Below are positions 1 to 51,355 of a stretch of 51,355 nucleotides of DNA, piece by piece. The position numbers were made by a program, and so were the translations under genes. The stretch lies in IMG/VR virus record IMGVR_UViG_3300025785_000023, positions 1 to 51,355 of that record. One strand, 5' to 3'. Within the stretch, counting starts at the first letter, position 1, and every line of letters starts with the position of its first letter. A model generated the notes under the pieces. It did no database searches. It saw only the letters and a list, made by a program, of their open reading frames with translations, and was not told where the DNA came from. Source of the DNA: a virus.

Positions 1-161
1 GCATTAACATTGGTATAAAGTATTCTTTGCCCACCAGGCGTTACACCATCCATAACATATACGTAATTTGTTGATTCATCGATGACAAATTCACCTTCAT
101 GACCAACAAGATTACCAATTTGAAGAGGGCTTATCTTACCAAAATAACGACGCAGAACCAT
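1..161 (-). CDS. Virion structural or fibre-like protein, 5' end only
   Basis: The gene starts at the ATG at 161 on the minus strand and runs off the left edge, leaving 53 codons. It begins MVLRRYFGKISPLQIGNLVG and continues with a stretch of the type GEFVIDESTNYVYVMDG. This 'gives a value, shows it on a label' pattern is common at the start of phage fibre and tropism-type proteins. An AGGA sequence lies about 9 bases before the ATG. A one-mismatch late promoter (GGTAAATA, 189-182) sits 20 bases upstream. The product type is inferred from this short stretch only; the rest of the gene is outside the window. Confidence 0.5.
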   Translation of the reverse strand, partial: MVLRRYFGKISPLQIGNLVGHEGEFVIDESTNYVYVMDGVTPGGQRILYTNVN

Positions 162-238
162 GCTTATATCCTAATATCTTATATTTACCATAATTTGAAT
201 GATTGCATACCTATGTTTTAACGCATACCAGAGAAGTA

Positions 239-244
239 TATAAT
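239..244 (+). promoter_or_regulatory. Sigma70-type -10 box for the DUF1127 gene
   Basis: A perfect TATAAT lies 67 bases before the ATG at 311. The -35 region is weak (TTTTAA at 17-base spacing, 3 of 6 matches). This suggests transcription by unmodified host polymerase, unlike the late structural genes around it. Sequence match only. Confidence 0.4.
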
Positions 245-257
245 GCAGTTAAATTTA

Positions 258-272
258 TATTGCACTGCAATA
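258..272. promoter_or_regulatory. Perfect 15-base palindrome, possible operator
   Basis: TATTGCACTGCAATA reads the same on both strands around a central C. It lies just downstream of the likely transcription start of the DUF1127 gene (TATAAT at 239-244), where a repressor would block transcription. No protein partner can be named; in an AT-rich genome a chance palindrome is possible. Confidence 0.3.
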
Positions 273-310
273 AATATGTGCGTAAAATGCATAACAAGTG
301 GAGAAAAAAT

Positions 311-472
311 ATGCAGAACCTATTAAATTACATATCAAAAAAACTGGCTGAACGCAATCGTTACCGTCGCACAGTAATCGAATTAAGTAACCTAACTAAT
401 CGTGATCTTGCAGATATTGGTGTTTCACGTTGCGACATTCCTAATATTGCTGCTGGATATATTCGTCGTTAA
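311..472 (+). CDS. DUF1127 family small basic protein (53 aa)
   Basis: The likely start is the ATG at 311, which has GGAG seven bases upstream (300-303). An upstream in-frame ATG at 203 would add 36 residues with no family resemblance. Residues 16-53 match the DUF1127 pattern: a YRR start, then ELSNLTNRDLADIGVSRCDI. DUF1127 proteins are common in alphaproteobacteria and some gammaproteobacteria. Several small members are linked to RNA binding and to small-RNA or mRNA turnover (family knowledge). The gene stands alone, with its own promoter and terminator, between divergent and convergent structural genes. That suggests a regulatory role aimed at the host, perhaps RNA metabolism, and acquisition from a host genome (inference). 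Confidence 0.75.
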   Translation: MQNLLNYISKKLAERNRYRRTVIELSNLTNRDLADIGVSRCDIPNIAAGYIRR

Positions 473-498
473 TTTTTTAATAAAAAATTAAGACAATA

Positions 499-524
499 AA
501 AAAGCCCCTTTTTAGGGGCTTTTT
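499..524. terminator. Bidirectional rho-independent terminator
   Basis: A perfect 10-base-pair stem, AAAAAGCCCC with GGGGCTTTTT, encloses a six-base loop. T-runs follow on the plus strand and A-runs precede it, so it can stop transcription in both directions. It lies between the convergent ends of the DUF1127 gene (472) and the gp23 gene (548). Confidence 0.9.
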
Positions 525-547
525 CTTTTTTGTAATCAAAACCAATA

Positions 548-1747
548 TTATTGGAATGAAAGGTTGCTTACTGCGATTTCACTTAGGTAGTCAGCAGCGT
601 TACCGAAGCTGGATGCTACGTTAGTCAATTCAATGTAACCATAACGAGTCATGAAGCCAACAACTGGTTCGAATGTTGATGGATCAAGGATAACACCACT
701 TGACATTAGAGGGATGTATGGGCAATAGAACGCAGCAGCATCTGCTTCGCTTGTACCCTTATAACCAACTAGTACTGGGATGGTATCAGTTGCATAGCTA
801 TCTACATAGATACGCATTGCGCCGTTTAGAGTACCAACGAACTTAGTGTTTGTTGGGGCTTCAAAAGCACCTTCAGTAGTACGAGCGAATGCTGAAGTAG
901 TTGCAGACTGTAGAACAGTCAATGCAGCACTTGAAACAACAGCCCAGTTACCTGCACCACGACGAGTACGTTGTGCAATTAGGTTAGCAGCACGGTTAAT
1001 TAGAACTGCTAGAGCAGCGTGTTCGTCACCAACGAATGTTGCAGTACCACTTACAGTAGCTTGGTTGAAAGTAAATTCACTTGCAGCAAGAGCACGTAGG
1101 CTGTAAAGGATTTCTTGATCGATTTCAGCAGTGATTTCTTGTGCCAAAGCTGCCATAATTTCAGCTTCGATATCTAGACCATGCATTGCTTGAGCGTCTT
1201 GAGCAGCTTCAAAAGTCCAACGTGCTGATAACTTACGAGTCTTAGCTTCAACAGGTTGCTTTAGAATCTGAACGTTCAAACGACGACCTGGTGTGCCTTC
1301 AAGTGCAGCAGTGAAACCAGCACGACCGTCTGCGCTATTAACGCCTGATGGAGCGCCTGAATAACCAGATGCAATCTTGAATGGTGAAAGTGCTTCGTCA
1401 TTGATGTTTGCATTGGTACCAAACTGTCCAGTACCATTGCTTGTGAAGCTATCTGCATAGCGAACACGTAGAGTGTGAATCTGCGCAACTGGTCCAGTCA
1501 TAGGCTGAACACCAACGATTTCGTTGGCAATAACAGTGGGCATAACACGACGGATAACAGGTAGAATAACACGATTAAGTGTTGCTACGTTACCGCTTGC
1601 AGTACCACCAGCAGTTGCATTTTCTGCTAGGTACTTCTTGGTATTTTCCAATACCATTGACATTGTAGTACGACGATTACCGCTTAAGCCTTCCAATAGG
1701 GCTGCTTTGGTTTCGTCCCAACGTCCTTCAATTAGTTCTTGTGTCAT
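548..1747 (-). CDS. 23: Major capsid protein gp23
   Basis: This 399-residue protein is a T4 gp23-type major capsid protein, the subunit of the head shell. It has the family features around residues 55-110 (VATLNRVILPVIRRVMPTVI, then an E-I-VGVQPMTGP stretch) and a conserved C-terminal region with VGFMTRYGY. It is shorter than T4 gp23 (about 521 residues). The N-terminus carries sites of the type used by the gp21 protease (LIE-G near residue 7, LLE-G near residue 20), consistent with processing during head maturation. It is the last gene of the minus-strand head operon, 18 bases after gp22, with GGAGAA as ribosome binding site. The terminator at 499-524 follows it. Confidence 0.95.
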   Translation of the reverse strand: MTQELIEGRWDETKAALLEGLSGNRRTTMSMVLENTKKYLAENATAGGTASGNVATLNRVILPVIRRVMPTVIANEIVGVQPMTGPVAQIHTLRVRYADSFTSNGTGQFGTNANINDEALSPFKIASGYSGAPSGVNSADGRAGFTAALEGTPGRRLNVQILKQPVEAKTRKLSARWTFEAAQDAQAMHGLDIEAEIMAALAQEITAEIDQEILYSLRALAASEFTFNQATVSGTATFVGDEHAALAVLINRAANLIAQRTRRGAGNWAVVSSAALTVLQSATTSAFARTTEGAFEAPTNTKFVGTLNGAMRIYVDSYATDTIPVLVGYKGTSEADAAAFYCPYIPLMSSGVILDPSTFEPVVGFMTRYGYIELTNVASSFGNAADYLSEIAVSNLSFQ

Positions 1748-1765
1748 AGGGTCTTCTCCAATTAA

Positions 1766-2863
1766 TTAGTTTCTTATTAGTCCAGCCAGACGCTTCATTT
1801 CAACAATGTTGTTTGAACTCTGATCTGCTTTAACAGTACGATCACCAGTTACTTCTTTACGGTTTTCTGCAATCATTTCCTTTTTAACAGGACTTGATAC
1901 AGTACCTTCCATAACTGGATTGAGATACTTTTTAAATGCTGCGTCTAATTTATCTGTTGGGACTGATTCCAGCAGTGTTGACATCACAGCGGCTTTTTCT
2001 TTGCTTAGCGGACCAAGCAAATCGTTGATTTTGCCTTTTCTTTCGATACTTTCGTTGATGCGGCGTATTTCATCATTTTTCTTCTTAACTTCAGTCATTG
2101 CACGTTCTGATTGCTCACGCGCTTCGCTAAGTTGATTCATCATTTCATTCATCTTCTTAGTTAGCTTGTTAATATCAGCACGTTCGTTAAGATAGCTTGC
2201 ACCGAATTCAGTTGCAAAAGCTTCGAAAATCTTGCGACCGAAGTTGTTTTCTTTTGCTTCTTGAATATCAGTTTTAAGTTGAGTTAATTCTGAACGCAGA
2301 TGGGTTGTAACTGTATTTTCTACAAGAGCACTTGCTTTCTTAACAAAACTATCACGAAGAGTTTCTAACTTCTTACGACCTTCAGTTACTACTGCAACCT
2401 TAGTACGTGCGAGATCAGCCTTGTCTTGTGCAAATTCTGAAATTTCAGCTTGCAGGTTTTCAGCAACAAATGCTTCTAACTTTGCAATATTCTTTTGCAT
2501 ATTGATACGGTCATTGCGTAGTTCGCTAACTTCACTAGCTAGTGATTCACTTAAATAAGAATCGAAATTCTTAGCCTTGTTGATCATTTGCTGTGTAAAT
2601 TTTACACGATCTTCGCTAACTAATTCACGTTCTGCTGCAATCTTGCGAACTTCAGCAGTTAGTGATTCATTAACCATCTTGTCCAGAGCCTCTACCATAA
2701 CAGCACGGTCATGTGCATAGCGACCTGCCATTTCTTCACGAATTTCTGCACGAATTTCACCACGTGCTTCATCTAGCTTAGCATTCCATGCTTCTTCTAG
2801 AGTCTTACGAGTGTCTTCATTCAGAAGTCCGCTTTCTAGTAATGGTTTTAGAGCTTCGAACAT
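1766..2863 (-). CDS. 22: Prohead core scaffolding protein gp22
   Basis: A 365-residue, highly charged, almost entirely helical protein that should form long coiled coils (E/K/R/A-rich from about residue 15 to 290). This fits the T4 gp22 internal scaffold, which shapes the prohead and is then degraded by gp21. It is longer than T4 gp22 (about 269 residues). It lies between the protease gene (15-base gap) and gp23, the T4 order 21-22-23. A GGAG sequence precedes the ATG at 2863. Identity rests on position and composition plus the N-terminal pattern of a short hydrophobic helix followed by an acidic coil. Confidence 0.85.
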   Translation of the reverse strand: MFEALKPLLESGLLNEDTRKTLEEAWNAKLDEARGEIRAEIREEMAGRYAHDRAVMVEALDKMVNESLTAEVRKIAAERELVSEDRVKFTQQMINKAKNFDSYLSESLASEVSELRNDRINMQKNIAKLEAFVAENLQAEISEFAQDKADLARTKVAVVTEGRKKLETLRDSFVKKASALVENTVTTHLRSELTQLKTDIQEAKENNFGRKIFEAFATEFGASYLNERADINKLTKKMNEMMNQLSEAREQSERAMTEVKKKNDEIRRINESIERKGKINDLLGPLSKEKAAVMSTLLESVPTDKLDAAFKKYLNPVMEGTVSSPVKKEMIAENRKEVTGDRTVKADQSSNNIVEMKRLAGLIRN

Positions 2864-2878
2864 TAATTTCTCCTGAAC

Positions 2879-3505
2879 TTATATCTTTAATTCAGCAATA
2901 AACTTACGGACTGATTCCTGTAAGTATTTCTGAACTCGTTGATCTTTATTTAAATCTTTAGCCATATCCAGAATACGTTGCCCACCATTCATATTCATCA
3001 GTCCTTCATAGACTGCAGTTGGGTAGGCATTAGGTGCGCTGGGTTGTGCTACAATATCGACAGTAACGATATCAAAATCGCTTACTGCGCCGTCATGTTC
3101 ATTAACATTACCTGATCCACGACTGCTTACTCCTAGTTTAACACCACTTTCTAACATGGTGCGAACTAAATTACCCATTGGGGTGGGCAAAATCTTCATC
3201 TTTCCAAAACCATTTGGTCCATCTAACCACATTTCTGTAATCATGTGACTTACACGGTCAAGATTGATACGTAGGTTGGTTGGGTGATCTACTTCACCCA
3301 ACACACTATAACCTGTTTTAATTTGCTTGTTTAACGTTTCAATAGCACGATTGATTTCATTGATAGGATATACACGTTGGTTAGCGTTCTTAACGCCACC
3401 TTGGATACAAATACCCTTCAGATAAAGGTTTTTACCTTCATCTGAATGAGTCATTTCCATCATAGCCTGATCGTAACTGAGATGCTCTACTAGCAAATTA
3501 TTCAT
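2879..3505 (-). CDS. 21: Prohead maturation protease gp21
   Basis: A 208-residue protein, close to T4 gp21 in length. This serine protease cleaves the scaffold and capsid N-termini inside the prohead. Visible family signatures are GEVDHP with the likely catalytic His74, and GVSSRG with the candidate nucleophile Ser127 or Ser128. A DIVTVDIVAQPSAPNA stretch follows and ends the protease core. The gene sits between the acidic core protein and gp22. AAGGAAAG precedes the ATG. Confidence 0.92.
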   Translation of the reverse strand: MNNLLVEHLSYDQAMMEMTHSDEGKNLYLKGICIQGGVKNANQRVYPINEINRAIETLNKQIKTGYSVLGEVDHPTNLRINLDRVSHMITEMWLDGPNGFGKMKILPTPMGNLVRTMLESGVKLGVSSRGSGNVNEHDGAVSDFDIVTVDIVAQPSAPNAYPTAVYEGLMNMNGGQRILDMAKDLNKDQRVQKYLQESVRKFIAELKI

Positions 3506-3517
3506 TTTCTTTCCTTA

Positions 3518-4369
3518 TTAGCGAGGTAAAACGTCTTTCTTATTAACGTTTGGACCGCCGCCTGTAGCGAACTTGCCTTCTGCGCTTTGTGGCTTCTTAG
3601 CATTTGAGAAAGCCTTACCAGCGTTTGCACCTGGTACGTTTTCAAAATTGCCTGCGCCTTTTAGCTTGCCTTCGCCCTTGCTATATTCATTGCTTGGACC
3701 TTTATAAGCCTTGCCATCTGGGTCTTCGTTTGAAGATTTCTGTGCGATGTTCTTTGCAGTGCCGCCCATGTCGTTCTTGCTAGCAACTACGCTCTTCTTC
3801 TGAGTTGAAGACTTGTAGCTATTAACTGCACCAACTGGCATGCCTTCGCTATTGCCTGGGTTTGCAACCTTTTCTACGTATTCACGAACAACACCTTCTT
3901 CTGCAAAATCTGGATCGTGTGAGCCATCATGATGTTCTGGCTCATCTTTTTCATCAGCCATTAGCTTTTCAAACTCAGCCTTGAGTTCGTCAAGTGCATC
4001 TTCAAGGTCCATAACACGGTCTTCCATGCCACCTTCGCCTTCTTCATGACCCATGTCCATATCACCATCGGTGTCCATGTCCATGTCGTCATTGTCGCCC
4101 ATATCCATATCCATGCCATCATCATCATGACCCATACCTTCATGGTCAGCTTCAATGTCATGCATCATGTCATCAGTTTGATCCATGCTGCCTGCTTCGT
4201 CCATGTCATGGTCATAGTTTTCATCCATTTCATCTGACATTTCTTCAGCAATTAGATCATTATAAAGTTCACGGCTCTTTCCAACAACAATGTTGTGGAA
4301 TAGTTCTTTAGCCTTTTCTACATCGTCATTGATGATGTATTCAATAAGTTGTTCGTAACTATTACGCAT
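3518..4369 (-). CDS. Acidic prohead core protein (gp67/gp68 position)
   Basis: A 283-residue protein in three parts. Residues 1-45 form a helical segment (YEQLIEYIINDDVEKAKELF) of the kind seen in prohead core proteins of marine T4-like phages. Residues about 46-125 are extremely rich in Asp, Met, His and Glu, with MDMD-type repeats (coding DNA about 4040-4220). Residues 160-283 are polar, with many Lys, Gly, Asn and Ser. In T4 the genes between 20 and 21 are the acidic core proteins gp67 and gp68. The position and acidity match, but direct homology to either is not clear. The acidic part could help pack the core or bind cations (inference). AGGAG precedes the ATG. Confidence 0.6.
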   Translation of the reverse strand: MRNSYEQLIEYIINDDVEKAKELFHNIVVGKSRELYNDLIAEEMSDEMDENYDHDMDEAGSMDQTDDMMHDIEADHEGMGHDDDGMDMDMGDNDDMDMDTDGDMDMGHEEGEGGMEDRVMDLEDALDELKAEFEKLMADEKDEPEHHDGSHDPDFAEEGVVREYVEKVANPGNSEGMPVGAVNSYKSSTQKKSVVASKNDMGGTAKNIAQKSSNEDPDGKAYKGPSNEYSKGEGKLKGAGNFENVPGANAGKAFSNAKKPQSAEGKFATGGGPNVNKKDVLPR

Positions 4370-4398
4370 ATGTTAAACTCCTGTGGGATTTTGTCCTA

Positions 4399-4406
4399 TG
4401 TTTATA
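4399..4406 (-). promoter_or_regulatory. Weak late-type promoter element
   Basis: TATAAACA on the minus strand differs from the T4 late element TATAAATA at one position. It lies 29 bases before the ATG of the acidic core protein. The spacing differs from the 17-19 bases seen at the better sites, so this is a weak candidate. Confidence 0.25.
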
Positions 4407-4463
4407 TTTAATAACTATTATTAAATATATCTTCAAATAGGTTGATTTTGACGAATTTGTGAA

Positions 4464-4688
4464 TTATAAACCTGGTTGAGGTGCGGCTGTTGTGCCATAC
4501 TGCTTTCTTACTCGTCCAATTTCTTCTGCATACTCAACATTCCGTTGGTCATTCATTTTACGCAATTGATTAATTTGTGCAAGTGTTAATTTAGTTTTGC
4601 GCAAGTCAGTCATTTTAGATACACTATTATCATGGCTTAAGTCTTGATATTCACCATTGTTATCATTAAACATCTCATTTAACAGCAT
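4464..4688 (-). CDS. Small conserved T4-like head-module protein (74 aa)
   Basis: The function is not known. The protein has an N-terminal MLLNEMF stretch, an acidic linker, and a helical segment (DLRKTKLTLAQINQLRKMND). This resembles a small protein often found beside the portal gene in marine T4-like phages (recalled pattern, not searched). The C-terminus is polar. It lies between the portal gene and the acidic core protein, where T4 has gp67, so a core or portal-associated role is plausible. AGGAAA lies about 9 bases before the ATG. A 94-base gap separates it from the next gene; apart from the weak promoter there, nothing else was seen. Confidence 0.6.
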   Translation of the reverse strand: MLLNEMFNDNNGEYQDLSHDNSVSKMTDLRKTKLTLAQINQLRKMNDQRNVEYAEEIGRVRKQYGTTAAPQPGL

Positions 4689-4721
4689 ATTAAAATTTCC
4701 TAGTGAATTTATTTAGTGTAG

Positions 4722-6509
4722 TTATGCGCCGCCACCCAATGCCGCACCTGCAGTAGCGCCACCTTGCGCACCGCCTGCTCCACCAGTTGGACTTGGTACG
4801 CCGCCTGCACCAATTTCACCACCTGGTTCTGGCGGTGGTCCGCCTGCTGGCGTAGCTTCTGCGCCTGCTCCTTCGATATCGCCAATAGTTTCAATATCTG
4901 TATTGATGCCACCAGGTGTTACACCAACGTTACGCAAATCTGCGCCTTGCATTTGTGATTCTGGTTGTCCTTCACTACGTTCTTCATGCCACATTTTATC
5001 ATTTTCAGCAAGTTCAACTTCACTTAGACCCAAATATTTCTTAAGCATAAAACGCTTACTCAAATAATCTGTTTGATTAATTTGAGTAAAACCAGCAATA
5101 CGACTAGCATTTAGTTCAATTTCACGATATGCTGCAAAGTTTTGTGGCTCGTTGAAACGTAATTCAAAGATACTATTATCAAGATTAAATCCACGATGTT
5201 TTAAAAACAACTTGAATTCATCATCAAATTTAGGTGAAATATATTTCTGTAAGCGTTTGCAATATTCATTAAAACGATATTCTTGAATAAGTGCAGTTGT
5301 TACTTTGCCATCTGTAAATGAACGATCACTATCTTCTGGACCTGTTGGCAAATATGAACTTGGAATACGTAACGCACGAAACATCTTATTAGTAAAGAAT
5401 CGTAGATCGTCAATTTCACCAAGATTTTGACCACCTGGTAGTACTTCTACACTACTACCACGACCTTCTGCAGTTTGTGGAAAGAAGAAATCTTCATTCA
5501 TGCTCATTGGATTATATGAAGCATCCATTAAATTTTGCCCACCACCACTTTGTGTTGGAATACGACGCTGATTGATTTCATTCTTAACACGCTCAACAAA
5601 TTGCATTGCAAGATGTGCTGGCATGTTGCCTACGTCAATCTTGAACATTCTACGTTCAGGCGCACGAGAGATACGATAGATTAGAATGGCGTCTTCTAAT
5701 AGTTCTTTTTGCTTGAATACTTTAAAGATAGCTTCAAACAAACTAACGCCAAACGGCCAGTTAACATCTAAACCTTCTGTCAAACTAAGATGAACGACAT
5801 GTTCTGCAGCAACAGGAAACTCATTATTTCCTGCACCAAAACGTGTGTTCGGTGAAAATACTTCACCACCTGCAGTATAACTACGACTACCACCCATATA
5901 TGGTGCAAATGCATAAGAATCATTTGGACCAGGTGGTCTTGTAATAGTATTGTTTTGTAGATTAGGATTCAAATCACGGATATAGTAAATTTCTGGAACT
6001 TTACCCTGACTTTCATTGACAATAACTTTAGATACACGATTCATTTCAGTCCAAAACCATTTATAGGTTTCTGGATCACGAACAAATACTTGGTCGCCAT
6101 ACTTAAGAGTATTGCGGAAAATTTTAAACATACGCTGATCAAATTCGTTTAGATTATACCAAGATTTTAATTGATCCTTTAGGATCATAATTTCATTCTG
6201 AGTTGCATCCTCGTGAAAATGCAAATCAAATGCAGTCTTGGTATCGTCACTAATTTGTGTGCAGAACTCACTTATAATGTCAAGTGCGCTATTAGCTTCA
6301 CTATCTAAATCCATATTTTCATATTGAGTATAACGATCAATACGATTAGGATGTCCGCTATAAACATCTGGCAACATAGATTGGTAATTGCGATATGCAG
6401 CATTAGCCTGTGAGCCAAGATAATTATAACTGCTATAATCTGTTACGCTGCCATTAACAGGACTATATGCCCCATCATTTACAATACGCCAATGCTTTTT
6501 CCAACCCAT
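4722..6509 (-). CDS. 20: Portal vertex protein gp20
   Basis: A 595-residue T4 gp20-type portal, the dodecameric ring at the head vertex through which DNA is packaged and to which the neck attaches. Conserved stretches include NRIDRYTQYENMDLDSEANS near residue 55 and GDQVFVRDPETYKWFW near residue 138. An AILIYRISRAPERRMFKIDV region near residue 275 is followed by RIPSSYLP near residue 395. The last 75 or so residues are a Gly/Pro/Ala-rich tail without counterpart in T4 gp20 (about 524 residues). The gene has a consensus late promoter 19 bases before its ATG and an AAGG binding site. It starts the capsid operon. Confidence 0.95.
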   Translation of the reverse strand: MGWKKHWRIVNDGAYSPVNGSVTDYSSYNYLGSQANAAYRNYQSMLPDVYSGHPNRIDRYTQYENMDLDSEANSALDIISEFCTQISDDTKTAFDLHFHEDATQNEIMILKDQLKSWYNLNEFDQRMFKIFRNTLKYGDQVFVRDPETYKWFWTEMNRVSKVIVNESQGKVPEIYYIRDLNPNLQNNTITRPPGPNDSYAFAPYMGGSRSYTAGGEVFSPNTRFGAGNNEFPVAAEHVVHLSLTEGLDVNWPFGVSLFEAIFKVFKQKELLEDAILIYRISRAPERRMFKIDVGNMPAHLAMQFVERVKNEINQRRIPTQSGGGQNLMDASYNPMSMNEDFFFPQTAEGRGSSVEVLPGGQNLGEIDDLRFFTNKMFRALRIPSSYLPTGPEDSDRSFTDGKVTTALIQEYRFNEYCKRLQKYISPKFDDEFKLFLKHRGFNLDNSIFELRFNEPQNFAAYREIELNASRIAGFTQINQTDYLSKRFMLKKYLGLSEVELAENDKMWHEERSEGQPESQMQGADLRNVGVTPGGINTDIETIGDIEGAGAEATPAGGPPPEPGGEIGAGGVPSPTGGAGGAQGGATAGAALGGGA

Positions 6510-6528
6510 TTGTAAATCCTTGTAGAGA

Positions 6529-6536
6529 TATTTATA
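6529..6536 (-). promoter_or_regulatory. Consensus T4-type late promoter for the portal gene
   Basis: A perfect TATAAATA on the minus strand ends 19 bases before the gp20 ATG at 6509. This is the element recognised by gp55-type late sigma factors, and a gp55 gene is encoded at 21408-22241. Confidence 0.75.
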
Positions 6537-6550
6537 GATATGATGGGGGG

Positions 6551-8902
6551 TTATGCAATTCTTACACTTGTATCTTTTGTATGACGCACAACTTCATTGG
6601 TTGCAGAAATTAATAAATCCATCTTACGATTAAGTGTTTCTAAGAAATTTGCGGATGCTTCTGCATATTTTGTGTTATCACTGCTCATAGCAGTGTTGTT
6701 TAAAAGTGTAGCATCTACTGCTGCAGATTGTGGATTATTAGCATAACTATCTGCCATTTCGGTCAGCATAGATGTTAAATTTTCAGGTAACACTGCTTCT
6801 GTGCCATGTAGTTTTGCAAGATAACCGCTGCTTGGTCCGCTTGAAATACCACCACTAGCAAATCCCAACATACCAGCAAGACCACCTAAACCTTCTAAGA
6901 CACCACCAATTATGTTTAATGGAATACCAGCAGTAGCACCAACTCCTGTTACATCAGCAGCAATACCTACTCCTTGAGTTACCATGCCTGCTCCAGTTAA
7001 TGCTCCACTTAAGTTACCCGGTGTGCCTAACCAATTTGTAATTTTACCAAATAATGTATCAGAATCTTGACTATTAGGTTTTTTTCCAGAAATTGCAGAT
7101 ATTGCACTTGCTATATCACTTGTTGCTGTTTTAATACCATCTGCAAATTTTGTTAATACACCGCTTTGTAAAAATTCAGTTTGGATAGCCAAGTTCATTT
7201 GTCGAACACTATCTGCTGCTTGATTCATTGAAGCAGTTACAGGGTCTGTGCCAGCTTTTGCTTTTGTCAATGCATCAGTTTGTTTATCAAATGCTTCAAC
7301 TGTCAATCCTGTTTGCGACACTACATTGCCAAACACAGTGTTAATATCACCCACAATTCCGCCTACACCAGCACGAGCAGCCGCACTTAATGGTACAAGT
7401 TTATCAACATTATCACTGAAAACCTTACGCAAGTTTTCAACAGAACCAACTGCGCCACGTGTTGTAGTTGCTAAATCGTTTGCAGGATTATTAATAGCAT
7501 CGATTGCGCCTTTAAAAGCATCGGCAGCGCCAGGCAATTGCATTAGCGAACGAATTGCAGGATCAGTGCTATTAGTAACACCAGCAAATTGTTGCTTAAA
7601 TGCTTCAGCTAGCTTACCACTTGGATCAGCTTTTTGAAAAATTTCCAATTGTGCTTGGAATTTAGCAACAGCATCTGGTCCCATCTTTTGTAGCTTTGCA
7701 TAAACGTCAGCATCAAATGCAGCACGACGATTTCGTTCCTGTGCTTTTCTTGCATCTTCGCCAGTAATACCACTTAATACTTTTAAATTGCTTGCATAAT
7801 CGCCTGTGGATTTTGCTAATTCTTCTTCACTTGCGCCACGCAAACGATTTGTAGCAGCAAAGTTAGCCATAGTATCTGCGATTAAACCTGCTTGGTCTTT
7901 ATATTCAATGCCTAAGTTACGCAATCCTTGAGCAATGCCAGTTTGACGCATTACCATGCCAACTTGACCCATTTGCTTTGCAGCTTGGATAATACCGCCG
8001 CCGCTTGCTGTAAGTTGTTCAGCACTTGATTGTAACACGTCAGCAAACTCAGGCAGTGTTAAATTTACATCTTTTGCTGCACTTTGCATTTCAGTAATAC
8101 CGCCAGCAAATGTAGCGCCAACTGCGTTTATCTTACCAAATGCACCATATACCATATTAAGTTCATTGGTAAGAACTGGCATTACTTTTGATAATGCTTC
8201 TGCACCTTTACCAAATATACCAAGAGCGATGCCCGCACCTTGTGCAAGACCACCAGCTACTTTAAGAGCAGTTCCATAACTGCCAGTCATAGTAGAAGCA
8301 GTTTTTGATGCTGCTTGACCAACAGAAGTTAAACCTTGTCCTACTTGCGAAGATGCAGAGCCAACTACACCAAGCGTAGTTTGTAATAAAGCACCACCTT
8401 GTGCAATTTCACTGCCAGCACCTCGGTATCCACTTATAATACCACTAACTACTGTTCCTAACCCACTTAAAACTTTACTTGAAGTGTCTATAATTTTTGC
8501 ATTACGCAAACGAACAGCTACTTCTTTTTCTTGTGCAGCTTCGCTTTTTTCAAGTTGAGCAATCTGCTCTTCAATTTTTACGCCTAATTCAGGAAATTGG
8601 TCTTTAAGTGTTTCAATTTTAAGTTTAGCATCTTGTATAGCAATATTTGCTTCAACATCGCTTAGTCTTTTTTGCTTTTGAGCATTAGTTGCTTCTTTAA
8701 CTGTTTTTGTATAATCAATCGCAGCTTTCTTTATAAGCAAATCTTGATCAATTATGCCTTGCTCTCCTCGTTGGAGAGCTTCCATAGATTTACGAACAGA
8801 TTCAATAGATTTATCCAATCCACCAAATCTGCTATTTGCTGAAGTTAATTTATCAACTAAAGTTTCTAGTAATTTTTCTAGATCAGCATTATCTATAGCC
8901 AT
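6551..8902 (-). CDS. Tail tape-measure protein
   Basis: A 783-residue protein. Residues 1-130 form a charged coiled coil (Q/E/K-rich). Residues about 135-260 are a hydrophobic Gly/Ala/Ser-rich region. The middle (about 270-560) is helical. A second hydrophobic Gly-rich stretch (about 630-690) is followed by LAKLHGTEAVLPEN, a motif frequently found near the end of phage tape-measure proteins. The tape measure sets tail length and is ejected on infection; gp29 has this role in T4 (about 590 residues). It diverges from the gp26-like chaperone candidate at 8952, a typical partner. No good Shine-Dalgarno is visible before the ATG; a CATAAATA element lies 30 bases upstream. Confidence 0.78.
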   Translation of the reverse strand: MAIDNADLEKLLETLVDKLTSANSRFGGLDKSIESVRKSMEALQRGEQGIIDQDLLIKKAAIDYTKTVKEATNAQKQKRLSDVEANIAIQDAKLKIETLKDQFPELGVKIEEQIAQLEKSEAAQEKEVAVRLRNAKIIDTSSKVLSGLGTVVSGIISGYRGAGSEIAQGGALLQTTLGVVGSASSQVGQGLTSVGQAASKTASTMTGSYGTALKVAGGLAQGAGIALGIFGKGAEALSKVMPVLTNELNMVYGAFGKINAVGATFAGGITEMQSAAKDVNLTLPEFADVLQSSAEQLTASGGGIIQAAKQMGQVGMVMRQTGIAQGLRNLGIEYKDQAGLIADTMANFAATNRLRGASEEELAKSTGDYASNLKVLSGITGEDARKAQERNRRAAFDADVYAKLQKMGPDAVAKFQAQLEIFQKADPSGKLAEAFKQQFAGVTNSTDPAIRSLMQLPGAADAFKGAIDAINNPANDLATTTRGAVGSVENLRKVFSDNVDKLVPLSAAARAGVGGIVGDINTVFGNVVSQTGLTVEAFDKQTDALTKAKAGTDPVTASMNQAADSVRQMNLAIQTEFLQSGVLTKFADGIKTATSDIASAISAISGKKPNSQDSDTLFGKITNWLGTPGNLSGALTGAGMVTQGVGIAADVTGVGATAGIPLNIIGGVLEGLGGLAGMLGFASGGISSGPSSGYLAKLHGTEAVLPENLTSMLTEMADSYANNPQSAAVDATLLNNTAMSSDNTKYAEASANFLETLNRKMDLLISATNEVVRHTKDTSVRIA

Positions 8903-8932
8903 TTTTTTATCTTATTAAATACCTTTATCAAT

Positions 8933-8940
8933 TATTTATG
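8933..8940 (-). promoter_or_regulatory. Late-type promoter element for the tape-measure gene
   Basis: CATAAATA on the minus strand fits the NATAAATA form of the T4-like late promoter. It lies in the 49-base divergent gap, 30 bases before the tape-measure ATG. The opposite strand has only a one-mismatch ATTAAATA (8914-8921) for the plus-strand gene. Confidence 0.45.
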
Positions 8941-8951
8941 GAACTTAAAAA

Positions 8952-9794
8952 ATGCAAAATTCTAATCCACTTTCAGGACATTTTCGCCAACCAGCAATTT
9001 TTTTAAAATTGCCAAGCGGCGGAAAATATTGGCCCAACGGCAGTATAATTTTACCAGCAAGCGGTGAAGTAGCGGTTATGCCAATGACTACTAAAGATGA
9101 AATCATGCTACGAACACCTGATGCGCTGATGAATGGTCAAGGCGTAGTAAGCGTTATAGAAAGTTGCATACCTGAAATTAAGAATGCATGGGCTGCACCA
9201 ACAATTGATATGGATGCTATTCTTATTGCAATTAGAGTAGCAACCTATGGCGATACTATGCAAATGGATAGTAAATGCACTGCATGTGAAGCAGAAAATT
9301 CACATGGTATTGCATTAACTAACATGCTATTGACATTACGCAGTCCAGACTATAATAAATTTCTTGTGCAAGATGGATTAACATTTAAGTTTAAACCACA
9401 AAATTACTATCAAAGTAACAAAAATAATATGAATGAGTTTGAAGAACAAAAAATCATTCAATTAATTAATAACGAAGATATTGATGCTGATACTCGTAAA
9501 GCACAATTTGATATTCATTTACAAAAAATAATTGATAATAACATTAATATATTAGCACAAAGCACAGAAAGTATTACTACTGAAAGTGGTGATGTTGTAA
9601 GCGAACAAGAATATATTATTGATTTTTATAAAAATGCACCTAATCCAACAATTAGAGCAGTACAATCTAAACTAAAAGAAATTAGCGACGAGGGCAGTAT
9701 TAAACCTGCACGTGTAGTTTGTGAAGAATGTAATCATGAATATAACGTAAGTATGGTTTTTGATTACGCAAATTTTTTCGTTCCACTATCCTAA
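8952..9794 (+). CDS. gp26-like baseplate hub or tail assembly protein
   Basis: A 280-residue protein resembling the T4 gp26 family of baseplate-assembly proteins (Pfam T4_baseplate). It opens with FLKLPSGGKYWPNGSI and PMTTKDEIMLRTPDALMNG, both typical of this family. Two CxxC pairs (Cys109/Cys112 and Cys257/Cys260) probably bind one zinc ion. It is longer than T4 gp26 (about 208). Just before the stop, at 9770-9779, is AAATTTTTTC. A -1 shift there would continue translation into the next reading frame and give a 352-residue product. This layout, beside the tape-measure gene, resembles lambda G/GT-type tail assembly chaperones (inference). Confidence 0.72.
   Translation: MQNSNPLSGHFRQPAIFLKLPSGGKYWPNGSIILPASGEVAVMPMTTKDEIMLRTPDALMNGQGVVSVIESCIPEIKNAWAAPTIDMDAILIAIRVATYGDTMQMDSKCTACEAENSHGIALTNMLLTLRSPDYNKFLVQDGLTFKFKPQNYYQSNKNNMNEFEEQKIIQLINNEDIDADTRKAQFDIHLQKIIDNNINILAQSTESITTESGDVVSEQEYIIDFYKNAPNPTIRAVQSKLKEISDEGSIKPARVVCEECNHEYNVSMVFDYANFFVPLS
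9770..9779 (+). other. Candidate -1 ribosomal frameshift site
   Basis: In the gp26-like frame the run contains two canonical X XXY YYZ heptamers, A AAT TTT and T TTT TTC. A -1 slip at either gives the same fusion, reading NFFRSTILNLSHEEIMAM into the downstream frame. That frame is open from the run to the stop at 10007-10009. The sequence before the downstream ATG (LSHEEI) already looks like part of that protein, which supports a read-through product. No experimental evidence. Confidence 0.5.
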
Positions 9795-9814
9795 ATCTCT
9801 CACATGAAGAGATC

Positions 9815-10009
9815 ATGGCAATGGTGGAAGGTTATGAAAAAGAAGTAAAATCTATTAAAAAGAATATTTTAGAGATGTGTTGGCATATGCGTGGTGGTCT
9901 TACCTATACCGAAGGCATGAACATGAGTGTTACAGAACGCCAGATTATTGCTAAGATGGTTGAAGATCATATGGAAACTACTAAGAAGAGCGGATTACCT
10001 TATTTCTAA
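9815..10009 (+). CDS. C-terminal assembly domain, likely made by -1 frameshift
   Basis: A 64-residue reading frame from the ATG at 9815, with no good Shine-Dalgarno (only GAAGAGATC nearby). It encodes a helical domain with EVKSIKKNILEMCWHMRGG, then MSVTERQIIAKMVEDHMETT and a C-terminal KKSGLPYF. A similar ending occurs in hub or tail assembly proteins of marine T4-like phages (recalled pattern). The frame is open upstream through LNLSHEEI to the slippery run at 9770-9779. It may therefore be mainly the C-terminal 76 residues of a frameshifted product rather than a separate protein. Both forms are possible. Confidence 0.6.
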   Translation: MAMVEGYEKEVKSIKKNILEMCWHMRGGLTYTEGMNMSVTERQIIAKMVEDHMETTKKSGLPYF

Positions 10010-10016
10010 GGTTATA

Positions 10017-10035
10017 TGATGTGCTTTGCACATCA
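10017..10035 (+). repeat. Perfect hairpin after the assembly-domain gene
   Basis: TGATGTGC and GCACATCA form an eight-base-pair stem with a TTT loop, seven bases after the stop at 10009. No T-run follows, so it is not a classical terminator; it might stabilise the mRNA 3' end. A CGCT-rich low-complexity stretch (10036-10076) follows. Confidence 0.55.
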
Positions 10036-10121
10036 GTTCGTTCGCTATCGCTCACTCACCTTTTCGCTTCGCTCTTAATAATATTATTATAATTAATCTT
10101 TACAGTTTCATTTAGACCAGA

Positions 10122-10164
10122 TTTTAGACATAGATTTCCTTAAGCAGGAAATCCATGTCTAAGA
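10122..10164. repeat. Long inverted repeat (19-base arms)
   Basis: The arms at 10122-10140 and 10146-10164 match at 17 of 19 positions around a five-base loop. It lies between two convergent genes and could stop or process transcripts from both sides. No T-run follows on either strand, so simple intrinsic termination is not certain. Confidence 0.65.
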
Positions 10165-10219
10165 CGCTTCATTTGAGCCATCAAATAGACACTAACAAAC
10201 GGAACTCGTATAATTGAGT

Positions 10220-10390
10220 GGGGCGGTTAGCCGGTACCCCTTCACATCCTGTAGATTATAACCAACGGACCCTACATATACCCTTGTTAGCGAACATATG
10301 TAAGTTGAGGTTGCTTTTTCTCAGAGCCTCATCGTTTAGCCTATCGTTAGCCAAACGTTGTCCATACAGCAATGTCGGGGTGCTGACAAC
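10220..10390. ncRNA. Candidate structured RNA in a non-coding, GC-richer segment
   Basis: The 408-base gap 10010-10417 has no convincing gene. From 10201 to 10380, 84 of 180 bases are G or C, well above the AT-rich genes around it. Successive hairpins can be drawn. GGGGCGG pairs with CCG...CCCC (10220-10240). TGAGG pairs with CCTCA (10306-10331). CGTTT pairs with AAACG (10333-10357). A two-part stem GTTGT/ACAAC with CAGCA/TGCTG spans 10357-10390. TGTAG/CTACA and ACATAT/ATATGT stems compete in between. The six-base GTTAGC recurs three times (and TTTAGC once). The strand is undecided and no known RNA family was recognised. Confidence 0.4.
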
Positions 10391-10417
10391 CTTCAATTAG
10401 TTTTCTGATAATAAGGA

Positions 10418-11560
10418 CTATGGTGCCTGAGATGCCTGATATGCCTGTGGTTTAACGAAGTATTGTTTGCCAATAAAAGTTTTATCTGCCAATGAGCCTG
10501 ATGTGCCGCTGTCGTATTTTCTTGCTTCTACTAAGCCTTGAGTATATATCTTAAAAGTACGTTTGTCACTATTTTTTATGTATTCATAGAAACTTGTGCT
10601 GTCTGGTGAATATTCGCTATTTGTTAGATGAAACGTCTTAATATTGCCATTAATTGAAGTTCCATGACTATAAAACATAGGATAACGTCCTATGGCATGA
10701 TTCCACGCTGCAAAATATTCTTTATGTGGCCCATCTATCACTCTACTGCGACCTTGAACATCATGCAAAATATCATCGTTAAACTCAGGCAATGAGTCAA
10801 ACCAATTGATTGCTTTATGTACTTGTTTTAGATGAAGTTGTGGTAGTTCGCCTGTTATATAGAAATTTTCATGTTTTGACCCAATAAAATCAGCAGTGCT
10901 GCCATCAGGACAAAAAGCATACCATTTACCATCCCGTAATATTAACTTAGGCTTATCAACACCCATGATATCACCACGATCACTTTTCTTGGTGGTGTGG
11001 TTTAAAAAATCTTCAGTTATATTAGTGCTGAAATAACGACTTGTTTTGCCAGGTTTCAACGAACAACCAGGATGAAATATCCAATCTTCACCTAAATCAT
11101 TATAAAATTTAGCCAATGATTTAAAATTTATCTTGATGTGGTTAATTTTTAAATTAGGATAATAGGTTTCTTTTACATATTGTGCATGTTGTAATGCAAA
11201 TTTTGTTTCAGGATCATTAAAGAAATCACCACGGTCATATATTAATAATTCATCAAGTAAGATATTATTATCAACAAAACTGCGTAAAATGGTGTGACTA
11301 TCATAACCGCTGCTATACCACAGTGCCAAATATTTGTATTTGTCACGCAATTGCTGGCATCGTGTGCGCAGCAAATCATACCAATCCTCATTTGGTTCGT
11401 TTGACCAATCAACATTATCCCATATCTCTTCCATCCAATGAAAAGATATTTTATCCATATCGCCACGTGCAGCATGGATAGCGGCTATCTTACTATAGAT
11501 ACGCTGTCCATTTACAACATAATACATGTTATTGTTGTAATCTACACGAAAATTATTCAC
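10418..11560 (-). CDS. PP-loop ATP-pyrophosphatase-like protein
   Basis: A 380-residue protein. After an N-terminal region of about 75 residues comes LALWYSSGYDSHT, with S83, S84, G85, D87 and S88 fitting the SGGxDS-type PP-loop. Enzymes with this loop activate a substrate carbonyl or similar group with ATP by adenylation, as asparagine synthetase and several tRNA-modifying enzymes do (family knowledge). A later GEDWIFHPGCS stretch could belong to the same domain. No glutaminase domain is seen, and the substrate is unknown. Translation starts at a GTG at 11560 overlapping the end of the oxygenase gene by 8 bases, so it ends the importer operon. It could also be an inactive relative. Confidence 0.55.
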   Translation of the reverse strand: MNNFRVDYNNNMYYVVNGQRIYSKIAAIHAARGDMDKISFHWMEEIWDNVDWSNEPNEDWYDLLRTRCQQLRDKYKYLALWYSSGYDSHTILRSFVDNNILLDELLIYDRGDFFNDPETKFALQHAQYVKETYYPNLKINHIKINFKSLAKFYNDLGEDWIFHPGCSLKPGKTSRYFSTNITEDFLNHTTKKSDRGDIMGVDKPKLILRDGKWYAFCPDGSTADFIGSKHENFYITGELPQLHLKQVHKAINWFDSLPEFNDDILHDVQGRSRVIDGPHKEYFAAWNHAIGRYPMFYSHGTSINGNIKTFHLTNSEYSPDSTSFYEYIKNSDKRTFKIYTQGLVEARKYDSGTSGSLADKTFIGKQYFVKPQAYQASQAP

Positions 11561-12152
11561 TAATTCCTAAACCTTCAACGTTGTTTAATCCAACTTGGAT
11601 ACTGATTCTGGGACGTGGAATGTTACGAACGCCATGTAATATACGAGTTTGTATTACTGTCCATGTTCGCAACGGTATTTGAAAACTTTCAACGACATCC
11701 AATAAGCTGTGGTCATTGCAACGGTCACCATTATTTCGCAAGAGTGGCTTGCCATGTTCATGATAAAACACTGTTTTATGATCCTCGCCGCCACCATCGA
11801 GAAGGTAAATTAAACTATAATTGCGACTTAAATCACAATGAGCGCCATTTGTATCCTTACCATCTTTGCCTGTATCTGCTTTAGCAATGCGAATATTAAC
11901 TACACTCTTGTCTGTAATATTATCATATACCCAATCACGCATTTCATCATCTAAACTATATGCTAGATTTGGAGCATTAATTTTCTTGACGCCATCGACA
12001 ATAATAGTATCTGTGGTAATCTTATTCCAATCGATTTGCTGTTCGCCTTGCGGCATTTGTTCTAATTCTGTATCCATCTGCTCATAAGCACGTTCAATCA
12101 AATGTTGCGGAACATGCGGCAAATCTTCTAAAATTTTATAAAACCAAGTCAT
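11553..12152 (-). CDS. 2OG-Fe(II) oxygenase-like protein
   Basis: A 199-residue protein with the double-stranded beta-helix pattern of 2-oxoglutarate and iron dependent oxygenases. The likely iron ligands are His105 and Asp107 (in GAHCDLSRNYSLIYLLDG) and His173 (in TRILHGV). Arg182 (in RPRISIQVGL) is placed to bind 2-oxoglutarate. These enzymes hydroxylate or demethylate substrates, or release sulfite from sulfonates as TauD does. It lies 10 bases after the permease gene, where tauD sits in bacterial tauABCD. However, it is shorter than TauD (about 283 residues) and not clearly of that subfamily. Small phage oxygenases of this fold are common and mostly uncharacterised. Confidence 0.65.
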   Translation of the reverse strand: MTWFYKILEDLPHVPQHLIERAYEQMDTELEQMPQGEQQIDWNKITTDTIIVDGVKKINAPNLAYSLDDEMRDWVYDNITDKSVVNIRIAKADTGKDGKDTNGAHCDLSRNYSLIYLLDGGGEDHKTVFYHEHGKPLLRNNGDRCNDHSLLDVVESFQIPLRTWTVIQTRILHGVRNIPRPRISIQVGLNNVEGLGISE

Positions 12153-12162
12153 AGTAATTCCT

Positions 12163-12909
12163 TTAATAACTATATTTCTTCTTTAAATTATTCAATAAAC
12201 CATTAATAATAACGCCTGTTAATGCAATAACAAATAGAATAGCATACATTTGGTCAATGTCCAATTTACTTTTAACATCAATAATATATGAACCTAATCC
12301 AAAATAACCGCCAATGCTACCAAATACTACTTCTAAACTAATCAATATTCGCCAACTATTTGCCCAACTTGTACTTGCGATACCTATTAGATTACTAATA
12401 GCAGCAGGTATATAAACTTTAGTAAGTGCCTTTGTGCCGCTCCATTGCAGATTTTGCACATGCTTGCCCCATTGTTCATTTACCGTTTCAATGGCTCTGA
12501 GTACCTGTAACCCACTTTGCCATACTATATTCCATATGATGATACTATACACAACCGCCGCACCTAGCCCCATAAACAGGCTCATAAAGGGTACCAGCAC
12601 GAAACTTGGCAGTGGATTGAAATATGCACAATAACGTTCAAATAACGCTTTTAACCAACTATATTTTATACAAAGTAATATAATAACAATGGTTATAAAC
12701 ATGCCAATAATATAACTTAACAACAGTGTTCGCATAGTATAATAGAAACTAAACCAAAATTTAGCTGTCCATATAAGATCATACAGTGCAGATAATATAC
12801 TTGTGCTATCTGGAAATATAAGTGGTTCTTGAACAACAAGATATAAAATATGCCATCCTACTAATATAAGTGAAAGGGCTAAAATATTATAAAGAAAGGA
12901 TCGAAACAA
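12163..12909 (-). CDS. ABC importer permease, TauC/SsuC type
   Basis: A 248-residue inner-membrane protein with about six predicted membrane helices (near residues 6-27, 60-82, 95-115, 117-135, 170-190, 220-240). The cytoplasmic coupling loop at about 140-165 (EQWGKHVQNLQWSGTKAL, then YIPAAI) corresponds to the EAA motif that contacts the ATPase. Length and pattern fit permeases of the nitrate/sulfonate/taurine family (BPD_transp_1). It starts at a TTG at 12909 inside the end of the ATPase gene (23-base overlap), with GAGG nine bases upstream, so translation is probably coupled. The other two importer parts are directly upstream. The substrate cannot be told from the permease. Confidence 0.85.
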   Translation of the reverse strand: MFRSFLYNILALSLILVGWHILYLVVQEPLIFPDSTSILSALYDLIWTAKFWFSFYYTMRTLLLSYIIGMFITIVIILLCIKYSWLKALFERYCAYFNPLPSFVLVPFMSLFMGLGAAVVYSIIIWNIVWQSGLQVLRAIETVNEQWGKHVQNLQWSGTKALTKVYIPAAISNLIGIASTSWANSWRILISLEVVFGSIGGYFGLGSYIIDVKSKLDIDQMYAILFVIALTGVIINGLLNNLKKKYSY

Positions 12910-13492
12910 TTAAATCATCCTCTTCGGTTATATTTTTGAGACCATTTTTACTGAGCAAATATATGCTGTCACCGACAATTCTTGCTTCGGTTACATTGTG
13001 TGTAACCCATACTACGGTTAAATTTTCTTCATGAACAATCTCACGGAAATCTTTTGCAACAGTTGCCCCTGTAAGACCATCTAAGGCGCTTAGAGGCTCG
13101 TCGCATAACAATGTGCGCAATCCACTGCATAAACCACGAATTAACGTGAATCGTTGGCGCTGACCGCCACTTAAATTTGTTGGGCTATGATCTAGATATT
13201 GTTCTAGATTCCATCGCTTTACCAAATCAATATATGGTTTTTGGCAAACTAATTCTAAATTTTTTCGAACAGTCATCCATGGAAACAATTGATGACTTTC
13301 TTGAAAAACACGAAATTGATTCTTGAATATAACATCCGTTCGGGTTGCAATGGAAGCAAGCAAGCTAGTCTTGCCTACTCCACTTGCTCCCATAATAACA
13401 GCAATTTCCCCTGTCTGCACCGACAAATCTATCGGTGCAAACAGTGGAATGGTATCACAAACTGTAACTGTATGGTTACTAAGGTTAATCAC
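12887..13492 (-). CDS. ABC importer ATPase, TauB/SsuB type
   Basis: A 201-residue ATPase with all functional motifs. They are Walker A GASGVGKTS (residues 35-43), Q-loop Gln64, signature LSGGQ (107-111), Walker B LLCDEP with catalytic Glu132, and the switch His165. It powers transport through the permease encoded next. The chosen start is the GTG at 13492, which overlaps the stop of the binding-protein gene as GTGA. A TTG at 13513 is a possible longer start, adding 7 residues. The protein is shorter than cellular TauB or SsuB (about 255 residues), lacking part of the C-terminal region, but all catalytic parts are present. Confidence 0.9.
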   Translation of the reverse strand: MINLSNHTVTVCDTIPLFAPIDLSVQTGEIAVIMGASGVGKTSLLASIATRTDVIFKNQFRVFQESHQLFPWMTVRKNLELVCQKPYIDLVKRWNLEQYLDHSPTNLSGGQRQRFTLIRGLCSGLRTLLCDEPLSALDGLTGATVAKDFREIVHEENLTVVWVTHNVTEARIVGDSIYLLSKNGLKNITEEDDLIVSILSL

Positions 13493-14472
13493 TTGACTAA
13501 CTTTTCGTCCCAAACCATGTCACTATGCTTCTTATCTTTGCCAGCACCATTTAAAATGCCGACACGATACATGAAATCCATATACTTTAAGCCGCTGGTT
13601 GGCTTATATTGATAAACATCAACATTTTGTTTTTTCTGTTCAATTAATTCACTTAACGTAGGATCATTTACTTCATCCTTTGTCATATAGTTAATAAGCA
13701 TTGGACGTGGATTCTTTTCAAATTCTTCAATAGCAGCCTTTTGAGCAGCTACCCAAGCACGAGCAAGTTTAGGATTGTTATCCAACCATTTTGATGTAGC
13801 ATATACAACATTCAATACGCCAACAGTTTTTGTAGGATTGTCATTATGTGCTACGATATGTGCGCCTTTGCTAACAGCAATGTTTTGCCACGGAACGCCT
13901 ACGATGCCACAATCAATCTCAGGATTTTGCTTAGTAATCTGTGCAACTGCTATATCACGAGGCATTACAACAATATTACTATCAAATTTGCCATATTCTT
14001 TATCGCCAAACTTATCGGCAGTATATTGACGTAGTTGCATTTGTTCGCCACTATTCATACCTTTCATGGCAATCTTAGTAGATGGTGTGATATCCTTTAA
14101 TGATTTAATCTTAGGATTGCCACATACTAACCACTGATCATATTCTTCTGCGCCAGCAAGTAACTTAACTTTAGATGGGTCTTTATCAAATAGGATGCCG
14201 AAACTATTGACACCGCCAAAGATAATATCAATTTGCCCCAATAACAAGGCTTCGTTTGCTTTAGTACTTTCTAAGATATCTACATATGATATCTTGACAT
14301 CTTTGATGCCTTCTTTAGCAGCATATTGCGGAAGTAGTTCAGCAATTTTATATAGAAGTGGTTCGCTGCTGGCATATTTCAGCATACGATTTACACGAAC
14401 TTCAGTTTCAGCATGTGCTGCAGTAACGAGAGCAGCAATTAGTGCAATAGTGGTAATGGTTCTGTTAAACAT
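13489..14472 (-). CDS. Periplasmic substrate-binding protein, NitT/TauT type
   Basis: A 327-residue protein with a clear signal peptide: basic start MFNR, hydrophobic core to about residue 18, and an AHA cleavage site before Glu22. The mature part has the two-lobe pattern of the SsuA/TauA/NMT1 binding proteins. A YASSEPLLYKIAELLPQYAA stretch is followed by LGQIDIIFGGVNSF and a hinge region with CGIVGVPW. It should capture a small molecule in the periplasm and deliver it to the permease encoded downstream. Family substrates include taurine, alkanesulfonates, nitrate and thiamine precursors; which applies is unknown. Its binding site for ribosomes, AAGGAG about five bases before the ATG, is among the strongest in the window. 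Confidence 0.88.
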   Translation of the reverse strand: MFNRTITTIALIAALVTAAHAETEVRVNRMLKYASSEPLLYKIAELLPQYAAKEGIKDVKISYVDILESTKANEALLLGQIDIIFGGVNSFGILFDKDPSKVKLLAGAEEYDQWLVCGNPKIKSLKDITPSTKIAMKGMNSGEQMQLRQYTADKFGDKEYGKFDSNIVVMPRDIAVAQITKQNPEIDCGIVGVPWQNIAVSKGAHIVAHNDNPTKTVGVLNVVYATSKWLDNNPKLARAWVAAQKAAIEEFEKNPRPMLINYMTKDEVNDPTLSELIEQKKQNVDVYQYKPTSGLKYMDFMYRVGILNGAGKDKKHSDMVWDEKLVK

Positions 14473-14550
14473 GTTTTCTCCTTCTCTTTAACATAACAGA
14501 GTTAAACTAAAATAGCAATTTTATTAAGAAGGAGTTTGCATTTTTAATGC

Positions 14551-14640
14551 TACGGCTGGCGTTCTAGGCGTGTCACGCTAGTAAAAGAGTACAATACTCT
14601 AGGCGTCAGGTGGGATTCCGAGGTCTTGCGGCCTTACTCC
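14551..14640 (-). promoter_or_regulatory. GC-rich structured leader of the importer operon
   Basis: The 176-base gap 14473-14648 lies upstream of the binding-protein gene. Within 14551-14640, 49 of 90 bases are G or C, unlike the AT-rich surroundings. A perfect six-pair hairpin AGAGTA-CAA-TACTCT lies at 14586-14600. A bulged stem CTAG-CGT/ACG-CTAG lies at 14564-14581. The nine-base TCTAGGCGT occurs twice (14563-14571 and 14598-14606). Closer to the gene, TTTAAC and GTTAAA can pair just before the Shine-Dalgarno. A weak sigma70-like pair, TTGCTA and TATGTT with 17-base spacing, also lies there. It could be a riboswitch-like leader, but no known family was recognised. Confidence 0.35.
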
Positions 14641-14645
14641 GTGGG

Positions 14646-14653
14646 TATTTATA
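14646..14653 (-). promoter_or_regulatory. Consensus late promoter overlapping the SDR stop codon
   Basis: A perfect TATAAATA on the minus strand overlaps the TAA stop of the SDR gene. It points at the importer operon, whose first ATG is 173 bases downstream. If used, it would give late expression with a long structured leader. The distance is far greater than the 17-19 bases seen at other late genes, so a chance match remains possible. Confidence 0.5.
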
Positions 14654-15296
14654 TTGGTTTTGTAGCTAATATAATTTCTTGTGTATAATGTTGTTCATCA
14701 AATAATGCAAGTGAAAGTCTTTGTTTGATATCATCCATTGATAGATGCAAATCACTATAATATTCATCATCTTTTTCTTGTGTCCAACTATCAAGTAATC
14801 TGTTTTTTAATATATTTGTTCGTGATTTGCCTACTCGCACAAGCAATATGCCATGATTTGTATCATTTATTTCATGCCGAAGAGCATTTATATAAGCACG
14901 TTGTGCAAATCGTGATAGTCCATAGGCAAGACGATTGTGCAAAATGTGGTCGCCATTATGCGCACTGCCAATAAAAACAACCTTACTCCACTTATTTTTG
15001 CGTTGATTAAGATAGCTGTGAGTAAATTTCATTTGACCAATCAAATTAGTTTGTAGTGTAATTTCAATATCTGACCAATTTTGCTGTAAATGTGGCACAT
15101 TACCACGTGGGTCAATGCCACAACTTAAAACAAGATAATCATAATCATGCAACTGTGTATAATAATCTATACTACAAACATCAAATTCTTGCCTACCAAC
15201 AGTGGTTACAAGTATATTATTATCATGCAACAACTCACCAATTGCTGCCCCAATACCAGTCGTTCCACCAATAATTAATGCTTTACGCACAGGCAA
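14649..15296 (-). CDS. Short-chain dehydrogenase/reductase (SDR) family protein
   Basis: A 215-residue Rossmann-fold protein. The nucleotide-binding loop GGTTGIG is at residues 10-16, with LVLSCGID (55-62) in place of the NNAG motif. In the catalytic region Ser111 (VFIGSAH) and Tyr125 (AYGLSRFA) are present. The lysine expected four residues after the tyrosine is Arg129 instead. This could lower activity or change specificity. It is the last gene of the gp47-to-SDR operon and overlaps the nuclease gene by 14 bases. A role in making a modified sugar or another small molecule is possible but unsupported. Confidence 0.75.
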   Translation of the reverse strand: MPVRKALIIGGTTGIGAAIGELLHDNNILVTTVGRQEFDVCSIDYYTQLHDYDYLVLSCGIDPRGNVPHLQQNWSDIEITLQTNLIGQMKFTHSYLNQRKNKWSKVVFIGSAHNGDHILHNRLAYGLSRFAQRAYINALRHEINDTNHGILLVRVGKSRTNILKNRLLDSWTQEKDDEYYSDLHLSMDDIKQRLSLALFDEQHYTQEIILATKPI

Positions 15297-15798
15297 TACT
15301 CACAAAATCTTTATTCATCGTCCAAAAACGATCATAATCCATAATAGCCCAACGAATATCACGATATTGGTATAGCATATGATATTCTACAAAAAGCGGA
15401 TGATCATAGTATTGGTCAAATTGTACTGCTACAAACTTGCCTTTTCGGTTAAATTTCATGATTAAGATATTAAAATCACCATCATCACTGGCATCCATTA
15501 ACTGGTCTAACCATACATCGAGTTGCTTACAACTACCACTAAACAGTTGATGAAAGGGAAAATCTGCATAACTTTTACATTCACAGTTAAACTTAGGGAA
15601 ACTTTGACCAGGTATAATATCACCTTTAAACGAGCGAATCTGTCCTTCATGTAAGAATTGCTTGCGTTTATTGTTGGTTCCACCTACATAGGCACCCGAA
15701 CCTGGCGCACGAATAAATGTTTCACCATACAACGTTGTTAGGTGTTTAGCAACATCTCGCTCCCAACTATTGCCTTTATTCTTACTTTTACTTGTCAT
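15283..15798 (-). CDS. PD-(D/E)XK family nuclease
   Basis: A 171-residue protein with a restriction-endonuclease-like core. Glu13 lies in the first helix (GNSWERDVAKHL), a glycine-rich APGSGAYVGG follows, then Asp60 (FKGDI) and the Glu73-x-Lys75 pair (CECKSY). This arrangement resembles Hjc-type Holliday-junction resolvases and related phage nucleases. It may act with gp46 and gp47, which are in the same operon, to resolve recombination or branched replication intermediates. It overlaps both neighbours (11 and 14 bases). The exact DNA target is not known. Confidence 0.65.
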   Translation of the reverse strand: MTSKSKNKGNSWERDVAKHLTTLYGETFIRAPGSGAYVGGTNNKRKQFLHEGQIRSFKGDIIPGQSFPKFNCECKSYADFPFHQLFSGSCKQLDVWLDQLMDASDDGDFNILIMKFNRKGKFVAVQFDQYYDHPLFVEYHMLYQYRDIRWAIMDYDRFWTMNKDFVSIACA

Positions 15799-16768
15799 TC
15801 AAACTCTCAATTATTTCTTTTAAAGTAAGCAAGTGCCATGATTCAGGTAACTCATATTCTTCTTTGAGTGTGTCGATGGCAAGTGCTGCATATAATATAT
15901 TATTATCTAATATTGGATTATACACTAAATTTTTACATTGTGTATATAAATTATTTGCAATACTAACAAATGGATGTTGTTTATTAATAAATTCATCATG
16001 AATATGCCGAACTGCATCCCAATCAAAGTTACCAATAGCACAATGCGACATTATATCTGCAAGTATATCAATAAAATTTGGTTGCAAAACCGTAGCAATC
16101 TCTATATTATAAAGATATTTTCCACTTGCATGTATCCAATTATCTTCTTTATTATATTCCCAACCTTCTTTTTCATGTCGCAATTGCAAACTTTTGTTCA
16201 TTGCTTCACGATATAAATCTACAGTATTTGTCGAAAGCTGTTCATTATGCCATGGATATATGTGTTTCCAATTTTCAACCAAGTAATTTCTTGCAAATAG
16301 CTTATCATTATCTTTAAATGGATAATACCCATTGCTATCTGGAACAGTTTCTATAATCCAATGTTCTTTATGATATACATTTATTGCTGCTAGTTTAGTA
16401 TGATAATCATTGCCGCCATTGTATAAATTAATAATAACAGGTTCATTTTCAATACGCATAATCCAAAAAAACGTATTTTCAAAACTTTTCATCCAATTAT
16501 GGTTATCAGAATTATAACTGACATTGCTGCGTATGCCTATAGGATATATTGTTCCCGTAGGATAACGATTGCGTAACATTGCTTGAATTTGAAATTCAAT
16601 AGTTTGGTGCGGTGGGTTTTTTATGTGAGCGTGTGCGCTACCATTGTTAAAAAATGGATTATCAATCGTATTTTTGCTTAAATCTTGTTCAGCACGACTT
16701 ATCAACCAGTGAATATAACTGCCATAATAACCAGTTGGCCATATCATCCATAGGTTTCGATTTAACAT
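15788..16768 (-). CDS. Protein of unknown function (326 aa)
   Basis: I do not recognise this protein. It is rich in Trp, Tyr, His and Asn. Near the N-terminus it has LWMIWPTGYYGSYIHWLISR. A short strand, a glycine turn and a helix at this place is how some phage sulfotransferase-like proteins begin, but this is a weak resemblance. A later segment has HDEFINKQHPF. No signal peptide or membrane helix is seen. It starts at 16768, sharing one base with the radical-SAM stop, and is followed by the nuclease with an 11-base overlap. Co-expression with the radical-SAM and SDR genes suggests a joint modification pathway (inference). Confidence 0.65.
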   Translation of the reverse strand: MLNRNLWMIWPTGYYGSYIHWLISRAEQDLSKNTIDNPFFNNGSAHAHIKNPPHQTIEFQIQAMLRNRYPTGTIYPIGIRSNVSYNSDNHNWMKSFENTFFWIMRIENEPVIINLYNGGNDYHTKLAAINVYHKEHWIIETVPDSNGYYPFKDNDKLFARNYLVENWKHIYPWHNEQLSTNTVDLYREAMNKSLQLRHEKEGWEYNKEDNWIHASGKYLYNIEIATVLQPNFIDILADIMSHCAIGNFDWDAVRHIHDEFINKQHPFVSIANNLYTQCKNLVYNPILDNNILYAALAIDTLKEEYELPESWHLLTLKEIIESLNDK

Positions 16769-17637
16769 TAAAAATAAATCTCACGATACCATTGCGCACC
16801 AAAATTGCTTACATTTTTTACAACACTGCATGTTTCAATGCACGTATCTGTCCAATTATTAATAATATTATTAAAATCTTCTATGCCATATGATTGGTTG
16901 CCAAGAAAACAACATGGTTGTAAATTACCAAGATAATTCATATATACACTGTGTTCATTAAGTGCTTGGCAGCTAACATTACCATATGATGGCTTAGGAG
17001 AATAAATTTCTGGTGGTTCTAATCCTGTAATAGGTCTGTTTATAAATCTTTTGCTAACCTTTGCTCTAAATGCTACAAATCCCATATCTTTTGCTAGTTG
17101 CATACATTCATCAACTTGGTGTTCATTGTGTTTAAAAACCAACATATCCCAATGCGCACGTCCGCCAGCAGCAATGAAACTTTCTACATTTTTAATAATT
17201 TTGTCCCAATTAGTATTGCGTCGGTAGATATGATTAGTATCTTGCAGTCCATCTATACTAAAAACACAGTAGTCAGTAATTTTGTTTAATCTGCTACCAA
17301 GGATTGCCCACCAATTTGGATTGCGCAAACTTCCATTGGTATTCATTCCCAGTGTAATTTGTGGATTTACATAACGAAACCAATCATATATTTGTAAAGC
17401 ATGCGTACTAGCTGCTGGATCGCCATATACGCCGCACATAAACATTTTATCTAATTGTTTAATAAACGTTTGATCTAATACAGATGTTAATTTTTCTAAA
17501 GTTAAATCACTTAATTGTAATTTTGGATTGAGTGTTATACCATCATCTAAAAACCTCGCACACATAGGACAAGCCGCATTGCAGCGGCTTGTTGGTTCTA
17601 AATGCAATATTTTTACCGATGATATATCAAAGTTCAT
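16768..17637 (-). CDS. Radical SAM enzyme with SPASM-like C-terminus
   Basis: A 289-residue protein with the radical-SAM cluster motif CxxxCxxC at Cys19, Cys23 and Cys26 (SRCNAACPMC). It has a GVYGDPAAS stretch in the place of the SAM-binding GGE motif and a barrel strand with FSIDG. The C-terminal part has further cysteines (VSCQAL, LQPCCFLGN, CIETC). These could hold a second iron-sulfur cluster as in SPASM domains. Such enzymes modify peptides, sugars or RNA by radical chemistry. Its ATG overlaps the gp46 stop (4 bases). The substrate is unknown. Confidence 0.8.
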   Translation of the reverse strand: MNFDISSVKILHLEPTSRCNAACPMCARFLDDGITLNPKLQLSDLTLEKLTSVLDQTFIKQLDKMFMCGVYGDPAASTHALQIYDWFRYVNPQITLGMNTNGSLRNPNWWAILGSRLNKITDYCVFSIDGLQDTNHIYRRNTNWDKIIKNVESFIAAGGRAHWDMLVFKHNEHQVDECMQLAKDMGFVAFRAKVSKRFINRPITGLEPPEIYSPKPSYGNVSCQALNEHSVYMNYLGNLQPCCFLGNQSYGIEDFNNIINNWTDTCIETCSVVKNVSNFGAQWYREIYF

Positions 17638-19745
17638 ACGGTTTCCACATCATCACCGTAACTTGTAAAACCATTTTCTTTAGTTACGGTAAGGATATTA
17701 TTTACACGACTACTCAATTCATCCTTGTGAGATACAAGGAAGATACTTTTGCCACGCTCACGTCCCATACGCTTAAGAATACCAAGTGCATTCTCGACAC
17801 CACTTGTATCCATGCCGCTATCAATCAATTCATCAATAAAGAGCAGATTGATATGTTGATATAGGTTCTCCCACACATCACGGAAAGCCCATGATAGGGA
17901 AAGAATAAGACGATTACGCTCACCACGTGAAAGATTATCAAAGTCAAGGTCACGACCAAGTTCAGTAATCTCTACGCTAAGATCATTTTGAAACTTAACC
18001 TCATGCGGCAAACCAATGGCACCAAGATAAGAACCAAGGCGACTATTAAGATACGCTAGATTTTGGTCAATAATGCGCTTACGTACAAAACTATCCTTAC
18101 TTGTTAGCATCTTTAACAAGAACTCTTGATGTTCTTGCATCGATGTGAGATCATTAATAGTGTCCCATGTTACTTCCTGTAGCGCATTTTGTTCCATTTC
18201 TATAATTTGTTCAGCATATGGATCATTTTCTTCTGTTTTGTTTTGTAATGCGGTTGCTAATTGCTCAAGGCTATTGCGATGGTTTAACGCATCTTCAATG
18301 GTGTCATAGTGCAGAGAACCAATCTGATTTTCAAAAATATATTCTCTATCACCCAATTCAGTAGCAAGTTCAAGTATTTGCTCACTAAACGGACTCTTTT
18401 CAAGCATACGGCTTTCAAGAGCAATATTCATATTTTCAAGAGTATTGCGATGGTTTAGTGCTTCTTCAAGCGTTTTGTAATATGGTTTTGGTGGTGGCGT
18501 TAATTCACCAATTAACTCAATAGTTTCAAGATGCTCACTTTTCTGTGTATGGTTAGCAAGCAATTGTATTACGCTTTCGCGCAATGCACTTTCTTTTGCT
18601 GCAAGAATATCTGCCTGATTATCATCATGAAGTTCTGACCCACAAGCATAACACTTATGGTTTTTAAGGTCTTCAATCTCTTTCTTTAACTTAGCTTGCG
18701 TTTTTTCTTCTTTAACATTGGCAGCATCGATAGATGCAATCCATCGTTTTGCCTCATCACGGCGCTTTACTTTGGCATCATAATCCGCAATATCACGATG
18801 AATGGCAATTTCTGCATCAATATTAATGCTTGAAAGATTTGCAATGTTGAGTTTAATTGCATCACAATCATCAAGTTGCTTTTGCTCCCACAAACTTTGA
18901 CGAACTTGGATGCTCTTTAACTGATCTTCAAGCCGTTTATTAGCAAGAAATCTTTCACGAAGACGATGATTATCAATTTCCGCATCAATATCAATTTTAC
19001 TTAGAGAGATAAGATTTTTTTCAATCTTATTAATATCTTCTTCATGCTTTGATCGCCAAAGATGCTGACGCTTCTTTAAGTTTTCAATTTGCTCAGCAAT
19101 ACGAACATTTGCATCTTGAACTGCCTTGATACGAATTTTTTCTTCGCCAATCATATCTTTAGTTGTTTTGATTTGATTCTTAAGCCCATCAGCTTTTTCA
19201 CTTAAGATAGTAATACCTAGCAACTGTTCAATAATCTGACGCTGGTCATTGGCTCTCATGCTCAAGAATGGTTCTGTATAGGTATTGAGTGCAACAACAT
19301 GACGGAACATGTCAATACTCATACCTAACAGGCGTTCAATATCACCTTGGGTCTCACGACTATCGCCTTGACTATCATCGGTATAATCGTTTTGTTCAGT
19401 ACCATCAATATATAACTTGGTGATATTTGGCTTACGACCACGTTCAATGCGGTAATGCCGACCACTAACTTCAAAATCAACAGTCACGACCATGTTCTTG
19501 CCATTGGTCTTGTTGATTAGGTTATCTTTCTTGATGTTTGTAAGGGCTTGACCGTAGAGACCATAACTTAGGGCGTTGATGATTGTGGTTTTACCCGTGC
19601 CATTTCTAGCACCAGTGTCATCACCTCCTAAATCTAAATTTTCACCTAACACCAAAGTTAGGTCACTACGGTCAAAATTCACGGCTTGGGTCGCATTGCC
19701 CACGCTCATGAAATTCTTTACTGTTAAATTATTGATCTTTAGCAT
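17634..19745 (-). CDS. 46: Recombination endonuclease subunit gp46 (SbcC/Rad50-like)
   Basis: With the ATG at 19745 the protein has 703 residues. A TTG at 19772 would add nine residues, but MLKINNLTVKNFMSVG is the expected family start and GGAAA precedes it. Walker A (GARNGTGKTT) is near residue 45. A long coiled coil is broken by the zinc hook Cys365-Tyr-Ala-Cys368. The signature LSRGERNRL and Walker B LLFIDEL are near the C-terminus. With gp47 it resects DNA ends for recombination-dependent replication. T4 gp46 is shorter (about 560 residues), mainly through the coiled coil. Confidence 0.93.
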   Translation of the reverse strand: MLKINNLTVKNFMSVGNATQAVNFDRSDLTLVLGENLDLGGDDTGARNGTGKTTIINALSYGLYGQALTNIKKDNLINKTNGKNMVVTVDFEVSGRHYRIERGRKPNITKLYIDGTEQNDYTDDSQGDSRETQGDIERLLGMSIDMFRHVVALNTYTEPFLSMRANDQRQIIEQLLGITILSEKADGLKNQIKTTKDMIGEEKIRIKAVQDANVRIAEQIENLKKRQHLWRSKHEEDINKIEKNLISLSKIDIDAEIDNHRLRERFLANKRLEDQLKSIQVRQSLWEQKQLDDCDAIKLNIANLSSINIDAEIAIHRDIADYDAKVKRRDEAKRWIASIDAANVKEEKTQAKLKKEIEDLKNHKCYACGSELHDDNQADILAAKESALRESVIQLLANHTQKSEHLETIELIGELTPPPKPYYKTLEEALNHRNTLENMNIALESRMLEKSPFSEQILELATELGDREYIFENQIGSLHYDTIEDALNHRNSLEQLATALQNKTEENDPYAEQIIEMEQNALQEVTWDTINDLTSMQEHQEFLLKMLTSKDSFVRKRIIDQNLAYLNSRLGSYLGAIGLPHEVKFQNDLSVEITELGRDLDFDNLSRGERNRLILSLSWAFRDVWENLYQHINLLFIDELIDSGMDTSGVENALGILKRMGRERGKSIFLVSHKDELSSRVNNILTVTKENGFTSYGDDVETV

Positions 19746-19755
19746 ATTTTCCGTC

Positions 19756-19930
19756 TTATGTTGGAGAAGCAAAAATTACAAATCTGTTGTTGTTTGAAAA
19801 ATTAAAAAATTCAATCACTATATTTTTATAACCCATCTGCTTCAAGAAGTCAATATAATCGTGATGACTAGGGTCACGAATACCTTCAATCTTTCCATAA
19901 TGAATACTATGTTCAATTATAATATTTTTT
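19756..19930 (-). pseudogene. Detached C-terminal part of the methyltransferase
   Basis: Downstream of the stop at 19913, another frame is open from the six-A run (19925-19930) to a TAA at 19756-19758. It encodes NIIIEHSIHYGKIEGIRDPS and a final stretch NIVIEFFNF...FVIFASP, the expected last strands of a methyltransferase fold. Removing one A from the run joins the two parts into a 200-residue protein that ends 10 bases before gp46. The gene is therefore broken, mis-sequenced, or uses +1 slippage. Confidence 0.7.
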
Positions 19931-20359
19931 CCGTCCCATATAATTTAACAATTGTTTATTGTATTCTACTGTACTTCGTTGTTCTTCTTCCGTAAAAAAT
20001 TCATTTATTAAATATAATGAATCAAAAAATCCAATCGTGTCAAAATTAATATTGTTTTTGCGAAATTCTTCTACAGTTTCGTTATGAAATGTAATGTTTT
20101 CTATTTGTTTTTTCTTTAAGTATGTAAATTTATTTGATAAGAAATCTTTTTGAATATCTAACATCGTGGTAGATGGTTCAACACTTATAATATTTTTTGG
20201 AGAAAAAAACGAAATAAATGGAACAAGTTCGCCATATCCACTACCCATATCTACGACAATTTTATCATTAATTATTTTTTTAAAATTTTCACTCGTGTGA
20301 AAAATTTTAATATATTCTTTAGATAAAAATGTTAAATCATGATTTTCATCATATATCAT
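19913..20359 (-). CDS. SAM-dependent methyltransferase, interrupted by frameshift
   Basis: A 148-residue frame as it stands. The SAM-binding loop VVDMGSGYGE (35-44) and the acidic strand end ISVEPS identify a class I methyltransferase N-terminal half. The last residues (GRKKYYN) follow a six-A run, after which the natural continuation lies in another frame (19756-19930). The ATG overlaps the gp47 stop (ATGA), so the gene is in the gp47-gp46 operon. The substrate is not predictable; a small molecule or sugar is as likely as DNA. AT content is higher than in gp46 and gp47, which suggests recent insertion. Confidence 0.7.
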   Translation of the reverse strand: MIYDENHDLTFLSKEYIKIFHTSENFKKIINDKIVVDMGSGYGELVPFISFFSPKNIISVEPSTTMLDIQKDFLSNKFTYLKKKQIENITFHNETVEEFRKNNINFDTIGFFDSLYLINEFFTEEEQRSTVEYNKQLLNYMGRKKYYN

Positions 20360-21369
20360 AGTGAATTGTAAATTTCCATAAGCAAACTTGTATCATAATG
20401 TTGTGTATCAAGGTTGCTGATTTGACTTAACACAATTTGATCTACGCTTTCAAAAGCAGTATCACCAATGGCATTTTCAGTTAGCACTTCGCCACGATGT
20501 TGAATAAGACTTAATTCACGAACACCATATGTTTTTTGCATTTCTTCTTTAAGAAAAGTTGCTTCTTCGTATGAAATAGAAACATCTAACTGCACACGAG
20601 CATAGGTACGGTCATCCAAGTGTTGTTCAGGCGCTTCTAACATTTGAATCAGATTCAACGTGCGATAACGAGGTGCCGCTGTCCAATTGTGATATTGAGG
20701 TTCTTCGCCCCATTTTAATATCACTGCGCCACGCTCGTCATCCCACGCATCCGCATAATTGTGCGGAAAGGCGTTTCCGATATAATGGACATTGTTTTTT
20801 ATTTGTCTTTTATGAAAATGTCCAGTGAATACAGTATCTACACCGCCAAGATCATCTGCCTTAAGACCGCCATGATCTGGCATTTCTACCTTAGCGTTCA
20901 TAAGAAAACTAGGCAATTCAAAGTGTCCCATGACATACTTTGACTTGATTTTGCGCATACTCTTGTATTCTTCACCAATAAGCCAAGGAACAAAGGTTAC
21001 ATCGCCTTCGGTGTGTTGATTCTCAATCAGTTCAATGTTCTTAAACTTCTGAATATAACGCACAGAGGTAATGGTGCGACGATCTTTGTGGTATAGGTCA
21101 TGGTTACCTGGAATAAAGATAACACGCAACCCAAGGTCATTTAACCGCTCAAGTGACCGTAGGCTCACTTCCATAGTATTGATGTTGAGGGAGTTGCGGG
21201 TATCATGAAAATCACCAAGAAAGAGAACTGTATCGCATTCTTCTTTCTTAACAAGGTCAATAAACCATGTCATATAGTTCTCGCAGTCTGCGAGAAACTG
21301 TGCGGAGTTGCTCTTATAACCTAAATGAAGGTCGGTGAATATAGCTGCTTTGCTGAATAAGTTGGACAT
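20356..21369 (-). CDS. 47: Recombination endonuclease subunit gp47 (SbcD/Mre11-like)
   Basis: A 337-residue metallophosphoesterase, the length of T4 gp47. Metal-binding motifs are in order: Asp13-x-His15 (FTDLHLG), GD at 52-53 (FLGDFHD), GNHD at 88-91, a GHFE and a GHFHKRQ. It forms the nuclease of the gp46/gp47 complex that processes DNA ends. It is the first gene of an operon that runs through the methyltransferase, gp46, radical-SAM, unknown, nuclease and SDR genes. A sigma70-like promoter sits directly before its ATG. There is no clear Shine-Dalgarno. Confidence 0.94.
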   Translation of the reverse strand: MSNLFSKAAIFTDLHLGYKSNSAQFLADCENYMTWFIDLVKKEECDTVLFLGDFHDTRNSLNINTMEVSLRSLERLNDLGLRVIFIPGNHDLYHKDRRTITSVRYIQKFKNIELIENQHTEGDVTFVPWLIGEEYKSMRKIKSKYVMGHFELPSFLMNAKVEMPDHGGLKADDLGGVDTVFTGHFHKRQIKNNVHYIGNAFPHNYADAWDDERGAVILKWGEEPQYHNWTAAPRYRTLNLIQMLEAPEQHLDDRTYARVQLDVSISYEEATFLKEEMQKTYGVRELSLIQHRGEVLTENAIGDTAFESVDQIVLSQISNLDTQHYDTSLLMEIYNSL

Positions 21370-21375
21370 GTTCTT

Positions 21376-21404
21376 ACTATACTATAATAAAAAATAATTG
21401 TCAA
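21376..21404 (-). promoter_or_regulatory. Sigma70-type promoter for the gp47 operon
   Basis: On the minus strand, a perfect -35 TTGACA (21404-21399) and a -10 TATAGT (21381-21376, 5 of 6) are separated by 17 bases. The -10 ends six bases before the gp47 ATG at 21369. Transcription would begin at or next to the start codon, giving a leaderless message. This suits an early or middle gene read by host polymerase. Confidence 0.65.
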
Positions 21405-21407
21405 GTA

Positions 21408-22241
21408 TTATTCTGAACCACCGCCACCACTAAAGTCTCCGCCTTTAAGAGCATTGTCTGTTTGGCGAGTGTAAGAAGGATTTAATCCATTTGCTTCGAG
21501 AATGTCGTCACGAAGGTGTTGGTTCCTCTTCTCAACGTTAAGAACTCTAGTAAAACTATTGGTGATAGTAGCAGTGTAATAAGCAAAAGGATTATTAGAT
21601 TTGCTTTCATCAAATTGTAGCCCTACCTGTGATAACTGTAGCAATGCCTGAGAACGCATCTCATCATTGTATGTATAACCACGCCAGTTACCCTTAGAGC
21701 CATAGCGTTCGCATAGTTTAATAAACATACGAGCCAACATAGGAGTCATCTTGCCATGGTCTTTGTTAAACCATCCATTGGCGATGCCGCCTTCCCAATG
21801 TGACTTGCCGCAACAGATAAGATTATCATCCTCATCATAGCGATAATGTTGGAATGGTGGAAAATTTACTTTAACATGATGGTCTGCGCTACTTTTTGGT
21901 GATTTTTTACGACCTGGCGCAAGTGGAATATGATCCCATGTAGTAATTCTAAAAACTACTTCGGTTTTTGGAATCTTATGCCAATCTACGGCGTGATCAT
22001 CTAATTTAGATTTTACACCGCTTGCAGTCATTGCTTCCCATGCTGCTTTAGCTAACCTATCTGCCCTTGCACGTTTTGCTTCTGCAATGGTCCGTTGGTT
22101 AATTTTACTTAAACTTGGGAGGATAATATCATAGACATGATCTTCCGCGGTTAAGTAACTGCAATAATTGTTTTTACTGCGATGAATTTCTTTTAGTAGT
22201 TCTTTGTTTGTAAGGTATGGTGTGCGTTTTGCTGTTGTCAT
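21408..22241 (-). CDS. 55: Late-transcription sigma factor gp55
   Basis: A 277-residue protein of the T4 gp55 family, which redirects host RNA polymerase to late promoters (TATAAATA). The conserved part is in the second half, with ARMFIKLCERYGSKGNWRGY, then EMRSQALLQL and FAYYTATITNSFTRVLNVEK. This corresponds to the region-2-like helices that contact polymerase and promoter. T4 gp55 is shorter (about 185 residues); extra sequence here includes a Cys-Cys segment (NLICCGKSHW). The C-terminus is Gly-rich (FSGGGGSE). NATAAATA elements before several structural genes in this window are the expected targets. Confidence 0.9.
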   Translation of the reverse strand: MTTAKRTPYLTNKELLKEIHRSKNNYCSYLTAEDHVYDIILPSLSKINQRTIAEAKRARADRLAKAAWEAMTASGVKSKLDDHAVDWHKIPKTEVVFRITTWDHIPLAPGRKKSPKSSADHHVKVNFPPFQHYRYDEDDNLICCGKSHWEGGIANGWFNKDHGKMTPMLARMFIKLCERYGSKGNWRGYTYNDEMRSQALLQLSQVGLQFDESKSNNPFAYYTATITNSFTRVLNVEKRNQHLRDDILEANGLNPSYTRQTDNALKGGDFSGGGGSE

Positions 22242-22247
22242 GAATGT

Positions 22248-22253
22248 ATTATA
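22248..22253 (-). promoter_or_regulatory. Sigma70-type -10 box for gp55
   Basis: A perfect TATAAT on the minus strand ends six bases before the gp55 ATG at 22241, the same geometry as at gp47. The -35 region is weak. No Shine-Dalgarno is seen, so the message may be leaderless. Confidence 0.45.
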
Positions 22254-22270
22254 TACTAATATTATTATTT

Positions 22271-22278
22271 AATAAATA
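22271..22278 (+). promoter_or_regulatory. Late-type promoter for the baseplate operon
   Basis: AATAAATA fits the NATAAATA late consensus and ends 17 bases before the ATG at 22296. AGGG follows as ribosome binding site. Confidence 0.55.
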
Positions 22279-22295
22279 TTTTTATTAGGGTAATT

Positions 22296-23348
22296 ATGGT
22301 TAATTTTACTTATCAGCCGAGTCAGTATTATGCTAGAACTCCAGTTACTAATCAAGTAACTACAAATTTTTATAACCCAGGTCAGGGTACGCCAATTGGT
22401 TATGGATATAACAATATATCCAATGATGCAAGATATAGTGGATATAACCCAAATAATCCTGTGCCTGGTACAATTGGTTATAGTTTGCCTGCTCAAGCCT
22501 ATGCAAATTATGGAATTAATAACCTATCAAACTATGGCACACAAAGTTTAAAAACACAGCTTGTCAATACTGCGATTACTGCCGGTGTTAGTGGATTAAT
22601 CAGTGGATTAACTGGTAATGGTAATAATCCAAGTAATGGTCGTTTATATGGCAGTGGAATTGCTTATGGGGCTACTAGCGCACAGTTACTACAACCAAGT
22701 TCTGCTGGCAGCAATGTAGCATTTCAAGATGATAGTGAAGATCGTGTTATTATTACAGACCAAAGCGGTATTTTTATTGGACAAAGTGATGTATTTGGAC
22801 CTTTATCTGATTTTGGTGGTGTATTGTTTCCATATACGCCTACTATTTCTGTAGGACATAAAGCAAGCTATGATGCACAAACTCTTGTACATACTAACTA
22901 TGTAACGCCACAATATCAACATAGCAGTGTTGATAATATCTCTATTGTAGGAATGTTCACTGCAAATTATCCTGCAGAAGCAGAATACATGGTTGCTATG
23001 TTGCATTTTTTCCGCAGCGTAACAAAGATGTTTTATGGCAACGATCAATTAGCTGGCACACCACCGCCTGTTTTGTATCTTGATGGATACGGTAAATGGA
23101 CATTCGATCATATTCCTGTTGTAATTACTGGTTTTGATTATAGTCTGCCTAACGATGTTGATTATATCAGTTGTACCGTATTGGGTGAAAAGCAAAAGGT
23201 TCCCACTACTTTAACTGTAAATCTTAGTATGTTGCCTACATACAGTCGTAATAAGATTAGTAATGAATTTAGCGTTGTTGATTTTAGTCAAGGTTCGCTA
23301 TTAACCAGCACATCTAGCGGTAGTGGCGGAAGCGGAGGATGGATTTAA
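22296..23348 (+). CDS. 48: Baseplate tail-tube cap protein gp48-like
   Basis: A 350-residue protein. The first 130 residues are Asn/Gly/Tyr-rich. The conserved body starts near residue 145 and includes LFPYTPTISVGHKASYDAQ, AMLHFFRSVTKMFYG, a GTPPPVLYLDGYGKW stretch and VDYISCTVLGEKQKVPT. These match the pattern of T4 gp48 (about 364 residues), the baseplate protein on which the tail tube starts to assemble. It opens the plus-strand baseplate operon behind a late promoter and overlaps the gp53 start. It could also be named gp54-like, since both caps are related. Confidence 0.65.
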   Translation: MVNFTYQPSQYYARTPVTNQVTTNFYNPGQGTPIGYGYNNISNDARYSGYNPNNPVPGTIGYSLPAQAYANYGINNLSNYGTQSLKTQLVNTAITAGVSGLISGLTGNGNNPSNGRLYGSGIAYGATSAQLLQPSSAGSNVAFQDDSEDRVIITDQSGIFIGQSDVFGPLSDFGGVLFPYTPTISVGHKASYDAQTLVHTNYVTPQYQHSSVDNISIVGMFTANYPAEAEYMVAMLHFFRSVTKMFYGNDQLAGTPPPVLYLDGYGKWTFDHIPVVITGFDYSLPNDVDYISCTVLGEKQKVPTTLTVNLSMLPTYSRNKISNEFSVVDFSQGSLLTSTSSGSGGSGGWI

Positions 23349-23665
23349 TGGTAACGACTCCAACTTCCTATGGTCAAGCTAGTCCATATTATAATACACC
23401 ATTTTTTGAAAATGGCAAATTTCTTGATTTGCTTAATTATCGTGTAATTCCTAAGTTAGTAGATGATATTTTAACACCAATTCCTGCTAATTATGATTTG
23501 AGACCAGATTTATTTGCTAATGATTTATATGGCGATAGCCGTCTTTGGTGGGTGTTTGCTGCTCGAAATCCAAATACATTAATTGATCCACTATGGGATT
23601 TTACAACTGGCACACTAATTTATTTGCCTAAAAAAGGTACGCTGCAGACTGCGTTAGGAACGTAA
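23348..23665 (+). CDS. 53: Baseplate wedge protein gp53
   Basis: The preferred start is the ATG at 23348, which overlaps the previous stop as TAATG and has GGAGG nine bases upstream. An ATG at 23339 would sit directly on that GGAGG. The product has 105 residues. The core NDLYGDSRLWWVFAARNPN with IDPLWDFTTG and IYLPKK is the gp53 family signature. T4 gp53 (about 196 residues) links the wedge to the hub; this version is about half that size. Confidence 0.85.
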   Translation: MVTTPTSYGQASPYYNTPFFENGKFLDLLNYRVIPKLVDDILTPIPANYDLRPDLFANDLYGDSRLWWVFAARNPNTLIDPLWDFTTGTLIYLPKKGTLQTALGT

Positions 23666-23666
23666 T

Positions 23667-26600
23667 ATGCCAACTACCTTATCAAAAACCGAGCAACTTA
23701 GTGCGGCTAGCAACCAATTACAAACATGGTATAAGCAACAACTTGCAACAGGTAATCCATTACTTGGTACGCAATACTCACAAAAAGCATATGATATTCT
23801 TAATAGTGGAAACTATCCTGCTCTTGAATTAGCGGTTCCAAATGGTCAGCCACCTGATTCTTTTGATATTACATTTGCCCTACCCGAAGACCTTGGTCCA
23901 TACACCGTTGTAAGCAATAATACTGGTTTTGGTACAGGACAACAATCAAGCATCCCTCGCACAAATATAACCGCACAGCAATATGCAGATGCACTAAATG
24001 CTTCACCAAACACAAATCAAGGTACTGCGTTTGATTCAGCACTTGCTCAATCATATGGCGCACAAGTTGCCAATGAACAAGCAACAACGTCAGTAACCGC
24101 TGCAACCGCCGCTGCAGCTTCACAGCAACAAGCAATCGAACAAGCAAATGTTATTGCACAACAACAAGCAATAGTTGCAGGCAATACAACAAATACTGCT
24201 ACTAGCAGCGGCAACGGCACACCATTACCACTTACACAACAACAGATAGTAGATAATGCCAACGCAGTTCAAGCAGCACAAACTGCAACTGTAAATCAAA
24301 CAAATGGCGTAACTCTTGTTCCTAATCAAACTATTAATGCAGCAACCAATGGCGTTACTGAAGATAGCACATCCGCTGCAACACCAAGTGTAACCAATAC
24401 AATAAAATTTAGTGACCAAACTAATTCAAATATTGGCACAGGAAGCAAGATAAAACCTGGTGAAGACGTGATGTCAAGTACTGCGGCTACTTTGTCAAGC
24501 GGAATTGCGAGTGGTGGAAGCGATTCAGCAAGCAGTGCTGGCAATAATGGTACAACAAATATAATTAATGCGCCAGATAATAAATTACACAGTTATGTAA
24601 ATTGGACATATAAAATTTCAATTTACGGCGTTCCTTATACAACTATTAACCAAATGTATGATGGCACTATCGCTCCTGGTAATGAAGAAGCAATACTTGC
24701 GGGCAGTTATTTTGTGCTCAGTGATGGTGGTTATGGTGGTAATACGGCAAGTCGTAATTTCTTTCCAAATGACCTAACGATTGATAATGTTGAAATAGAA
24801 ACAATTGTTAGCAACGATCAAAAAACTCGTGGAACAGATGTTATTCGTATTAAATTTGATATTATTGAACCATATACTGTTAAATTTTTAGGACAGTTAC
24901 AGCAATTAGCACTTCAATTAAATCCTGGTGCAAGTTGGGATGCTAGTTTTTATGTAATGAAGATTGAATTTTTAGGGTATGATGATTTAGGACAGCCTAA
25001 ATCAATTGATAATACTACCAAATATATTCCATTTACTTTTTTAAATATGAAATTTAAAATAACAAGTAGCGGCGCAATTTATAGTTGTGACGTTATTCCA
25101 ACTAATAGTATGGCAAGTACAGTACTAGATAATCAAATACCTTTTCATGTTGAAATTCAAGGCGCAACAATTACTGAGTTATTTCAAAGTGAATCTGCAA
25201 GTTATAATACCACTACCAATAAATTACGACCAAACAGTGCAGACCAAGAAATTAGAACAACAATAACAGAAAACGGACCAATAGGCACAAATACAACGGT
25301 TATTAAAGGTTTGGCTGATGCATTGAATAAAAACGAAGCGGACAAATGTCTTAAAGATAATTCAGGACAGCTATTGCCTAATAATTATAAATTTGTATTT
25401 GACGATAAAATAAACAATGCTAAAATTTTTGACCCTAACAAATTTTCAACTCAATCAACAGGTTCGACTGATCCAAAAAATTTACAAAATGCACTTGATG
25501 GAAAAACTGGTGCGCTTCCACTTGAATTGAAGAATGGTAAATTTAATGCACAAGCAGGCACAAAAATTACTGATTTTATTAGTAGTGTGATTACAGTCAG
25601 TAGTTATATGCTAGACCAATATAAACCAGGTGATAAAAGCAATACACCGTTAAGTTTATGGAAAACAAATCCTGTTGTAAAATATAGAGAATGGGATACA
25701 AGTCGCAATTTTTGGGCAATGGATATAGCATATTATGTAACACCGTATGATCTTAAAGGACAAGATAGTCAAAACTTTGGTCAAGCTGCAGTAAGTCCAA
25801 GTGAAATAGTAAAAAGTTATGATTATCTTTACAGTGGTAATAACAAAGATGTGTTAAGTGTCGATATTGATTTTCAAATGGCATTTTATGAAATTATTAA
25901 TGGTTTATCCTCTCATGCTCAACTTACCAAAGACACGCCTGGTTCCCAGCAAATAACAGCTTCTTCTGGGCAGTCGGCACAATATGACAGTTCGCAAGAT
26001 CAACGTTTTTTCAAACGTCGCAAGCATTATGTAAATGGCATTGCTAACCGTCAAAACAGTGCGCCAACGGGATTAGATGAAGCAACAATTGCTATTCAAA
26101 ATGTTATGGAACGTAACTTTGATACTAGCGGTGATATGATTAGACTTAATATTGAAATAGTTGGCGATCCTGATTGGCTTGCGCAAGACACTATGCTGTA
26201 TGGTCCGCTTATTGGAGGTTTTGATCCAATTTTAAGTAGTGGCAGTGTTAATTTTTTAAAACCTGCATACTTTAATTTCTTCTTTCAAACACCAACTAAT
26301 GATTATAATGATACAACAGGTTTATTTCAAATAGATGGTGCATACAGTCAATTCAGTGGCACATATCAAGTAGTGCGAGTAATTAGTAATTTTAGTGGTG
26401 GTAAATTTACACAGAAATTAGATAATGTTCGTGTGCCAACACAAGAGCCGCCGACTGCTGGTGCAAGTAGAAGTGAAACAGTAGGCAACCAAACAGTTAA
26501 TTCAGCCACGAGAGGCGTAAGTGAAAACCCGCCAGCAGAAGCAGCAAAAAATAAAACAATTGCTGTTAATCCGCCGCCACCGCCTGTGGGTGGTTCAACT

Positions 26601-26669
26601 GCACCATTTGGTTCGCCATCAGAGGAAGATTCTGGAATAGTAGGCACGGGATATGCATTCGGTGCATAA
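23667..26669 (+). CDS. Large baseplate hub protein (gp27-like position)
   Basis: A 1000-residue protein. Residues about 100-305 are low-complexity (Ala, Gln, Thr, Asn). The folded body begins near 310 (LHSYVNWTYKISIYG). It includes VIRIKFDIIEPYTVKFLGQL and, near the end, IRLNIEIVGDPDWL and YQVVRVISNFSGGKFTQKL. Such a final stretch occurs in phage hub proteins that hold the spike. It lies directly before the gp5 gene, where the hub is expected. I did not find clear gp27 signatures, so the name rests on position and the C-terminal motif. The last 80 residues are again low-complexity, rich in Pro. Confidence 0.55.
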   Translation: MPTTLSKTEQLSAASNQLQTWYKQQLATGNPLLGTQYSQKAYDILNSGNYPALELAVPNGQPPDSFDITFALPEDLGPYTVVSNNTGFGTGQQSSIPRTNITAQQYADALNASPNTNQGTAFDSALAQSYGAQVANEQATTSVTAATAAAASQQQAIEQANVIAQQQAIVAGNTTNTATSSGNGTPLPLTQQQIVDNANAVQAAQTATVNQTNGVTLVPNQTINAATNGVTEDSTSAATPSVTNTIKFSDQTNSNIGTGSKIKPGEDVMSSTAATLSSGIASGGSDSASSAGNNGTTNIINAPDNKLHSYVNWTYKISIYGVPYTTINQMYDGTIAPGNEEAILAGSYFVLSDGGYGGNTASRNFFPNDLTIDNVEIETIVSNDQKTRGTDVIRIKFDIIEPYTVKFLGQLQQLALQLNPGASWDASFYVMKIEFLGYDDLGQPKSIDNTTKYIPFTFLNMKFKITSSGAIYSCDVIPTNSMASTVLDNQIPFHVEIQGATITELFQSESASYNTTTNKLRPNSADQEIRTTITENGPIGTNTTVIKGLADALNKNEADKCLKDNSGQLLPNNYKFVFDDKINNAKIFDPNKFSTQSTGSTDPKNLQNALDGKTGALPLELKNGKFNAQAGTKITDFISSVITVSSYMLDQYKPGDKSNTPLSLWKTNPVVKYREWDTSRNFWAMDIAYYVTPYDLKGQDSQNFGQAAVSPSEIVKSYDYLYSGNNKDVLSVDIDFQMAFYEIINGLSSHAQLTKDTPGSQQITASSGQSAQYDSSQDQRFFKRRKHYVNGIANRQNSAPTGLDEATIAIQNVMERNFDTSGDMIRLNIEIVGDPDWLAQDTMLYGPLIGGFDPILSSGSVNFLKPAYFNFFFQTPTNDYNDTTGLFQIDGAYSQFSGTYQVVRVISNFSGGKFTQKLDNVRVPTQEPPTAGASRSETVGNQTVNSATRGVSENPPAEAAKNKTIAVNPPPPPVGGSTAPFGSPSEEDSGIVGTGYAFGA

Positions 26670-26683
26670 AAAGAGGAATAACA

Positions 26684-29600
26684 ATGCCAAGTATTAATGA
26701 TTTAGGATCAACACAATTTAGAAAAACTCCTAAATGGAGTGCGCATGAACAAGCAGACGGCGTTCGCATCAACGGCGGTCCATTTGTTGGTATCGTAAAA
26801 GCAAACACTGATCCACTACGCAGTGGGCGATTACAAGTTTGGATTCCTGAACTAGGTGGCAATCCAAATGATGATAATGCATGGCGTACTGTAAATTATA
26901 GCACACCTTTCTATGGCGTAACAAATCATCAAGATAGCAGTGGATACGAAGGCGCTCCGCATTCTTATGGAATGTGGTTTGTTCCACCTGACATTGGTAT
27001 TAAAGTACTATGTACATTTGTTAATGGCGATCCTGCTCGTGGTTATTGGTTTGCTTGTATTCCTGAATGGCCTAATATGCATATGGTACCTGGCATAAGT
27101 GCGCCAGTAGATGGTTCTTCACCTAATCCTGTTGTCGATTATTATGCTGATGAAACGCCAGGCAATCAGTTGGCACAATTTACTACGCTACAGAAGAAAT
27201 CACATAGTATTCAAGAAAAGATATGGGAAACGCAAGGATTGCTTCAAGACCCTGACCGTGGTCCTGGTACTAGCAGTGCATTTCGTGAAACGCCAAGTGC
27301 AGTGTTTGGTATTAGTACGCCAGGTCAGCCAATTGATCCAAACGATCCACAAGTTTTCAGTGACCCATTAAATGCTCCATACGATAGTTTTGGTGTAAAA
27401 GGACGTAAAGGTGGGCATACGTTCATAATGGACGATGGTGATAGTAAAGGCAAAAATCAAATGGTGCGCTTGCGTAGTGCTGGCGGTCATATGATTATGA
27501 TGAATGACACCAAAGATTTTATCTATCTTATTAATAGTAAAGGCACATCTTGGGTTGAAATTAACTCTCAAGGTGATATTAATGTTTATAGCGGTAGTAA
27601 AGTAAATGTATTTGCGCAAAGTGAAATAAATCTTGAAACAAAAGGTTCGCTTAAACTTCATGGCGGCACAGTAGATATCAAAAGTGATGCTGGTTTAAAC
27701 ATTGAAGCAAAAGATATTAATATTCTTGGTAGCGGAAGCACTAAGATGACAGGTAAAATGTCTTTACATTTAAAAGGCATGAACACTTATCTTACAGGCG
27801 ACAGTTGTATTCAAATAAAAGCAGATGGTCACATTGACCTTAAGGGCGCATGTCATACTATTAATACTGCTGATGCTACAAAAGCAACAGAAGCAAGCGG
27901 CGCACAAGCACCCAGCAGCATGCCAACTAAAGAAGCATGGACAGGTCATCAGAGTGTTGCTAATCCACAAGCACAGCCAACCTATGGAGCAAAACAAAAT
28001 CAACCTGCTGGCGCTGCTGGCAAGTATGGCGCAACATCAAATTATGGTAGTGGAAAAGTTCAACAATCTTATGGTCCAATGACTAATAATATTCCGCCAA
28101 CTGTTTATAATAATGGTCCGCAAGGAAGCTTTGGCGGACAAAGTTCAATGTATGGTAGCTATTCACCTGCTGGGTATATTTCAACTGGACTCAGTTATGC
28201 TGTTCAAAATATTATACAAAATATAACTTATGGCACTGGTGCAAGTTTTGAACCAAACAATGCAGGCAGTCCGAGTAATACTAATACTCAATACAGTGTA
28301 GGTGAATCACAAAACAACCCTGGTAATTTACAATATGACCCAACTGATAAATTTGCTATTGGTTTTGCTAATCATCTTGCAGTATATACCAAACCTGAAA
28401 ATGGCATTGCTGCACTAATGACATTGTTTGACAGTTATTATAGCACACCATCAGTAAGTTTAACAAGCTTAGATTTGTGTTCAAAATACCTACAAGCTAA
28501 ACTTAAAACTGATAATAATGTTATATCACTTGCACGATTCATTCAAAATAATATTGGCATTAACCCAACAGATTTTGTAAATTTAAAAGACCCAACGACA
28601 AGAATAGGTTGGGCAAGTGCCATGATTAACTTTATTCAAAAGAGAATCAGTTATACTTACGACCAAGTAGTAGGCGGATGTGCGCTTAGCCTTGGAATTG
28701 ATGCAGCTACATTTGCTGCAAAAGCACAGCCTGTAAAACAACCATGGCAAAATAGTAATGGAGCAAATCAATACAGTGGATTTGTTAATCCAGCAACCAA
28801 TACTAGTATATCACATGGCGGTAGCAGTCCGTTGCAAACAATTGGAACAACTATTCTAAACAGTGTTATTAACAATGTTGTTGGAACTGTTAGCTATAAT
28901 GTTGGTAGCGCAGTAGGCAATGCTGTTAATAATGTTGTTAATGGCAGCAGTAGTACAAGCGGCGCTGCTATTTCACAAAATACAGGCGTGTTTAGCCAGT
29001 TAAATGGTCAGGTATTTGGTAATGGTCAATGTGCTGCTCTTGCGCAAACTAATATTCCAAACTTTGGAACTATGAGCAGTGTTCAACAAGGTTCAAACGT
29101 TTTTAGTAGCAAACCAGCACCAGGCACCATCATTACTACGTTTAATTATACTGATGCGAATGGTAATCCAGCTTATGCACCGCCAGGCAGTGGTGGCGTA
29201 AGCGGCTCAAGTCATACTGCAGCGTTTCTTGATTATCACTATGATGCTAATGGAAACCGTGATGGTATTGTCGTACAAGATCAGTATAGTGGCAAATCAT
29301 GCGGACCTCGTGTCATATATGATGGCAATGGTAATGAAGCTGCTAGTAAGTTCTATGTAGCAAAGAGTGCTGCAAATGGTTATGATGCAAACGGTGTTCA
29401 GCTACCAGGTTCGCCAACAACTATACCAGAAGAAAATGTTCCACTTCCACCAAACAGACCTACTGATCTTAATGCAACCGATGCTGATAGTACTTCTGCT
29501 CGTGATGTTGCAAAATCCAATAGCAATATCATTCCTACAGCTTCAAATCCAGGTGATATTGCAGGCGGTGGTACTGATAATACAAGTACTACAAACGTTG

Positions 29601-30559
29601 CAACTGTTTCAAACCCAACTGACCGTTCGCAATACAACTATGGCAGTGGTTCGCAAGCACAAGATACTAGTATAACTGTTGGAAGTGCAGGCGATAGATT
29701 GCCAGGCGATGCGACAGGAACAGCTACTGCACAGATAGATGCTGCAAATAATGCATATTATGCAACAAACTATCCATCAAATCCGCAACCAAACGATAAT
29801 ACAAGTGGATTAATATCATCTAATCCTTATATTCCAGCACAAGTTGGTGGATTAACTCGAACATACGACGCTTCAAGCGGAACTTATAGTTGGGTAGGAA
29901 AAGATGATACTGGCGCTTCAATTAGTGTGCAGGATAGTACTATTAAAGGACTATATGCTCAAGGTCAAACTACAGATTCACTTAACACGCTTTCACCAAG
30001 TGGTATAAAATCAATTGAAGATAGTGGAACTATACAAGCATCACTTGCGCAGACCGAAGGTGGCAGTGGAAGTTACTTGAGCAATGTAACTGACTATAAA
30101 GCACCAGTAGATAATAGTATTACTGGTGATCAGCGTGATGCTGCATTTAATAGTGATTACAATAGTAGCCGTGATATTAATTACACGCCAACTGCTTCTG
30201 ATTATCAAAATCAAATGCCACAGCCTACAAATAATATAACAAGTCCAGATGGAGCAACAGGATATTTAAATCCAGATCATCCATACGCATCGCCTGGTTT
30301 AAACCAAACTTCAACAGCATATAATCAAATTACTGCTGATCCAAGACAAGGTGAAGGAACGCTCAGCGGTGGTTATGCTGATCCAGCAGTTAGCGTAACT
30401 TCTCAGCCAAACAATACTGCAGCAACACCAACGGATAACTCGTATCTGCCAATAGAAAAACCAGCACCAAGTGCAGGTAGTGGTTCAGCAGCACCTGGTG
30501 GCGCACAAAATACTCCACAAGGCACAGCGGCAACCAACGGAGCAGGCAAGAGTTGTTAA
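26684..30559 (+). CDS. 5: Baseplate spike protein gp5 with two putative murein-hydrolase modules
   Basis: A 1291-residue protein, about twice T4 gp5 (575). Residues 34-140 form the gp5-type OB-fold (FVGIVKANTDPLRSGRLQVW, VPPDIGIKVLCTFVNGDPAR). Residues about 236-390 are the triple-stranded beta-helix needle, with repeating short strands (GDINVYSGSKVNVFAQSEIN). Residues about 541-672 begin with NNPGNLQYD, a pattern seen in virion-associated lysozyme-like domains. Residues about 779-905 look like a cysteine peptidase of CHAP or NlpC type, with Cys783 (GNGQCAAL) and His844 (GSSHTAAFLDY). The last 380 residues are low-complexity. The lysozyme domain of T4 gp5 is not seen in its usual place between OB-fold and needle. 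The protein should puncture and digest the cell wall. Confidence 0.88.
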   Translation: MPSINDLGSTQFRKTPKWSAHEQADGVRINGGPFVGIVKANTDPLRSGRLQVWIPELGGNPNDDNAWRTVNYSTPFYGVTNHQDSSGYEGAPHSYGMWFVPPDIGIKVLCTFVNGDPARGYWFACIPEWPNMHMVPGISAPVDGSSPNPVVDYYADETPGNQLAQFTTLQKKSHSIQEKIWETQGLLQDPDRGPGTSSAFRETPSAVFGISTPGQPIDPNDPQVFSDPLNAPYDSFGVKGRKGGHTFIMDDGDSKGKNQMVRLRSAGGHMIMMNDTKDFIYLINSKGTSWVEINSQGDINVYSGSKVNVFAQSEINLETKGSLKLHGGTVDIKSDAGLNIEAKDINILGSGSTKMTGKMSLHLKGMNTYLTGDSCIQIKADGHIDLKGACHTINTADATKATEASGAQAPSSMPTKEAWTGHQSVANPQAQPTYGAKQNQPAGAAGKYGATSNYGSGKVQQSYGPMTNNIPPTVYNNGPQGSFGGQSSMYGSYSPAGYISTGLSYAVQNIIQNITYGTGASFEPNNAGSPSNTNTQYSVGESQNNPGNLQYDPTDKFAIGFANHLAVYTKPENGIAALMTLFDSYYSTPSVSLTSLDLCSKYLQAKLKTDNNVISLARFIQNNIGINPTDFVNLKDPTTRIGWASAMINFIQKRISYTYDQVVGGCALSLGIDAATFAAKAQPVKQPWQNSNGANQYSGFVNPATNTSISHGGSSPLQTIGTTILNSVINNVVGTVSYNVGSAVGNAVNNVVNGSSSTSGAAISQNTGVFSQLNGQVFGNGQCAALAQTNIPNFGTMSSVQQGSNVFSSKPAPGTIITTFNYTDANGNPAYAPPGSGGVSGSSHTAAFLDYHYDANGNRDGIVVQDQYSGKSCGPRVIYDGNGNEAASKFYVAKSAANGYDANGVQLPGSPTTIPEENVPLPPNRPTDLNATDADSTSARDVAKSNSNIIPTASNPGDIAGGGTDNTSTTNVATVSNPTDRSQYNYGSGSQAQDTSITVGSAGDRLPGDATGTATAQIDAANNAYYATNYPSNPQPNDNTSGLISSNPYIPAQVGGLTRTYDASSGTYSWVGKDDTGASISVQDSTIKGLYAQGQTTDSLNTLSPSGIKSIEDSGTIQASLAQTEGGSGSYLSNVTDYKAPVDNSITGDQRDAAFNSDYNSSRDINYTPTASDYQNQMPQPTNNITSPDGATGYLNPDHPYASPGLNQTSTAYNQITADPRQGEGTLSGGYADPAVSVTSQPNNTAATPTDNSYLPIEKPAPSAGSGSAAPGGAQNTPQGTAATNGAGKSC

Positions 30560-30571
30560 GGTAAATACGTA

Positions 30572-30958
30572 ATGGCATTATATAAAGGTTATAGTTCAGT
30601 TAATCGTGATTTTGGACCATATGGGATCAGTGATAATGATCTCATTGTTCAAGATTTGTTAAATCATCTTTCAATACGAAAAGGTGAAAAGTTAATGAAT
30701 CCGAATATTGGTTCAATTATTTGGAATAGATTGTTTGATCCACTTACACCAGCATTAAAAAATGAGATTAAACAAGATATTGACAGAATTATAAAATATG
30801 ATCCACGATTTAATGTTGTTAGCCAAACACTTGTTCAGGAATCACCTGATGGATTAGGATTGATTCTTAATTTTCAATTACAATTTGCAACAGATAGTAA
30901 AATTGCACAGCTTAACGTATTGTTTAACAGCCAAACTAATAAATTGCATGTGCTTTAA
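30572..30958 (+). CDS. 25: Baseplate wedge protein gp25
   Basis: A 128-residue protein close to T4 gp25 (132). It has the family features NDLIVQDLLNHLSIRKGEKL, NPNIGSIIWNRLFDP and a C-terminal strand region. gp25 joins wedge and sheath at the start of the contractile sheath. It is 12 bases after gp5 with AAGG as binding site. Confidence 0.93.
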   Translation: MALYKGYSSVNRDFGPYGISDNDLIVQDLLNHLSIRKGEKLMNPNIGSIIWNRLFDPLTPALKNEIKQDIDRIIKYDPRFNVVSQTLVQESPDGLGLILNFQLQFATDSKIAQLNVLFNSQTNKLHVL

Positions 30959-30978
30959 TAGTCGCAGTTAATTTACAA

Positions 30979-30986
30979 AATAAATA
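30979..30986 (+). promoter_or_regulatory. Late-type promoter for gp6
   Basis: AATAAATA fits the NATAAATA consensus and ends 17 bases before the gp6 ATG at 31004, with GAGG in between. Confidence 0.55.
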
Positions 30987-31003
30987 ATAAGAGGTAATTT
31001 TTA

Positions 31004-34000
31004 ATGGCTGTGGGAACTCGTCAAACCAATATCTTTGCTGCAGAAGATTGGAAAAAGATTTATACAACTTTTTCTAATGCAGACTTTCAAAGCTACGATT
31101 TTGAAACACTACGCAAGGTTATGGTTGATTATATCAAAACCTATTATGCTGAAGATTTCAATGACTTTATTGAAAGCAGTGAATATGTTGCGTTACTTGA
31201 TGTTATTGCATTTGCTGCACAAAGTGTAGCATTCCGCACAGACTTAAATGCTCGTGAAAACTTCTTGGAAACTGCAGAACGCCGTGATAGCGTCCTGAAA
31301 CTAGTAAAACAATTAAACTATGTTCCTAATCGTAATCGTCCAGCTAGTGGATTTTTAAAAATTAAGAGTGTAGCAACCACAGAAAACATTCAAGATGTTA
31401 ATGGCACTAGCTTGAGCCGTCTTACTGTAAATTGGAATGATGCAAATAATGCCAGTTGGGCAAGCCAATTTACACAAATTATGAATGCAGCAATAAGCAG
31501 CAGTCAGAAAATTGGCAAACCTTATGCCAGCAAAGTTATTAACAATATTCGCACAGAACAATATAACTTAGCTATTCCAAATACTATTCTACCTATCTTT
31601 ACTTTCAATAGTACTGTTGCTGGTACATCAACACCATTTGAAGCAATTAGTGCTAATATTTTAACAAGTAATACTATTACTGAGTACAATCCCGGTAACC
31701 GTGGTCAATTTGGTATAGTTTATCAAAACGATAGCCGTGGCAATGCATCACATAATACAGGATTCTTTATCTACTTTAAGCAAGGAGTGCTAAACTCAAC
31801 TGATTTTAGTATTACTGAAAAAGTTGCCAACCGTGTTTTCAGTATTAACACTGCCAATATTAATAATAGTGACATATGGATGTATGAAATTACCAATGGC
31901 ACTATTGGTACAGAATGGACTCAAGTAGCAAGCACTGCTGGTAGCAATGCTATCTATAATAGTGTTGCTCGTGGTATTCGCACACTGTACAGTGTAAGCA
32001 CTCGTATTAATGACCAAATTGATTTAATTTTTGGTGACGGAAGTTTCAGTGAAATTCCATTAGGCAATTATCGTGCATACTATCGTGTTTCAAATGGTTT
32101 AACTTATCGTATTTCACCAAGTGACATGAGCAATATTACTATTAGTGTGCCATATATCAGTGGAAATGGTCGTACAGAAACTTTAACTATTAATGCTGCG
32201 CTACAATATACAGTTTCAAATTCATCACGTCGTGATTTGACAAGTGAAATTAAACAAAAAGCACCACAGGCTTATTATACACAAAATCGTATGGTTAATG
32301 GCGAAGATTATAATACATTTCCATACACTAGTTACAGCGATATTGTTAAAGTAAAAAGTGTAAATCGTTTTGCCAGCGGCGTTAGTCGTGGTTTAGATAT
32401 TACTGATCCAACTGGAAAATATACTTCAACTGATCTTTATGCACGTGATGGTATTTTTTATAATACAAGTTATACAAGCAGCTTTGACTTTACATTTAAT
32501 AGTCGCAATGATATTTTAACAGAAATCAACGATAAGATATTGCCTATTATTCAAGGTTATCCTATGCGCCATTTCTACTTTGAAAATTGGAAGGCATTAG
32601 ATTTCACTACACTTGCGCCTGTTTATTGGTCACGTAGTACCGATGATACAGTGAGCAGCACAGGATTTTTTATTACTGTAGGTGATACTGCTAAAAAACC
32701 ACAATCTATTGCTAGTGGTACGACTAATAACCTTCAATATCTACAAATTGGTAGTCTTATTCGTTTTGCTGCGCCCGTTGGCACATACTTTGATGCAAAT
32801 AATGTATTAATTACTGGAACTCCACAGCTTAGCAGCGATAGAACTTATATCTGGGCAAGTATCCAAACTATTACTGGAACAGGTTCAACTACTGTATTAG
32901 TTGCTGGTCGTCAAATTGGTGCCGTTACTATTAGCGAAAGTATTCCAACTGGCGCACTAGTAACTGATGTTTATGTACCATTTTCATCAACGCTACAATA
33001 TACTACGATCAACACTATGGTCAGTTACATATTGAACAAAACTGAGTTTGCTATTCAATTTAATTATAAAAAAACGCCATCATTAAACGATCCTTGGCAG
33101 ATTATTCTAGCAAACAATGTTAATACTACTGCACCTTTTGATTTAACTACTCAAGGAACAGCTAGTGATAGTAGTTGGTTGATTCGTTTTAATACTGATG
33201 GTTTAAAATATACAGTGACTTATCGTCAATTAGACTATATTTTTGGCAGTGCGGCACAAGTAAATTTCATTGATACTAATCCAATAAAAATTTATGATGC
33301 AGCAACTAACAGTGTTGTCCAAGATAATGTGCGTGTGTTGGCAGTGAATAGTGGCGTAAGCAATGACGTAAATTTAAACGTTTATAAAAATTATGTTATG
33401 AATGATGGTTATACAGATACTACTCGTACATATGTGACATATCCTACAAGTTCAACTACTGGCTTGCCAACTGATCCTTATATTTTTAGAGAAGTAGTAA
33501 GCGGAACAAATTATGTATTTTATAAAAAGTACATTGATATTGATAACCTTATTCGCTATTCAAGTGTATCAACTGGTGTTATCAGTACAGTTTATCCTAC
33601 AAAATCTTCTATAAATTATGTGCGAAACAATTTTCCTATTAATACATTATTTTATGCTACAAGTGATGCAGCTTTTTATCAGATACAAAATATCAATGGC
33701 GTTGCAACAGTAGTAGATGTAAGCGATATGTATTTTGTTGCCACTGGCAGACAAAACTTAGTATTTGAGTATCAACATAATGCTGAAAATACTCGTAGAA
33801 TAGACCCAGCCGCAACAAATTTAATTGACACTTATATATTAACTCGCTCATATGATGAAGCATATCGTAATTATGTTGTTGATAATACAGGTATCGTGTC
33901 AAAACCAGCAGATTTAGATAGTGTTACACTTAATAGTAGTTACAGTGGATTGTTTAATTATAAAATGTTAAGTGACGAAATGATACTAAATGCTGGCGTT

Positions 34001-34396
34001 TATAAGCTATTATTTGGCAATAAAGCCATAGCTAGCTTACGTGCTAATTTCCAAGTTATCAAAACACCAAATACTACACTAAGTGATACTGAAATTAAGA
34101 GTCGTGTTATCGATGCTATTAACAGTTATTTTTCACTTGATAATTGGGACTTTGGTGATACGTTTTATTTCAGTGAATTAAGTGCATATTTGCACAATCA
34201 ATTAAGTGGTTTTATTAGTAGTGTCGTGTTAGTTCCTGTAGATACTGGAACTAGTTTTGGTAATCTATATGAAATTTTGTGTCAGCCTAATGAAATTTTC
34301 TTAAGTGCTGCTACAGTTGATAATGTTCAGGTAGTAAGTGGTGTGTTAAGTGGTATTAATACCGCAGGTGTTAATCTTTCAAGTGTTAATTATTAA
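31004..34396 (+). CDS. 6: Baseplate wedge protein gp6
   Basis: A 1130-residue protein, much longer than T4 gp6 (about 660). The N-terminal 110 residues are a clear match: SYDFETLRKVMVDYIKTYYA, then ALLDVIAFAAQSVAFRTDLN and VLKLVKQLNYVPNRNRPASG. Near residue 330-450 a GDGSFSEIPLGNYRAYYRVS and VNGEDYNTFPYTSY occur, as in gp6/gpJ-type baseplate proteins. The C-terminal 120 residues, from SDTEIKSRVIDAINSYFSLD, resemble the end of gp6. The middle (about 480-1000) is an expansion of unknown role. gp6 forms the inner wedge ring. Confidence 0.92.
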   Translation: MAVGTRQTNIFAAEDWKKIYTTFSNADFQSYDFETLRKVMVDYIKTYYAEDFNDFIESSEYVALLDVIAFAAQSVAFRTDLNARENFLETAERRDSVLKLVKQLNYVPNRNRPASGFLKIKSVATTENIQDVNGTSLSRLTVNWNDANNASWASQFTQIMNAAISSSQKIGKPYASKVINNIRTEQYNLAIPNTILPIFTFNSTVAGTSTPFEAISANILTSNTITEYNPGNRGQFGIVYQNDSRGNASHNTGFFIYFKQGVLNSTDFSITEKVANRVFSINTANINNSDIWMYEITNGTIGTEWTQVASTAGSNAIYNSVARGIRTLYSVSTRINDQIDLIFGDGSFSEIPLGNYRAYYRVSNGLTYRISPSDMSNITISVPYISGNGRTETLTINAALQYTVSNSSRRDLTSEIKQKAPQAYYTQNRMVNGEDYNTFPYTSYSDIVKVKSVNRFASGVSRGLDITDPTGKYTSTDLYARDGIFYNTSYTSSFDFTFNSRNDILTEINDKILPIIQGYPMRHFYFENWKALDFTTLAPVYWSRSTDDTVSSTGFFITVGDTAKKPQSIASGTTNNLQYLQIGSLIRFAAPVGTYFDANNVLITGTPQLSSDRTYIWASIQTITGTGSTTVLVAGRQIGAVTISESIPTGALVTDVYVPFSSTLQYTTINTMVSYILNKTEFAIQFNYKKTPSLNDPWQIILANNVNTTAPFDLTTQGTASDSSWLIRFNTDGLKYTVTYRQLDYIFGSAAQVNFIDTNPIKIYDAATNSVVQDNVRVLAVNSGVSNDVNLNVYKNYVMNDGYTDTTRTYVTYPTSSTTGLPTDPYIFREVVSGTNYVFYKKYIDIDNLIRYSSVSTGVISTVYPTKSSINYVRNNFPINTLFYATSDAAFYQIQNINGVATVVDVSDMYFVATGRQNLVFEYQHNAENTRRIDPAATNLIDTYILTRSYDEAYRNYVVDNTGIVSKPADLDSVTLNSSYSGLFNYKMLSDEMILNAGVYKLLFGNKAIASLRANFQVIKTPNTTLSDTEIKSRVIDAINSYFSLDNWDFGDTFYFSELSAYLHNQLSGFISSVVLVPVDTGTSFGNLYEILCQPNEIFLSAATVDNVQVVSGVLSGINTAGVNLSSVNY

Positions 34397-34411
34397 GGGT
34401 AATATATAATA

Positions 34412-37400
34412 ATGGCTAAGCGTAAAAGTAGTAATTTTCTACCAAGTGTGTTTCAAACTTTATCTAATAAAAGATTTTTGAACACTACACTTGACCCTTT
34501 GATTCAAGAACCTGCACTTAAAAAAGTTTATGGTTATATTGGTCAGCAAGACCAAAGCCCTGTGTTTCAAAGCAGCGATTATTATATTGCTGAAAACGAT
34601 AGCTACAGTCAATTTTATCAGCTTGAACCAGGTACTGTTATTAAAAAACAAGATATTAATAGTAATACCTATAAAGTAAGCAATGTATATAACTATCTTG
34701 ATTTCTTAAATCAAATCGTAGCGGATGGTGGCATTAACAATGACCATCAACGTCTCTTTTCAAATCGTTATTATAGCTATAATGGATTTGTTGATTTAGA
34801 TAAACTAACAAATTTTCAACAATATTATTGGGCACCAAAAGGTCCATATACTATTGATGTGACTGCTGCTGGCATACCAACGAGCGAAACATTTTATTTC
34901 CATCGTATCAGTTATACTGCAAATAACCAGAACGAATTACAAAGTGCTGCAATCGGTCGCAGTGGTTATAATGTAGATGGCTATACAAACGAAAACAATC
35001 CAACAATTACGCTAAAGCGTGGTGGTACCTACACATTTAATATTAATCAAGGCGGACACAAATTTTGGATTCAAACTGAAATTGGCACAAGTGGTGTAAG
35101 CAATGTTCAAAGCAATATCAGCACCAGAGATGTATTAGGCGTAACAAATAATGGTGCTGATTACGGCACTATCACTTTCACTGTTCCGCTTAGCACTGCA
35201 CAAGATGATTTAATTACACTGCCTTCTATTCAAAACATTGACATGGTTGTAACTGATTTTAGTTACAACGATTTACAAGGCATTAATTATGATAACTTTA
35301 TTCAATACAATGCATTAGACGGAGTTCGTGCGTTTGATACAAAAATAATTTATCTTACACAATCAAATACTATCTACCAAATATCTGTTCAAAGTGATCG
35401 CACTATTAAGCTAACAGATATTGGCATTACATGGGGCAATAGTTATAAGTGCTTCGTCAATCAGGGTGATGTATATGGACATACCTTTGTATATAAAGAT
35501 AGCTTTGGTGCATTCCACCCTTTCCCTACACTAAGTGCGCCACTTAATGTTCTTTATTATGTAGATGCTGACAATGAATTGATTTATGGTACTATTCAAC
35601 TTGTTGATCCTGACCCAGTTAGTTTATTGAATGTAAATGATATTATTGGTCGTGACCAATATACTAGTCCAAATGGCATACAATTTACCAGTGGTTTAAA
35701 AATTCGTTTTACAGGTTATGTTACACCAACATCCTATGCCAATAAAGAGTATATCGTAGAGGGCGTAGGAAAAAGCATACAACTTATTGATTATAGTACT
35801 TTAGTTACACCTGAAGTTATTAATGAAAACTTAGGTGATTTATTTGGTACTGATCCAGCATTTGATGATGGCGGATTTAGTGGCACTAGCAATAGTCCAG
35901 AACAAAAAGATTATATTACTATTAACCGTGCCAGCATGGATGGCAATAGTTGGAGTCGTAATAATCGTTGGTTCCATCGTGATGTGTTGCAATACAGTGC
36001 TGATAAAACTGGACAAGTTTGGACATTTGATAGTAACCAACAAGCAAAACGTCCTATTGTAGAATTTTTACCTAATCTAAAACTTTATAATTATGGAACT
36101 AATTATGCTGGTAGTGTAGATTTAATTGATAGCGTTACTACTGATGCACTTGCAACAGTTGAAGGTCAAAACAGTTATGCTCTTCAAACAAATGGCGTAT
36201 TTAATAGCGATGGCATCCAATTATTAAACGGCAATACCATTCTTTTTATTAATGATGTAAATCCTGTTGTTCGTAATACTATCTATCGTGTGCAAACCGT
36301 TCAACCTCGTGCGCTCAGTGAAAATCCATCACAAAGTAGTGTATATGCATACTCACCATATGGCACCAATGTCATTTACCCAACATTAGCAAGCCAGTTG
36401 TTTATAGGTCAAGCAGTATCACTTGGGCAACAAGTTACAACTACTACTGCAGCAACTGTTGCTGGCAGTACAAATATTAATGTGACAGGTTCTATTGGAT
36501 TAGCAGTAGGTCAAACAATAAATGCTACTAGTATTAATACTGGTGTTACTGTTACTTCAATTACTCCACTTGCTACATCTTCAACCACAGCAACTACTGT
36601 GATTTCTACTAATACCATTAGTGTAAGCAACAGTGCATTTGTTACTACTACTGCTACTATTGTTGCCGCAAACTATAATATTACTGTTGCAAGTGCCACT
36701 TCAATTGTATTAGGACAGACAGTTCTCGGAACTGGCATACCTGCTGGCACATTTGTTACAGCTATAAATGGCACTACAATAACTATGAGTCAGCCAGCAA
36801 CTGCTAATGGCAGCAGTATCTCTGTATCATTTACACAAATTGCTATTTCACAGGCGGTTTTTGGCGCTGGCATACCATCAAATACTATAGTAACTGCAAT
36901 AAGTGGCACTACTGTTACGCTTAACAATACTGCAACTGCCAGTGCAAGCGGTGTTAGCGTTACTTTTAGCGGAACTATTGTTACTATAAGTTCGCCAGCA
37001 ATCGGAACTGTAGCGTCAGAAACTATCAGTTTTATTGATCCGTTGTCAAGTCCGTGGGTATCAAAAGCAATCCCACCTAATACAACAATAACTGGTATCA
37101 ACACAGTAAATAATTCAGTTACTATCAGCAATAATCTTACAGCAGATTTAACGGTAACCAATCCTATTTCTTCTTATTCTCAATTACTGACTACTACTAG
37201 TGGCAGCAATGTTATAACTCTACCTACAGTTAATGCTGGTGGAATTGTAGTTGGACAAACAGTAACTGGACCAACTGATCCATATTTTGTAAATCCTCCA
37301 TTGGACACTGGTACAGTATATAAAGTTACTGGTATTGTTTCTGTTGCCAACACTACTACTATATTCTTAAGTAGTAATGCTATCAATACTAATAGCGCAG

Positions 37401-40400
37401 TTTTAACTTTTAGTGGATTAGACAAATATACTCAGTTAAATTTCACTAACAGTGTTGATCAAATTCATCTTGTTCCTGTTCAAACGGTAAATGACGGCGA
37501 TAATATTGTCGCTATGTTAGGAGAAGTAAATCAAGGAAATGTTTTTTACTATAATAATAGTAATTGGCAATTAGCACAGATTCGTAATAGCAGACCACAA
37601 TTTCCTTTATTTGACATTATAGATAAAGATAATTTTAGTCTTGGTGATCAGACAATTTATCCAAGTAGTGATTTTGCTGGTAGCAAACTTTTTGGATATT
37701 CTATTGGTGCATCCACTAATACTCGTGATACAGTATTAGGATTTCCAATTGTTCGTTCATCTGTTGGTAATATTGGCGATATAGTTTTTCAAAATTATTA
37801 TAATACAGATATTTTCAACTTCAATCAAAACTTAACTGACCATGTTTATAATGTAAATTATGGCTTTGCTGCAGTAATAAATGGTTGGAAAAATTATAGT
37901 TTTGCTAATGGTTGGCAAGTAGTATCTGACAAAAGCAAGCAATATATTACAAAAACTTTTAATGCCACCCAAATTACTAAAAATAATTTTGATTTGGCTG
38001 TAAAATACAATCATAGTTATTATGAAAATAACCTTTTTGTTTATGTTAATAACGTACTACAGTCACTTAGTAACTATGCACTTCAAACCAATGATAAAAC
38101 AAGTGTATTGGTGTTTAATAATGATTTGGCGATAGATGACAGATTATTTGTAAAGATTAATGCAAATAGTTCAATGTACAAAGAAACATATACTATGCCA
38201 CGAAATCTTACAAATAATAGTGAAAATACTGAATTTTCTACTATTACTCTTGGACAGATTCGTAATCACTTAATTGAAATTGGTCACAATAGTTTAGATT
38301 TGGTTGGCGAACCTGCTGGTACAAATAACTTTCGTGATATTAATTTTAATCAAATTGGTGGTAAGTTATTACAACATAGTGCTAGTTTGCGACCAGCATC
38401 GCTTATGTTTGCTAATAATGATGTAGACCCTATACGAGCAATTCAATTTGCAAGTGACAGCTATCAAGTATTTAAAAATCAATTGCTTGATTATATCAAC
38501 AATCATCAATTTCCAAACCCAACCGACTATAGAGCATGTCTTGATAGTGTATTAAGTGAATTTTCTAAAAATTCAAACGTTAATAGCAACTTTTATTACA
38601 GCGATATGGTTGCTGGTGGTTCAAACTACATATATAATTCATATACTGTAGCAAATACAACATACAGAAACTATAACTTAGTAAATTCTTATACAACACA
38701 ACCTTATAATCTAAACAATCAAGAGGTTAAAGGATATAATGCTGTATTAGTCTATCTAAACAGCACTCTACTAGTATATGGTATTGATTATTCAATTAGT
38801 CAAAATACAATTACTTTACTGCCATCTCTTACAGTTGCTCGTAATGATATTTTAAATGTATATGAATACAGCAGCACTAAAGGTTGTGGTGTTCCAGCAA
38901 CACCAACAAAGTTAGGAATCTATCCTAAATTTAAACCTGAAATTATTCTTGATGATACCTATGTTACACCAACCAATGTTATTATTGGACATGATGGCAG
39001 CATTACTGTGGCTTATGGTGATTATCGTGATAATATTTTATTAGAATTTGAAAAACGTGTTTATAATAACATATTTGTTGATTATCAAAATAATAGTGAT
39101 TATGATATTAATAGCGTGGCACCAGGTGCTTTCCGTATTACTGATTATTCATTCTCAGAATGGACACAACTATTAAGTGCTTCATATCTAACTTGGAGTA
39201 GTCAAAATAACATTGATATCTTTACCAATAATACTATTTCTAATAATCCTTTTAGCTACAATTATAGCACTGGATTAGATAAAGTATTTGGGCAAAATAT
39301 ACCAGGTTACTGGCGTGGTGTTTATCAATATTTCTTTGATACTGATCGCCCACATAGCCATCCATGGGAAATGCTTGGGTTTGTCCAAGCACCAAGTTGG
39401 TGGGAAAATCGCTATGGTCCAGCGCCATACAGTAGTGAAAACAAAGTTTTATGGTCAGACCTTGAACTTGGATTAGTTTATAATGGTAATCCAAATGCTT
39501 CTTATGTTAATTTTAGATATGCAAGACCAGGTCTAAGCAAAATAATTCCAGTTGATGATCATGGTAATTTGCTATCGCCACTACAATGCATTGTGTCAAA
39601 TTTTGATACTGCAACATCAAGTAATGCTTGGAGAGTAGGCGACCAAAGTCCGCAAGAAACTGCATGGCGTCGTAGTAGCAGTTATCCATTTGCTATACAA
39701 ATTGCATGGTGTTTGGCTAAACCAGCAGAGTATTGTGCGTTAAAATATAATACTCGTGATTTAGTTTATAATAGTAAATTAAATCAAATCATCAATGTCA
39801 AAGGTAACAATCGTGCGTTCGATTATAGTATAACAAACGATAGTCAGTATATACCAGGTATTAATGTTTGGTTACGAGAGTTATTAATTAATAATAACCT
39901 TGATCCACAAAAAAACTGGGTTGATATTGCCAATAACAGTACTTTTAATCTTGTTTATAAGATGAGTGGTTATACTGACAAGAGTTATCTAACTATTGTT
40001 GCTGATCAAGTAAGTCCGCAAAGTAACAATGTAAGTGTTTTAATCCCACAAGAAAACTATCAAATTAAAGTAACAAAGAGTGCGCCAGTTGCTCGTGCAA
40101 TTTATAGTGCAGTTATTGTTCAAAAAGTTACAGGTGGTTATCAAGTAAGCGGCTTTGACAAGGCTCGTCCATATTTCTTAATTGTTCCTAGTCGTGTTAC
40201 TCCTAACAATTATGGAATAACAGTCGGAAGTAAATCAGCAGTTATATACAATGATAGCGAAAGTTCAGTATCTAGCTATCCATATGGCAGCATATTTGCA
40301 ACAAGCCAACAAGTAGTAGATTTCCTTGTATCATATGGCAGATATCTTACTAGTCAAGGTTTTATTTTCAACGGCGTTTTAGCAGACAATAAAACTACCA

Positions 40401-43400
40401 GTGATTGGGTGCTAGCTGCAAAAGAATTTCTTTTCTTTGATCAGCAAGAATGGGGCGATAATACTATTATTGGTTTAACACCTGCTGGTACTACTATTAA
40501 TTTTGTATCGCCATATGGTATGGTCGATCAAATTACCAATGATCACAATTATACTAAAGTTATAGACAGTGATAATACTACGCTAACAGGCAAAGATTAT
40601 CGTGTATATCGTGATGATAATTCATTTTCTATTGAACTTAAAAATGCACAGAAAGGCATACATTTATTAGATATTGCTATTATTCAGTATGAACATAGTA
40701 TTATTTTTGATAACCAAACAGTGTTTGCAGATATTCTGTATGATGAACAAGTTGGTAGTCGCCAGTTTCGCTTGCGTCTTGATGGAGTAAAAACTAATGA
40801 CTGGAATGGTAGCTTATATGCGCCAGGATTCTTTGTAAATGTTAGCGATATTCCACAATGGGTAAGTTATACTGATTATTATACTGGTGATATTGTATTG
40901 TTTAAAAATCAATATTATGCAGCACAAAATTTCATACCAGGTACTAGCAAGTTTGTTGCTGCAGATTGGTATCAAATTAATGGCAAACTATTAAGCAAAG
41001 AACTTATTCCAAACATGGCAAGCGGCGCTGCACAGTTTGCAAATTTCTATAATCCAGATACTGCTGATCTTAATAGTGCAGCAGATATTTTAAGTAAGCA
41101 TAGCACAGGTTTTCAACCTCGTCAATACTTTACTGATCTTGGACTTGACATAACAAGTCAATATAAATTCTACCTTGGTATGATTAACCAAAAAGGCACA
41201 CAAGCAGTTCTTAATGCTTTCTTGCGCAATCAACAGAAGCGTATCGATAGTGATATTACAATAAGTGAGCAGTGGGCAATCAAGCTTGGCAACTATGGTG
41301 GTACTTCTAATTTTGATAAATTGGAATTTTCTATTGGAAATGCCGCAGCAATTAATAGTCAATATCTTTTTGAATTTATTAATGAGTCTGATACTCGCAC
41401 TACCGAACACAACACTGTAAAACCAAGTGATTTATTAATTGCTCCAAAAAATTATAAAACTAATATTTTTGCTGCAAATGAATCACAAAAACAAATTGTT
41501 CCTTTTGCTGGACCTGTAAAGACATCAGAAGTTACAGCTACTGTATATGATATTAATAAGATTTACAATATCAGTGGCATTAACTCAATTATGGGTGAAA
41601 GCAGTAAGATTTGGATTGCTGCAGATGGTGCTAACCAATGGGGAGTTTATCGTCTAAGTCAGCCTGGTAATGTTTTTGTAATAAATGTAAGTCAATCTAG
41701 TCCTACAGAATTACTATTCACTACAAGTACTGCGCATAATTTTTCACAATATGATTATGTTATGCTAAAGAATGCTAAAATAACTGCTGCAAGCACCAGT
41801 ACTGGTGTGCTCGATTTAAGCGGATTTTATCGTATTAGTGCAGTAACAGCAAATACCTTTAAGGTAAAGATAGTAGGCAATACTACTGTTGCAAGTGGAA
41901 AATTAAATGCATTAGTGTTTAAACTTGTTAATGTGCGATTTACAAACGTATCTGATTTCACTAATTTTACACCTGTTCGTGGTTGGACAACTAACGAAAT
42001 AGTGTATATAGACAATGGACCTAGTGGATATGAAGTAAAGCAAAACATTGATGTATGGAAACTAAACGAAGTTCGTAGTCCAGTTTTCACCGCACCAAGT
42101 GATAATTTTGGTAGCAGTGTTAGAATCAATGACACACAAGGGTTTGCAGTTGTTGGCGCAAGCACCAAGGGTGGCACAGGTAAAGTATTTGCTTATGGTA
42201 AAACATCTTACAATAGTTGGCAAGAGTTAGGCGTATTAGTACCAGATTCTCGTGATAAGTTGTTTGGCAATGTTGTAGATATTAATAACAACAATATTGC
42301 TACAATTGGTGCGCCTGGTAATAACAAAGGCGCAGTGTATGTTGCAACTGTTAATAGTCAAAGCCTTGCTTTAAATCAGATTATTCATTATGATAATCTA
42401 TATGCTATTAGTGCGCCAAGAACCACTTCAAATGGTTATATTTTGTTAAGCAATGTTTATCCAATCCAAAATACTGCCAATGCTATTGCTATGGCATCTT
42501 ATAGTTTAGCAAACTTCGCTAATGGAATGACAGTTGTTGGAAACGGTATTCCTGCAAACACAAAGATTGCTAATATTTCATATGGATTGCAATATAATAA
42601 AATTGGATTAACCAATAATGCCAATATATCACCTGGTGAAATTATTACAATTTATCCAACATTAACTCCAAATAGTTCATTTGGTAGTTCAGTTTGCACA
42701 AGTGCTGATGGAAATTGGATGTTTGTTGGCGAACCAGTTTCACAACGTGTATTTGTTTATAAGTATCAAAATATCACACAAGATATTAGTTATAGATTTG
42801 GTGATGGTTCTTCTACTACGTTTGCACTGCCTGCAACCGCCACTGGAATAAATTTAGGCAGCAGAGATATTTCTGTTTATGCTAATCTATCATTATTAGT
42901 TCCTGATTTAGATTATATTAAAACACCTAACCAAGATTCAATAACATTTTATAATGCGCCGTCTTCTCAAACATCGCTGCGTATTGTTTATCAAAGTTAT
43001 TTTAAAGAAGTTAATCAAATTGTTACCGATGACCCAGAAGCTAGTGGATTCGGTAGCAGTGTAAGCTGCACTGCGGATGGTCGTCAATTAGTTGTAGGTG
43101 CTTTGACAAGTAATGCAACTCTTGATACAACTTATCCTAACGCAGGTAAAGTTTATATCTATGAACGCACAGTTGAAAACTTTGCACCAAATGGATTTAC
43201 TTCAAGCTTTACATTAAGTAATGCCTTTGCCAATAGTACTACAATTACTACGCCATATGTTGTTACAAATCCTTCTGTGACTGTAGATGGTTATCCAGTA
43301 AGTTCTACGATGAATTATGCTACTAATACAATAGTATTGGCAAATATACCAGCGCCAGATGCAACTGTTAGTGTTGAGACAAATCAATTTGTTGTAACTA

Positions 43401-46400
43401 AAATTGCAACTACTGATATTGGACAGAAAAACAGTAATCTTGGTCAAACTGTGAAAATTTCATCTAATGATTGTGCTGTATATAGTGGAGCACCTGGTTG
43501 GAATCAAGGAACCACACAAAATGGTGCGGTATTCCGTTGGGTAAATGTGCCTAGACAATATGGTGTTGCCACTGGAACAAACACAAATGTGTCAATGACT
43601 GCTGGTTGGCAGATGCGTATCAATGATTGGTTAGTAACATTTACGGGTGGCAATGCTGCGCAATGTGTTAAAGATATCAATCTTTGGGCAGTGCCTGGCG
43701 TAACTGCAAGCTTAACGGCTAGTGGCGCAGTACAAATTACCAGTGATAGTCATCTTGCATTTAATAAGATTCGTTTGCGCAATGAAATTGGCGATCCACT
43801 AAATGCTATGGGAATTATTAGCTGGCAGTTTTCTCAAAAATTATTTGCTCCAGTGCTGCAAGATACATCACGTTTTGGTGAAACTATAGCACTAAGTCCA
43901 AATGGCAACACTCTTGTTGTTGGCGCAACGCTAAGCAATACCAAATTAACAACAGTGTTTGATAGTGGCACCACTAGAATCGATGCTGGCACAATCAGAT
44001 TTATAGATACGGTTTATCGTAGCGGTTCTGCGCACGTTTATGAATATCAACCAAGTGCTACAGAAACTGCTAATGATATGGGTAGCTTTATTTACGGTAC
44101 CCTGTTGAACAGTAATAATCCAGCAACGCTTGATAGATATGCCACTGGTATAGATATTAGCGATAACTTCGTGCTTATTACATCACCTCATTCAAATGTT
44201 TTAAACACTCCTACTGGTGCGCTGTATGCATTTTATAATAAAAATAGCAGTCCTATTTGGAATACTATTCGTAGTGAAAATGAAAAGTATGACAGCAGAT
44301 TAGTTGAAAGAATATACATTTATGATAGTGTAAAGAGCAAATTAATTGCTGACTTACCAGTTATAGATTTAATACATAATCAACTTCCAATTAATGCAGA
44401 AAGTTATATTGACTATACTACAAATTATGATCCTGCAGTTTATAGCAATGTCCCAACAACTGTTTCTTTTGCATATGATAAAAAGAATAATTGGGGTTCA
44501 GAACATGTTGGCAAGCTATGGTGGGATACTAATAGTATAAAGTATTATGATAATTCACAAGGCAGCACTCTTGAAAACTTTACTAATTGGGGATTAGCAT
44601 TTCCTGCTAGCACTGTAGCAGTATATGAATGGGTTGAAAGTGACCTATTGCCTAAAGATTGGGCAACTAGATATCCATTAAATCAACCACTCTATACTAT
44701 CAATGATGTTTATAGTACAAAGGTAATAGTAGATAATGCTACTGGTTTAACAGTGACAAAGTATTATTTCTGGGTAAGAAATAGTACTAGAGTCAGTGCC
44801 GATAGCAATCGACCAAGTGCATTTGAAATACAAACTGCTATTGCAAATCCAAGAGTCAGTAATGAACCGTTTGCTGCAGTAATAAACTCTAGTGCTATTG
44901 CTATATATAATGCTCAAAGTTTAATAACTAGCAGTACCAATCTAGTAGTTGAATATAAAAATATTACTAAACCACAGCTTACTCACAGCGAATGGACAAT
45001 GTTCGATGATGGTACTGACTTGGGAATTGCTGTAGAATTTATTAATAAGCTAAACGATAGTCTAACAGGTCAAGATAGTAGTGGCAGAATTGTTCCTGAT
45101 CCAATGCTACCAATTGGTCAAAAGTATGGCATGAGCATTAGACCTCGCCAAAGCTTATTCAATGACCAATATACTGCAAGAAAATTATATATTGAAGAAA
45201 TTAATTCAATATGTCAAAAATATCCAATGGTCTTTACGCGTGGTGATGCGGTAAATGCACTTAATAATTTTGATCCTATTCCTACATCTGACATGTATAA
45301 AAATTCAGTTGCTAATATAACAGAATTAGGATACTTGGATAAAAATACATATAAAGCAGGTGATATTGTTCTTGTGCTATCTGATAGCACAACATATAAT
45401 AGTGGCTGGAGTCTATATCAATTAAATGTTGCTTTTCCAAATACAAGAACATGGAACATTTATCAAGTTCAAAAATATAATGTGAACAATTATTGGAGTT
45501 ATGCTGATTGGTACAGTGCTGATTATAGTTCTGATAATCCAATTACACATATTATTAATTCAGAAGCAGAACTTAGAAATTTAAGTTTAAATGTTAATGA
45601 TATAATTTATATTAAGAATAGCACCAATAATGGTTGGAAGATAGTTATTGTTCGCAACACATCATTGGAACTGCTTGCTCAGCAGAATGCTACTATTCAG
45701 TTTAATTCAAAACTTTATAGTTTAGCTGATAGTGGTCAAGGTTTTGAAGGCAGTAGTCTAGAGGCAACTGGTTTTGCAACGGATAGTAGTCTTGAATTTT
45801 CTATCGTGTTTAAAACTATACAAAATTTATTACTAACAAACGAATATAGAACTGAGTTCAAAACAGTTATTAAATTAATGATTGATACAGTTGCAACACA
45901 GCACCTTCAAACTGATTGGTTAATGAAGACAAGCTTAATTGACATTTATCATCGTGTGCGTGGGCTTGATGCGTTGCCAGTTTATCTACCGCAACCAGAA
46001 AGTATTGTGGTTGATTTCTTTAATGAAGTGAAACCATTCCATACTAAGTTAAAGCAATATATTGCAAAATATGATAACAGCAATAATTTAGATTATGCCT
46101 ATACAAGTTTAACAGATTTTGATTTGCAACCATACTATAATAATTTTAGTAAAAGCTATCGTAGTCCGCAACTAAACAATCCACTTGATACAACTATTTT
46201 ATCAACTCAATCAGTTTATCAACCTTGGATTGCTAATCATGGATATTCAGCATCAAGAGTTGATGTAATTAATAGTGGAACTGGTTATACTGGCGCTACA
46301 ACTGTTACAATCGATGGCGATGGAACTGGTGCAACTGCAAAAGTTTATATTCAAAATACAGGCGTACTAGAAATTTTAGTTACAAACGGCGGTGTCGGAT

Positions 46401-49207
46401 ATACTTACGCTAACGTTACTATACATGGAACAGGAACAGGCGCAAGTGCAGTAGCAATTATTAATAATGGGTTAGTTCGTAGTTTAAACACCTATATTAA
46501 ATTTGATCGTTATAGTTATTTCAATAATATTCAAGATTGGGCAGCAAATACTGCATATAATATTGACAATGTTATTGTATATGCAGCGCGTCCGTATCGT
46601 GTTATAACTGCGCATACAAGTACTACTACATTTGATTATCCTAAGTTCTTGCCACTTGTTGTTAAAGTATGGTATCCATTCACAGAATATGCACTTGATG
46701 ATATTGTAATTTACAAGAACACCAGTTATAAATCAATAGCACCATTCACTAGTGATGAGTTGTTTGATACTAACAACTTGGTTGTTTATAATGGATTGTG
46801 GTTAGATAATGCTGCTGACCGTGTTTGGGCATATTATAGTCCAACAGTTGGCATGGCTGGTCGTGATTTAGCCCAAGTTATGATTGGTATGGAATACAGT
46901 GGTGTTGGTATTAAAGGACCAGATTTTAAACAATCACCTTATTATGATATCAATAACTTTGATAGCATACCATATGACTATATTACCAAAGATGTTGAAA
47001 ATGTGCTTGATGTATATGGTTCGCAATCTGAAGATACCTATATACGCAGCAATTTTACTGATTCTGGTTTAGGTTTTAGACCAGAAGATATTGATATAAA
47101 TGGTGGTAAATTTGTAGATCAATATAGCACTCATTCGCCGGAAGAATTTATTCCTGGTATCATGTACGATACTTTAGATATTAAAGTGCGAACACTGCCA
47201 GTTAGTGATGGTGCTGCTGAGTTAAAGATTTTCACCGTTAATTACAATAATATCAACTCTTTTAGCTTTGATTCTGCTGCAACAGGTGTTACATGGCCAA
47301 TTGGTGGTATTGAAAAATTCTTTATCATTGACAGTGTTAAAAAATCACCTATTGCTGAAGGATTGGATTATACAGTTAATTGGCAAAATAAAACAATTAA
47401 TGTAAATTATACTCCTACACGTGGTACATATTGGTATGTTGTAATGTGGGGTAGTACTGGCAAGAGTCCAGTGTTTGACCAAGATTACGTGGCAGATGGT
47501 GTTCAAACTGATTTTGATATCGCTGACAATGTATTAACTGCAGTAGAGCAAGCATATGTCAAATTAAATGGACAAAGTGTAAGCAATTGGACACTTGTTA
47601 ATAAAATATTAGATGGAAAAAATATACTGGCGGTTCGATTTAATACAGCACCGAGTGCAGGCAGCTATATTCAAGTTCATCTATACAATTTTGCTATTGG
47701 TCAGAGAGCATACGGTGAAGTATATGAACAAACCTTTAATATAAGTGCAGTAAATTATCCAACTGGTTATAACTTTACGCTTACTAATCCAGAAGAGTAT
47801 ATACAGCCAATTAGTGCTTATGCAATTGTGCGATTAAACGGCAGTGATTTGGTTCCTCCGCAACAAAGTTATTATACAGGAGATGCAACAACTACTGCAT
47901 TTAGTATGACAACTTCATGGAAAACTAATATTGCTGGATTGCAAGACGGTGAAATAATTGTTACTGTCAATGGCAAAACCGCAATTAAAAATATAGATTA
48001 TACCATATATCATGATCCTGCAAACCTAGTAATGCCAGTTATTAACTTTACTGTTGCTCCTAATTTAGGAAGCAAAATTGTAATTAGTGATAGCAATTAT
48101 AGTGACTTTAAGATATATGATGGCAATCAACTTTGGTTAAATCCATCACTTATTGTTCCAACAGGCAGTATATTAACTGTTCTTACTCAAGGCAATCATG
48201 ATGTAAATGCACAATATACTAAATTGTTTAGCGGCTCTAGCGCAAATTCAAACTTTGTTGATGATGGTTTGGATAGCTTTGGATTTGATAGTTTAGGTTT
48301 TGATGCTGAATTAAATAATATCCTTTCTGGAAATATAAATTATAATCTGCCATATCCTGTCAGTGATATTAATAATATATACGTAACGTTTAAGGCTCTA
48401 CCTACTTCAAGTGGCGGTTTGACTCTTATTCCATATCAGGATTTTATATTAACTACACCTACAACTTTGACTTTAAGTGGTAATTTACAAATCAATCCTA
48501 ATAGTACAATTATCGTGCGTATATTTGGTCAAAACATTCGAGAAATAGCAATTGAATATCGCATTTTTAAAGATATTCAAGATGTTACTAGATATTATGC
48601 AATTAGACCAAGTAGAAGTACTACACTTGTACGAGACCTTAATCCTATAGACCATTGGATTTATTGTGAATCTGTTGCTAATTTACAAAGTCCTGATCCA
48701 AATACTAATACACCTGGTATTGTAATAATTGATGGCGAACGAATTGTATATTCAGTAGTTGATGTAATCAATAACCGTTTGGGTGGTTTGCGTCGTGGTA
48801 CAGCAGGTACAGGAGCGGCTATTCATCAAAGTGGAACTCGTATTGTAGATAGCAGTAGTACTTTGGAAATACCAAATAGTCGTGATATACTTGTTACAGT
48901 GCCTGATTATACAAACGTTCAAAATTATTCAAACAGCAAAATATACATTAGAAATTCTGTTGTATCATATAATGGAAAATTGTATCAGTCAATTAACCAA
49001 ACAGTAGGAAACTTACCAACTGATAACACACATTGGAAATTGGTCGATAACTTTAATCAAGGTCCAACTTACTTGAATAATCAATATAATGCAAGTATTC
49101 TTATCAATCCTGGTCAAAATTTCAAACAAGGTAAATTTTTTACTAATATTGGTGAAAGTTTTCAAGTAAGTAATACTCAACAAGCAACTTTTATTAGGCA
49201 AGCATAA
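34412..49207 (+). CDS. Giant baseplate/tail protein in the gp7 position (4931 aa)
   Basis: One unbroken frame of 4931 codons following gp6, where T4 has gp7 (1032 residues). The N-terminus (FLNTTLDPLIQEPALKKVYG, then DYYIAENDSYSQFYQLEPGT and FQQYYWAPKGPY) resembles large structural proteins of marine T4-like phages. In order it has a cupredoxin-like segment (residues 195-262) and Thr/Gly-rich repeats (675-1003). A conserved FFDTDRPHSHPWEMLGF with WWENRYGPAPY follows near 1640. Then come an FG-GAP propeller (2564-3283), several Trp/Tyr-rich carbohydrate-binding-like modules and a final GERIVYSVVD region. The stop overlaps the next ATG. A baseplate or side-fibre scaffold that contacts the cell surface is the best guess; direct gp7 homology is not shown. 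Confidence 0.8.
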   Translation: MAKRKSSNFLPSVFQTLSNKRFLNTTLDPLIQEPALKKVYGYIGQQDQSPVFQSSDYYIAENDSYSQFYQLEPGTVIKKQDINSNTYKVSNVYNYLDFLNQIVADGGINNDHQRLFSNRYYSYNGFVDLDKLTNFQQYYWAPKGPYTIDVTAAGIPTSETFYFHRISYTANNQNELQSAAIGRSGYNVDGYTNENNPTITLKRGGTYTFNINQGGHKFWIQTEIGTSGVSNVQSNISTRDVLGVTNNGADYGTITFTVPLSTAQDDLITLPSIQNIDMVVTDFSYNDLQGINYDNFIQYNALDGVRAFDTKIIYLTQSNTIYQISVQSDRTIKLTDIGITWGNSYKCFVNQGDVYGHTFVYKDSFGAFHPFPTLSAPLNVLYYVDADNELIYGTIQLVDPDPVSLLNVNDIIGRDQYTSPNGIQFTSGLKIRFTGYVTPTSYANKEYIVEGVGKSIQLIDYSTLVTPEVINENLGDLFGTDPAFDDGGFSGTSNSPEQKDYITINRASMDGNSWSRNNRWFHRDVLQYSADKTGQVWTFDSNQQAKRPIVEFLPNLKLYNYGTNYAGSVDLIDSVTTDALATVEGQNSYALQTNGVFNSDGIQLLNGNTILFINDVNPVVRNTIYRVQTVQPRALSENPSQSSVYAYSPYGTNVIYPTLASQLFIGQAVSLGQQVTTTTAATVAGSTNINVTGSIGLAVGQTINATSINTGVTVTSITPLATSSTTATTVISTNTISVSNSAFVTTTATIVAANYNITVASATSIVLGQTVLGTGIPAGTFVTAINGTTITMSQPATANGSSISVSFTQIAISQAVFGAGIPSNTIVTAISGTTVTLNNTATASASGVSVTFSGTIVTISSPAIGTVASETISFIDPLSSPWVSKAIPPNTTITGINTVNNSVTISNNLTADLTVTNPISSYSQLLTTTSGSNVITLPTVNAGGIVVGQTVTGPTDPYFVNPPLDTGTVYKVTGIVSVANTTTIFLSSNAINTNSAVLTFSGLDKYTQLNFTNSVDQIHLVPVQTVNDGDNIVAMLGEVNQGNVFYYNNSNWQLAQIRNSRPQFPLFDIIDKDNFSLGDQTIYPSSDFAGSKLFGYSIGASTNTRDTVLGFPIVRSSVGNIGDIVFQNYYNTDIFNFNQNLTDHVYNVNYGFAAVINGWKNYSFANGWQVVSDKSKQYITKTFNATQITKNNFDLAVKYNHSYYENNLFVYVNNVLQSLSNYALQTNDKTSVLVFNNDLAIDDRLFVKINANSSMYKETYTMPRNLTNNSENTEFSTITLGQIRNHLIEIGHNSLDLVGEPAGTNNFRDINFNQIGGKLLQHSASLRPASLMFANNDVDPIRAIQFASDSYQVFKNQLLDYINNHQFPNPTDYRACLDSVLSEFSKNSNVNSNFYYSDMVAGGSNYIYNSYTVANTTYRNYNLVNSYTTQPYNLNNQEVKGYNAVLVYLNSTLLVYGIDYSISQNTITLLPSLTVARNDILNVYEYSSTKGCGVPATPTKLGIYPKFKPEIILDDTYVTPTNVIIGHDGSITVAYGDYRDNILLEFEKRVYNNIFVDYQNNSDYDINSVAPGAFRITDYSFSEWTQLLSASYLTWSSQNNIDIFTNNTISNNPFSYNYSTGLDKVFGQNIPGYWRGVYQYFFDTDRPHSHPWEMLGFVQAPSWWENRYGPAPYSSENKVLWSDLELGLVYNGNPNASYVNFRYARPGLSKIIPVDDHGNLLSPLQCIVSNFDTATSSNAWRVGDQSPQETAWRRSSSYPFAIQIAWCLAKPAEYCALKYNTRDLVYNSKLNQIINVKGNNRAFDYSITNDSQYIPGINVWLRELLINNNLDPQKNWVDIANNSTFNLVYKMSGYTDKSYLTIVADQVSPQSNNVSVLIPQENYQIKVTKSAPVARAIYSAVIVQKVTGGYQVSGFDKARPYFLIVPSRVTPNNYGITVGSKSAVIYNDSESSVSSYPYGSIFATSQQVVDFLVSYGRYLTSQGFIFNGVLADNKTTSDWVLAAKEFLFFDQQEWGDNTIIGLTPAGTTINFVSPYGMVDQITNDHNYTKVIDSDNTTLTGKDYRVYRDDNSFSIELKNAQKGIHLLDIAIIQYEHSIIFDNQTVFADILYDEQVGSRQFRLRLDGVKTNDWNGSLYAPGFFVNVSDIPQWVSYTDYYTGDIVLFKNQYYAAQNFIPGTSKFVAADWYQINGKLLSKELIPNMASGAAQFANFYNPDTADLNSAADILSKHSTGFQPRQYFTDLGLDITSQYKFYLGMINQKGTQAVLNAFLRNQQKRIDSDITISEQWAIKLGNYGGTSNFDKLEFSIGNAAAINSQYLFEFINESDTRTTEHNTVKPSDLLIAPKNYKTNIFAANESQKQIVPFAGPVKTSEVTATVYDINKIYNISGINSIMGESSKIWIAADGANQWGVYRLSQPGNVFVINVSQSSPTELLFTTSTAHNFSQYDYVMLKNAKITAASTSTGVLDLSGFYRISAVTANTFKVKIVGNTTVASGKLNALVFKLVNVRFTNVSDFTNFTPVRGWTTNEIVYIDNGPSGYEVKQNIDVWKLNEVRSPVFTAPSDNFGSSVRINDTQGFAVVGASTKGGTGKVFAYGKTSYNSWQELGVLVPDSRDKLFGNVVDINNNNIATIGAPGNNKGAVYVATVNSQSLALNQIIHYDNLYAISAPRTTSNGYILLSNVYPIQNTANAIAMASYSLANFANGMTVVGNGIPANTKIANISYGLQYNKIGLTNNANISPGEIITIYPTLTPNSSFGSSVCTSADGNWMFVGEPVSQRVFVYKYQNITQDISYRFGDGSSTTFALPATATGINLGSRDISVYANLSLLVPDLDYIKTPNQDSITFYNAPSSQTSLRIVYQSYFKEVNQIVTDDPEASGFGSSVSCTADGRQLVVGALTSNATLDTTYPNAGKVYIYERTVENFAPNGFTSSFTLSNAFANSTTITTPYVVTNPSVTVDGYPVSSTMNYATNTIVLANIPAPDATVSVETNQFVVTKIATTDIGQKNSNLGQTVKISSNDCAVYSGAPGWNQGTTQNGAVFRWVNVPRQYGVATGTNTNVSMTAGWQMRINDWLVTFTGGNAAQCVKDINLWAVPGVTASLTASGAVQITSDSHLAFNKIRLRNEIGDPLNAMGIISWQFSQKLFAPVLQDTSRFGETIALSPNGNTLVVGATLSNTKLTTVFDSGTTRIDAGTIRFIDTVYRSGSAHVYEYQPSATETANDMGSFIYGTLLNSNNPATLDRYATGIDISDNFVLITSPHSNVLNTPTGALYAFYNKNSSPIWNTIRSENEKYDSRLVERIYIYDSVKSKLIADLPVIDLIHNQLPINAESYIDYTTNYDPAVYSNVPTTVSFAYDKKNNWGSEHVGKLWWDTNSIKYYDNSQGSTLENFTNWGLAFPASTVAVYEWVESDLLPKDWATRYPLNQPLYTINDVYSTKVIVDNATGLTVTKYYFWVRNSTRVSADSNRPSAFEIQTAIANPRVSNEPFAAVINSSAIAIYNAQSLITSSTNLVVEYKNITKPQLTHSEWTMFDDGTDLGIAVEFINKLNDSLTGQDSSGRIVPDPMLPIGQKYGMSIRPRQSLFNDQYTARKLYIEEINSICQKYPMVFTRGDAVNALNNFDPIPTSDMYKNSVANITELGYLDKNTYKAGDIVLVLSDSTTYNSGWSLYQLNVAFPNTRTWNIYQVQKYNVNNYWSYADWYSADYSSDNPITHIINSEAELRNLSLNVNDIIYIKNSTNNGWKIVIVRNTSLELLAQQNATIQFNSKLYSLADSGQGFEGSSLEATGFATDSSLEFSIVFKTIQNLLLTNEYRTEFKTVIKLMIDTVATQHLQTDWLMKTSLIDIYHRVRGLDALPVYLPQPESIVVDFFNEVKPFHTKLKQYIAKYDNSNNLDYAYTSLTDFDLQPYYNNFSKSYRSPQLNNPLDTTILSTQSVYQPWIANHGYSASRVDVINSGTGYTGATTVTIDGDGTGATAKVYIQNTGVLEILVTNGGVGYTYANVTIHGTGTGASAVAIINNGLVRSLNTYIKFDRYSYFNNIQDWAANTAYNIDNVIVYAARPYRVITAHTSTTTFDYPKFLPLVVKVWYPFTEYALDDIVIYKNTSYKSIAPFTSDELFDTNNLVVYNGLWLDNAADRVWAYYSPTVGMAGRDLAQVMIGMEYSGVGIKGPDFKQSPYYDINNFDSIPYDYITKDVENVLDVYGSQSEDTYIRSNFTDSGLGFRPEDIDINGGKFVDQYSTHSPEEFIPGIMYDTLDIKVRTLPVSDGAAELKIFTVNYNNINSFSFDSAATGVTWPIGGIEKFFIIDSVKKSPIAEGLDYTVNWQNKTINVNYTPTRGTYWYVVMWGSTGKSPVFDQDYVADGVQTDFDIADNVLTAVEQAYVKLNGQSVSNWTLVNKILDGKNILAVRFNTAPSAGSYIQVHLYNFAIGQRAYGEVYEQTFNISAVNYPTGYNFTLTNPEEYIQPISAYAIVRLNGSDLVPPQQSYYTGDATTTAFSMTTSWKTNIAGLQDGEIIVTVNGKTAIKNIDYTIYHDPANLVMPVINFTVAPNLGSKIVISDSNYSDFKIYDGNQLWLNPSLIVPTGSILTVLTQGNHDVNAQYTKLFSGSSANSNFVDDGLDSFGFDSLGFDAELNNILSGNINYNLPYPVSDINNIYVTFKALPTSSGGLTLIPYQDFILTTPTTLTLSGNLQINPNSTIIVRIFGQNIREIAIEYRIFKDIQDVTRYYAIRPSRSTTLVRDLNPIDHWIYCESVANLQSPDPNTNTPGIVIIDGERIVYSVVDVINNRLGGLRRGTAGTGAAIHQSGTRIVDSSSTLEIPNSRDILVTVPDYTNVQNYSNSKIYIRNSVVSYNGKLYQSINQTVGNLPTDNTHWKLVDNFNQGPTYLNNQYNASILINPGQNFKQGKFFTNIGESFQVSNTQQATFIRQA
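34994..35200 (+). other. Cupredoxin-like segment in the giant protein
   Basis: Residues about 195-262: ITLKRGGTYTFNINQGGHKF with WIQTEIG, then GVTNNGADYGTITFTVP. This is the strand pattern of small cupredoxin-like beta-sandwich domains often repeated in marine surface proteins. The full copper-ligand set is not evident, so it is probably structural. Confidence 0.45.
36430..37420 (+). repeat. Thr/Gly-rich tandem repeats in the giant protein
   Basis: Residues about 675-1003 contain repeats of the form LGQTVLGTGIPAGTFVTAI then NGTTITMSQPATA, with at least three recognisable copies (VFGAGIPSNTIVTAISGTTV is another). A further copy occurs near 42525-42660 (VVGNGIPANTKIANI). Such repeats form beta-rich rods or stalks in fibres and adhesins. 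Confidence 0.6.
40850..40980 (+). other. Carbohydrate-binding-like module in the giant protein
   Basis: WVSYTDYYTGDIVLFKNQYY followed by AAQNFIPG and AADWYQI fits the CBM5/12-like pattern: aromatic, Y-x-x-GD-V-x-Y/F, then Y-A and a terminal W. Similar modules appear near 45320-45420, 46534-46800 and 48922-49050. Confidence 0.45.
42101..44260 (+). repeat. Seven FG-GAP-like repeats, probable beta-propeller
   Basis: Residues about 2564-3283 hold seven units with the pattern FGSSV, a strand, then VVGA/VGE/TSP, and G-KVFAY or VYIYE. Starts are DNFGSSV, KLFGNVV, SSFGSSV, SGFGSSV, SNLGQTV, SRFGETI and DRYATGI. Seven such units are what an integrin-alpha-type propeller needs. Inserts (GDGSSTTFALP-type beta domains) lie inside units three, four and five. 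Confidence 0.65.
46246..46486 (+). repeat. Two Gly-rich GTGATA-type repeats in the giant protein
   Basis: VINSGTGYTGATTVTIDGDG with GTGATAKV, then VTNGGVGYTYANVTIHGTG with GTGASAVA. This is a repeat seen in many phage and bacterial surface proteins. Confidence 0.6.
46534..46830 (+). other. Tandem carbohydrate-binding-like modules in the giant protein
   Basis: Two adjacent copies: WAANTAYNIDNVIVYAARPY with a following YRV, and VWYPFTEYALDDIVIYKNTS with YKSIAPF. Both fit the aromatic CBM5/12-like pattern seen at 40850-40980 and at 48922-49050 (SVVSYNGKLYQS, then HWKLV). Confidence 0.45.
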
Positions 49208-49890
49208 TGAATAATAGCACCGTAAATAAACCAATAAATAACACTACAGAAAACGCAGGAAAAACAAAGATGACCAAACCTAATGAACAATCAGGTATTT
49301 TATTGCAAGGACACATAAAAATACATGACCCAAAAACAGGAGAGGTATTTGTTAATAAACGCAACGCAATTCATTATGAAAATTTCTCATTGTCTCTTGC
49401 ACAGGCAATGAGCAATAATCAACAAGGTTGGATTAGTGAAATGGCATTTGGAAATGGCGGAACATCCGTTGATCCTACTGGTGTTATAACTTATCTTCCA
49501 ACTAATACAAGTGGTAGCAACAGTTCGCTTTATAATCAAACTTATTACAAGGTAGTTGATCCTAATTCAATCTACAATCTTGATCCAACACGCAATAAAA
49601 TTGAAATTCGTCACACTACCGGCACTGTGTATAGTGATATCTTTATTACTTGTACGCTAGATTATGGCGAACCAAATGGACAGCAGGCATTCGATAATAC
49701 TACTAATTTAAATGATTCATTTGTTTTTGATGAACTTGGATTGAAAGCATGGAATGGCAATAGCGTAGATGCTGGTAATTTAATTACTCATGTTATTTTT
49801 CATCCAATTCAGAAAAGTTTAAATCGTCTTATCCAAGTTGATTATACAGTGCGTGTGCAAACTTTAACCAACCTAACATCACAGGTATAA
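49207..49890 (+). CDS. Virion structural protein following the giant gene (gp8 position)
   Basis: A 227-residue protein. The folded part starts near residue 28 with ILLQGHIKIHDPKTGEVFVN and KRNAIHYENFSLSLAQAM. A similar pattern occurs in structural proteins of marine T4-like phages near the baseplate genes. The C-terminus is strand-rich (LITHVIFHPI, RLIQVDYTVRVQ). The ATG at 49207 overlaps the previous stop (TAATG). An ATG at 49270, with AGGAAA nine bases upstream, is an alternative that omits the unstructured first 21 residues. In T4 this place holds gp8, but homology is not shown. Confidence 0.6.
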   Translation: MNNSTVNKPINNTTENAGKTKMTKPNEQSGILLQGHIKIHDPKTGEVFVNKRNAIHYENFSLSLAQAMSNNQQGWISEMAFGNGGTSVDPTGVITYLPTNTSGSNSSLYNQTYYKVVDPNSIYNLDPTRNKIEIRHTTGTVYSDIFITCTLDYGEPNGQQAFDNTTNLNDSFVFDELGLKAWNGNSVDAGNLITHVIFHPIQKSLNRLIQVDYTVRVQTLTNLTSQV

Positions 49891-49893
49891 CCA

Positions 49894-50847
49894 ATGACAT
49901 TTTACATTAATCATACCAACTCAACACCATTGGCAACAATACAAGACGGTACAACTAATACTACCGCTACAAGTATTACTCTTATTGGAAAAAATTTCCC
50001 AACATATGGTTCATTGTTAAATCAAAATTTAGTAAGCATGTTAGAGAATTTTTCTAACACAACTAGTCCAAATAATGCTCTCATCGGCCAACTATGGTAT
50101 GACAGCGGAAACAATCTATTAAAATATTATAGAGGCGGCAACACAGCGTCATATTGGCAAGATTTACCAAATATTCTTTTCAGTAGCACACTGCCATCCA
50201 ATCCTCAACAAAATGATTTGTGGTGGGATAGTACTAACCAACAGTTGAAATTTTTTGATCAGTTAAATTGGATTACAATTGGTCCGCTTACATCATATGA
50301 TGGTTTAAATCGTGTCAGTGGAACTAATAGTTTTATTGTGCAGATTGGTGGTAATAATAATTTTATTGTTGATCCTTATGGACGTGTAAGTGCGCCATAT
50401 AATCCTGTGTTGCAGCTTATTGGTGCTACGGGTGCTACTACAAGTAGTGGATTAAATTCACCAAATACTATAACCAATACTGCGCCATCGTTGAATACTG
50501 GAAGTTGTTTTAATACGACTACAGGACAATTTACATGCCCTATTGCTGGAATTTATCAAGTAGGTGCAAGTTTATCTACTATTGGAAATCCTTCAAGTCC
50601 AAATAATCAAATTAATACTACGCTTAAATGGTGGAAGAATCAAGCAGATTCAGGTATCTTAGCATCAGTAATCAGTGAAAACGTTGTTACAAGTGGTGGA
50701 GGCAGTGTTTCTTCCAAAATTCCACTTACCGCTAGCGGATATTTGCAATGTAATGCAGGCGATACTTTACAATGTGTATGGGTTGGTGACCAAAATGACC
50801 AAATCGATAACAATACTGTAAATGTAAGCATTAGATTAGTATCATAA
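49894..50847 (+). CDS. Tail fibre protein with C1q-like C-terminal domain
   Basis: A 317-residue protein. The first 95 residues (SITLIGKNFPTYGSLLNQNL, then LENFSN and GQLWYD) form an attachment domain, shared with the next gene. The middle has a second short GQ/DLWWDSTNQQLKFFD unit. The C-terminal 150 residues (FNTTTGQFTCPIAGIYQVGA and a final NTVNVSIRLVS) fit a C1q/TNF-like jelly-roll, which often trimerises and binds receptors. It is probably a short fibre acting in host recognition. Confidence 0.7.
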   Translation: MTFYINHTNSTPLATIQDGTTNTTATSITLIGKNFPTYGSLLNQNLVSMLENFSNTTSPNNALIGQLWYDSGNNLLKYYRGGNTASYWQDLPNILFSSTLPSNPQQNDLWWDSTNQQLKFFDQLNWITIGPLTSYDGLNRVSGTNSFIVQIGGNNNFIVDPYGRVSAPYNPVLQLIGATGATTSSGLNSPNTITNTAPSLNTGSCFNTTTGQFTCPIAGIYQVGASLSTIGNPSSPNNQINTTLKWWKNQADSGILASVISENVVTSGGGSVSSKIPLTASGYLQCNAGDTLQCVWVGDQNDQIDNNTVNVSIRLVS

Positions 50848-50850
50848 ACC

Positions 50851-50858
50851 CATAAATA
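50851..50858 (+). promoter_or_regulatory. Late-type promoter for the last fibre gene
   Basis: CATAAATA starts four bases after the stop of the preceding gene and ends 18 bases before the ATG at 50877. It lies inside a possible hairpin, CCCATAAA-TAC-TTTGTGGG (50849-50867). GGGAAG follows as binding site. Confidence 0.55.
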
Positions 50859-50876
50859 CTTTGTGGGAAGTGCGCA

Positions 50877-51355
50877 ATGGCATCGTATGTAGTTAATAAA
50901 TATAATGGTTCGCAGCTAGCAATCGTAGCAGATGGAACCGCCAATACAAGTGCAACAAGCTTGACATTAATTGGTCACAGTTTAACAAACTATGGCACGG
51001 CACTTAATGAAAATTTTGTATATCTATTAGAAAATTTTAGTAACTCTGCTGGCAATTATCCGCTTAATCCGCTACAAGGTCAGCTTTGGTGGGACAATAC
51101 ATACAAATACCTAAACGTATATGATGGCACAACTTGGCGCACAGTGTATGGCGCATTATCAAGTTTAACTGTCAATACTTCGGTTGCATTTACCAGTATT
51201 ACAACTACTAATGGCGGTCAAGTAAGCGGTTATTTAACTGGCGCTATTGGTGCTAACACTGCAAATAGCGGTGTTTTTACAACGGTAACTGCTTCAACGG
51301 TAGCTGCTGCTACAGTAAATGCGGGTACAATTGGCAATAGCGGTGCAACATTAAC
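50877..51355 (+). CDS. Tail fibre protein, paralogue of the preceding gene (3' end missing)
   Basis: The gene starts at the ATG at 50877 and is open to the window end (159 codons). Its first 95 residues repeat the N-terminal domain of the previous protein: SLTLIGHSLTNYGTALNENF, LENFSN and GQLWWD, then VYDGTTW. After that it becomes Thr/Ala-rich with short repeats (FTTVTAST, VNAGTIGNSG), typical of a fibre shaft. The receptor-binding end lies beyond the window. The shared N-terminus suggests duplication with exchange of tips. Confidence 0.75.
   Translation, partial: MASYVVNKYNGSQLAIVADGTANTSATSLTLIGHSLTNYGTALNENFVYLLENFSNSAGNYPLNPLQGQLWWDNTYKYLNVYDGTTWRTVYGALSSLTVNTSVAFTSITTTNGGQVSGYLTGAIGANTANSGVFTTVTASTVAAATVNAGTIGNSGATL

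Follow-up and report, generated by a model that had tools for sequence, protein, structure and literature searches.

The virus record analyzed here carries, in one operon, a complete ABC importer together with genes for a predicted Fe(II)/2-oxoglutarate (2OG) oxygenase and a PP-loop protein, and the operon is headed by a T4-type late promoter and a structured leader RNA. We hold with fair, though not high, confidence that this is a late and probably riboswitch-controlled operon through which a small anion, probably a carboxylate, is imported and processed.

RESULTS

A five-gene import cassette in a T4-like phage

The window (the whole 51,355-nucleotide stretch of DNA that was analyzed) is a fragment of a T4-like myophage with MCP, portal, protease, baseplate, and late sigma genes, and its capsid protein is closest to those of large T4-related phages, such as PA5oct. 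All of the phage records used here are metagenomic fragments. Judging by the IMG sample numbers, the phages are probably from fresh water or lakes. TctC, a Porin_4 protein, and the relatives of the importer lead us to guess at Betaproteobacteria as their hosts. The five cassette ORFs are intact and lie on the minus strand, with adjacent genes overlapping or 10 bases apart. A preliminary description of this DNA had read them as one operon with a complete phage-borne ABC importer, and our coordinates, profiles, and motif searches agree. That description did not include the late promoter, the leader RNA, or a further conserved RNA next to the cassette. The features are as follows.

14646..14653, minus strand: T4-type late promoter TATAAATA at the operon head (exact copy of the motif)
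14528..14645, minus strand: structured leader RNA with 7 helices, a candidate translational riboswitch (covariation, linkage)
14527..14534, minus strand: 3' strand of the closing helix P1, doubling as anti-Shine-Dalgarno CTCCTTCT (8-bp complement to the Shine-Dalgarno sequence)
14478..14485, minus strand: Shine-Dalgarno (SD) sequence of the substrate-binding protein gene, AGAAGGAG (sequence)
13489..14472, minus strand: periplasmic substrate-binding protein (SBP) with NMT1/SsuA fold and Sec signal peptide (signal peptide, fold)
12887..13492, minus strand: ABC importer ATPase of 201 aa, with a GTG start that overlaps the SBP stop (PF00005, motifs)
12163..12909, minus strand: ABC importer permease (BPD_transp_1) with a TTG start (PF00528; bacterial relatives in the same operons)
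11553..12152, minus strand: small Fe(II)/2OG oxygenase, HxD...H...R, non-TauD (PHROG 81, 2.9e-4; invariant residues)
10418..11560, minus strand: PP-loop protein (HUP, ATP-pyrophosphatase-like) of a phage family (loop motif, fold core)
10010..10417, strand unassigned: conserved noncoding RNA element flanking the cassette, at the edge of the insertion site and outside the operon

The cassette recurs at one site and is under purifying selection

A scan of IMG/VR with the SBP gave 11 contigs, to which scans with the PP-loop protein, permease, and flanking RNA added more. The order SBP-ATPase-permease-2OG-PP-loop, for which a search of virome contigs had been proposed, was present in 10 distinct phage contigs, with SBP identities of 41 to 100%. 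The ABC-type cassette occupies one fixed site, between sbcC/PDDEXK and u64/hub genes. At this site, most related phages contain a short gap, usually under 1 kb; L202 and L300 are examples of the site without the module, which is present in 7 of the 120 loci retrieved by the flanking RNA. This flanking RNA belongs to no known Rfam class and has no match in the INPHARED cultured phages. A search for tmRNA found none.

Because the same gene order with the same phage flanks recurs in independent contigs, we reject chimerism and contamination; the preliminary description had already argued against the latter. Decay is likewise excluded by the low dN/dS values (NG86) of the importer genes, which were 0.05 to 0.07 between the window and L005 and 0.04 to 0.18 over all importer comparisons, similar to the 0.10 of the portal gene. 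The loss of key residues that had been named as a sign of decay was not seen in related phages, where these residues are conserved.

The importer is related to bacterial NMT1-type systems, and a tauABCD identity is not supported

The SBP has a signal peptide, as reported earlier, ending in AHA with ET following, and its gene has a strong SD. An AlphaFold model of the protein (pLDDT 87) matches SsuA, TauA, PqqT, Thi5, and NrtA folds, SsuA matching best (E, 4e-11) and TauA and PqqT nearly as well; its match to TIGR01728 (5e-6) is below that model's cutoff. The ATPase matches PF00005 (3.8e-18), and the full set of catalytic motifs previously noted in it, Walker A, Q-loop, LSGGQ, Walker B, and H-loop, is kept in 9 phages. 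The permease matches PF00528 (5.4e-12). With its NMT1-fold SBP, signal peptide, and complete ATPase and permease, the importer is a full NitT/TauT (NMT1)-type ABC system.

A pattern search found no bacterial relatives of the SBP, but profile searches did, in 17 of 200 Burkholderiales genomes (E below 1e-10) and 33 of 398 Pseudomonadota genomes (E below 1e-25). Genes related to those of the phage ATPase and permease also occur in the operons around these SBP relatives, usually arranged as in the phage, and NMT1-type operons of Burkholderiales and Pseudomonadota (for example, L154, L157, and L167) gave the strongest importer matches. Since a single bacterial operon family matches all of the subunits (SBP to 1e-42, permease to 1e-40, and ATPase to 4e-32), the phages most likely acquired the importer genes together from Pseudomonadota-type operons. 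Unlike the phage cassette, the bacterial operons have TauD, SsuD-like, or organic-acid genes as neighbors in place of a PP-loop gene, and the leader RNA was not found with them. A TauD-type gene is present in L158, L160, L161, L163, and L166, and L157 has SsuD-like genes, named by eye from sequence. Among the cultured phages of INPHARED, the SBP had no match and the permease only matches of 20 to 23%.

The cassette had been called tauABCD-like. Escherichia coli tauABCD also has SBP, ATPase, and permease genes followed by a 2OG oxygenase gene, and its importer belongs to the same superfamily (29% identity for the ATPase; E of 1.5e-6 for the permease). However, TauA has no BLAST match to the phage SBP and a weak, partial profile match of 5.6 bits, TauD is unrelated to the phage 2OG protein, and tauABCD has nothing equivalent to the PP-loop protein or the leader RNA. 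No PF02668 (TauD-family) match was obtained for the 2OG protein, nor did a profile of 15 phage 2OG proteins match TauD. The structure prediction suggested earlier gave an SsuA/TauA/Thi5/NrtA-type fold, but a tree placed the phage SBP in an NMT1 family separate from TauA, and its nearest neighbor was not the bacterial branch linked to TauD. The tree gives no firm substrate, as the phage SBPs form a long branch whose sister group has weak support. With neither a TauD-family dioxygenase nor a TauA-type SBP in the cassette, its reading as a tauABCD system is not supported.

Two enzymes are conserved partners of the importer

The PP-loop protein and the non-TauD 2OG protein are conserved partners of the importer. 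In the 2OG protein, residues H105xD107, H173, and R182 are invariant across 15 homologs, which upholds the HxD...H assignment made from the single sequence; the presence of the metal triad and the 2OG-binding arginine indicates membership in the Fe(II)/2OG oxygenase superfamily. The phage 2OG proteins are diverse, to the point that their alignment was unsuited to a pattern scan. The PP-loop reading also stood, in that a WYSxGYDS-type loop (W81, Y82, S83, G85, Y86, D87, and S88) is invariant in 13 homologs. The PP-loop protein has no Pfam family. Its predicted structure has a HUP core for which the best Foldseek match is LarE, over the core only (TM of about 0.25 to 0.3). An SGGxDS-type loop in a predicted HUP fold suggests a PP-loop ATP pyrophosphatase, a group with which it has the core and the SGGYDS-type loop in common; in contrast to LarE, the phage family is phage-only in our sample. 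A profile of the family matched 0 of 369 genomes of the class searched and 14 of 14 phage records, a weak control given that those records helped to build or find the profile. A cellular origin of the gene was therefore not found in these 369 genomes, and the protein had no match among the cultured phages of INPHARED.

In the modification of tRNA, nucleotides, or cofactors, PP-loop enzymes typically activate carboxyl or carbonyl groups by adenylation. The imported compound might accordingly serve not as food but as a source for a modified base or tRNA or for envelope or virion decoration, made by the PP-loop and 2OG proteins with variable radical SAM, SDR, and methyltransferase enzymes. Radical SAM, SDR, and methyltransferase genes do lie next door, but they are not conserved with the module and no direct link to a modification target was seen; we consider this use of the compound possible, at somewhat less than even chances.

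The importer is exchanged for unrelated transporters in other phages

In two sister phages, L249 and L284, the ABC genes at the same site are replaced by genes for TctA (PF01970, 7e-51 and 6e-57) and a signal-peptide protein, while the PP-loop (26 to 27% identity) and 2OG (29 to 33%) proteins are kept. Tripartite tricarboxylate transporter (TTT) components, which have no sequence relation to the ABC importer, also take its place in unrelated phages. The PP-loop gene adjoins TctC in L188 and in L186 and L027, which also have porin and 2OG genes; the operon of L186 reads porin-2OG-TctC-PP-loop, and its sister contig L027 has one further 2OG gene after it. In L189, the PP-loop gene adjoins a binding-protein-like gene and TctA, in the order PP-loop-SBP-TctA, and the L318 operon reads PP-loop-TctA-SBP-2OG-2OG. 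The TctC-like partner in L249, L284, and L189 is not recognized by Pfam, and TctB was not seen in these phages. L029 is the single PP-loop phage without an adjoining importer gene; the G940 PP-loop gene has no neighboring importer gene. TctC and TctA matches in INPHARED were mostly in unannotated or doubtful records. In SUP05 viral contigs, tctA and a 2OG oxygenase have been listed as separate phage genes (PMC4164917).

The retention of the PP-loop and 2OG proteins through an exchange of importers is the strongest sign that import and the two enzymes form one pathway, and it suggests that these phages direct infected cells to import and process a single, specific small molecule. A simpler account would be an ordinary auxiliary importer of a limiting nutrient (a sulfonate, a taurine-like compound, or a nitrogen or carbon source), with the 2OG and PP-loop genes as unrelated neighbors. 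The insertion site is indeed a hotspot, where SDR, radical SAM, and u326 genes are present in some phages and absent from others, bacterial relatives of the importer sometimes lie beside TauD or SsuD-like oxygenases, and phages, namely cyanophages, carry PstS (PMC6359870). However, the two enzymes accompany the importer in 10 of 10 ABC phages and recur with the unrelated TctA/TctC importers, and the same leader occurs in three other setups, which makes a simple nutrient importer quite unlikely.

A conserved structured leader RNA follows a late promoter

TATAAATA is the T4 late-promoter consensus. Exact copies occur twice in the window, against 9.9 expected: one heads the operon, and the other, at 6529-6536, precedes the portal gene. 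The window also encodes a late sigma factor. TAAATA is invariant before all of the aligned leaders and is found before the divergent leaders of L186, L189, and L318 as well, each of which is preceded by a AATAAATA/TATAAATA motif.

Between this promoter and the first gene lies a leader RNA of about 120 nt. RNAalifold analysis of the leaders gave 31 pairs in 7 helices. Among the nine ABC-type leaders, 13 pairs have double changes, compared with 7.2 in shuffled alignments, and 0 of 500 shuffles reached 13. When the divergent leaders were added, 19 of 31 pairs had compensatory changes (shuffled mean, 9.4; 0 of 500 shuffles) and 95.7% of cells were paired, compared with 79.8% in shuffles, in an alignment that was fitted to the structure and is hence biased towards it. 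An RNA model, R1, was built from the nine ABC-type leaders alone, with L318, L186, and L189 excluded. It found the leader once per ABC-type phage record tested and gave one match directly before the operon in each of L318 (33.7 bits), L186 (39.0 bits), and L189 (35.7 bits); E-values of such RNA models are rough. The leader is absent from six large relatives without the module (G1039-G1044) and was not found in two PP-loop phages, G940 and G941; G1036 is not informative, as its contig begins at the module. There was no relevant Rfam match even at E values up to 5, and the leader is a previously undescribed structured RNA outside Rfam.

Two hallmarks of riboswitches are thus observed: a conserved, structured 5' leader with covariation, and linkage to functionally equivalent but nonhomologous genes (ABC, TctA, and TctC/porin). 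Both would also fit any cis-acting RNA, such as a protein-binding autoregulatory or mRNA-stability element traveling with the module, and the leader was not found in 300 Burkholderiales and 398 Pseudomonadota genomes (strict filters, no positive control genome), which is compatible with such an element. We nevertheless think a nonriboswitch element unlikely; the leader precedes operons with different first genes (SBP, PP-loop, or porin) and different importers, and an alternative helix that would sequester the SD is predicted in 10 of 10 ABC-type cases.

The leader may switch access to the Shine-Dalgarno sequence

The 3' strand of P1 (CUCCUU..) complements the SD of the SBP gene over 8 pairs in 10 of 10 ABC-type leaders. 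The anti-SD varies in step with the SD (CTCCTTCT/AGAAGGAG, CTTCTTTA/TAAAGGAG, and CTCCTTTC/GAAAGGAG), although part of this complementarity is to be expected from the general similarity among SD sequences. When any of these leaders is folded together with its SD, the SD is hidden in the minimum-energy structure, and P1 and the masking helix are mutually exclusive. An SD-sequestering alternative helix is the usual layout of translational riboswitches. The folding predictions thus point to an expression platform in the ABC-type leaders, and the ABC-type operon is probably under translational riboswitch control. By stabilizing P1, a ligand would expose the SD and so activate translation; we infer this direction from the layout.

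DISCUSSION

In the model that we favor, the phage late sigma factor would start transcription at TATAAATA late in infection. The first ~120 nt of the message would fold, with P1 competing against the SD-hiding helix, and a bound metabolite would stabilize P1 and most likely switch importer synthesis on. The exported SBP would then deliver its ligand, which would be a small anion and most likely a carboxylate, to the permease and ATPase; inside the cell, the PP-loop enzyme would use ATP to activate the compound, and the 2OG oxygenase would hydroxylate either the compound itself or its product. Other phages would keep the leader and the PP-loop and 2OG families and import through TctA and a binding protein or through TctC and a porin. 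The genes and their motifs, the selection on them, the fixed insertion site, the swap of importers, the structure and linkage of the leader, and the match between P1 and the SD are observed; ligand sensing, the sign of control, the carboxylate substrate, the enzymatic steps, and the benefit to the phage are the inferred parts of this model.

TTT systems transport carboxylates, and the ligands of NMT1 proteins are small anions, PQQ among them. Together with the adenylation of carboxyl or carbonyl groups by PP-loop enzymes, these properties favor a carboxylate, and the fact that TctA/TctC-type importers take the place of the ABC importer argues for a carboxylate-like anion rather than a sulfonate; by these analogies, we favor a carboxylate with moderate confidence. 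The earlier proposal that the phage feeds infected cells with a sulfonate or other nutrient stands insofar as the importer probably acts in the infected cell, but the sulfonate is not supported and would be the less likely substrate. Going further, the leader may represent a new, phage-specific riboswitch class sensing a small anion, heading operons that import it via any transporter at hand (ABC, tripartite tricarboxylate, or porin) and convert it by a phage-only PP-loop enzyme and a 2OG oxygenase for a need of the phage; we regard the chances of this broader proposal as evenly balanced.

Metabolic genes in phages usually occur singly, and what they do for the phage is guessed from annotation. 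In the cassette described here, selection keeps an entire importer with two enzymes and a regulatory RNA; an unrelated transporter has taken the importer's place in other phages, where the RNA and the enzymes persist. We found no precedent in the open-access literature for a complete phage importer with its own regulatory RNA. The glutamine riboswitch of methylophage Melnitz and the cyanophage psbA riboswitch (PMC9004378) are likewise cis-acting structured RNAs controlling a phage gene; unlike them, the leader described here matches no Rfam family and heads an import operon with interchangeable transporters. What phages import, and why, becomes a testable question, as the leader RNA and the SBP should indicate the same molecule. 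The answer would enlarge the small set of regulatory RNA classes known from phages and would assign a first function to the PP-loop enzyme family.

Late-promoter motif and gene content of the importer module

The motif TATAAATA is fivefold rarer than expected in the window (2 copies observed versus 9.9 expected), and both copies are found at late-promoter positions, one ahead of the portal gene and the other ahead of the importer operon:
6529-6536, TATAAATA copy at a late-promoter position
14646-14653, TATAAATA copy at a late-promoter position

Within the module, the PP-loop gene is duplicated in tandem in one phage contig (L007, 10913-13116) and the 2OG gene in three others (L012, L026, and L318). 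Another phage contig (L188, 8584-16519) has several PP-loop/asparagine-synthase-like genes (SGGIDS, SGGLDS) interleaved with genes for TctC binding proteins. A Gram-negative porin gene (Porin_4) is carried by phage L186 (2243-3205), where it is the first gene in the operon that follows the leader RNA. The neighbors at window positions 14649-17637 differ between phages, with an SDR, a 326-amino-acid protein of unknown function, and a radical SAM protein gained or lost; the PDDEXK gene is retained despite these variable neighbors. Elsewhere, a single 4,931-amino-acid ORF (34412-49207) adjoins the baseplate genes.

A second noncoding RNA beside the cassette

A further conserved element flanks the cassette:
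10010-10417, noncoding RNA element of about 380 nt, with the cassette on one side and the u64/hub genes on the other

Compensatory changes were observed in 18 of its 66 predicted pairs, and one hairpin has an invariant loop on a covarying stem (GAGG/CCTC, GCGG/CCGC, GTAG/CTAC). No Rfam family matched the element. A pattern scan with its GTTGCTTWTTCTCAKAGCY pattern revealed at least 120 viral contigs; among the matches listed, most again place it at the sbcC/hub locus, and the loci lack long ORFs. The element looks like a new, widespread RNA of aquatic phages.
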